Shown here: one piece after another, positions 1-64,000 of the stretch
Numbering within the stretch: the first letter of the stretch is position 1
How the letters are laid out: every line of letters starts with the position of its first letter
Source of the DNA: Humulus lupulus
Taxonomy: Eukaryota > Streptophyta > Magnoliopsida > Rosales > Cannabaceae
Assembly: GCF_963169125.1 (NCBI RefSeq)
Contig: NC_084802.1
Span: forward strand, 30,571,107-30,635,106
Direction: 5' to 3'
Length of the DNA: 64,000 bases
Notes under the pieces: model-generated
Told to the model about the DNA's origin: nothing
Databases searched by the model: none
What the model saw: the letters and a program-made list of their open reading frames with translations, nothing else
Translations under genes and position numbers: made by a program

Positions 1-106
1 CTGTGTTCTTGAGTAAATTATGTTTATTTTTCATTACGGTTTACCATTAAGCACTAATCTGCCTTATTATTTCTTAATACACTGTTGGCGAAAAACCGCA
101 TCAACA
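1..106 (+). repeat. 3' end of 5' LTR
   Basis: Ends in TCAACA at 101-106. It is the same length as, and nearly identical to, the last 106 bp of the LTR at 4778-5488. The primer-binding region should start just after 106 (GTTTGGTGCTTTCATTG). The rest of this LTR, roughly 600 bp, lies left of the window. Confidence 0.85.
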
Positions 107-231
107 GTTTGGTGCTTTCATTGAGAGCAAATTAGTGCTTCATCAAAATCCCAGTCGATTCTCATCATGGTGCTCACTCACTCAATGCACAATAATGAGA
201 TAGAACAGCCCGGTGAGCAGGAGGCCCATCC

Positions 232-2350
232 GCTATTCCAAATGAACGTGGCCCTGAGATTCAGCAACGTTTAGGAAAATAACCAGCGGGTCATGGCGAC
301 ACTAGGAGTTTGGCGTCATTTCCGTCGAATCCAAATCCAAACTACCTAACAGTTGTTGAGTTGGAAAACATGCAATTGAGAAGCCATCTCGCTAAGGCAA
401 ACATGCAAATTGAGGAGGTTTTGGGCCAGTTACCCCCTCTTGCAACCGACGTTAATGTCGGAAAGAGGCAAAGTGGGTCTCACAAGTGCCATGGGAATAA
501 TCGATCCAAACCAAGTCAATCAGTCAGAACCGCCACTCCAATTTTTGTACTTGCGGAGAGAGATAACCAAAATGCTCGACCTAGCGACCATCAAAGGGGT
601 CGTCAACATGTCAGTCGGTCGGTTAGGACTGCAACCCCAAGTTCGGTGCCTTCTTCACAGGTCCCCAGGAATGTCCATGGCAGTCCACGAGGAGGAGCTG
701 GGATAGGCTCACAAAGACAAAATGTTCCAACAAACCCTCCTACGTCACGATCGGATCGCCAGGCATAGAGAACTAGAGACATTGGAGTAGAACATAGGTG
801 AGCTAATTTAGTCTGCCCTGATGGAACGAGGATAACCTCACCAATAAGGCATCCCCCATCGCCTATAAGACATCCGACAGCACCTCATTCTCAACAGGAC
901 ATTCCAACTTACAGAGATAGTAGGAGGAATCCTCCCCCATCTGCCAATACTTACGTCCCATGGACACGTGTCAAAAATCCAGATCCTCGGCCCCAACCGC
1001 GAGCTATAAGCTTCGCAAATGGGAGTTACTGGATCGAAAGTCGTCGTAGTGGTAGGTTCGAGGGCGACCTAAGAAATCAGTTGAGTTTAACACAGAGCCC
1101 TTGATACGATCCACAACCCGATTTGCGCGATCGTCTGAATTCGCAGAGAAGAAATCCAGCTCAGAATGAAGATATTAGCTATACTCAACAAGAAGTATGT
1201 CCGTCCATAGTACGCGATAATGGGAATACCCCACAAAACCAAGCTCGAGCTTGGAGAGATAATAATCTGTCAAACGCATACGATAGGATGGGAGCTGTTC
1301 ATAACCTAGGGACTATGGACTAAACCCTCGAAAGATTAACTTTGATGGAAGAGCAGATGAAGAGACTTTTATCTGGAAAAGAAAAAGACGATTGCGACTC
1401 AGAGGACATGCTCTAGCCTTTCGCTCCAAATATTGCGGCAGCCACATATTCGGTGGGCTTTAGAATGACACACTTGTAAAAATTTGATGGAGATGGAGAT
1501 TCGTCAGATCACCTCGGAATGTTTAACACCATGATGATGGCTCATAATGTCAGGCTCGATTTAAGGTGTATTTTATTCCCTGCAACTCTGGTTGGGCCAG
1601 CCAGGCAGTGGTTTAAGCAATATAAAAGGCATTCCATAAGCTCGTGGAAGAAATTTTCTTTTGAGTTCAAAAAAGCATTCCGAGCTTCACAGGCAACGTT
1701 GATACCAATTCATTGGCCAAGGTAAAGCAGCAACCTGGTGAGACATTGAAGGCATATCTAAGTAGGTTTGCCAATGTCGCTGCACGGGCTAGAGATGCTG
1801 ATGACAACTCCAAACTCATGGCAATGAGGATGGGAATCCTTGTTGGGGGCGACCTGTGGCAGGAACTCCAAAGAAAGGGAGTTAAGAGTGTGGACAAATT
1901 CTTGGCCTAAGCTCAAGAGTGAATTAACCTAGAGGAGGGGCGAGTCTCCATCACGGGAACCAGCTAGACCCCTGTCCAGCCCGTTGGAGAGGTAACAGAC
2001 GTTGCAGCTACGGCTCAAACCGTTACCCAGAATAACCAAGGGAGAAATAACAAAAGGAAGGGAAATGGCGAGGGTGACCAGAGCGGTTCGAAGAAAAATA
2101 AATCAGTGAAGAAGTTCAAACTTGTTTACGCTACTTATACCAACCTAACGGATACCATGGAGCACATCTTCCTCACAAATTCTACTCGCCTTTCATGGAA
2201 GAAGCCAGAGTTGTTGAAGAACTAGAGGGCAAAGAGAGATTCTTCAAAGTTCTGCCGATTCCATAACGACATCGGTCATAACACTGATGACTGTCGTCAA
2301 CTGAAGGATGAGATCAAAACTCTCATCAGAGTCGAACTGTTGGCCCAGTA
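232..2350 (+). pseudogene. Decayed gag of the Tat-like element
   Basis: Broken gag frame. The open piece from 310 to 768 resembles the long N-terminal leader of such gags, with a short coiled coil (ENMQLRSHLAKANMQ). The retrotransposon gag core is clear at 1519-1910 (AHNVRLDLRC, PARQWFK, ETLKAYLSRFANV), but it is split by a frameshift near 1712-1725 from the region ending in VKSVDKFLA. A histidine/cysteine motif (CRFHNDIGHNTDDCRQLKDE) follows at about 2253-2312. Stops and frame changes between pieces exclude an intact protein. Confidence 0.8.
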
Positions 2351-2696
2351 CGCCCAAAATCGGGTGGTCCCTAATCAGCCTGCTGAACCAAACCCTCAAT
2401 CAGTTACCGAAGCTCCAGTAAGTCAAACCAGAGATCAAGCAAATCAGGTCGACCCTCCTCCGATAGTAGGGGAGATATAACCACCATTTTGAGAGGACCT
2501 CATTTGCCAGGCACGAGCAGTGGGGCCCAGAAGAGGTACATTAACGAACCGAAGTCCCATAACGGGGTGGAGTTCATCCCAGAACAACGATTATCAAAAC
2601 AACAACGAATGGAAAAGTCACCAATCATTTTCACAGAAGAGGATGCTAGCCATGTCCAATTCCCACATAATGATCCGTTGGTCATAACAATTTAGC

Positions 2697-3500
2697 TCGC
2701 CAACCGAAGGGTCCGGAGAACACAAGTAGATAACGAAAGTTCTGTGAATCTACTTTTCAGGTCCACCTTGGAAAAAATGGGGTTACTTGTAACTGATTTG
2801 AAGGCGACCTCAATGACTCTGTACAGGTTTTCTAGTGAAGGTTCAGCAACCATCAGGACGATTGGATTGGTGGTGACATTAAGAGAAGACTCGCGAACTG
2901 TTTCCAAGTTACTTGAGTTCGTGGTAATCGATTGTCCAGCTGCATACAATGCGATTTTGGGCCGACCTGCGCTGCTGGCGTTTGAAGCCATAACCTCTAT
3001 CTGCCACCTAGCAATAAAATTCTCATCAACCACGAGAATATGCACCATTAGAGGTGATTAGCTTGCTGCCAGAGAATGCTATAGCATTTCTATTAAAGAA
3101 AAATCACAAGTCGAGCAGCAAGTAATGGTCATAAATGACGGAGGTAAGGAGTCCCAGGAAGTAGAAGTTGCTTGCGAGACGGAAGAACCTCAACAAAAAG
3201 AGGATAGTCACGTCGCCCAACACGATGACATTGACCCACGAATAGGCGAAGACAGGTCAGAACTTTAAGCCATAGAGGAAGTAAACATTGACCCCAAAGA
3301 AGCTTCAAGAGTCGTAAAGATTGGGAAGAATCTTGACGATAAAAGGAAGAAGAAGCTAATCAATTTCTAACAGGAGAATCTGGACATTTTCGCTTGGTCA
3401 CATGAAGATATGGTGGGAATAAGTCCGAGTGTAATCATGCACACCTTAAACTTGGACAAGAATGTGCCTGCAAAATCCCAAACTAAATTTGGACAAGACT
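2697..3500 (+). pseudogene. Retroviral-type aspartic protease remnant and start of pol
   Basis: The frame at 2744-3061 carries the protease signature of plant gypsy elements: VNLLFRSTLEKMGL, then VVIDCPAAYNAILGRPAL. The active-site segment reads VDNESS where family members have VDNGSS, so the catalytic glycine is changed. After a stop at 3059-3061 the linker before reverse transcriptase is still visible in pieces, including [14 protein letters not shown] near 3390. Sequence related to pol stops near 3500, where the internal deletion begins. Confidence 0.75.
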
Positions 3501-3741
3501 GCCGGATCCTATTTCTATGTTGTGACTTAACAGGATTTTGTTGAGCTTCCCTTGAGTCGTGATTTTTGAGACTATACGCTCAGCCTCGAAATAAGCATGG
3601 GGGTCAATAACGAGCTCCTTCTCCACCAACAAACTAAAGTGCGGGATGGGAGAATCGGAGGTGACCTGCTTCCCCTTGTTCTTGTGTTAAGAGGATGAGC
3701 TCGAGGCATTTTTCTTCGGAGCATTCTTCTTCGGAGGAGCC
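3500..3741 (-). pseudogene. Antisense ORF remnant of a Tat-type element
   Basis: Reading leftward from the ATG at 3741 gives MAPPKKNAPKKNASSSSS. A TAA stop follows, probably once a CAA, and the frame then continues as HFSLLVEKELVIDPHAYFEA. Antisense ORFs between pol and the 3' LTR are known from Tat-lineage elements, where they encode a putative transposon-type protein with a coiled-coil end. Here only the N-terminal part remains. It ends at the deletion junction near 3500. The family assignment is inference. Confidence 0.5.
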
Positions 3742-4777
3742 ATCAGATCGCTTGATGACAAAGTGGCCTAGTTAGTAGGTGACCTAATATGATCTAGAAC
3801 TATGACGCGAGAGTACGAAGGATGAAACAAGTTATTTTGGTTAAACGAGCTAAAGTAGGCCTCAACCCCATCGCGTGATGCCACGCGATATCCTAAGATA
3901 CGCGCCTCAGTTTCCTAACAGTCCCCTAATATTTAGGGATTCGTGTGTCAGAAATGTCAGACCACTACTTTCCTTGGGAAGTGGTTTAGTGCAAAACCAC
4001 CCAAGAAAATGTGACCCCTAAGCTATCTGGTTTTAAACCTAAAGACCCGGTTTTAAACCTAAAGACCCTTCAGTTTTTTTACCCCGAACGGGTATTCTTT
4101 AAATCAATTCACCATTAGGGTTACCCATATTTACCCAGAAATTTCCCCAGTTTTATGGATGTCTTATTTCTAAAACATGTTTGGACTCGCCCATTGGACC
4201 TAAATCGAAACCTATTCCCTATGAACATTTAGAAATAGCCTAATAGTAACTACAATATGTGCTGTGGATGAACATAGTTAAGAACAGAAACTCCATTGAA
4301 AAAAAAATGGATGAGATACTTACAGGAAAATACGTTCGCTGATTAGAGGGAGTAGACTTGGCAATGGGAAGCTCTTAGAAAGCTTCTGAATGTCTGGGCA
4401 CGAAAAACAGTTTTGGGGATTCTAGGAAAGAAGGGAAGCTTGGAAGTTTAGAAAAGGGAATTTTTTAAATGCAAAGGTGGTGAGGTTTGAAATTTGGCCA
4501 TCCTATTTATACGTAAATCATGGAAATTAATCTGGGCCATCCAATTGAGTTAGTCAAAATCCAAGGGCGAAGATTAAATAGACCAAATGGCGGCAAAAAG
4601 TTGACAAGATAATTATTGCAGTCCTCGAAACCCGAACAGACGCTAATCGCAATAGACCACGTGTTCAGTACTTGAGTAGTGGGCAGGCGTGATTTTACGT
4701 AACAAAAGTCTAAAAGCCCCTACTGTGTAGGTCAGAAAGTGACGACATCATACACGAGCAGGAGCTTGGGGGGCAAA

Positions 4778-5488
4778 TGTTGTACCCTGATTTTAGCACG
4801 AGTTCATTCACTCAGCTCGGGTACAACTAGAATATAAATAAGCGGAGAAATAACCAAGGGGAATAATATCTGCTTATTATCCATGTGAGCAAGTCGAGAT
4901 TCATAGTGGTCATACGTGGTGTTAGGCGTCCTAAGTTTATCCCGAACTAAGGATACAATGGCTGTGAAGTGCGAGCTCGGAATATTAAATAGTTGTCGAA
5001 GCACGAGCTTGGAGGAGATATCCTGGTAATTCTAGTATATTGCATACTCAGAGATCTCAGGATCCCCTTTATACGTTTATTTATGACCAGGTTGTCGTAT
5101 TTATTATCCGAGATAACAGGAACCTGTTATCTTGTTATCAAATCATATCCTAATATAAATGAGAATTATTTGTATTAAATGTAGACATTATGTAAATACG
5201 TGATTGACTTACGCAGTTACCCAAACTTGTCCATGGAATTCCCCTATAAATACTGGGAATATTGGACAGGAAAGGGGACTATTATTCTGTAATACCAAAA
5301 CTCTGCCAAAATAGAGAGAAAAACAACAATAATATCGACTCGTGCACTAGGTAGATTTTAACCACTGAACCACGTAAAAGTTCTGTGTTCTTGAGTAAAT
5401 TATGTTTATTTTTCATTACGGTTTATCATTAAGTACTAATCTGCCTTATTATTTCTTAATACATTGTTGGCGAACAACCGCGTCAACA
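4778..5488 (+). repeat. 3' LTR, 711 bp
   Basis: Begins TGTTGTACCC just after a purine-rich tract (GGAGCTTGGGGGGCAAA, 4761-4777) and ends GCGTCAACA. A TATA box (CCCTATAAATACTGGG) lies at about 5242-5257. The target-site duplication cannot be tested because the other end of the element is outside the window. Its last 200 bp resemble the solo LTR at 19698-20493 (shared GAACCACGTAAAA), so the two families are related. Confidence 0.85.
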
Positions 5489-6429
5489 TATATCATACAG
5501 TAAATACACCAAAATTAAATATTTGTACGTTTTAATTAATTTCCAAATAACATATAAATTACCAAAATTATATGTTTTAATTAAATTGGAAAAAAATTTT
5601 AAAATTAAATTTATTGTCTAAATAAGCATTAAAATCAAGAAAATAATAAAATTCCAAAAATAAATAAAAAAGGTTAATTTTTCAGAATTTTTATGAATTT
5701 TTCTTCAATTTTTTTTATTCTGCCATGGTTTTCCCCTTAATTGTGTCGTATGACCAGTCAAACAACCGGTCATTTTGTTTGTGTCATTTTCCCCAGTCTT
5801 CAATCTCCAGCCAGGTCGAATTGACCCGATTCGACTGCACGCGGGTCACGCAACCCGCTTCACAACTCGGTCGAAAAAATACATTTCGATGACTAAAAAA
5901 CTCATTTCAAAGCCCAGATTACACGGAAATGAATAGATAAAGAGATCCATGACATTAGATTGACTAAATAACAACTAAAAATCGATCATTAATATCAAAA
6001 ATAAAATTTTGCCATTATTGAGTTCTTAAGATTTCAACGACAATTATGAGTTTGAAAACTCGTTTTTTATGCATCAAAACATTAGAACACACATACACTA
6101 AATAGTTTCTAATGATATTTAGATTAAAAATTGTTTTGAATCATAAAACCAAATTATTAAGGTATTCGACCAATTCAAAGAAATATATATTTGATATGTG
6201 ACCAGACTTTAGGATTTTATTGCCAAAAAAAAGGTTAGGCATGAACAAATAACATATGCCTAACCACAAAAGCAATATAAACACAATCAAATAACAAATA
6301 ATTTTTTTTGATATATACAGTGAAAACAAAAACTGAAAATTATATATATATATGTGTGTGTGTGTGTATACACGCACAATATATATTAACAAGGTAGAGG
6401 CATAGAAAATGCGACTAATACCAACTGTT
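5489..6429. other. AT-rich intergenic sequence
   Basis: No supported coding region. Holds simple AT/TG microsatellite near 6338-6392. The remaining ORFs are short and of biased composition. Confidence 0.6.
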
Positions 6430-6780
6430 AACTTTGAGGGAATCTTTATTTGATACAAGAGAAAATGTCTCTGTGTCGTCAATTCCTTCTTTTTGAGTGA
6501 ATCCCTTAGCAACGAGTCTCGCTTTGTGTCCCTCAATGTTGCCTAATAAATATTTCTTTATTTTGAAGACCCATTTACACCCAATAACCTACACCTTATA
6601 AAAGAAGAGAGAACCCCCCTTGAAAGGGGTTCAGATTTGTAATCTCTCACATAAACATAGTTAAATATCTTCCTTGTTTTCATTTCAATGTTTCTTGAAA
6701 GGTGAATGATATTTTCCTCTTCATCATCACAATAGTGGAGGATGAGCGAGGGTTCAACAACGGGATGAGGCTCCACAGGG
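6430..6780 (-). pseudogene. Ty1/copia reverse-transcriptase fragment
   Basis: On the minus strand the translation contains [26 protein letters not shown] and ETFSLVSNKDS. These are the opening blocks of the copia-type reverse transcriptase (RVT_2). The upstream part (EPSLILHYCDDEEEN) fits the linker before it. The catalytic YVDD region is absent and no LTRs are recognisable, so this is an isolated relic. Confidence 0.7.
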
Positions 6781-7304
6781 AGAAGGTCCTCGACGTGAGA
6801 CGGGCTGGATGACGGCGTCGGCAGTGACGAAAATCAAAGGAAATCAAAGGAAGAGAGGGAAGAGAGTACTCTAGAGTACACTAGTGTATCAAGTGAGAGA
6901 GAGGCTAATGGGAAAATAGATAGATTTAGGGCTTTTTAACATGGGTTCTACTAAAAGACCCCACCTAGCAATTTGGTCCAAAATTGAAAAAGTTTGCAAT
7001 TAAATCCAAATATATTATTTTAAAAAACATTGAATTTTACAAATTTGATTTTATACTATCATGTAAATAAGTCTGGACAATAATTAATAGTTAACAATTT
7101 TCCCATGTTAACAAACACCATCAACAAAAATTTATGTGAATATATTCTCAATTCAGTATATTTAGAAAGGTATAAAAGGTCTTTGGATCTTGTAAACAAA
7201 AAAGGTTAGCTATTCTAAGGTAAGTAATCCAAATTTGAATTTTTACTTATATTTATTTTTTATTAACATACCATAATCAAAATGCATGCTTGGTATTATA
7301 CTAA

Positions 7305-7995
7305 GAGCGTGTTTCGTTCAATGGAATGGAGTTTGGAATGGAATGAGAAATTACCATTCCTATGTTTGGTTTGGAATTTTATACTAAGGAATTAATTCCA
7401 TAAGAATGGAGGATTCCAATATTTGGTGGAATTTTAACTCTATTGTTGAACTTATGGAAACCTTTGGAATAAAAATTTATTTTTAAATAATAATAAAAAT
7501 AACAATCATAATGACAACTTTGCCATTTTTTTTCTTCTTCCCAAATTAATAAATTAAAAAAAAATTCTTGATATTTCTTAAACATGCTATTATTATTATT
7601 AGTATTATCTAAAATTACTTTTATTCATTTAAGACTATCATTTTGTTGATATATTTAAAAGTATCATTATTATTTTAGTATATTAAATTAATTAATAATA
7701 TTTATTTATAAAAAATTTAATTTAAATTATCTAAAATAATTATATTATTTTATTTTGAATTTAAATCATAAATTTCTTTCTAAATTACTCAAATTTTGAA
7801 TATTTTAAAAAGTATAAATAAAATAGTTGAAGTGTTGACATTTTTGTCCATTTATCACTTATTCCATTCCATTCGCACATCAAACCAAACAAAAAAATTC
7901 TGACTTCAATGTTCATTCCAACAACAAACCAAACATAGTAATCAATTCTCATTACCACTTTTATTCCATTCCATTCCACCAAACCAAACGCCACC
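7305..7995. mobile_element. PIF/Harbinger-like MITE, 691 bp
   Basis: Terminal inverted repeats GAGCGTGTTTCGTTCAATGG and, at the right end read in reverse, GGTGGCGTTTGGTTTGGTGG; both then run into GGAATGGAATGG-type sequence. The flanks are TAA (7302-7304) and TAA (7996-7998), the 3-bp target duplication expected of PIF/Harbinger elements. No transposase is encoded. Confidence 0.7.
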
Positions 7996-8359
7996 TAAAA
8001 GATTATTATTTATTTTATTTTAAGAACAAAAAATTATTCCCTAAAACACAAGTAAACTTGTTTAACAATGTTTTTGGAGAATTATTTTATTGAAAATTAT
8101 TTTGAGAATAACAAAAAGTTATTTTATGTATTTTTTAAGAAACATTTCTATTATCAATATTTTTGTATCACTTTCTTTCAAATTATTCTCTATTATTAGT
8201 TACTCCCTTTATTTTTTTTTTTCACATCACTTTCTTTCTTCATATTGTCTCACATAATACTTAGCTGAGAGGATAGAGATTTCTTTAACAATAAAGTCAA
8301 TCTCCCAGAACATGTCCTGTCCTCTTAATGCTTTGGTAACAAAAGTGAGTCAGTCCCCC

Positions 8360-8970
8360 TCAATAATCAATCCAACCTTCAAGAGGTGGTTGCCAACTCA
8401 AAGACTGTCGAGTATCCTTTTCGCCAACATCCACCAAGAGCGCTCCTTGGTACTCAACAACTTTACCTTTAATCTCAAGAGAACATTGGAGTGGATTTGG
8501 GGTGCAATTCTCATTGACAACTTTATTTATGCAAAACCAAATCGAGTCCAATGTGATAAAAGCAAATATGAGAAAAAAGTCAGAGTTGATACTTGCCCTG
8601 TTTAGATTCCAAATAAAGGTCAGCCATTGGGTACACGTGGGGTCAAGTCCGGCCTAGGAATTACATTCCATTGGTTGGAGAACTAGATGGACCTAGCAAA
8701 GTCACAAAACAAGAACAAGTGGTCTACTGTTTCTTCCTCCTTGCCACAAAGGGGGCATGGGTCACTAGCACAGTTCAACACTTTGGCGATTTTATCTCTT
8801 ATAAGGAGAGCATTTCTCAGTATGCTCCACCAAAGGTATTTATGCCTTTCCTGAATTTTCGCCCTCCACAACTTATTCTACAGATGGACTCTTAGTCGGG
8901 TTGAGAGCTCTTTTCATTGCTTGCGTCAAGTATGCCGATTTAGTAGAGAAGGCTCCATTACCGTTTAAAA
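8360..8970 (-). pseudogene. LINE fragment: zf-RVT and start of RNase H
   Basis: Read on the minus strand, 8871-8683 contains LWWSILRNALLIRDK and then CPLCGKEEETVDHLFLFC, the Cys/His core of the zinc-binding domain that follows reverse transcriptase in plant L1 LINEs. Upstream pieces (STKSAYLTQAMKRAL) belong to the same region. Further left, LSWQPPLEGWIDY (8395-8360) matches the entry to the LINE RNase H domain. Several stops and frame changes; no 5' portion. Confidence 0.75.
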
Positions 8971-10690
8971 TCCAAGTACACTTTTCCATTAACATTATAT
9001 TTTCTCTAAATATATAAATTAATTTTTTATTTAATATTTAAAAGAATAATATATATTTGAAATAATTAGCCAAACACTCATTGTTTTTCCCAAACAACAA
9101 AAATAATATTTTATTCCCATTAAAAAAGGCCAATTTTGATTTTTTCTTTTTCCAAACACTATTATTATAGTGTGGTGGAATGGATGGAATCACATACCCA
9201 CCAAGGTACAGAGAGGGAGCATAGAGGAGAGGGAAGAAACTGTGTCCGTGACGTGTATTTTATTTTTATTTTTATAAAGATTATTATAATTGTTATATTA
9301 AAAAAGTTGTTTATCTTAGCATGAGAGCGAGAGAGTAGTGGTGAATGAGCATGAGTGTCTTATAAAAATAAAGAATAAGATGACGGTCAGAGTAGGTTTT
9401 ATGTTGGTGTTAAAAAAATTAAATAATACTAATGTATTTATTTAGCGTTTGACCAGATATATATATATATATATATTGTGCTGGAGTGAATTTGGGAATA
9501 GAATGATTTAAACAAATAAATCATTTTGTTTATCTTATAATGACACCAAAAAAAGTTTATTATTATTTTTATCAATCTTTAAAAATTTAGTTGCTCAAGA
9601 AAGAATATAATCCTATTTATATTCCTTATATTCATATCCTTTTAAAATTGTATTTATTAAGAATTACTATTTTGATACTTTAGTTTTTCAAAATGGGGAA
9701 TTTTTTCCGTATTATTTTAAATTAATATTGACAGTAAATTTCGTATTGAGTAAATGGTAGAAACAATTATAAATGACACATAAAAAGATAAACACAATAA
9801 TGTATAATTAATTTTAATAATGATGTATAATTTTATGTTCATGACAGAACACCATCACCTAAAAAATGACTTAACCCTAGCCTTCTCCGATCGCTCCTTT
9901 TGATTTTTGGGTGTTTTTCCACAAATCATCCTCTTTCTTTGTTTATTTTAAAGTGTTAGTAGTTTTAAAGTAAATCCAAAAGATGATCTCTCACCTCATA
10001 GGATAACAACTAAGAATATTTGATAAAAATAAAGCCAATAAAAAAACAAAAGCTAAACAATCTGTTTAAATGGCAGCTGATGTGTGTGTATTTCAATTGG
10101 TTGGCACCTTACAAAAACTGACTGTTCAACTGTTTTTGCAGGCTGCTGTCATTAGAAATGTTTATTGGTTGAGTTGGAATGATTTTTTATAATTTCAATC
10201 TCAAAATCGACATAACCCGTCCAAAATGACTAAAACCTGTCCAATATTTTGAGCTAGTTAGGCAATTCTTTTTCTTTTAAATTTCTAATTAAATTATTTT
10301 AATTTTTAAATTTAATAAGTATCTTTAAAGATATTAAATAGTAATTACAAAATTTAGAGATAAATTAAAAAAGAATAGAGATATTTCTTTTATAAATTAC
10401 TTTATATATTATTTATTAAAATAATATTATAAATTAATTAAAGATAAAGTTTAATTTATTTATATATTTGAGGCTTTGATCTATATTCTAAAGCATTAGT
10501 TGGATTAAAATTTAAACATCACACAGTGAATTCTAAAATCTAATGAAAATAGTTTCCAAATCCTCACCAACTAATCTATAAGTTTAAATTATATATATTA
10601 AAAAATAAAAAGTAAATAAAAAAACTTAATTGGTTGGGTTGACATGATTTCTAATCCACTAAATATAATACCTTTTTGATATCTTACTAG
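8971..10690. other. AT-rich intergenic sequence
   Basis: No supported gene. Contains an (AT)n tract near 9458-9475. Nothing else can be named. Confidence 0.5.
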
Positions 10691-10692
10691 AT

Positions 10693-10845
10693 GTAGATCA
10701 GCTTTTCCCATTTCTTCCTAATGTAAAAGTCTTTCAAAGTAAGAGAAGAGCGACTAATATGGCTGCTAATGGTTTGGCTAGTTATGCTTTAGGGTTGGAT
10801 AGTGAAGTTTTATGGTTGAATGATGTTTCTTCCCTCTTATTGTAA
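10693..10845 (+). pseudogene. C-terminal tail of a LINE RNase H domain
   Basis: Frame from 10693 reads VDQLFPFLPNVKVFQ, then RRATNMAANGLASYALG and ends at TAA 10843-10845. This is the conserved end of plant LINE ORF2 (an R-x-N-xx-A-xx-L-A pattern), and it lies close to the expected LINE 3' end. The rest of the LINE is absent, as expected for 5'-truncated copies. Confidence 0.6.
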
Positions 10846-10994
10846 TGGATTTTTCTCATTAATGATAATCGTTTTTTATCTCTCAAAAAAAAATTGAGAA
10901 AAATATTGGGTTTTCCAAATTGCAATTTTGTTGATTTTTTTTAGATTTAGATTAAGCAGACTAATCAAATTAGTTTTTCATCAGCCCTAGTTGC

Positions 10995-11238
10995 CACGTG
11001 GCCTGTGTTGCTGTTCATCATCTTGGAACGAGAGCAGCAGAGCAGAGTTCAGAAAGAAAAGTTAACAATGGTCCTGCCACGTGGAGGCTATATGTCACGA
11101 GAAAACTGACATTATGGGATGCCACGTGGAAGTCTAGCGTAAACCTCAAGCACCTGATCCACGTAGACGTAGTAATAAGATAACGGAAAAGAATTTTTGT
11201 TAACATTTTAACATCGTTTCCTGAGCAACCGCCACGTG
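10995..11238. promoter_or_regulatory. Cluster of four G-boxes (CACGTG)
   Basis: Perfect CACGTG palindromes at 10995-11000, 11078-11083, 11123-11128 and 11233-11238. Three are extended to CCACGTGG. G-boxes are bound by plant bZIP and bHLH factors. The cluster lies about 1.8 kb upstream of the PGI start codon, so it could be a distal enhancer of PGI or part of a transposon. Confidence 0.5.
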
Positions 11239-11239
11239 A

Positions 11240-12164
11240 CAGGGACAACGCTATTCGGTTCGCTAGCCTCCTTGGCCTTGGGTAAACGACATTTCATTTC
11301 AATTTTTTCTTCTGAAAAAAGAAGCTTCTCCTTTCTCAATTCGCTACCAAGTTTTTCAGGGTCTGATTGGTTCGCGATTAGAAAAGTGTATTTTTGAAAA
11401 GTGGGATTCTGAAATGAAAATCTGAATTTAGTGACTGAAAACATGTTTCTGAAAATGTGATTGGTTTAATGTCAGTAAACTGTTTTTGAGTTTTAAAAAA
11501 CTGAATCTGTGATTGAGATTAAATTTGAAAATATAACAGAAACTGAATATGTGATTGGTTTAGCTGAAAGTAAAATTTAATTATATTGATAAATTAAAAT
11601 TTAATAATATTGCATTAATTAAATTCATAACAATATTGCATTGTCATTAACTTTGATTTTTTTTATATTAAAGTTATATTTTTTTAGGACACGATTGATT
11701 AGTGATTTAAAAATTGTATTTTGAAAAAGTATGATTCTGAAAAAAGAATATAGATTTAGTGTCTGAAAATATGTTTATGAAAATGTGATTGAATGTATTG
11801 TCCGTTAACTATTTTTTAGTTTTATAAAATTGAATAATTTTTTGGTAGAAAATCTAAAAATTGAATATGTAATATATATTTTTTATTTTTTGTATAATAA
11901 TAATTGAAGTGAAAATATTTTTTTATTTATTTGTTGTAATTTTTATTTGATCAATGATTTTTTTTAGCAAATATATTGTAAATTAGAATTAAATTATATT
12001 CTGTTATATAATTTTATAATTAATTATTTTACTAAATTTATATAGATAAAAATTTTAAAAAGTAGATTGACTTGTAAAAATGACAAAAGAAAAAAAATCA
12101 AGACTATAAAAAAAATAGCAAGATTTTTTTTTTTTTTAAATAGTAAGATTATACTGAAAACATT
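11240..12164. repeat. Two diverged direct copies of a TE-like unit
   Basis: A unit starting TCTGATTGGTTCGCGATTAG (about 11362) recurs in diverged form from about 11695. Shared landmarks are GATTCTGAAA, TTTAGTG(A/T)CTGAAAA and CTGAAAATGTGATTG-like strings. It resembles hAT-type MITE sequence but no clean ends were found. Confidence 0.35.
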
Positions 12165-12412
12165 AAGGGGCTAATTGGTAGTTAATTCAAAAATATAATT
12201 TTAGAAAATTATTTTCAAATCAAATGATTTGAAAATAAAGAAAACAACAATTTGTTGTTTTATCTTTTGCTGAAGGATTTTAACTTAGTTTTCAAAAATG
12301 ATTTTTTTTATTTTCTAAAACAAGTGTGCGAATCAAGTTTTCATTGCTGTTTTCATTTTTTTAAATCTGAAAATGATAAAACTATTTTTTAATCCCCTAC
12401 CAATCACACCCT
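12165..12412. mobile_element. MITE, about 248 bp
   Basis: Inverted ends AAGGGGCTAATTGGTAG on the left and CTACCAATCACACCCT on the right. No coding capacity and no convincing target duplication, so the superfamily is left open. It ends directly before the PGI promoter region. Confidence 0.5.
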
Positions 12413-13049
12413 CAATCACCACATTTATTCTTCTATCCAATAAAAAACCCCCTCCATCCTCTTCTTCCTCCTCTGTTTTGGGTTTTCCTTTCCAGTAAAA
12501 TTTCTGATTTTTCAGGTATATACATAAATATGAGACAAGAAATCTTCGTTTCTCTCTCGCTTTTTTAGGGTCCGATCATCTTCATCTTGTGTTTGCTCTG
12601 TTTGGTTCCTGAAGTAAGAAGTCTCTTTTTCTTTTCGGTATCGATTTGGTGTGTATTGTTTGGTTTTAGCTGATTTGTAGTTCCTCCTTTTTTTTTTCTT
12701 TCTATTCTATGTTTTTGGTCAACTTAATGGAAAGTGCGGGAAGAAGAATAGTATTTTAATGTTTAACCTTGGAAAATTTTATTAGTGTTGTCTTTTTTTT
12801 TTTTTTTTTGCGATTCTAAAAGAGAAATGTGCCAACGCCCTGATTATCAGAATTCATAAAATTGTTAATGGAAGAGCTTACTTAGACTCATCCTTTTCTG
12901 GGATTTTTTTTTCCTACAAATGAAATGTTTTTTTTTCTTGATGCGCGTGTGAGAATAGTTCGGTGATTCTTTTTGTGTTTTGTTACTTATGAAATGTATT
13001 GCTGTTCTTGATCAGGGATTTGGTTGTAAAGTGCTTCCATTTATTTGAA
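12413..13049 (+). promoter_or_regulatory. PGI proximal promoter and 5' UTR
   Basis: Holds a CT-rich leader (CCTCTTCTTCCTCCTC) and possible leader-intron signals: donor GAAGTAAGAAG near 12610 and acceptor TTGATCAG near 13015. No clear TATA box could be chosen. The transcript start is not visible from sequence alone. Confidence 0.35.
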
Positions 13050-24780
<11,731 letters not shown>

Positions 24781-25620
24781 TTCAAACAAGATCCTTTGTT
24801 TGTGCCAAACAAGAAAAGGTGGAGAGAATAACAAGAAAACATCAAGAACTTTTGTTCTTCTTCTTGGATCCTCAACGAATGTTGTCCATTTATTTCAAAT
24901 CAATGAGAAAACAATAAGGCTATTGTGATAAATTACAATATGAAACCCTAGCCACCATGGGTTTCGATTGCTCCTCTTGTAGCTGCTATCTGAGTTTTTT
25001 TGTGTTTCAGGCGGTTTTGTTTTCTTTAATCATAATAGAGTGGGTTCCTTCAGTCAGAATAGAGTGGGTTTAGTTTTCTGAGTTTTTCCGCGCCGCTGGT
25101 TTCTTTGAGATTTCCACCTCTACAAGATGCGTTTGATTTGGGCTTGGCTGCAAGCTTCTTCATCCCTTTCCAATTCGGAATCTCCATCATATAAGCCTAT
25201 CTATATGGGGTCTGTTAGTGAGGAGGTAAATGTTGGTCAGGATTGAAAATATGGTAGGGATGTAAATGGGGTGGGGTTGGGTAGGCTCCCTACCCCTGCC
25301 TCTTCCCGTGTAAATGGGTTCGGAGCCCAACGGGTACTCATTTAATTAGACAAAGTTTATTTTTTTAATCAAAATTTGTAAAAAAATTTATACTTTTTAT
25401 ATATAAAATAATACCATTAAAATATAAAAATTATTATATGATATATTTATAATAAGACGAATTCTTTAATCTCTCGCATGACTGAGTCTTTCATTTTGGG
25501 GTTTATTTTTTCGCCGAGTGTCAAATTTTTATAGGAGTTTGTCTCTTTTTTACATTTGCGGAAAGTTGCTGGTGATGTGAGTATAAAAAGTAGGGGCAAA
25601 AAACTAATTCCCTGTCAAAA
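24781..25620. other. PGI 3' UTR and downstream spacer
   Basis: The first ~170 bp after the TAA are probably 3' UTR; AATAAGGC near 24916 is the only weak polyadenylation-like signal. From 25255 a TAGGGATGTAAATGGGG string resembles the end of a hAT-type MITE, but its partner end was not found. No gene. Confidence 0.4.
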
Positions 25621-26735
25621 AATATGTACAGTTGATGATTTGATTGTAAACTTAATATGAATTTGAGAGATATTTACGATTTTAGTAACGTAAGCATTGT
25701 GCTTCTGTCAAGTGATTTATATGTTATGTTGAGTAAGACGCAACAATAACTACGTAAGTAAAACTGATATATATTTTGTAGTTGTTTTATAAGATTCTTT
25801 AAAGTTTTTTCCTGGAGATGTTTCATTTATTCCCCAACAATCGTAACTCTCCCCCATCAATCATAAATATATATGCATATATATATATACATATATCATT
25901 TTCAACAACATATCGAAAAATTTAAACATCATTCATAAAAACAAATTATAAAAATGCACACAAAACCTTATTTTGAACTAACCCAAGGTCACCATCACGT
26001 GCGAAGAGCTCTGTTAGCCACCATTAGCGAAGAACTTGACCCACCGTAATGGAGAAGTTGAGCCACCGTTTCTAGCCTCATGCCTGTGCTCTACGCCTTG
26101 TCGCCGCCAACCTAGGAGAATGAAAGAGATAGAGATATTTTACAACCAGTAGAAATGACTGATTCATGGAGTATATCCAAAATAATATGTACAGTTGAGG
26201 ACTTGATCGTAAACTTAATATGAATTTGAGAGATATTTACGATTTTGGTAACGTAAGCATTGTGCTTCCGCCAAGTGATTTATATGTTATGTTGAGTGAG
26301 ACGCAACAATAACTACGTAAGTAAAACTAATATATATTTTGTAGTTGTTTTATAAGATTTTTTTAAGTTTTCATTTATTCTCCAACAATCCTAACTCTCC
26401 CCCCATCAATCATAAATATATATGCATATATATATATATATGCATATATCATTTTCAACAACACATCGAAAAATTTAAACATCATTCATAAAAACAAATT
26501 ATAAAAATGCACACAAAACCTTATTTTGAACTAACCCAAGGCCACCATCACGTGCGAAGAGCTCTGTTAGCCACCGTTAGCGAAGAACTCGACCCACCGT
26601 AATGGAGAAGTTGAGCCACCGTTTCTAGCCTTGTGCCTGTGATCTACGCCTTGTCGCCACCAACCTAGGAGAATGAAAGAGATGGAGATATTTTACAACC
26701 AGTAGAAATGACTGATTCATGGAGTATATCCAAAA
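25621..26735. repeat. Direct tandem duplication, 563-bp unit
   Basis: Copy 1 is 25621-26183 and copy 2 is 26184-26735, both starting AATATGTACAGTTGA and ending GGAGTATATCCAAAA. They differ by scattered substitutions (for example GATGATTTGATTG versus GAGGACTTGATCG) and a few small gaps. Each contains an (AT)n stretch with ATGCATAT and the string CACGTGCGAAGAGCTC. No coding frame spans either copy. Confidence 0.9.
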
Positions 26736-27418
26736 GAGGAATCAACATATATCTAATGCCCAACCAAAAATACACAAACAAATAATAGATATAATAGGAA
26801 ATGGAGATTCAGAGTTAGAGTCGACTTGGCAGTTGGGTGGAGTAGAAAATCGACTGGGTCCACTGAGTTAGAGTTGCATTCTTGAGGTTACAGCAGCCAT
26901 GCCGACAAAGATTGAGATGGGAAGACAAATATGGTCTTTTGAAGTGAGAAGGAAATGCATGCACAGATGATGGACGTGAGGGAAGAAGAGAGACGAAGGA
27001 TTGTTTTTTTTTTAAGCAATTGATTGATAAAGAGTAATAGATCCCACCGAAAAAAAATTCTAACCAGTTATTGGTTTTTAAGGGTAGTGTTGTATTTTAA
27101 CAAATTTTTACAAAATAAATTGATCTGATGGCTGACAATCTTTATAGTTAAATCTAATGGTTAAAAATCTATGATAGATTTAGTCCCTCCAAAGCAAGTG
27201 ATGGACTAAAGAATTGCCCTTATAATAATATTTGTATTAAAAATAAAAAAAATATAAATATAACTAGGGTGGGTTCGGAGTGGGTCACATCCCTCGCTAT
27301 CGCCCCACTTGGTGAGAGCATTGTGACCCTCTGTTAGTGTGGTCTAGGGCTGTTAAATCCCTTAGAGAACTTCTATTTCTCAGTCATTTGAAATTTGGGA
27401 TTTGGTGTTGTCGTGGCC
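26736..27418. other. Intergenic spacer
   Basis: No recognisable gene or repeat end. The GC-richer patch at 27265-27320 (GGGTGGGTTCGGAGTGGG) faces the similar patch near 25270, so 25255-27310 may be one old element containing the tandem duplication. Confidence 0.35.
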
Positions 27419-29477
27419 ATGAAGAATCTGTCTTGGAATTGTAGGGGAATTCGTAGATCCATTGCTAAGGCTGTGAGAGCTTTGGGGGAGAAGAGAAGAT
27501 CACGATATTGTAAAAATAAATGCAATATATTATGATTAATATTGTGAATTAATTTGGTATCATTCTAGGTAGGGAATTCGAATTAAATTGTTTCCTTTTT
27601 TTTGTGTGTGTAAAGTGCTTGATTTTTGGACTACAGCTAAGTGATAACCTTGTATACAACCTATTTATAGGCTATTCTTGTATATGTAAAATTATCAATC
27701 AAATATATTTTTCCACACATTTTCGTTGTTATGGAGACCAAACTAAGCAAGATGAAAACCTTTTATTTTTATTTTTATTTTTATGGAAACTAAGCAAGAT
27801 GAGAGTTATGTTAATTCTGTTTGGAGATGCCTGAGTTTTGCTAATGCGGTAGTGGTTTGGACAATTGGTATCACGAGCGGCTTGGGCCTGTTTTGGAAAT
27901 GGGAAGTTGGTATTGAAGTTATTTCAAGCACTCAATCAGTCATTCAAGTGCATTTTCGGCAAATGGCTAATATGCTTGAGTGGATCTGCCTCTTCACTTA
28001 TGCATCTCCAAATCGTTAGGACTGATCTAGCGGGCACATTTCAGGATTTCAGTGTTCCTTGGGCTTGTAAAGGTCACCTGAACTATGTGCTTGTTGATGA
28101 TGAAAAAATTGGTGGGAGGGGAATGGAATGGCAAGGAAATGCTAGATAGGGTAGTTTGTTCCTCTAGCATGGGCTTTAAACATCTCTAAAGCTAGAGTTG
28201 AATCCTTGCCAATTTTAAATTCAGATCATGCTTCTATTTTCCTCTTGAATAAGCCTGTAAAGGTCCCTTTCCGTTTTTTGGATGCTTGGAGTAGAGACTC
28301 CCAACTGTTTTACACTTATCTCAAAAGCATGACAGATAGTGGTTTCAGATTTTAAGAGTTTTAAGCTAATAAGGAAAATTAACCGTACTTCAAAGGATTT
28401 AAAGGTGAGGAAAATTAACAATACTTCAAAGGCTTTAAAGGTTTGGAACAGAGAAGTTTTCGGCTTTTGGAATGAAAAAATAAAGGGTTTATACTTTTTT
28501 GGACCCTGTGTTTTTTCCCGTTACCTGTTTGGACCCTGTGTTTTGACAAATTACTTTTTGGACCCTATGTTTTGTAAAATGGTTAAAATATAACCCTAAA
28601 CCCGATTTTGGTCAATGTTTTTTCAACTAAAATCACAAATAATTTACCAAACTAACAATTCAGAACAAAAATAAAATCATTCTGCTTAAAAACTGTGTTG
28701 TTATATTCAATTTTTTCTTCATCAAAATTGAGTTTAGGGTTCTATTTTAACTATTTTACAAAACATAAGGTCCAAAAAATAATTTGTCAAAACACAGGGT
28801 CCAAACAGGTAATAGGAAAAAACACAGGGTCCAAAAAGGTATAAACCCAAAAATAAATTTGCTATCTAGACTCCTTACTGAGGTCGAAAATCGTCCCCCT
28901 TCCATTAAGCTTGAGATAGCTGAAGTGGAAGAACGACAACATTTTATTTAGAGGCATAATTGAGAGAGTTTTGGTTGAGCAGGGGATTGTAATAATACTA
29001 TTTATTTCACTCGTCAATTGCTGTGCGGCGAAGTGCAATTATGTATGGGATGTCTTTGAGAATGGCAAAGATTGGATCTTAGGAGGCACATGCGTGGGAT
29101 CCTATTTCAGAGAACATTTCATCAATTTGTTAAATCAACAAATCCTCCGGAAGATTCAGAGTTGGATGAGTAAATTTTGCCTTCGATCTCGGATGAGTCG
29201 AACTTAATATTGGTCTCATGCCTTGACTCAGAGGAAGTTAAACGAGTGGTAAGCCTTGATGATTTCCCTGCAAAGTTTTATAAGCACTACTGGAGTATAG
29301 CTAGGCCGGATCTAGTGGATTATGTTAGAGATTTATTTCAAAATGGGCGTTTTGTAAGAGAAATAAACAAAACTTCTTTAGTTCTTATTCCAAAGTAGTC
29401 ATATGCAGCATGTTTCAATGACTATTTCCCAATTAGTTTATGCAATGTGGCTTATAAAGTGATAGCCATGATCTTGC
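27419..29477 (+). pseudogene. LINE (L1-type) ORF2: endonuclease to start of reverse transcriptase
   Basis: ATG at 27419 gives MKNLSWNCRGIRR, the standard opening of plant LINE ORF2 endonuclease. After a disrupted stretch the endonuclease resumes at about 27783 (METKQDESYVNSVWRCLSFA) and 28060-28125 (CKGHLNYVLVDDEKIGGR). SLPILNSDHASIFLL (about 28200-28250) follows. The linker continues on both sides of the MITE (LKVWNREVFGFWNEKI, then LLTEVENRPPSIKLEI). The reverse transcriptase begins DFPAKFYKHYWSIARPDL (about 29262) and ends near ISLCNVAYKVIAMIL at 29475, where an LTR cuts in. Many stops; dead copy. Confidence 0.8.
28485..28848. mobile_element. MULE-type MITE with long TIRs, 364 bp
   Basis: Terminal inverted repeats of about 115 bp start GGGTTTATAC on each strand and contain GGACCCTGTGTTTT in both arms. 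The flanks are the 9-bp duplication AAAAATAAA (28476-28484 and 28849-28857). Removing the insert rejoins the LINE frame. Long TIRs plus a 9-bp duplication are typical of Mutator-like elements. Confidence 0.9.
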
Positions 29478-31043
29478 TGTTGACACCGCTTTTCGTCAAC
29501 TTAGAACACAAGAGCATGGATTCAAAAATAGAGATATGATAAAATAAATAATACCATATTTTATAGTAGTTCGACCTAAAAAACATGACCTATGTCCACT
29601 TAGTCACTTTTATTGATATTTAAGCTTGAAGAACCATAGTTTCCAGCAAACTTACTGTTGTGATATAATTTGGTCAATAATGTGCAAGTGTACATAGTCA
29701 CAAAACAAGTAATATAATGATAAGTGAGTATCGTCTCCACAGAGATTGAAATAGCAAATAATTGTGCACAAATTAATTACCAAACAATTTAATGGTGGTG
29801 AAAAATAAATTGAAAATGCTTGAAATAAACTAAGATGCTAATCTAAAAGCAAGAGAAATTCAATTTGTTGAAATGTGCTTGAACTATTAAATTCCCTTAT
29901 GTCAAGTAACCTATAACGTTTGCGGTAGCAAAATTCCTAGATTTAACAATAATTCAAAATAAGTTCATTGAACTTTCCCAGATCCTATAGTCTTAATTTT
30001 TTCACCTAATTAAATATATTCCTATGCCAATTAAGTTTAAGAAGTCAATTTTAAGCTTCAATTCACAATTATTACACAAAGTAATTAACACATTCATATG
30101 CTATTGACAAAACATAATCTAACAAGATTATCTACTTGTGTCATTCAAGTTCCTCCATTATATTCAAACTTTCCATCAAAAATATAACTAATCATCTTGC
30201 CATTGATGGCCAAACAACAACAAAAATTCATCATTAAGCACATTTGAATGAACAATGGGAAATTTTACTAAAATAAAGTGCTAGAAATTGAAAACTAAGA
30301 CATACAGATCGTTAATAATCCAAGCTTCGAAAGATCTAATTCATGACTAACTTAAGAGATACAAATACAAAATCAAAACAATCCATGAGTATTTAAAGAG
30401 AAAAAGCTACAAAAATTACAAACTTAAATGAGATTAAAGAGAAGAAAACAAGCCAAAGATGATGAATCAACAATCTTGTCTTCCTCCTCTTCCTTTCCTT
30501 CCCTGGATTCTCTTCCTCAAGCTTGGAATTTCTTCTTCTTTTTCTTCATTTCTCTTCTCCCTCTTTCTAAAATGGCAGCTCTCCTCTCAATGGTGGCTAC
30601 CTCTCTTTTTTCTGATGCTAGGGCAATAATCCTGTCCCTAATTAGAAAGCCCACCACATTTGTCTTTATTTTTGGCCCGCTCATTTTTTTTTCTCTTCTA
30701 GAAAATGCTCCAAAATGCAGCTCATTACCTCTATTTTTTCCCACCTTATCATTCCTTGCCAACTCAATTAATGACATGCCAAGTGTCTCTTCTTCATATG
30801 CTGAAATTCCCGACTTGAATCTTGATGGAAATGCTCTAGCAAAATTTCCTTTGCTACAACAAAATCTAAAATTTCTGCACAAACAAAACTACTTAGAAGC
30901 CAATTTACTTTTCATCTTTTTCCTTGGATAATTCATGCATAAATTCATTATTTTCCTACTTTTAGCTCTTAAAAACTAAAAATACACCATAACTCACAAC
31001 AACACAAAAAATGAAAATAAATTAACTAAAAATATCAATAATA
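29478..31043 (-). mobile_element. Nested minus-strand gypsy LTR sequence
   Basis: The left edge TGTTGACACCGCTTTTCGTC is the reverse complement of the Tat-like LTR end seen at 20471-20493, so a Tat-type LTR begins here on the minus strand. At 29656 a second LTR seems to start (TGTTGTGATATAATTTGG). Its minus-strand text includes GTGGAGACGATACTCAC, common near the ends of Athila/Tat-group LTRs. The right edge is uncertain (about 31043) and no target duplication was found. The 167-codon + strand ORF inside has no recognisable family. Confidence 0.5.
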
Positions 31044-33578
31044 AACATTCTTCGGATTTTGCATCCTCGGTGAGATCATTCGCCATTCCATGGCCAACAC
31101 TGTTCAGGTATGTTTCTTCTCTTATTTTTGTACTTGTTATCTCTCCCTATAATTTTCTATATTGATCTCTTTTTATCCTTTGTAGAGAATGATCATTTTG
31201 ACAAACCTATTTGAGTCTATCGAACAGTTGAAGAATGATAAGGAAAATGCATGTCGCACCCTTATGGCTGAGATAGAAACTGTTTGTGGCAAGAGGAATA
31301 GTTGTAGGACTGAGCTTCAGCAACTCAAAAGCTCTTCTTGTACAAAGATCAATCAACTGAAAGTTGAGATTAACCGGCTCCAGAAGTCTCATGCTGTTGA
31401 GATTGAGCAACTTAAACCTGATGTTGAAGCTTATCACCTTCAAACCCTTGAAGAAGAAGGAGAGATATTAAATAACATGTTTTTTCAGGTCTGGAAACAC
31501 AGCCACATTATTGATTTATCATTCCTGAATGGAAGAGAGAAGTCCCTACCAGAGGCTTGCGAACAGAGACTTGTTGATGAGGAAAATGCTTCTGTTCACA
31601 CATCCTTAGTGTTGGGGTTTTATGCCCTAATTAAAACTCAAATTCTTTGTAATCTCATTTTATTATCAATAAAAGAATAGAAATCATTTTTTGACATGGT
31701 CAATCACTTTGTTCACATGTTTTATTTTCATGATTATTTGTTTAATATAAACTTCTATTAAATCCCGAGCATATAGCTAATCTTATTTATAGTGACGTAA
31801 TCACAGTGGAATATAAATATGATTATATGTTCAAAATAAGTTAGTCCTAAGATTAGTCAGTGCACCGAATTTACACTGACTTGCCAATCTACGATATGAT
31901 CTACTTACACATTATAGTGTTATGTTCTTTCCAGAACATTAGCAAAGTAGATAAGATCGGATGTATTTGTTACATCGGACTAGACCGATATTGACAGTTG
32001 ATAAGATAAGTAAACATACCGTTATTATCTATTCTAGTCATATCATATAGTTGACCATAGGTCAATTCAATCTCAATTCTGAGTGGTTAGTATTCTAACT
32101 GATTGTATTATTTGAGTTCTTTGACTTGTTTGTTACCAGCTTACCCTACGGACTAGCCCATACTTGCATCTTGGGAACTCGGTAGTATAATTGAGTGGGA
32201 GTGTTAAGCATAGATATGAACATCTATAGCTTCTGATGAAGAAGTGAAACGATGGTTTCCTTTTAGTTTGGTTCAAGGTGTTAAATGATAGAGATCTCAT
32301 TTCAGTAATTAAATTAGTTTACTGAAATATCATTTACAAGGAACTAAGTGTTTTAAGGATAAACTACAATGATGGGTAAAACGATATTTTAGTCCTATCT
32401 CATTGTAGACCGTCTATAGAGGATTGAGTGACAATTATGGTTGTAACAATGGATAATTAATAGTGTATCTATATTTGTTATAGAGCGTTCTATGAATTCA
32501 AGAGTGCAATTCCAAGTCTATAGTGGAGTTACGAGGAATTAACAAGTTAGTAAATTTATTTGTTAGATTTATGATAACTTATTGAAGCTTGATTTCATAG
32601 TCCTATGGTCCCCATTGTACCTTGGATAAAATCATCTAGATAGTCTCAATTAATTGATTTAATTATCAATTAGAATTATCAAAGTTGACCAGGTCAATTT
32701 TGGATAGTTTCAGAGAGTTGTGTAATTTTGAGAAGAAAAGAGAAATTATGACAGATTTATTAATTAAGATAAATTGGTATCTAAATTAATAAATAAATTT
32801 AAATCAAGGTTCAAATTATAAATAATTAATTTGATAAAGGATTTAAATAATTATTTAATTAATTAAATCAATAGAAAATAATACAGGCCTTGATTTTAAG
32901 TCCAATGAGCTTATAATCAAATGGGAAATTTCACGGGTCTATAGCCCATGATAATTTCGACCTAGGGCTTCAAAATGACTATTATTTTATTGATTTTTTT
33001 AATTAAATTAAATGGCTTAATTGAGTCTATAAAATGAGTGCTTAGAGAGAAGTCAAAACAGAAGTTTGATAAGTCACAAGTCAGATTTTCTGATAGTTTT
33101 AGATTCTCTCTAAACACAAGTCCTTTTCTATGCCTCTTTGTTATTTTCTCTTCTTCTCTCTATATCTATCTCATGTGTTGAGAATTTCCCACACTGGTCT
33201 AGGTGGTTGTAAAGATACATTGGAAGATTGTGAAGAAAATAGAAGATCGGTTCAGTTTCTTGATAATACTCTGCGACAGAAAGGATACAAGAGTTAGAGA
33301 AACTAAAAGAAGGACTCTTTAATTCCGCTGCGTATACTGTAAGTATTCTATTCTTTGTTTCTCTTGAATTCAATTTTAGAAACATGTTTTAGGCTATCTC
33401 GTATTAATTTGTTTAATATTAGATATACATGAAAATAAATAAAGATCTTGTATAAGTTTTTCCAACACTTAGTACAGCCAGGGGATGGTGATGTTAGTTC
33501 AAGACCTGAAGATCACGTTACCAGCACTTTTGTTGACCCTTTAGCTACCTCGGGCAACCAAAACCTTGAGCTAGAGTC
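31044..33578 (+). pseudogene. Coiled-coil ORF, probably antisense ORF of a Tat-type element, split by a solo LTR
   Basis: A short upstream exon (GEIIRHSMANTVQ, ending 31108 at a GTATGT donor) leads to an exon from 31187. That exon encodes a Lys/Glu/Leu-rich coiled coil (SIEQLKNDKENACRTLMAEI onward) and a tail with DLSFLNGREKSLPEACEQRL. A solo LTR interrupts it at 31610. After the LTR the same frame resumes (PGDGDVSSRPEDHVTSTFVD) and stops at 33578-33580. It lies next to a minus-strand Tat-type LTR on the strand antisense to that element, the place where Tat elements carry an extra antisense ORF. The family link is inference; no domain is certain. Confidence 0.5.
31610..33467. mobile_element. 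Solo LTR, 1858 bp, long-LTR type
   Basis: Begins TGTTGGGGTTTTATGCCC and ends TTTTTCCAACA, flanked by CTTAG on both sides (31605-31609 and 33468-33472). No internal coding sequence, primer site or second LTR. The long LTR and the ends suggest a copia lineage of the Angela/Maximus type, which is inference. It sits inside the coiled-coil ORF. Confidence 0.85.
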
Positions 33579-33682
33579 CTGATAACTTAATGTCTAGTAC
33601 ACCTTATGTTCAAGTATTTTGTACTAGTACACCTTTGACTATATTTTATTTTTGTTGTAGTCTGTACTTATATGTTGTACAG

Positions 33683-34400
<718 letters not shown>

Positions 34401-34429
34401 GTATCAGTAGCAGTAGCTTAGGATCACGT

Positions 34430-34935
34430 TTTACTCAGTCAAAGTTGTTTTTACCAAACTTCAAGTGTGTTGAAAATGTGCAAAAACGTGTTTAAAATAT
34501 CAGCGTATGCCGATATATCGCAGCTATAGGAGCCGATACATCGCCTAAGGTTGATACGGAAAATACATCGACTTTGCACGAAAAAAACCACAGAGGCTCG
34601 AAGGGGCAAGCGATATATCGCCTATAGGGGGCGATATATCGGCCCTTTGTTATGTTTTTGAAATTTCATGGAACCGAATTAGAACAGCCCTCAACAACCT
34701 AGATTTGCTCCTGAATGTTTTTGACCGAGTTCTGGGCATCTGTTGAACTGAAAATTCAAATTTATTCAATTATTATTATTCATTTATTTATTCTTTTTAA
34801 AAGGGGTTAGTTTCACTCCTTGAACTCTATAAATAGGACTTAGTACTCAACCATTTCATTCATTATTCAAGCATTCTTCAGAGGCTCCAAGCTGCTAAGT
34901 TTATTATAGAGAGAAAACACTAGGCTAGTGGAAAT
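34430..34935 (+). repeat. LTR fragment with CGATATATCG palindromes
   Basis: Contains three perfect CGATATATCG palindromes (34511-34520, 34611-34620, 34632-34641) and a TATA box (CTCTATAAATAGGA, about 34826-34839), followed by a leader like those of other LTRs in the window. It abuts the MULE relic at about 34935. The left end and any duplication were not found. Confidence 0.5.
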
Positions 34936-36180
34936 ATTTTACCTCACGCTCTTGTGCACTGGCAGAATGTAAAGTCCCCCCATATGTTGCCTTTAGGAAA
35001 GTGCCATTAACAACTATTATAGGTTTGGATTTGTTCCAGCCTTGCAACGATTCATTCAATGCCATGAATATGAACAACAAAATGTTGTCTTCAGCTGTTT
35101 TGAAGTCCATCACTAACCTAGGATTTTTCTTTTGCAACATATGCAAGTAACTTGGAATCAGGGTATAAGATTCATTTGATTTTCCTCTTAAATTGTTCAG
35201 AGAGTTCTCTTTACTTCTCCAAGCTTTCATATAATTCATTTTGATCCCATATCTATCATTCAAATCACCTCTGATGTATGCTGGTGTGCATGTTGTTTTG
35301 ATGTTGAGGAACTTTGGCTTTATACACTCTCCAATTAATTTTGATGTTGCTTGGCGTTGATCGCTGAATCGTATTTCCAGGGAGCATGTGTGTATTTTGT
35401 AGTACTTCCTGATGATGAACGACTGTGTGTTTCCATTCCTAGATGCTCTTTGGTACTACTTGCAATTTTCATCCAAACACACAATAGTGTACTCTCTTGT
35501 GCATGATTTTTGTACCTTGTATTGGAAGTGATTTCTAATGGTGAAGTAGCTAAGAACAGTCTTTAGTGTTGCTTTATCTTTGTATATTTGGCCGATTTCA
35601 ACTTCTTGATGTTGAGGTTCGGTTATCACCAAAGCATCTAGAGTGTCGACTTGAGTTTCTTTATGCTGGATGTTTTTGAGTTGCTCTATAATTTCTTGAG
35701 TGACTATTTTCGCATAGTCGATGATGTCAAACATCTCAGTGTATGCTTCTGTGGTTTCTTGGGGTTGTTCGATTGTTAATTCAGCTGTTCGTGGACTATT
35801 TTCAATCAGTGGCACGTCTTCTATTATTGTAGATTCCCTATAGTTGAAAAAGGGCACGTTTGATGTTGTTTCCATATTTTCCACTGGGTTGACACATAAG
35901 GGATACTTTGTGAAATCTGTTTCTTTGATTTTGTGTTGCATGTAAAATTTGAGAGTATCATCTTCAACTATTTTTAGTGGTGGGTAACCTTCTTTCACTT
36001 GATAATGCAGTTGAATTGTTGTGTTTCTGGATTGTTCTGCAATTGCTGACATAGTTTCTGAACAAGATCCTTATATCCACAGTCTTTTTGTATTAATTGC
36101 CCACTTGCTTCAAAATCAACATAATTCTTGCTGTTATCCCAGTGTCCTTTGCTTTGTACCAGAATTGGTATTGATTCCAT
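34936..36180 (-). pseudogene. Mutator-like (MULE) transposase, N-terminal half
   Basis: Read leftward from ATG 36180 (MESIPILVQSKGHWDN). A frame change near 36050 leads to the frame from about 36052. The MuDR DNA-binding region is at about 35610-35456 (IGQIYKDKATLKTVLSYFTI, CTREYTIVCLDENCK). The start of the MULE transposase domain is at 35263-34960 (YGIKMNYMKAWRSKE, KPIIVVNGTFLKATYGGTL). In the family the last motif carries the first catalytic Asp (VVDGTFLK); here it reads VNGTF, so Asp has become Asn. The rest of the catalytic domain is cut off by the LTR fragment. Dead copy. Confidence 0.8.
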
Positions 36181-37815
36181 TGCCTAAAATGTAGATTATC
36201 AAAGTTTTTGTGGTAAAATTAGATTGTTATGGGTGACTATAATTAATTTAATATCATTTGTTGAGTTAATGTAGCGCAGCTACAACGCAAGAGCAACACA
36301 AGAAAAATGTTTGATAGTAAATTTAAAAGAAAACATCCTCATTGTTTTCATTGTATTTCGAAGAAATTAAAGAATCTTGTTCCTACCAGAATCAACCAGA
36401 AAGCAATCTCAGATATTAATAAATAACAATAAAATATTATAATCAACCAAACAATAACTAAGTTAAATGAATTGATTATATAAATAACACAATTTCAACA
36501 CAACGCACCTGAGAATTGAAATTTGTTTAAGAGTTAATTTGTGTGAATTTTGGTTGATTTTGCCAACTTCATTTGGGTTCGATGATTTCCTATTGATTTG
36601 TTGTAAATTGCAGAAGAAAGATCGCCAGAATCCATGGAGGTCGGTTGTAGGTTTATCTGGCATTTAGTTGTTGTTTTTCTTTATTTTTTTTCGCATTTTT
36701 TATTTGAGTTTTTGATGAATTTTGTTCTAGATCGACTGAGCTTTTGATCTATTTGTTGTTTGCCTATAGCTTCGATCGCGATCAGTGGTGTGACATGGTT
36801 GATCGAGAGTTTTCGTCACTCATTGGCCATTGGAGAAGAAATTGCCGAGGGTGAAGAAGAGACCATATTTTTGTTATTTTTTTCGTGCTTCCATATTTTT
36901 GAATTTTTTTTTCTTTGGTCGTATAAACAGTATTTTTCCCCTTTTTTTTCTCTTTAATAAATTTATTTTTTCAAACACTCATCTTCTCTATTGTGTGAAG
37001 GAATTCATGAACCCAATACCCCCCCTCTCGTTTTTGAAAATGTCAATTTTTGTTTTTGTGAATATGTCGTTTGTTACAGAAAAATCATCATATGGAACTG
37101 GTGAATGGGTTTGGCGACTCGCCCTCCTAATATATTTGTTCTTTAACTAAGTCATAGAAAATATCAAATTATTATCTATAACCTGGACCGTTTAGCTCCA
37201 CCGGCAAATCCACTTTAACTGTATTATATACTTCAACGCCGACATGTGTGTAAGAGTTCTGTATTTTTTATTTTTATTTTAGAGATGTATCAACGAGGTA
37301 AAAATGTGAATTTTAAGAAAGTTTGTGTGCGATGTTGATATTTCATTTTTTTCCCCATGATAATGCCTCACGAAATCACACATATTCTATATGTGCGTAA
37401 TGCCATGACTCCGCGTAGTTAGATGAGTAACCAGAAAAAGGACAGAGATGGTCTTCTCCATTAAGAAGAATGGGTACAAATGATTGGAAAGCAAAAGACT
37501 GCAAAAACAAAATTTTACGTATATAAAAAATAATTAAATAATTAAAATAACAAATAAACATGAAAAAAAAAAGAGAAAAACAAGTGACACATTCAATGAG
37601 GCACATGAGTCTGTTAAATTAAAAAGCATAACCGAAAAGAATCAAATACAACTAAAGATACTACAAGCAAATGAATCACAACCTTCGAACTTTATATCAA
37701 CGGATACAAAAAAGCCCCTAAGCGTAGAGGCAAAATGAGTGCCCGTACTTAAGCACTGCCCTATATGTCTATCTATATATATATATATATATATATATAT
37801 GATAATTTTTTAAAA
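36181..37815. other. Spacer upstream of the MULE relic
   Basis: Probably contains the 5' flank and TIR of the MULE, but no inverted end could be fixed. An (AT)n run occupies about 37774-37801. No supported gene. Confidence 0.4.
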
Positions 37816-39452
37816 ATATGGGTTTTATACCAGTGCAAAAATATGAGAATTATATATTTTTTAATTTGTATGATAAAATTTATTAAAGAAAAAATTAAAG
37901 TATGAAAACCACAATTAATAGCTAACTTATGGAAATGCCACATTTTTTTATATCATAGTTATGTTTTCTTTAATTTTGAAGGTAATTTATTTTATTTTTT
38001 TTCAAATTTTCCTTCATTTTTTAATTTTTTTCAGTTATTTTTTTTTCTTACTTATTTTCTCTTCCATTTTTTTTCTTTTTTTTTCCCACATCTTTTTTTT
38101 TTCTTTCCATTTTTCTATTATTCTTCTTCTCGTTTTTATTCATTTATTTATTTTTTCTTTCACTTGTATTGTTTTGTTTTTTTTTCTTCATATTTTTTAG
38201 TTTTCTTTCCTTTTTTTCCTTTTTCATTTTTTTCCTTATATTTTTTCTTCCTTTTTTTATTTATTATTTTCGCCTTCCATTTTTTTTTCTTTTTTCACAC
38301 ATATGAGTTTTTTTTTCTTTCTTTTTTCTTCTTCCATTTTTCTTTTTTTTTTCTACCAATTTTTTAATTCATACTTTTTTCTTTCTATTTTTTTTATTAT
38401 TTTTCTTATTCTTCTTTTCATTTATTCATCTGTTTTTTTTTCCTTCATCATTTATTTTGTTTTGTTTTTTTTTTTTCATATATTTTTAGTTTTCTTTCCT
38501 ATGTTTTTTTCCTTCTTCTTTCTTCATTTTTTGTACTTATTATTTTCTCATTCCATTTTTTTAATAGTTTTTCCACTATATGTAAAAAAATTCAAATAAA
38601 TTTTTTCAACATTTTCTTTTTACTATAACCCTTATAGCAACACCAAAATTTGGAAAGAAAACTAATAAAAATATGAAAACGTGAATGAGTAACCAGTTAT
38701 CTTGATGGGAACATTTTCAAATCTAGAAAAAAAATTTATATGAAGAAGATGGGAGAGAAGGGAAAGGGGGTGGATCTATTTTATTTTTCTATCTTCACAG
38801 ATGTGAAAACTAGTTACCTTCCCGTTCTTTGAGTGTATATTTCTAGGGGTAACTGGTTACCCATGTTACTAAAATCACAGTTACTTCTTCTTCCTTTTTT
38901 TAATGAAGTGTTCTTCCTATTTTTCCTTCAAATTTGATGTTTATTTTCATATTTATTTTGATGTTACTCATCTCAGGATAACTGGTTACCCCTTTTGGTA
39001 CATGTTATTTAACCCAACTCTAAGATTTTTTTTACACAACTGTCAAAGATCAATCAAATAACTGGTTACCTTACCAAGAATTTGAAAAAAGAAACGTAAA
39101 ATCTAAAAAAAAAGGAAAAAATGTTTATAATAAATAAAAAATAATTTTAAACACAATTCATATTACAAAAAAAAAAAAAAATACAAAACAACCAAAGAAA
39201 AAATTAATATAAAATTAGTAATATAAAAATAATATAAAAAAAAATAAGCTAAAAAAATAATACTTAAATTACAAACATACCCTTCCAAATTAATAAAACT
39301 TGACTAAGAATAAAATTATGACATAAACCAAATTTTATAAAAAAATATGAGAAAAGAAACTCATAAAAGTGAAAATTCTTAAAAAACCATAGATTAATTT
39401 TTTTTTTTGAAAAAAAATCCATATTTTTGCACACTCTATTAAAAATCCCACA
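37816..39452. mobile_element. TIR element with T-rich interior, about 1.64 kb
   Basis: Imperfect inverted ends of about 40 bp: ATATGGGTTTTATACCAGTG followed by CAAAAATATG on the left. Read in reverse, the right end is ATGTGGGATTTTTAATAGAG followed by TGTGCAAAAATATGG. No transposase. The interior has a pyrimidine tract and five near-identical TAACTGGTTACC motifs. Superfamily not certain; Mutator-like is the first guess. Confidence 0.5.
37935..38600 (+). repeat. T-rich pyrimidine low-complexity tract
   Basis: About 660 bp built almost entirely of T runs broken by C and short A-containing words (CTTTTTTTCTTCC-like). It gives false Phe-rich ORFs on the + strand. Confidence 0.9.
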
Positions 39453-39888
39453 TGAAATTTAATTTCCTCTATATATATTATGATATAAGTAAAATAATAG
39501 ACATTAAATTAAAAGAGTTTGGTTGGGCCAAGTATATGGCCGAAGAAACCCTAGCAAAAAGTAGGCTGATTTGGACAGTTTAACCTGTTTCTGTGTATCT
39601 AGATTTTTTATGTCATACAGCTAGCACCAATTTGTAGTAGTATCATGCTATGTATTTTATATTTAAATAAGCAAAACCAAACAAATGAAATAAGAAAAAA
39701 ATATTAGTTATAAGTACTACCTACTAACATGATGAACACACATTAATAAAATAAACATTGATCCCCATTTAGAAGATATTATTATTACAGAACTTTGAAA
39801 CTATCATATTTGTTATTATGTAAGTTTTATATAAGAAATAATATTAATTTAGTCTTAACTATTATATGTATAGAATAATAATTATAAG

Positions 39889-42800
39889 TTAAAATTTGTG
39901 ATGAGCAGATGTGATTGGTAGTGGCTGAAATCCATGACGAAGAGTGGCTTCCCAAACTTTGTGAATATTGGCAATGTGAAAGCCACACTCATGCTCACTC
40001 CAGCCTTCTAAGCCATGTACTATTCCTGCTATACGCCATGCACTCATCACTCTTCTTGGCAACCAATTCTGTTCATAAATTCAACATTAATTTTTTCAGT
40101 TATATATATACATATATATAATGTAACAATTTTCATGCACTAACATAACATATATGTATAGTCAAATTAAATAAGATATATACCTCACATGAATGAAGAT
40201 TCTCAAGAGATGTAGGAGTGTGCATTGCTGGTGTGTAGTGGTAAAAGCAATCCTTGCGAAATGGGTGAGGTGGGAATTGCGTGAAGGGAATGAATATTGT
40301 TCCCTTTGGAGCTTTTACTTGTTCCTCTTTACTCACTCCATCTCCCACTAACCAAATCTATATATCATTCACTAATTCTTATTATTGACTATAACAACAA
40401 TTATTATTATTGATCATAAACTTCATTAATATTAATTACCTTTTGAGAGTAACTTTTCGAGAGCACCAAACAATTTTTAGTGGTGGAACTGGATATGTTG
40501 ATTAATGATTTCTTGAGTTTCTTGTACTCGTCATCCTTAGAAGAAGCTACCTGATCATAAAAATAAAAATATTATTATGCATATATATATATATATTACT
40601 ATACTTAAAATAAAATCTTTTTTGTATTGTTCATCCTTAGGGTTTTGGTTCCCACATTGATAGAGCAACAATCGTTGATTGAAGGTTTGTGAATTTGGGA
40701 TAGAGAAAATAGTGATGATTTGTTGTAGTTTAGAATATTTGATGAGTACTAGTAGTGGTGGCTAGAGTAATGATGGGTCATGATATTATAGTTGATGTTG
40801 TTGAATGGACAAGTGAAGAAATTTGGGTTTGGAGGAGTAAAGTTTATGTTTTAGAGAGTAGAGGATAGTAGAAAGTAGTAGAGTTTTATTGATGGTTTGT
40901 TGTTTCTGGTATACCATTTGCTAACCATAATGGGGTATTTATAATGGCTATCCTATATTTTATATTTGTGGCTAGAATTACTTGTTCTAGATCCTTTTTT
41001 TACTAGAATGAATATTAACCACACAAATTTTCTTGTTTCTCAAGCATAACTAGAATGTTCTAGACTTAAGTTTTCTAGAAATGCTTATAAGAAATTCTAG
41101 AGTAATTTAGTTCTACAAATATCTAGAAAATTATAGAGTAAAGTATTCTACAAATGTCTATCATATTCTAGAGTATTCAAGAAATGTGTAGCAACTTCTA
41201 ATACTCCTCCTTGGTACACATTTTAGTAACTCCAATCATGCCTCGTAGTAGCTCGAACTTTTCTCTTGGTAGTGCCTTTGTGAATATATATGCTAACTGT
41301 TCTTCAGTCCTGCAGTGCTTGAGTTCTATTTCTTTGTTTGTTTCAGCTTCTCTGATGAAATGATACTTGATGCTTATATGCTTCGTTCTGCTGCGAAATA
41401 CAAGATTTTTGGCCATTGCAATAGCTGATTTGCTATCGCAGTAGATCTTTGTAGCTTCATTTTGTGATTCTTCCATGTCTTCAAGTATTCTTTTCAGCCA
41501 TATAGCTTGGCTTATAGTCATTGCTGCAGCAATATACTCTGCTTCAGCTGATGATTGTGCAACTGTCGCTTGATTCTTTGATGCCCAGGAAAATATCCCT
41601 GATCCAATTGTGAAAGCATATCCTGATGTACTTTTCATGTCGTCAACCGATCCTGCCCAGTCACTATCTGTGTAGCCAATGAGTTTTGACTCTTGCGTGA
41701 CTCCATACCATATTCCGTAGTTCTTTGTCCCTTGCAAGTATCTAAGGACTCTCTTGGCTGCTCCGTAGTGAACTTGACTTAGACCGTGCATGAATCTTGA
41801 TAGGAAACTGACTGCATACATAATGTCTAGTCTTGTAGCTGTCAGATAGAGTAAGCTGCCAATTAAACTTCTAAACTTCGATTCATATGCTTTTGGTGAC
41901 CTGTCCTCTTTCTTGAGAGCTTTATTGTTGTCTAGTGGAGTTGATACTGTCTTACATCCCTCCATTTTGAACTTCTTCAATAGTGTCTTTGTATACTTCT
42001 TTTGTGAAATGAAGATCCCATCTTCTTTTTGAGTTATTTCAATCCCGAGAAAGTAGTGCATTAAGCCCAAATCAGTCATCTCGAAACTCTTCATCATGTC
42101 TTCTTTAAATTTCTTGATCATCTCCTTATTGTTGTCTGTATAGATGAGATCATCAACATATAGAGAGACAACAAGTGTATCACTCGTACCTTGAGTCTTG
42201 ATGTAGAGTGTTGGCTCACTTTTGCTCCTCCTGAATCCTTGTTCAGTGAAGTAGCTATCAATCCTGCTATACCAGGCTCTTGGAGCTTGCTTTAGGCCAT
42301 ATAAAGCCTTTTTTAACTTGAGAACTTTAGCTTCTTGTCCTTGCACCACGAACCCTTGGGGCTGCTCCACATAGATTTCTTCTTTGAGATAGCCGTTGAG
42401 AAATGCTGACTTCACGTCTAGTTGGAAAATCTTCCATTTCTTCTATGCAGCTAGAGCAATCAAAGCCCTGATTGTGTCGAGGCGTGCAACTGGAGCAAAT
42501 GTTTCATTGTAGTCAACTCCATGTTGTTGTGAGTATCCTTTAGCGACTAACCTTGCTTTATGCTTTTGAATCGAGTCGTCTGAGTTGAGCTTTGTCTTGT
42601 AAACTCACTTGACTCCTATAGTGTCTTTGTCTTGTGGACGATCTACAAGCTCCCAAGTCTCATTCTTCTCGATCACCTTTATCTCTTCGTTTATAGCTTT
42701 TCTCCATACTTCTTGCTTTTGAGCAGCTTCAAAGCTTTCTGGCTCCATAAGCATTAAGTTGCATGTCTCGTAGATCTCTGCTAATGATCTCGTTCGCAAT

Positions 42801-45800
42801 GGTGGTGAGTCTGGCGGGGATTCTATGACTTGTGTCGTTTCCTCCGTGGTTGGTTGAGTTGGAAAATCATTTTGATCAAGTTCTTGTCTCGACAATAGAG
42901 GAATGTTGACAATCTTTCTTTCAACTTCTTCTGTCTCCCAATTGTATGTTGCATCTTCGTCGAATTGTATGTCTCGGCTGATTATGAGCTTCTTCGTTCC
43001 TAAGCTATAGACTCAATAGCCTTTTGATTGAGTACTATAGCCTAAGAAAATTCCTTTCTCAGTTTTCTCATCTAGCTTGCCTCTTTTTTCTTTTGGAATG
43101 TGAGTGTAGCATATGCTGCCGAAGACCTTAAGATGCTTTGCTGATGGTTTCCGTCCACTCCAAGCTTCGATCGGGGTCTTATCTTGCACAACTTTGGTTG
43201 GACATTAGTTGAGCAAGTAGACTGCAGTGCTTACTGCCTCTGCCCAAAATCTTTTTGGAAGACCGTTCTCCATGAGCATAGCTCTTGCTATCTCCATAAC
43301 AGTTCTGTTTTTTCTTTCAGACACACCGTTTTGTTCTGGTGCGTATCCAACTGTGAGTTGATGCTCCATGCCTTCTTCTTCGCAGAACTTGTTGAACTCG
43401 TTAGAAGTGTATTATTTTCCTCTGTCACTTCTTATTGTCTTGATGTTACGACCACTTTGCTTTTTTGACACGGGTTTTGAATTTATTGTAAATATCGAAA
43501 ACTTGCGATTTTTGTCGCAAAAAATAAACCCATGTCATTCTAGTAAAGTCGCCGATAAAGAGAATGAAGTACCTGTTTTGATCATTTGATGCAGTACACA
43601 TAGGCCCGCAAACGTCTGTGTGGATTAACTCCAGTGGCTCTTTGGCTCTCCAAGCTTTGCCGGATGGAAAAGGTTGTCGATGTTGCTTGCCGAGCATGCA
43701 CCCTTCACATATTGTGTTGAGCTCCTTGATTGGTGGGAGGTCTCGCATCATATTCTTCTGCTGGAAGATCTTTAGCCCGTGGAAATTGAGATGTCCAAAC
43801 CTTCTATGCCATAGCCACGATTCATCTGCTTGCGCTTGCATTACGACATTGCTTGCGTATCTCCATTGTAAAGGAAAACATCTATTTTCTTTCATTTTTA
43901 TCTTTGCAATTTGAAAGGATTTATCTTGCTTGTCATAGATTGTGCAAGAATCTCCTTCAAAATGCAAAGAGTACCCTTTTTCAATCATTTGTCCTACACT
44001 GAGTAGGTTCTAATCGATGTTGGGTACTAAGAGTACATCATTGATGTATCTCTTGCCTTTTTTTGTGTCAATGGCAATGGTGCCTTTTCCAACTGCTTCC
44101 ATGAAGTCACCATTACCAATCTTGATTCTAGTCTTGGATTTATCAAGACTACAAAAGATGCTTTCATTTTTTGTCATGTGATTACTGCAACCACTATCAA
44201 TATTCCAAGTATCTTTTTCTTCTGATGCAACTTGGCAGACATAGAAGAGATTATTTTTATGATTTTTCTCTTCTAAAAAATTAGCTTGATGGGATTTCTT
44301 AAAACGACCAGTTTTTTCAGTGTGGCCAAATTTTTTACAATTTTGGCACTGAGGTTTTCCTTTAAATCAACAGTCTTTCTCCAAGTGACTTTTTCTTTTA
44401 CAGATGCCACATGGAGAATATTTGTCGTTATTTTCTTTTTGTTTTTCTTGATAACTCCTACTTTTAAAATTTCTAATGATTTTCTCCCATCAACTTTAGA
44501 TTTTTGAGACCGCGGATTAATTTTAGACTGAAAGACATTTTCAGTCGAATTTTCATTATGCCTTTCCCGCCTACTTTCGTATGCTTCGAGAGAGCCCATT
44601 AATTCAGTTGGTGATAGGGTATCTAAATCTTTTGTTTCTTCTATCACAGAGATTATTGCATCATATTTTTCTGTACAAGAAATTAGTATTTTTTCTACTA
44701 TTTTCTTGTAAAAAATTATTTCTCCATAGGCTCCCATTTTATTTACTATTTCTTTTATTCTAGAATAATAATCTTTTACAGTCTCATTATCCTTCATTTT
44801 AAGATTCTCAAAATCTTTTCTGAGCTTCTGTAGTTTAACCGTGCGTACCTTGACTGTTCCTTGGACTCCTCCTGCAACGTGTCCCATGCTTCTTTTGTAG
44901 TTGATGCGCCCATAATCCGTGGAAATATATCATCTGCCATAGCTTGCTGCAAGCAGAATAACGCTTGAGAATCTTTTTGTTGATTCTCCTCTAGGGCCTT
45001 CTTTTGATTTTCCGAGAGAGACGAAGTGTCTTTTGGAATAGTAAATCCAACCTCAAAAATTTTCCATAGATTTTGTGATCGAAAATAGGTCCTCATTTTG
45101 ATGGACCAAAAATCATAGTTTTCTCCATGAAAAATTGGAAGAGGTAGAGAAGAGCGGTTGGAATCGGTTGTCATGATGTGCGGAAAGTATTACGCCCAGT
45201 GTTTGAATCGACCTGGCTCTGGTACCATTGAAGGTTTGTGAATTTGGGATAGAGAAAATAGTGATGATTTGTTGTAGTTTAGAATATTTAGAGTAGTAGT
45301 AGTGGCTAGAGTAACGATGAGTTATGATATTATAGTTGATGTTGTTGAGTGGACAAGTGAATAAATTTGGGTTTCGAGGAGTAATGTTTATGTTTTAGAG
45401 AGTAGAGGATAGTAGAAAGTAGTAGAGAGATTTATTGATGGTTTGTTGTTTATGGTACACTATTTGCTAACCATGATGGGCTATTTATAGTGGCAAGCCT
45501 ACTTTACATTTGTGGCTAGAATTACTTGTTCTAGATCCTTCTTTTACTAGAAGGAATATTAACCACACAAATTTTCTTGTTTCTCAAGCATAACTAGAAT
45601 GTTCTAGACTTAAGTTTTCTAGAAATGCTTATAAGAAATTCTAGAGTAATCTAGTTCTACAAATATCTAGAAAATTACAGAGTAAAGTATTCTACAATTG
45701 TCTAGCATATTCTAGAGTATTCAAGGAATGTGTAGCAACTTGTAATATTGATCTACATCTTCACGCGACAAATACTTTTCATAACTATCTTTTTGATCTC

Positions 45801-47762
45801 TCTTTCGATTATTTCTCTTTGAACTTTGATTTTGTTGTTCTAATTCATGATTTGGTCATGGTTATCAGATATATATTTTAATATAGATTTTTGAAAACTA
45901 TATATTAATTTTAGTTTTTGAAAGCTTTCTTTAATATAGATTTGTTATTAGTTTTGTTAGTAAGAGCTATTTTTATTGTGAGAACCTATTGATAGATTGA
46001 TTTTCTTGAAATGCGTTGATGGTTATGTATTCTTGTCTCTCCTTGATATAGGTTGAGTTTTGCTGTATTTCTCAAAGATTTTTTTTTGAATGTGTGACAA
46101 TCTTTACTCTTTTTTCTTTTCAGTTAATTTCTCCTTTTGAACCGACTTGATCCTTGTTTTCAAGTCGATTCTGGTACGTAGTGTATGCTTATATCATGAC
46201 TTTATGTCAACACATATTATTATTTATATTTAAAAAATGTAATTTTATTACCTGGATACCCTTCTGGCATAGAGCTAAAGCAATGGCATAAGCAAACTTA
46301 GTAAGATTGCCAGTTAGCAAGACTTGGGTTGTTCCTATTGGTATGGAGTTTAGTACAACACCCACTGCTAGGCTACTGCCATCTACAACATTCACCTTCA
46401 ACTCAGGGTGTCTTTTCACGTAGACTTCACCATATGCATTCAACTCTTCCTTCTGCATGCATACATGAAAATTAATCATTTTTATATATTAAATATATTT
46501 CAATTAAGAGTTAATTAGGGCAATATACATGCCTGATTCAAGAGACCTAGACTCAATACTTTGACACCCTTCTCCTCAGCGTCAAGTATGGCTTTCTCAA
46601 TCAAATTGTTAATCGATGATTTTTGCCATTGTAGAAAATACTGAAGCAAATACATGCATACATAATGTTATAGTATATGCTAATTCTGTAATATTTGATC
46701 ATCATGATTAATTTATAAAAGTATGTAGTAGTATATGCATGCATACTTGTATCTTGTACTTTGGTATAGCCCAAGTTTGCAATGTGAGTTTATGGAAACG
46801 GTGGCTCTCAACCACGAAAGTTCGGCCATAAATCCCAGCCAATAGAGTAGACCAAGCAGTGAGAGGCCACATGAACCAAAGGTACCATTTTGATGAAGAG
46901 TGAGGCCTAGAGGCCAAAGCAGGAAACCCTATCTGCATATGGTATATGGATTCCGGTGTGGTCATATGCGTTAGATACACCACATTTGGTATTTCCTCCT
47001 TTCTTTTCAGTGACATTTCATACAAATATTCCGAAGATTCGTCCGCTGTTCCATAGATGTAATCATACATTGGCATGAACAAGCAATAATTGGTTCGAAA
47101 CTGAGTGTGGTGCAACGAATGAAACCTACAAAATATGTATATATGTATTAATGTTAAGATCTCAATACACATATAATTAAGATTACAAAGCTAGAGAGAG
47201 TTTATACGTACGAGGGGGTATATATAAGGTACTTGAGAGGGGGGAAGACATAGAAGAGCCACTTGGGAATCAGCTCGAAGTTGCAGTGACCCAAGTTATT
47301 CATGAAATCGATATAAACGATGTAACCTATTAACACAGCTATGGAGCGAGTATCGGTAAGTACTGATGTCAGTAATGGGATTGCAAAGAGAAGGAAATAT
47401 GCCACGTGCTCTGCAAATGGATGAGCCACAGCTGCAGTAATATACAAATATAATAATCAATTAATATAGTACGTACTCCAACTCAACTCTCATGGGTAAT
47501 ATACAAATATATATTTATATAGCTTACAAGTAATGGGCTCAGTAACAATTGAGGAATGGTGATGAGAATGATAACGAGAGTAGAGATAGCGGTGATGAAG
47601 AGCTCTGTGTAGCCAATAGTACAGAAATTCCACAGCACCAACATGAAGCAGAATCGTTATAATGACTCCATCTGTCCTCCATATAGGCACGTTCGTACAA
47701 TTTGGAAATATATGGGTTGCCAAGTAGAACAGTATTCCATTGAACAGTATTTGGTCATCCCT

Positions 47763-47793
<31 letters not shown>

Positions 47794-48405
47794 GGCAAAC
47801 GAATAAAATAAAATAAAAATAGACAATATAATATATATAAAATAATAAACATTTATTTATTATACCAATTTCTTTCTCTATCGACTTGATCAAACTCAAG
47901 ACTCTTGTCAACTATTCTGTTTTTCCCTTTGGCCAATCGGTAACGAGAAAGAGAGATCCAAATCTGGTTGTGAAGCATTCTTGACAACAAAAATGGAAAA
48001 ATGAGAAAAGTTGACAAGTCTCTCTCTCTTGGATCCTCCTTTGTTACATACATGTACGTGCTCCTAATCGCCCATGGCGCTAATATTAAATACTGCAAAA
48101 CGAAGAATATATATATATATATATATTATAGTATATGTGAAAGTTTCTTATTTGATAGCAAAGTTTTTTTATTTTATATATATAATCTTTACTATTTACA
48201 CATTATTAAATGTTATTATAATGCAAACCATGTAACTACTCGAAGTTAAATATCGTATATAGATATATAGATGAATAGTAGTGATCTGAGAAAGAGAGAG
48301 AAAGAGATGCACGAGAAATTTGATATAATGTTTCAGGAAAAGTACCTTAAGTTTTCCGAGAGGCTTCCATGGCCAATCAGTGAGGATTCCAGGCTTAGAA
48401 GCCAT
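39889..48405 (-). CDS. CER1: CER1-like very-long-chain aldehyde decarbonylase
   Basis: Needed for cuticular wax alkanes; an ER membrane protein of the fatty acid hydroxylase superfamily that works with CER3. Exons in transcript order: 48405-48346, 48092-47866, 47760-47528, 47431-47212, 47125-46747, 46640-46533, 46452-46252, 40550-40440, 40357-40184, 40068-39889. Total 1893 nt, 630 codons plus TAA, all in phase with no stop; Arabidopsis CER1 is of similar size. Start [17 protein letters not shown] is the family's. Diiron His clusters HRALHH and HSHHH (exon 3) and HSLHH (exon 5) are present. The C-terminal WAX2-type domain ends with [10 protein letters not shown]. Several hydrophobic spans are visible in exons 2-5. 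Intron 7 (46251-40551) contains a 5.07-kb copia element in the same direction; intron 6 uses a GC donor. Appears intact. Confidence 0.93.
40680..41203 (-). repeat. copia 3' LTR
   Basis: On the + strand runs TGAAGGTTTGTG to CTTCTAATA. Matches 45229-45747 along its whole length. Confidence 0.9.
41198..45174 (-). pseudogene. copia gag-pol polyprotein, decayed
   Basis: Gag starts [20 protein letters not shown] at 45174. A frameshift near 44850 moves it to the frame ending at 44273. GAG pre-integrase and integrase start lie at 43988-43446 ([13 protein letters not shown], then HTDVCGPM). The integrase core follows in broken frames ([15 protein letters not shown], about 43355-43310). Reverse transcriptase and RNase H lie at 42895-41198, with YVDDLIYT and [12 protein letters not shown]. 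Stops near 42601 (TGG to TGA) and 42435 (CAG to TAG), and a one-base shift near 43465, disable it. The final frame ends inside the 3' LTR. The visible nonsense changes are C-to-T or G-to-A. Confidence 0.88.
45229..45747 (-). repeat. copia 5' LTR
   Basis: On the + strand runs TGAAGGTTTGTG to CTTGTAATA. The primer-binding site lies just left of it (45228 downward). Confidence 0.9.
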
Positions 48406-48910
48406 GTCCACTATTGGTACAGTGCTATAGCTTGTACAATAATAAGCAATCTTGTTCGAGAAATGTATACATGCATGCGTATATATAAAAAGAGTATGCT
48501 ATAAGCACATGTCAATTTGAAAAATTCTTATCTCACTCAAACTCATCAATTATAAATTAATATATAACATTTTCATATTGAATTAACATATCAAATAGTA
48601 TCCAATAGAAAAAACATAAATTAAGGAAACAAACCCAACAAACCTAAAGAAGAATTATCGGATTAGTACCCTTGTTTTTGGGTGGTACTTATTGCATGAT
48701 AGAGGTCACCTACTTAGCACTCACCTTATTTTTTTGCCTGAGATTATCTGACCAAATTAAGTGCACAAATTTACTATATATCTTAACTGTTCCAGTATTG
48801 ATCAACCAATTTCACTTCATGTAATTGTTGTGAATAACTAACACACACACACACACACACATATATATATCCTTAATTAATAAGAAGTGGCTACTTTAGA
48901 TAAATTAATG

Positions 48911-49258
48911 CACTACAAATAAAAGTAACCTTTAGTGACAACTTTTTAGTCACAACATATATTTTGTGTGACTAAATGCCACTTTTAGTAACAACAAAAA
49001 ATTACTTGTGACTAAAAAGTCATACTTAATCACAAATTGTCACTAATGTAGTTTTAGTCACAACCTATTATTTTTAGTGATAAAGTTTGTTGTGACTAAA
49101 AATACATTTAGTGACAACAAATTGTGATCTTTGTGACTAATACTTTTAGCCACGGACTTTTTAGTGATAACATAGGTATAATGATTTTTCTTTAGTCACA
49201 AATTTTTTGTTTTTAGTCACAAAATTTGTTGTGACTAAAACTAAGAATTTTTGTAGTG
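48911..49258. mobile_element. Non-autonomous CACTA MITE, 348 bp
   Basis: Ends are CACTACAAATAAAAGT and, on the right, TTTTTGTAGTG. Flanked by the 3-bp duplication ATG (48908-48910 and 49259-49261). The interior is filled with subterminal repeats of the form TTAGTCACAA / TTGTGACTAA in both directions. It lies about 500 bp upstream of the CER1 start codon. Confidence 0.9.
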
Positions 49259-49261
49259 ATG

Positions 49262-49954
49262 TACCACTTTACGCTTGATCCCATTTGTCATTATTATTAT
49301 TAGTAGTCGACCATGTTGGTGATATTTTGGCTACATATATTAATATTCAGTATTCTATATATATAAATGGTTATTTGTTAGGTTACTTATATTTTGAGAA
49401 ATATGACTATGATTTTGTTATATTATTTTATAATATGATATTTAGATTAAATAATGTGACAATGAGTATCATATATTGTAACATATAAAAGAGAGTTACA
49501 ATATTTGGATATATGTGAATATTCAAATATATAACATATCTGGCATTACAAATTCAGTTACAAATTTGTAACTCTAAAATGTTACTTAATAATGTGCAGA
49601 TTTGATGTTATACATTTTGATTTGAATTTCTCAAAGCCATAAGAGATATGGTTGTTAGAGATGTGATTTTAACTCCCATAATGTGTATGGAAGTTACAAA
49701 ATCAAGTGGGAATGAATTTGGAATGCTTTGGAAAAGTTTGGAAAATTGGTAGCTGAAAAAGCACTGTGGCAGCGGCCAATGTTTGTCCCAGGCCGTGGCT
49801 TGGGGGACAGAAGCCAGTGGCCGTGACCAGAGAGGCTGACAACCTTTTCCAAAAATCGATTTTATCCAATTTTGAACGTTTCCAACAACCAAGTAACTCT
49901 CAAATCTCTATTTTAATTCCATAAAATATCAAATTAAACATTGGTAACAACCAT
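49262..49954. other. Spacer with possible LTR-derived text
   Basis: The GC-richer stretch at 49745-49850 (GGCAGCGGCCAATGTTTGTC) resembles LTR or transposon sequence but has no visible ends. No gene. Confidence 0.35.
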
Positions 49955-50460
49955 CATTACAAGAAAATATGCTTTTAATAACACCAAAAATGTGTTATCA
50001 AAACATACCATAACACTTTTTGATGTGTTAAGACCGACTATGTTATCGTAGGTCAGGGTACTTTACATATCACTTTATCATTGTTATACATATGTGTTAT
50101 TATACTGTCAGCGATAACACACTTTCTGTGTTATTTTAATAAATAGATAAGTGTTTAATTATATTATTTATAGTCGATTATATAACACATTTCAATACTT
50201 ATAAATTTGTGTTATACTACACTTTAGTATAACACATTTTTTGTGTTATACTACACTTTAGTATAACACATTATTTGTGTTATATAATGAAGTTTGCATA
50301 ACAAAATTCTTTACTTATAAAAAGTGTTATTGTAATAGATATTATAACACATTTTTCGTATTATTTTAATATTTAGATAAGTTTAAATTCTCATTATATA
50401 TTCATTTATATAACACTAATTTATTCTATTATATTTTTATTTTTTTTATATAATTAAAAT
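49955..50460. mobile_element. CACTA-type terminus with subterminal repeats
   Basis: Starts CATTACAAGAAAATATGC, one base from the usual CACTACAAGAAA terminus, and is preceded by CAT. The next 400 bp are crowded with ATAACACA / TGTGTTAT in both orientations, the normal subterminal design of CACTA elements. No matching opposite end (TTCTTGTAGTG) was found inside the window. Confidence 0.65.
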
Positions 50461-50625
50461 TAACTTTCTAATATATACTAGCATCATCAAATGAACTTGA
50501 TTTTCAAATAACAAATAGTAAAAACATTCAACATTATATTAACAATCCACAAATTAGTTTAAAACATTCAACACTGCCATCAACAACAAAATGTTCTTAA
50601 AGTATTCAAGTAGTCTTAAATATTC
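50461..50625. other. Junction between CACTA terminus and captured DNA
   Basis: Contains two copies of AAACATTCAACA-type words. Homology to the permease fragment begins at about 50626. Confidence 0.4.
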
Positions 50626-51661
50626 AACATATAAGCCTTGAATGATGATTTCGGTAAGTCCAGCACAGGGTAGTAAAGGAATGTGAAGTGAGGATTATAG
50701 CAAGGACAAATCAAGATACTGAGAAGTAAAAGAATGCAGTGTAGACAACCAAGTGAGGAACCCCATCTTTCAATGTATGCCATTGATCATTTGTTCCCAA
50801 GTTGAATGCTGGTGAGAATAGAGAAAAGCAAACACCAGCAAAGAAACATATGGACAGTCCAATGAGAGTGCTTTTCCCAAACACCTGTAGCAAGAGTTAT
50901 AATTATTAAATGTGATAGAGAATCTGAGATGTTTGGATTTGAATGTCAGGTGATGAACGTCCAAATATTTTTGTGTAGTATTTTTGCAACACAAGATTAT
51001 CACTTTTCATCTAAATGTGAGAATTTTAATTGATTTTCCATACTAAAAATTATTGTCTTTTACAGTGCCATCTATAATGGTACAGCTAGTTTTATGCTCA
51101 TTCTCATTATCCTTAAGTGCACCATCAAACAAAACAATTAAGTAAAAATTGCATCACTCAACAAGCTCGATGATTTAGTTTTAAAAATGAATAAAAACAA
51201 GATAATTCTTTGATAACCTTAACATTTAATGAATGAAACATACCCCTCTTTAGATGAAAAACCTTCAAGCTTTTCTTTATTATCAGCTGCATTAGATGAG
51301 TGGACAGTAGAAGCAAGGCAAACTGCAACCAAGAAGCAGCCAACACCAGGGAAAAGGATCTCGGCTCTATTAATTCTATTGTCTAAAAAGTAATTCGAGG
51401 TTGTTCCTGTCACCATTAAAGATCGCAACAGAAGCAAAAAATTCAGTATCTACAAGAGCAACACAGACAAATATCAACATTTAGAAATGGTCAGAGAGAG
51501 AGAGAGAATGAAAGAAAGGACCTATGACAACTGTTATGCTTGTAGTGATCACTTCTATGATTGATAAGCCAACAAAAGCCCAAGCACACTGAGTTGAGAG
51601 ATTTCCAAGGCTAAGTACCACCCCTCCTGCCATTGCAACCATCACAGAAGGCCAATTATCC
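50626..51661 (-). pseudogene. Ureide permease fragment (three exons)
   Basis: Ureide permeases are plant membrane carriers for allantoin and uracil. Here only a middle part exists. Exon 51661-51520 encodes DNWPSVMVAMAGGVVLSLGN and ITTSITVVIG. Exon ~51412-51245 encodes YFLDNRINRAEILFPGVGCF. Exon 50885 to ~50626 encodes VFGKSTLIGLSICFFAG and DGVPHLVVYTAFFYFSVS, where a TGA replaces the expected Cys codon. A one-base shift follows before DLPKSSFKAYM. The first exons and all C-terminal membrane segments are missing. Introns are kept, so it came from genomic DNA, not a retrotransposed mRNA. Confidence 0.85.
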
Positions 51662-51719
51662 TGCACCAATCACCCTAACATGAATCGAAACCAAATACAT
51701 ACAATACAATACAACTCCA

Positions 51720-52095
51720 TTATGGCAAACAGATGAAATTTTCATTATGCTGTGTTCCTTATCACTGGTCTCTCCAAATAGCACCACATTTATCAAAGAG
51801 AATAGAGAATGAATGAAATAAACTTTATCTAAATATATGCAAGTGTTGAATATTTGTGATTCAACACTTGTAATGAGCTAAAAAATATAATCAATACTGA
51901 ATTAATCATGAGAAGGAGCAGCCAAAAGAATTATATAAAAAAAGAAGAGGAAAAACAAAAAAGAATGGATTCTAGACATGTCTCATAATAATTGGACCTT
52001 TTTATTAAACTTCATGGAGACAAGACTGTCACAATAAAATTGTCTAGCAATATTTTTATGGCAAACAGATGAAATTTTCATTATGCTGTGTTCCT
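51720..52095. repeat. 40-bp perfect direct repeat flanking 296 bp
   Basis: TTATGGCAAACAGATGAAAT and the next 20 bases occur at 51720-51759 and again at 52056-52095 with no difference. Far too long for a target duplication; more like a repair or template-switch footprint. Confidence 0.9.
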
Positions 52096-53758
52096 GCAGA
52101 AGGTTGATGACTGATGAGGCTATATTATCCCATATATTTTTTTTTTCTTTCATTGCTATAGTTTAATCCCTCAAATGCTACCAACTTTTTTCATTATGTA
52201 CTTGTACTAATCATATTTCTTGGAAGTATTTTGCTGAACATAAGCATCTTAATCTTTTAATTCATGATCAAAATCATAATCAAAGTGTCCAACTAAGATA
52301 CATGTAATAATCATGATCAAATTATATTCCCATTTATAACACAGTCACAAGAAGAATATAAGAAAAGCACACCCACAAGTCAATGTGGAGCAAATAAGTC
52401 AAAGGAACACAGTCACAAACACTTGATACTATATTGAGGATTAACACACAAACAAAAAGATTTGAATGCTTAGTTAATCATTTAATTGTAAACAAAGAAA
52501 AAAAAAAGACTTATTCCACATACGGTCATGTGTATAAGGAAAATTATTCAAGTGAAATCAAGAAACTCACCCAAATCATGAGATCATACATAAGCATACA
52601 AACAACAAATATAAAACATAGAAAGATTTTTTAAACTAATTCATATTACTCCATACTACTACAGTCCATATAAATTACAAAATTATACGGTATAACCTTG
52701 CATAAATTTCCCACTGTCTCATTTAGGATGGAGATCTTCTTGCAATGGTAGTAGATGGAGAGTTTCTAGCAGGTATTGCTGCAGAACCCAATGACTCTAT
52801 AAAAAAAAATCAGTGTGTATAAAAAGATTAGCATATTTGATATAAGAAATAGAGTAAATGATAAATACCCATAAGGTCCTTGGACTAGGCCAAGTGAGCC
52901 CAACCTCCATTGTTAAACAACCAAGCTCCATGAAAATAAAAAATAAAAATCCCATGTCCTAAGATCTAAATGGGTAATGTTGTAAATATGTAAAAAGGAT
53001 AAGTTAAACAAAAAAAATACACATCTAATCAACACTTAAATTGATAACTCCAACAAACATTCAGGAAAAAAAGAAGAAGAAAGCAGAAATTGCTGCCAAA
53101 TTCAATTAAAAAACAGTATCTTATTTTTTAATAAACTATTTTCAATCAATATATGTATATATTTAAATATATGTGTGAGTGTGTAAGCTTGAAATATAAT
53201 TATATATGTGGTGGAGAGCTCTCAAGAGCCATCCACCATAAAGATAACATGAATAGAATTCTTAAATGTTGTTAAAAAATTGTACTATTGAAGAACCCAC
53301 CGTGTCACATGAAATATAAATCAGTTTCACAGTCATTAGGAGAAAAGTATCCAGTACATATTTAAAAGAAAAAAACATCACTTAAATGATAAAAATAAAT
53401 ATGACAAGGGAAAGGGTGATTACTATTTTCATCACTGAAACATGATTCTTAAGCTATTTCTTAATAGTTCTCCTACTTGTTTTAGACAAACGTATCACAT
53501 AGTTTCACATCCATCAAAAAGCAACCACCAAATAATTTTTTCATAAAAAAAAGGATCATTCAAGCAAAAAAGTAACAGATTGAAGTCATATAAAGGATAA
53601 AGTACATTAATAAAACCAGAGTTTGCAAGCAGAAGCAACTAATGTCAAATGCAAACTAAAATCTTTGAATAGACTCCCAATCTTCAAAACTTAGTATCAT
53701 CGCTACCCTTTAAATAAGCATGGAAATGAGTAGAATTTCTGGTACAATAATAACTTAC
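52096..53758. other. Non-coding filler between gene fragments
   Basis: Mostly AT-rich. One possible terminal exon is on the minus strand at 52796-52723: acceptor TATAGAG, then SLGSAAIPARNSPSTTIARR and a TAA. Its parent gene was not recognised. Otherwise nothing to name. Confidence 0.3.
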
Positions 53759-54762
53759 TCGGAAAATAGCAGCAGACCTTGACAGAAATGGCAGATGTTC
53801 TGGATATCGACTTTTTCCACTTAAAATTCGCCATTGAATATCATCCTCTGCTCCATCAATAAACAATCCTTTATCTCCATGCTTCTTAAGTATGATATGT
53901 GATAATGAAGCTGGAACAATCTTGGGTCCAAGTGATACCGAATTTTGTAGAGCTATATGAATCCTACTGCAGTCATCACAGCAAAACCACTTGTCTTTTG
54001 GGAGTTCCTGCAGTTAGATACACAAAACATAGTAAGAAGATACCAAAATTTAATATAGAGATCCATATATACAAAATAAGTAGCACAAAATCTAATCTAA
54101 CATCTCTAACTTACTTTTAAATCGCACAGTCCACTTCTACGCAAGCAGCCAACATGAAATTCCTTCTCACACTGAAACATAAGAGAACATTACTATCTTG
54201 CAAAGAAAAATAACAAGACAATGTAAGCATATATAATAAAGAAGACAACACAAAATCCATACTTGGTCACACAGCATGACAGTTCGCTCATCAAATTTAG
54301 CTGAACTGAAATCGTGGGCCCTAACAAGTCAAAAGAAATCATTAATAACTTAGCAAGAACAATCAATAAAAAATTACACGCAGTCACACAGCATAGCAGA
54401 AAGTGGGGAAAAAAAGGCATTCACAATATATAGGCAAATTCAAATCCTCTGTGCTATAAATATCTCAGTCAATCATTATTTTGAGCATTATACCAAAAGC
54501 TTCAAAATGTAACTTCCAATAATTTGTTTTTCAGAATATAGACAACTTGTCCTTTTTTTCACCTAAAATCATTATAAAATTCAAGGTCAAACAAAAAAAG
54601 TAGAGCAACTGACCTGCACACAACGCAACCACCAATTTCAATTTCAGGTGCCTTAACGACTCATGTCCACCTGATTACTATTGGTCTTGAAATGCTGGAC
54701 GGTTCTCCAGCAGCTGTCTTCCTACCAGAATCACACTTATCTCTACAATTTGGACAATACCA
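53759..54762 (-). pseudogene. PHD-finger acetyltransferase-like (IDM1 type) fragment
   Basis: Exons 54762-54614, 54320-54263, 54171-54115 and 54007-53759 join in frame. They encode the end of a first PHD finger (YCPNCRDKCDSG), then a second, extended PHD region: GGCVVCR, FDERTVMLCDQ, CEKEFHVGCLRRSGLCDLK and ELPKDKWFCCDDCSRIH. The linker ends at SGKSRYPEHLPFLSRSAAIF. In intact family members a GNAT acetyltransferase domain follows; it is absent here. A TGA in the first exon stands where relatives have Arg (CGA to TGA fits). The family reads histone marks and acetylates histones in the nucleus; this copy cannot. Confidence 0.85.
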
Positions 54763-54787
54763 ATTGGTCTTGAAATGCTGGACGGTT
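54680..54787. repeat. 25-bp direct repeat at the fragment edge
   Basis: ATTGGTCTTGAAATGCTGGA plus CGGTT occurs at 54680-54704 and at 54763-54787. The first copy is inside the PHD exon; the second sits where PHD homology stops. Confidence 0.85.
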
Positions 54788-54789
54788 GG

Positions 54790-55378
54790 CCAGAAGAGAG
54801 AGCTGGGAAGAGAAGGCAACAACAAAGAACGAGAGAGAAAGAATAGGTAGGAAGATTTGGAGAGAGATGCATGAGAGGAGGGTCGTATAGAGAACAGGGA
54901 GCTGTGCAGATGGTGATAGATGGAGAGATGGAGGAAAGAGGAGCTAGGATAAAGAGTGTTTAGCGAAAGAAAAGAAAGAGAAAAAAAATTGAGATATTAG
55001 GGAAATTTGGGAAAGTAAAAACACAGTTTTAATTTGTAGCTGAAAATTTTATATAGCTGAAAACAGGATGGTAAGGACTCCATGCAAGAAACAAAATGTG
55101 TTGCTGCTATTAGAAGCAATCAAAAGGGGGTGACAAATATAATTTTAAAAAATTAATAAAAATGGAGTACTGAGAGCTTAATGAGAACTTGTATATGAGA
55201 AAGGACTAAAGATTAAGCAATAGAATTCAATAAAAAGAAAGTGAGATAAAAATAAAATAAGAGTGTACATGCTTTAAATTCATCCTTAAAATACTCACTA
55301 GTAGCATCAAAGAAATAAAAGTTAATTAAATCTCGGTACTTCAAAAAGTAACAGATAAGTTTCTTAGTATGAAAGTAC
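54790..55378. other. Spacer between PHD and CCCH fragments
   Basis: Purine-rich near 54830-55000 (GAGAGAAAGAATAGG-type text). No recognisable exon. Confidence 0.4.
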
Positions 55379-57040
55379 CTGATACCCATTCCACTCTGGA
55401 TTTTCTGAAGGAACCCCTTAAGTTGGGGAAAGCATCATTGGCATAAAGGGAGCAATCTCATTCAAAGATCTTGGTGAAGACCAAGATGGTAGAGTTGATT
55501 GTCATGCACCTTGTAAAGAGACAGGTCTACCATTACCATATCCTGCAGAAGTGCCACTTCCTGCCGCATCTGTTGGATCAGGATGATTAAACCTGCAGTT
55601 TCCTCCATACTTACAGGAGCCAGTTCGCATGTAATATGGACATTCTTTCTCACCCTGCGATATAAACCACATAAGATGACCACAAGCAACTATTGCAGCT
55701 TTTATATGTTGAAAGGTTAAAATATAGACAGAACAATGATGTTATACCACTTGGATTGGAAGACCAACAAAGTTAAACTCTAGAACTGGTGCTAATGGTG
55801 CTGCAGAAGTCTTTCCTCTAGTGTGGTTATATTTACGCGCTTTTCCAAATTTACATCCCCCTGACCTCAAATAATACTGCAAGAAGCTCAAGATTTTATA
55901 GCACCATAAATCTATTATTATTCCAAAAGACACATTGCAGTCAAATATGTGGTATTAAAAGAGAGTAAAAAAATCTCCTGAAATCTTATAATATATAACT
56001 TTTAACATTCAAATAATCAGAATGAATCAAATGAAAAAAATTCACAAAACAAGAGAAAAAGATCAAATTATAATATCTAGAATTGTTCTAATTATAAAAA
56101 CCTTACTTTTTGACTGCCTTTCTCCATGCCAAGAGCAAACAATACAGCAAAACGAGTGTCTCTAATGTTATCCATAGCCAGCAAAATTCCCCCAACAAAA
56201 CCCACCAACCATAACACAACCCAACAAAGAAGTACATCATATATATAGATACAAATATCGGAAAAGGTAAAAGAAAAAAAGACACTACATAGATAAAGAC
56301 CCACAAAGATAAAGACAACGCATACACAAACAGCTTCATTTTGTGGTGAAGTATTGATATAAAATTATATGGGTAAGAATTGAAGAATTAGAAGAAAAAG
56401 AAGAAAAAAAAAATACCTGATTGCTTCTTTTTCTAACTGGGTGATTAAACTTGCAATTGGATCCAAACTTCCACGTTCCAGTCTTGAGGTAAAATGAGCA
56501 ATCTTCAGCTTCAGGCCTCACTGGATACTGATACTTTCGAATACCACCACCATGCCCGTTCTTCTTATCCATCTCACTGCTACCATTATTTACTTCACTG
56601 CCATTTTCAATCTCATTTCCACTCTTATTCTCTCCCACTCCACCATCTTCATCATCGTTCTCTTCTACTTCTCTCTTCCTATCCTCATCATCATCATCAT
56701 CATCATCCTCATCCTCATTTTCATTCTCGTTCTCACTCCCATTCCCATACCCATACCCATACCCATACCCATCCTCATTCACATTCTCATTTCCATCATC
56801 ACTTCCATTCCGTCTCCCCATTTCTTCTCCACTCAAATCCCTGTCAACAACCTTTTGCTCATCCTTCGCTTCTTCGTTTTCTTCTTCTTTTTCTTCTTTC
56901 TTCTCCTCCAAATCCGATTTCAGAACCGACTCTTCCTCACTCTCTTTCAATTCCAAACTCGCAAGCTCATGATGAATAAAAGCTCCGCTTACCTCCTCTT
57001 ACTTCTCCTTCTCGACCACCCCATGAGCTTAAGCTAATCG
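55379..57040 (-). pseudogene. CCCH zinc-finger protein fragment (C3H43/C3H67-like)
   Basis: Exon ~57040-56417 has an acidic N-terminal region (Asp/Glu-rich, with a GYGYGYGYG run) and the first finger, [20 protein letters not shown], in which Trp replaces the second Cys ligand. Exon 55876-55748 has YYLRSGGCKFGKARKYNH, with Arg for the third Cys. Exon 55654-55379 has a complete finger ([20 protein letters not shown]) and then TGA and TAA stops. The small exon with the start of finger 2 was not found, and the C-terminus is gone. A stop near 57000 lies upstream of the acidic region. Relatives are RNA-binding nuclear or cytoplasmic proteins; this copy is dead. Confidence 0.85.
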
Positions 57041-57109
57041 AACCAAACAAAATGAGAATAATAATAAATAAAGAAAGGTGATAAATAAGCTAAGAGTGAA
57101 AGAACTGAC

Positions 57110-57154
57110 CGTAAGGGCCTCCCTCATGGCGATCGGAGTGTTGGCTGCTGCCAT
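57110..57154 (-). pseudogene. Clathrin heavy chain exon 1 fragment
   Basis: Reads MAAANTPIAMREALT from ATG 57154 and stops at a GTCAGT donor at 57109, exactly where plant clathrin heavy chain exon 1 ends. No later clathrin exon is present; the next coding text downstream is the CCCH fragment. The ~150 bp upstream (57155-57305) may be the clathrin 5' UTR and promoter. It could provide a start codon and promoter for a chimeric transcript through the array. Confidence 0.7.
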
Positions 57155-57305
57155 GGTTGCTCAGATTGTATGAGTTGAACAATTTTTGCCTTGGAAACAC
57201 AGTCGATGATGGTAGGCGATAGAAAATTGTTTAGAGTTTTGGAAATAAAAAAGTAGAGGCAAATGAAAAAGTAAAAAGTAGAAGATAACTTTACTAATAC
57301 GCGGG

Positions 57306-57397
57306 GCTCCAAAATTTGTTACCGCCAATTTTTTTTCCCACCTATTATTTTATTATTTGATGTATCATAATACTTTTTCAATACTATTATATTCATA
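57306..57397. other. Junction between fragment array and copia element
   Basis: AT-rich, with no CACTA terminus and no coding sequence. The right end of the putative capturing element is therefore unseen. Confidence 0.35.
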
Positions 57398-57644
57398 TGT
57401 TATGGAAAGGGGTATTTGGTGTAGTGCATGGAGGTTGGTGAAATTTGAAATTCAAAGGGTATCTCAAACTCTATAAATAGGAGTCTAATGCTCACTTGTA
57501 AGACACAACAATTTTTATCCACTAGAGCACTTGGCTAGAAATTCACCATAGAGGCTTGTTTATTCCAAAAAACTATTTCTTTTATAAGAGTTCCCTTAGT
57601 GCTTCAGATAGGGGGAAATAAGCTTTTGGACAAAGGTTGTAAAC

Positions 57645-58017
57645 TGTAACGCCCTACGTCACTATGACTGCTTCTTGGAATGACGACTGGCCCTACAAAC
57701 CAACACAAGTCTTTCCAGCATGCTTTGTCCTCACTCGCACGCTTCCTGGGAAAACTTCCCAGGAGGTCACCCATCTTGAGATTACTCCAGATCAAGCACG
57801 CTTAACTTTGGAGCTCTCAAGTGCTGGGCTACCGAAAGAAGCTGCATCTTGTTGATATAGGTAGTACCCATCAATCAATTTAAGTCCTCTTCAACTGTGT
57901 AGTCACATACGTACACAGTCTCAGAATCATCACACTTGACCTTCCCCAGGTGATGTGGGATTGCACAGCTTTTACCCGATCTTTCCCTCTGCGGATCACG
58001 GGATTCTGACTGTCACA
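57645..58017 (-). mobile_element. Cassandra TRIM solo LTR, 373 bp
   Basis: Flanked by the 5-bp duplication TAAAC (57640-57644 and 58018-58022). Ends TGTAACGCCC and CTGTCACA. Minus-strand sequence at 57818-57752 matches the 5S rRNA internal promoter region: GTTAAGCGTGCTTG, GATGGGTGACCTCCTGGGAA. Cassandra is the known LTR family whose LTRs contain 5S-derived sequence. Removing it rejoins the copia LTR. Strand is given by the 5S direction. Confidence 0.85.
57752..57818 (-). ncRNA. 5S rRNA-derived segment within Cassandra LTR
   Basis: Retains the box A/C-like part of 5S (GTTAAGCGTGCTTG; GATGGGTGACC). The 5' part of 5S is strongly changed, so it is not a functional 5S gene. Confidence 0.75.
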
Positions 58018-58435
58018 TAAACCTTGTTCAAGTTGGTGATCCCCAATGCTCTTCACTTTGGTTGTGTGAGAGTTTTTGTTCATTGTTCTTTTTCTTTTTC
58101 TTTTCTATAATTACTTTTTATCTTCTTCTCTTATTCTCGATTCACTCTTTTACTTGTATTTTTTGTTTTGGAGTTGTAATCTCCTCTACATCTTTTCTTC
58201 TACTACTTCTAGTTTATTTATATCATTTTGTCATAGAGTTGTATTTTCTATTACTATCTTCCTCTACCATTTTCTATATTTACATGTATCTTTTGTTATA
58301 GAGTTGTAATCTTATTTAATAAATCTAGTTGTCTTTTGTATTATTTGCTTAGAGTTGTAAGAGTTTTTTTACCATTTCCATTGAGGCAAAATTAAATATC
58401 TCTAACATTCAAAAGCTTATCCCTTGTTTGTTTCA

Positions 58436-59814
58436 ATGGATGATGAGCCCATCAAGATCATGAACCAAGATTTAGTGAGGTTGGATAGGTTTGATGGATC
58501 CAATTTCACTAGGTGGCAAGACAAGGTGAGATTCCTCTTGACCACTCTCAACATCACCTACATCCTAGAGTCCACCCTTGAACCTCTCCCGGAGCCATTC
58601 GACAAAGACACTCTCGAGGAGGTGGAGAAAAGAAGGAAGAGAGAGGAGGACAATCTTCTTTGTACGGGTCATATTCTCAACGCCCTATTCGATAGGCTCT
58701 ATGACCTCTATACCGAGACTAAGTCGACAAAGGAGATTTGGGATGCACTTGAGACAATTTCAAGGAAATAGAGAAAAGTACCAAAAAGTTTTTGATTTCA
58801 AATTTCTTGGTGATAGACCTATTCTTCCTCAAATTCATGAGCTTTAAATAATTGTTAACAAATTGAAAGTTTTGAAGATTTAGCTTCTCGATGCCTTTCA
58901 AGTTGGTGCAATACTGGAAAAATTACCACCAACTTGGAGGAGCTATATGAAAAGAATCCTTCATAAAAATGAGGATTATTCTTTGGAGGAAATCCAAAAA
59001 CATATTCCGATCGAGGAGGAATCGATATGTAGAGACAAACTTCTGGAGGGGTCTACGAGACTTCCAAAGCAAATGTGGTGTCACAACTAAAACATCCCAA
59101 TAATAAAGGGAAAGGCAAGAAGGGTAATGAGACATCTTTGGGTCCAAAAACCAACCCAAACAAGTTTAAGAGCGAGAAAGGTCCTTGCTTTGTGTGTGGG
59201 AAAATGGTCACTATGCTAGAGAGTGTAGGCATAGAAAAGACCAACAAGGACCTAAGGTGAATGCAACTTAAGAGGACAATATAGTTGCTGCCCTTAGTGT
59301 GGTGAATGCGGTCCAAGGCAAGGTGAAAGGGTGGTGGTGTGACACATGTGCCACTGTCTATGTCACCTATGACAAATCATTGTTCAAGACCTTTGAAGAG
59401 TCAAAGAGCAACCATGAGATTCAAATGGGCAATGAGGGCAAATCCAAGGTACTTGGCAAAGGTACCATTGAAGTGTTTTTCACCTCTGGCAAGAAAGTCA
59501 CATTAGTGAATGTATTTTATGTTCCCGAAATGGGTAGAAATTTGGTAAGTGGAGATTTGCTTGGCAAGCCCAGCATTAATGTCATTTTTGAGTCTGGTAA
59601 ACTTTTTCTTACAAAGTCCAATGTATTTTTGGGAAATGGGTACTCTTGTGAGGGTATGATTAAGTTGTGCACCAATGATGTAACTTTCAATGTTATCAAT
59701 AAAAATGCTAATTCCGCTTATATTGTTGAGTATGCCTCTTTATTTTTATGGCATCTTAGACTATCTCATATAGGTTTTTCAACCATGAAAAGGGTAGTAA
59801 AATGTGAAACATGT
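58436..59814 (+). pseudogene. copia gag and protease, decayed
   Basis: ATG at 58436 starts MDDEPIKIMNQDLVRLDRFD, with the gag (UBN2-type) core GSNFTRWQDKVRFLL. A stop at 58769-58771 follows TISRK, and the frame then continues shifted (LLDAFQVGAILEKLPPTW). The zinc knuckle begins CFVCGK and shifts frame inside the motif, near 59203. Protease lies in 59299-59817, with WWCDTCATVYVTYD where relatives have D-(S/T)-G-A-T, so the active-site Gly is Cys. The pre-integrase (LWHLRLSHIGFSTMKR) stops at the CACTA insertion. Confidence 0.8.
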
Positions 59815-59820
59815 CACTAA

Positions 59821-60062
59821 AGGTTTTTTAGGACTATCATTGCGAGTCCTAAAAAAGTTTTTAGGACTCGCGGGGTGCGAGTTTTTAGGACTCGCAACAC
59901 GAGTCCTAAAAAATCTGGTTGAGTGCCTTTAATTAAGCTTTTAGGTTAAGTGCCTTTAAGTAATTTTTTAGCGAGTCCTAAAAAAATGTTTTTAGGACTT
60001 GTAACACAAGTCCTAAAAAATCGGGTTAAGTGCCTTTAAGTAATTTTTTAGAACTCGCTTTG
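59821..60062. repeat. CACTA subterminal repeats
   Basis: Six or more copies of the 14-base word TTTTTAGGACTCGC or its reverse, some as face-to-face pairs. Separated by GTGCCTTTAA(G/T)TAA-type spacers that also repeat three times. Confidence 0.85.
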
Positions 60063-60469
60063 CATGCCCTTAAAAGTAATTTTTTTTTAAAAAAAAAAAT
60101 GCAGCTACAATTTTCATTTTGATTTAAAAATATATATCTCTTTGAGTGTCGAAAATGTATTAAAAGAAATTTGAAAAGAAAATACTAAAAAAACAGCAAA
60201 AAATTTTTGTGAAAGAAATTTAAAATTTCTAAACATGTATTGTAATTAGCTAGCTATAACATCATTCATTTTGCTCTAACCAATTGTAAAAATGACATCG
60301 CCCATTCTTCTCGAACTTCGTCAATTTCTTGAGTAGTATATGGTTTGTTGGAGGTGAACTGAAAAAAAAAGAAACAAAACTTTAATTAGAATTATATTAG
60401 TGGTAATAAATTCAAAGCATATACAAAAATTATACTAGATTAATATTATGTAGTTGTATATTGTTTGTT

Positions 60470-63343
60470 ACCTGTTTTGACAAGAAATGTTTGATATGAG
60501 GGGCATTGATAAGTACATTCTTCATCATCCTCATAACGTAATATCCGTAGTCGATATTGTTTGGTTGTTTACGACACTATATTAAGATTGATAATACATG
60601 TACAATTCTTAGTATTAAATATCTTAAACATCTTTACATATACATAAACTATACAAATAGAAACATACCGTAGGTTGGAAATACATTACTCCCGATGAGC
60701 GTTTATTGATCTTTTGATGTGCTTTCATTCTTTCTGTGAAATACATCTCAAATGCATCATAGATGGTCTCCTTGATGGCTGTCCTGTTATCTAATGGTGC
60801 ATTGAGAGGATCGAGAAAACAAAAATAATGCCAATTGGGATATAATAAAAATAACATCCAATACTCCCTGTTGAAAGAATAAGTATTACAAAGTTGTTAA
60901 CTTTAAATTCTATTTGTTTGTATCAATGAAAAGTATATTAATTAAACTTACCCATGGTTATAAGGCATAACTATCCAATCATGCTTTTTAGACGTGCAAT
61001 ATAACATCCTATCACATAAAGCTTGAGCATGACTATATGCATGAGTCACGGAAGTAGAAACCTTATTCGGATTCATAAACAACAACGATCCTCTCTTTTC
61101 CTCGTCTAATAATAGTGTCTGGTACAAAATCCTACCAATAAATATAATTAATTAAAAGAAAACTAAATAGTTGATGAAATAAAATCCTCACAATAAATAT
61201 TATTAACTTCATATAGAGCATACCTCATGTAGAAGACAATACATGATTGTCCAATCATCTCATTTCTACAAAATTCAAGTATTTCATCCCGAAATAGAGC
61301 AAAGTATTCACAAGCATGACCAAACACATCAAAGTCAATGGACACTTCAACGACATAATCATGTTTAGGCCAATCATTGACGATTTCATATACTTGTCTT
61401 AACTTAGGCGACAATGGAGATGGTTGTTGCACCTCTTGTGACAATGACTCCTTAGGGGCTCGTTTTGGAACTAGTTTTTGAGTTTGTTGTGCTAATGGTA
61501 GAGAAGTTTTTTTTCCAGCTTGCTTTCCTTTTTTTTTCACGACCTCCTAATAAACCCATAACAAATAATTAATAATGGAATAAGTAAATAAAATTTAATA
61601 GTCTTAAAAGAATTACCTGTGTCGCTCCATTGAAGATGACTAGCGACTTGGGGCAATGTATCAAACTCCCAATAGCTTGTTTGACTGTATAAATCTCACT
61701 GTTAGGGATCGGGTTAACAAGTAGAGCATCAGGTTGGTCAGCAAACTCAATTGCACTGCGGTGTTTTTCTCCATGGATGTCTAAGCTACTAGTAACTAGA
61801 ATGTATCTCCTACCAACGATGTTGGTGATAGAGCCTAATGCAAATTTGCATTCAATCATTTTATCCTGCACATATTTAGATATGTATAAATATGTTATAC
61901 AAGTTCACAAATTTAGATTTTAAAAAGATAAAGCTATAGCTGATTTGAGCCAGGAGTGGGGATAAACATAGGTGCCTCTTCTGGTTGTGGGGGCGGTGGT
62001 GCTAGAGGTTGATGCTGCGATTTCGGTGATGCCTGATGAGATGGTGTCACCTGATCTATGGGTGATCCATAGTTTGGCACTAACGCATGAGAAGATCCTC
62101 CAAGCCACTATGTTGTCCTTTCATCTTTTCCATAAATTGTCGCATCATTTCCTCTTGTCTTTTGATCATTTCCTGTTGTTGTTTCATTATTTCTTCTCGT
62201 TGACGGTTTTTTTTCTTCCATCATTGCAAATCGAGCCTCAACTGAGGAAGCCTCAAATTCTTTTCCCTTTTTCTTACTAGATAGTGGGGTTTTCCAGAAT
62301 TGGCTAGGCGTTACACCGAGCCCAATACCCCTCACTCGCCCTCTGTTCTCAGGGGTGTCTAATGCCTTAGTAAGCACATCCTTAGACCCATCAGGTTCAA
62401 ATTTTCCATCACTCATGAGCTTAGTATAGTACTCCTGCAAACAAAATATAGAAATATAGTTATTCTCATTAAAAATAAGTAATCCAACCATATAAAATGT
62501 AGTGCACTTAATATGTTGCGAGCTACGCTTGTTGCCTCGGTACCAACCGGCTCACCCTTTTTGTTAGAATGTCCCACCAACCACAACTGTGACCTGTCGA
62601 TTTCAGACACCTCGAGTCCAAAATTTTGTTGTTGCAGCCTTTCCAGTGCCAACAAATACCCACCTCGTGACATATGATGGTCGTGTTTGTTTTTTTTTCG
62701 ACGATCTTGATGTATTTTTCTTCCAATCATCAGTCATGCGCGAAACACAGAACTCATCCCATTCTGTTTTAGTGATCAACTGTGAGTAACCTCTTGGCAT
62801 TTTGAACGTTTTGATGGTCGGATTTGCATCAAGCACATCATAGATGCATACCTTAGTCAGATAGGATTTGAATGATCTCCATCGTTTTGTCGCCCTTGAC
62901 ATAATTTTTCTTTTTGCTTTATAGTCTATGTCAATTGTAGCCTACAATTGAAAATAATACATATCGTTAGTCTACATTAAAAATACAAACAACACATATT
63001 ATAGTGATAGAGAAAATACCTTAATGATTTCCCAAAAATTTTCTTTGTCTGATTTAGGGACTTTATCCCAACTCGCGTGTGTGATTGAAGCACACCTCTT
63101 TATAGTTGATCCGATCATTGATCATAATTTTGATCTCATTGTACCGATCACTTGTCCATATTCATTGAACTTGATCAGTACCTTAACACCTTCACTTCGC
63201 ATCTTGGCTATGTTGGGCATGGTACATAGTCCCCTAATATATCTCACATGCACTATAGCATTATCATCATTCTCCTCTTGACCAACATTATTTTCAAGTC
63301 CTGGAAGTGGACAATCATCATCAAAACCTCCTGGATCAGCCAT
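60470..63343 (-). pseudogene. CACTA TNP1-like gene with Transposase_24 and Ulp1-like protease parts
   Basis: Starts MADPGGFDDDCPLPGLEN at 63343. A TGA near 63120 breaks exon 1. Exon ~62940-62510 carries the plant Transposase_24 pattern (KTEWDEFCVSRMTDDWKK, then SRGGYLLALERL), with a frameshift in the A/T run near 62690. A Gln/Arg-rich region with ATIYGKDERTT follows (62491-62108). Then comes a domain with EFADQPDALLVNPIPNSEIY (61871-61620), a basic tail, and a Ulp1-type cysteine protease end (NWHYFCFLDPLNAPL; IDYGYYVMRMMKN, ending 60472). The protease His and Cys positions read Tyr. Roles in CACTA transposition: TNP1 binds the subterminal repeats; the Ulp1 part is of unknown role. Confidence 0.78.
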
Positions 63344-63423
63344 GGAAATATCTGAAAAGGAAACGATCCAACCTTTAGAAGAAAAAAAAAACAAGTCAAC
63401 ATTTATCATAGTATATGATCAAC
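63344..63423. other. Spacer between TNP2 and TNP1-like genes
   Basis: 80 bp, too short for a separate promoter of normal size. The two genes may be one alternatively processed transcript, as in En/Spm. Confidence 0.35.
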
Positions 63424-64000
63424 CTATACACCGTCACCATCAAAACGCAAATAAACATCATCGTCATCTACACCATCATCAATAGGGTATTCGGTAAGCT
63501 GTGGTTCGGGAATTGTGACAGGTTGTTGAAGGAGTGGTAAGTCATGTACATCATTCTCTCTGTCTCCCCAATCTATCAGTTGAGTAGGAACCACGACTGA
63601 CCTTTGCTTGTCTGATGGATCATTCACATAAAAAAACTAGTTTGGCTTGTGTTGCCATTATGAAACGGTCATTTTTGTGCCCAATTCGATTTAAATCAAT
63701 TGATGTAAAACCTAAATCATCAACCTTTACTCCCTTGTCACTTTTCACCCAATCACATAAGAAGACTGACACTCTAGTTGTAGTATAATCTAATTCCCAA
63801 ATTTCTTGGATTACTCCATAAAATGTCATATCACACTCTACATGATTTTTGTCCTTTGAACTAGAGATTTGCACAGTTTTTGCTACAATAAAAACTCCAC
63901 TATTCTGTGTGGTTCTTACATTATCTCGTTCCAAAGTATTGAATTGAGCACTGTTGATGATGTATGATGGGTACTTAAACACATTCAAAGAAGGACCACG
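63424..64000 (-). pseudogene. CACTA TNP2 transposase, C-terminal region (DUF4216)
   Basis: Partial at the window edge. Contains DMTFYGVIQEIWELDY, FLCDWVKSDKGVKVDDLGF and SIDLNRIGHKNDRFIMATQA, the DUF4216 signature of plant TNP2 proteins. A one-base frame change near 63630 leads to MNDPSDKQRSVVVPTQLIDW and a Asp-rich tail ending at 63424. The catalytic domain (to the right) is not in the window. Confidence 0.85.

Follow-up and report, generated by a model that had tools for sequence, protein, structure and literature searches.

Within the window –the whole stretch of 64,000 nucleotides of hop (Humulus lupulus) DNA analyzed here– the array at 49955-57426 is probably a non-autonomous Pack-CACTA (En/Spm) element of 7,472 bp (7.47 kb), with captured fragments from four or more host genes. 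It presents CACTA-type TIRs, a 3-bp TSD, left subterminal repeats, and intron-bearing host pieces, and appears to lack a transposase of its own: in the ten ORFs listed there that reach 90 aa, no transposase domain was detected at E 0.1. The fragments named in the original prediction (ureide permease, PHD/GNAT, CCCH, and clathrin exon 1) were all found on the minus strand, in the 5' to 3' order clathrin exon 1, CCCH, PHD, permease (Table 1). It had also described them as keeping introns and as truncated, in line with our results: the tested exon borders have AG before or GT after, and every piece is without part of its parent.

CACTA elements carrying gene fragments are on record in soybean, morning glory, maize, and Arabidopsis. 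The hop array is probably a further example of this already known kind of element, and among the open-access literature matches listed there was no report of one in hop.

Table 1. Parts of the candidate element and its flanking duplication, in window coordinates
Feature	Coordinates	Strand	Basis
Left TSD copy, CAT	49952..49954	unstranded	Base comparison with right flank
Left TIR, CATTACAAGAAAATATGCTTTTAATAACA, one base off CACTA	49955..49983	+	TIR comparison
Subterminal region, 15 GTGTTAT/ATAACAC motifs, putative 3' end of the element by analogy	49955..50430	unstranded	Motif count and simulations
Sequence separating subterminal repeats from the first gene piece	50431..50629	unstranded	Inspection
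UPS1-like ureide permease piece, three exons	50630..51660	-	Splice signals, Pfam, protein comparison
Span holding the 40-bp direct duplication	51720..52095	unstranded	Repeat search
IDM1-like PHD/GNAT piece, four exons with introns	53759..54765	-	Splice signals, protein comparison
PHD exon stretch in two copies	54680..54796	unstranded	Repeat search and reading of the sequence
C3H43/C3H67-like CCCH zinc-finger piece, three exons with introns	55379..57028	-	Splice signals, protein comparison
Exon 1 of clathrin heavy chain (57154-57110), then 81 bp of presumed intron 1	57029..57154	-	Intron assignment inferred
Stretch before the clathrin ATG, a presumed 5' UTR with promoter	57155..57397	-	Position only
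Right TIR, CACTACACCAAATACCCCTTTCCATAACA read inward	57398..57426	-	TIR comparison
Right TSD copy, CAT	57427..57429	unstranded	Base comparison with left flank

Gene pieces, their damage and their parents

The permease piece (Pfam PF07168, E 5e-80) covers residues 80-308 of the hop protein P0254 with exons at 51660-51522, 51406-51245, and 50884-50630; the border signal of exon 2 fits once its 3' border is shifted by one base. The exon for residues ~181-222 was not found by sensitive tblastn. The piece is damaged by a stop at C280 and a frameshift near residue 288. It differs from P0254 at 13 of 184 residues. Over the same 184, the hop and Cannabis relatives differ from each other at 7 sites, and here the piece agrees with hop at 5 and with Cannabis at 2. 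Thus, the permease copy may be older, less constrained, or derived from a parent outside the listed proteins, and where it came from appears more uncertain than for the PHD copy. Just upstream, 40 bp are present in two identical direct copies, at 51720-51759 and at 52056-52095. A fifth captured piece may lie on the minus strand at ~52800-52726, where a terminal-exon-like stretch ends in ...TIARRSPS followed by a stop.

The PHD/GNAT piece has exons at ~54765-54614, 54320-54263, 54171-54115, and 54007-53759, and spans residues 599-770 of the 904-residue hop protein P0001 (LOC133831774). Its PHD-family Pfam score was 22.6 bits, slightly below the 24-bit cut-off. Comparison of P0001 with solved structures located a PHD finger at ~residues 561-607, and the captured piece starts within that finger; the portion of P0001 past residue 770 was not found by sensitive tblastn. 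Only 3 of 171 residues differ from P0001, one of them being the stop at R633 of the parent, which is the damage of this piece. The hop and Cannabis PHD proteins differ at 11 of those 171 sites, and the piece carries the hop residue at all 11. At its 5' breakpoint, an exon stretch of 34 bp is doubled, the two copies being 91 percent identical (25 bp exactly so) and separated by 83 bp, and the piece reads KTNWYCPN at the join versus QNNWYCPN in the parent protein.

The CCCH piece (PF00642, E 5e-20) has exons at ~57028-56417, 55876-55748, and 55654-55379. It carries three in-frame stops, the first right after the start (AHGVVEKEK*EEVSG) and the other two at R198 and Q226 of the Cannabis entry P0122. 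One finger cysteine is changed to arginine when compared to P0121 (C255R). A second finger cysteine is tryptophan (C201W), which we left out of the damage count because the Cannabis entry likewise has W nearby. Since P0122 is itself an odd gene model, not all differences between it and the piece represent damage. The best matches among those listed were from Parasponia and Cannabis, and a hop parent was absent among the best 120 of 482 protein matches, which came from a candidate set capped at 7985.

For clathrin, the piece is exon 1, at 57154-57110, reading MAAANTPIAMREALT; the counterpart given for maize ZmCHC2 in PMC3742294 is MAAANAPIAMREALT. The presumed intron runs for 81 bp and then passes directly into the interior of a CCCH exon (57028-57002, with homology to AHGVVEKEK).

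For the permease, PHD, and CCCH pieces, sensitive tblastn was also directed at the missing and neighboring exons of the parents, with convincing matches only at the ends described. Altogether, five premature stops and one frameshift interrupt the pieces, and as they read they cannot encode the parental proteins.

The left end and the candidate right end

The original prediction of a CACTA-like end with subterminal repeats held for the left side. The left end, CATTACAAGAAAA, has a single mismatch to CACTACAAGAAAA, a match expected by chance 0.33 times per window of 64 kb and alone not significant. However, it is adjoined by a dense block of subterminal motifs, which is why we regard 49955 as a terminus: 15 of the 20 GTGTTAT/ATAACAC sites of the window fall within 476 bp, where the simulated maximum for a span of that length was 3 motifs (60 window simulations and 2000 local simulations). 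The left end begins with CATTACA (CATTA, not CACTA), and the candidate right end with CACTACA. A neighboring CACTA block begins at 59815 and has different subterminal repeats, AGGACTCG.

The prediction of a Pack-CACTA element gained a candidate second terminus at 57426 with a matching 3-bp duplication, whereas its placement of the right side appears not to hold. That terminus had been considered missing or beyond the nested copia/CACTA block, and the feature had been ended at 57154; the candidate at 57426 lies within the window, has CAT on its outer side as the left end does, and extends the feature to about 57426. When searching rightward for the 13-bp terminus with up to 3 mismatches, 11 places were retrieved; CAT directly follows 57426, as it directly precedes 49955, and was absent at the other 10. 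Under this 13-bp rule, the probability that some of the 11 candidates carries CAT by chance goes from 0.17 (equal bases) to 0.28 (local CAT frequency).

The left and right TIRs are identical at 19 of 29 positions. Over 29 bp, no other of the ~13,500 positions rightward matched the left end better than 57426; 57410 equaled it, but has GGT next to it. A 19/29 match plus CAT arose in 2 of 300 simulations and, when CANTACA was also required, in 0 of 300; both the choice of 29 bp and the requirement for CANTACA were set after 57426 had been noticed. When bases 1-13 of the real left end were used, 57426 (9/13) and 52262 scored equally within the 340 sites that have CAT behind them, and by 29-bp identity alone three other positions of the window reach 20/29. 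Local alignment of both end regions was not significant (score 38 vs. a null mean of 31.6, sd 6.1, and maximum of 51), and no exact GTGTTAT/ATAACAC site was found beyond 56211. Overall, the right end and the CAT duplication have supporting evidence of modest strength, and we consider it likely that 57426 is the true partner terminus.

Two other right borders were discarded. The TATGCTTGTAGTG match at 51535 falls in the coding part of the permease piece and has ATC behind it, and a border at the supposed copia LTR start near 57398 was superseded by the CAT at 57427.

Alternative origins of the array

The array could instead be a solo CACTA remnant at 49955 adjoined by an unrelated patchwork from double-strand-break repair, with the CAT at 57427 being coincidental. 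Junctions resembling template switches and short duplications can form without a transposon, the TIR identity is low, and the right-end test was partly defined post hoc. However, end sequence, orientation, duplication, and flank order are consistent with one element, and an equally good match with CAT was rare in the simulations. We regard such a patchwork as unlikely. Common direction adds little here: the original prediction took it as an argument against random debris, and it is weak evidence alone, because four pieces fall on one strand with a chance of 1 in 8.

Helitrons frequently carry gene pieces that share one direction and retain introns, so the cargo content and common direction of the array fit a Helitron with several gene pieces, and a CTAG followed by T was seen by eye near 50479 on the minus strand. 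Even so, the ends are CACTA-type, and on both strands of 49855-57526 we retrieved no perfect 6-8 bp hairpin followed by CTRR and T, using a simple ad hoc rule without a positive control; a Helitron origin is extremely unlikely. Pack-MULEs and retrotransposed chimeras are both known to carry host gene pieces as well. For a Pack-MULE, long terminal inverted repeats would be the trace to look for, and 49900-57400 held no inverted pair of 16 exact bases, its blastn inverted matches being confined to the left subterminal block; processed copies are excluded because introns are retained. This pair of origins seems barely conceivable to us. We give equally little credit to decayed synteny of four once-neighboring genes, an objection raised with the original prediction, despite the single strand and the presence of introns that it would explain. 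The hop PHD parent P0001 lies on a contig of 251,527,947 bp, whereas the permease parent P0254 and the related P0260 lie on one of 289,954,511 bp, the simplest reading being that the permease and PHD parents sit on two chromosomes. Besides, the two G4B88 relatives in Cannabis come from contigs of different length (2.29 and 4.04 Mb), the PHD breakpoint has an exon stretch in two copies, and the presumed clathrin intron leads into the middle of a CCCH exon.

Assembly, relatives and possible transcription

In the Pack-CACTA reading, the interior of a CACTA element would have been given over almost wholly to the captured gene pieces, from four host genes or more. Its insertion into older DNA would have led to the CAT duplication, and the site before insertion would read ...AACAACCAT joined to GGAGGTTGG... 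with one CAT. The flanks may form one interrupted copia LTR, with a TATA box and gag to the right; once joined, they had no other match anywhere in the window.

Since introns are kept, the pieces derive from DNA. Introns and the exon stretch doubled at a breakpoint together favor capture by template switching, and DNA repair synthesis that switches templates at short homologies is the most likely route. The 40-bp and PHD exon duplications look like repair synthesis that was released and then re-annealed, and template switching would be favored for the inner junctions. The gap-filling and FoSTeST models for Pack-TIR elements, as outlined in PMC8277862, invoke template switching where element and filler share microhomology, and the hop junctions would be similar. 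Those models were drawn from animals, with plant Pack-MULEs left open by their authors, whereas tandem insertion and re-mobilization is the proposal found in PMC8903248 for plant Pack elements. If the ends hold, the breakpoints, with their doubled exon stretch and the short sequence shared at the join, provide a concrete test case of whether template switching is also at work in plant multi-gene Pack elements, and searches for sister copies can start from this element.

In the best reading, the nearest described relative is soybean Tgm-Express1, a 5.7-kb CACTA element presented in PMC1947982 with exonic and intronic pieces of five unrelated genes. The multi-gene cargo is alike, and host and captured genes differ; the pieces of Tgm-Express1 are spliced as cassette exons. 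The non-autonomous CACTA elements of the Tpn1 family of Japanese morning glory, as summarized in PMC5105172, have a mean length of 7,081 bp, near that of the hop element. Nearly all of them carry 3-bp duplications, with an interior replaced by captured genic sequence, as in hop; 339 copies were catalogued there, whereas the hop element was examined as one copy. Similarly, the Pack-CACTA elements of Arabidopsis, rice, and maize in PMC8903248 combine a TIR element with captured coding DNA, as in hop, and were annotated as copy clusters, unlike the single copy examined here.

Soybean Tgmt* is described in PMC2613891 with imperfect 13-bp TIRs, a 3-bp duplication, and unequal borders (4 repeats in 159 bp at one border and 24 in 732 bp at the 3' border). 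The hop TIRs are imperfect too, and the hop borders are likewise asymmetric. By analogy with Tgmt*, the 5' end of the hop element would be at 57426 and its 3' end at 49955, an orientation that would place all four pieces in sense with the element. Mobility, capture mechanism, and transcription of the element are what we infer; movement would require a transposase supplied by a relative.

The original prediction also proposed a chimeric transcript with clathrin exon 1 at its head, which is possible judging from the reading frames. The frames of clathrin exon 1 and CCCH exon 2 are compatible and run for 108 residues before a stop; transcription from the clathrin side and splicing past the CCCH exon 1 remnant would give this product. 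It is very doubtful that the element works as an exon trap, with a clathrin promoter, splicing of exon 1 to CCCH exon 2, a 108-residue protein, and sister copies with other cargo in hop; that the new protein would carry one intact CCCH finger is part of the same very doubtful reading. No annotated chimera joining two captured families was found among the best 120 each of 470, 482, and 992 protein matches. The array is probably without a role in the plant, most likely being a defective transposon with cargo, and gene models annotated across it would be false.

Flanks and content of the candidate Pack-CACTA element

The stretches on either side of the candidate Pack-CACTA element (49259-49954 and 57430-57644) may be the two halves of one copia LTR, split by this element. 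A TATA-like CTATAAATAG is found near 57473 in the right flank, and an ORF with gag extends rightward from 58406. When joined, the two flanks presented no match elsewhere in the window.

Within the element, a possible fifth captured piece resembles a terminal exon: an acceptor is followed by residues ending in TIARRSPS and then by a stop.

Features of the window besides the four captured gene pieces
Feature	Position	Strand	Details
CAG/CTG array	33684-34337		6-bp unit CAGCAG, 109 copies, 95 percent
CER1-like wax gene with adjoining copia	40678-48498	minus (gene)	FA_hydroxylase and CER1-like_C matches, sub-threshold
Small element	48911-49258		ends CACTACAAATAAA...TTTTTGTAGTG; ATG at either flank
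Possible fifth piece	52726-52800	minus	terminal-exon-like
Solo LTR-like stretch	57645-58017		373 bp; TAAAC on either side
Second CACTA element	59815-64000		terminus CACTAAAGG..., repeats AGGACTCG

Other mobile elements

The second CACTA element belongs to a different family from the Pack-CACTA candidate and sits within copia coding sequence. In one minus-strand ORF, Transposase_24 was matched weakly at E 0.085, which falls short of the cut-off. The remaining terminus of the element lies beyond the window edge. The small element reads like a CACTA-type MITE; its inner repeats differ from those of the Pack-CACTA candidate.

The 373-bp stretch has the appearance of a solo LTR from a Cassandra TRIM. 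Its 5S-rRNA-like part (57740-57842) scored 21.3 bits with E 0.13, below the family cut-off of 38.

CER1-like gene and triplet array

On its 3′ side, the CER1-like gene is accompanied by a copia element with an RVT_2 match, whose LTR-like repeats have 4.5 kb between them. The CAG/CTG array spans ~650 bp, which is long among plant triplet repeats.
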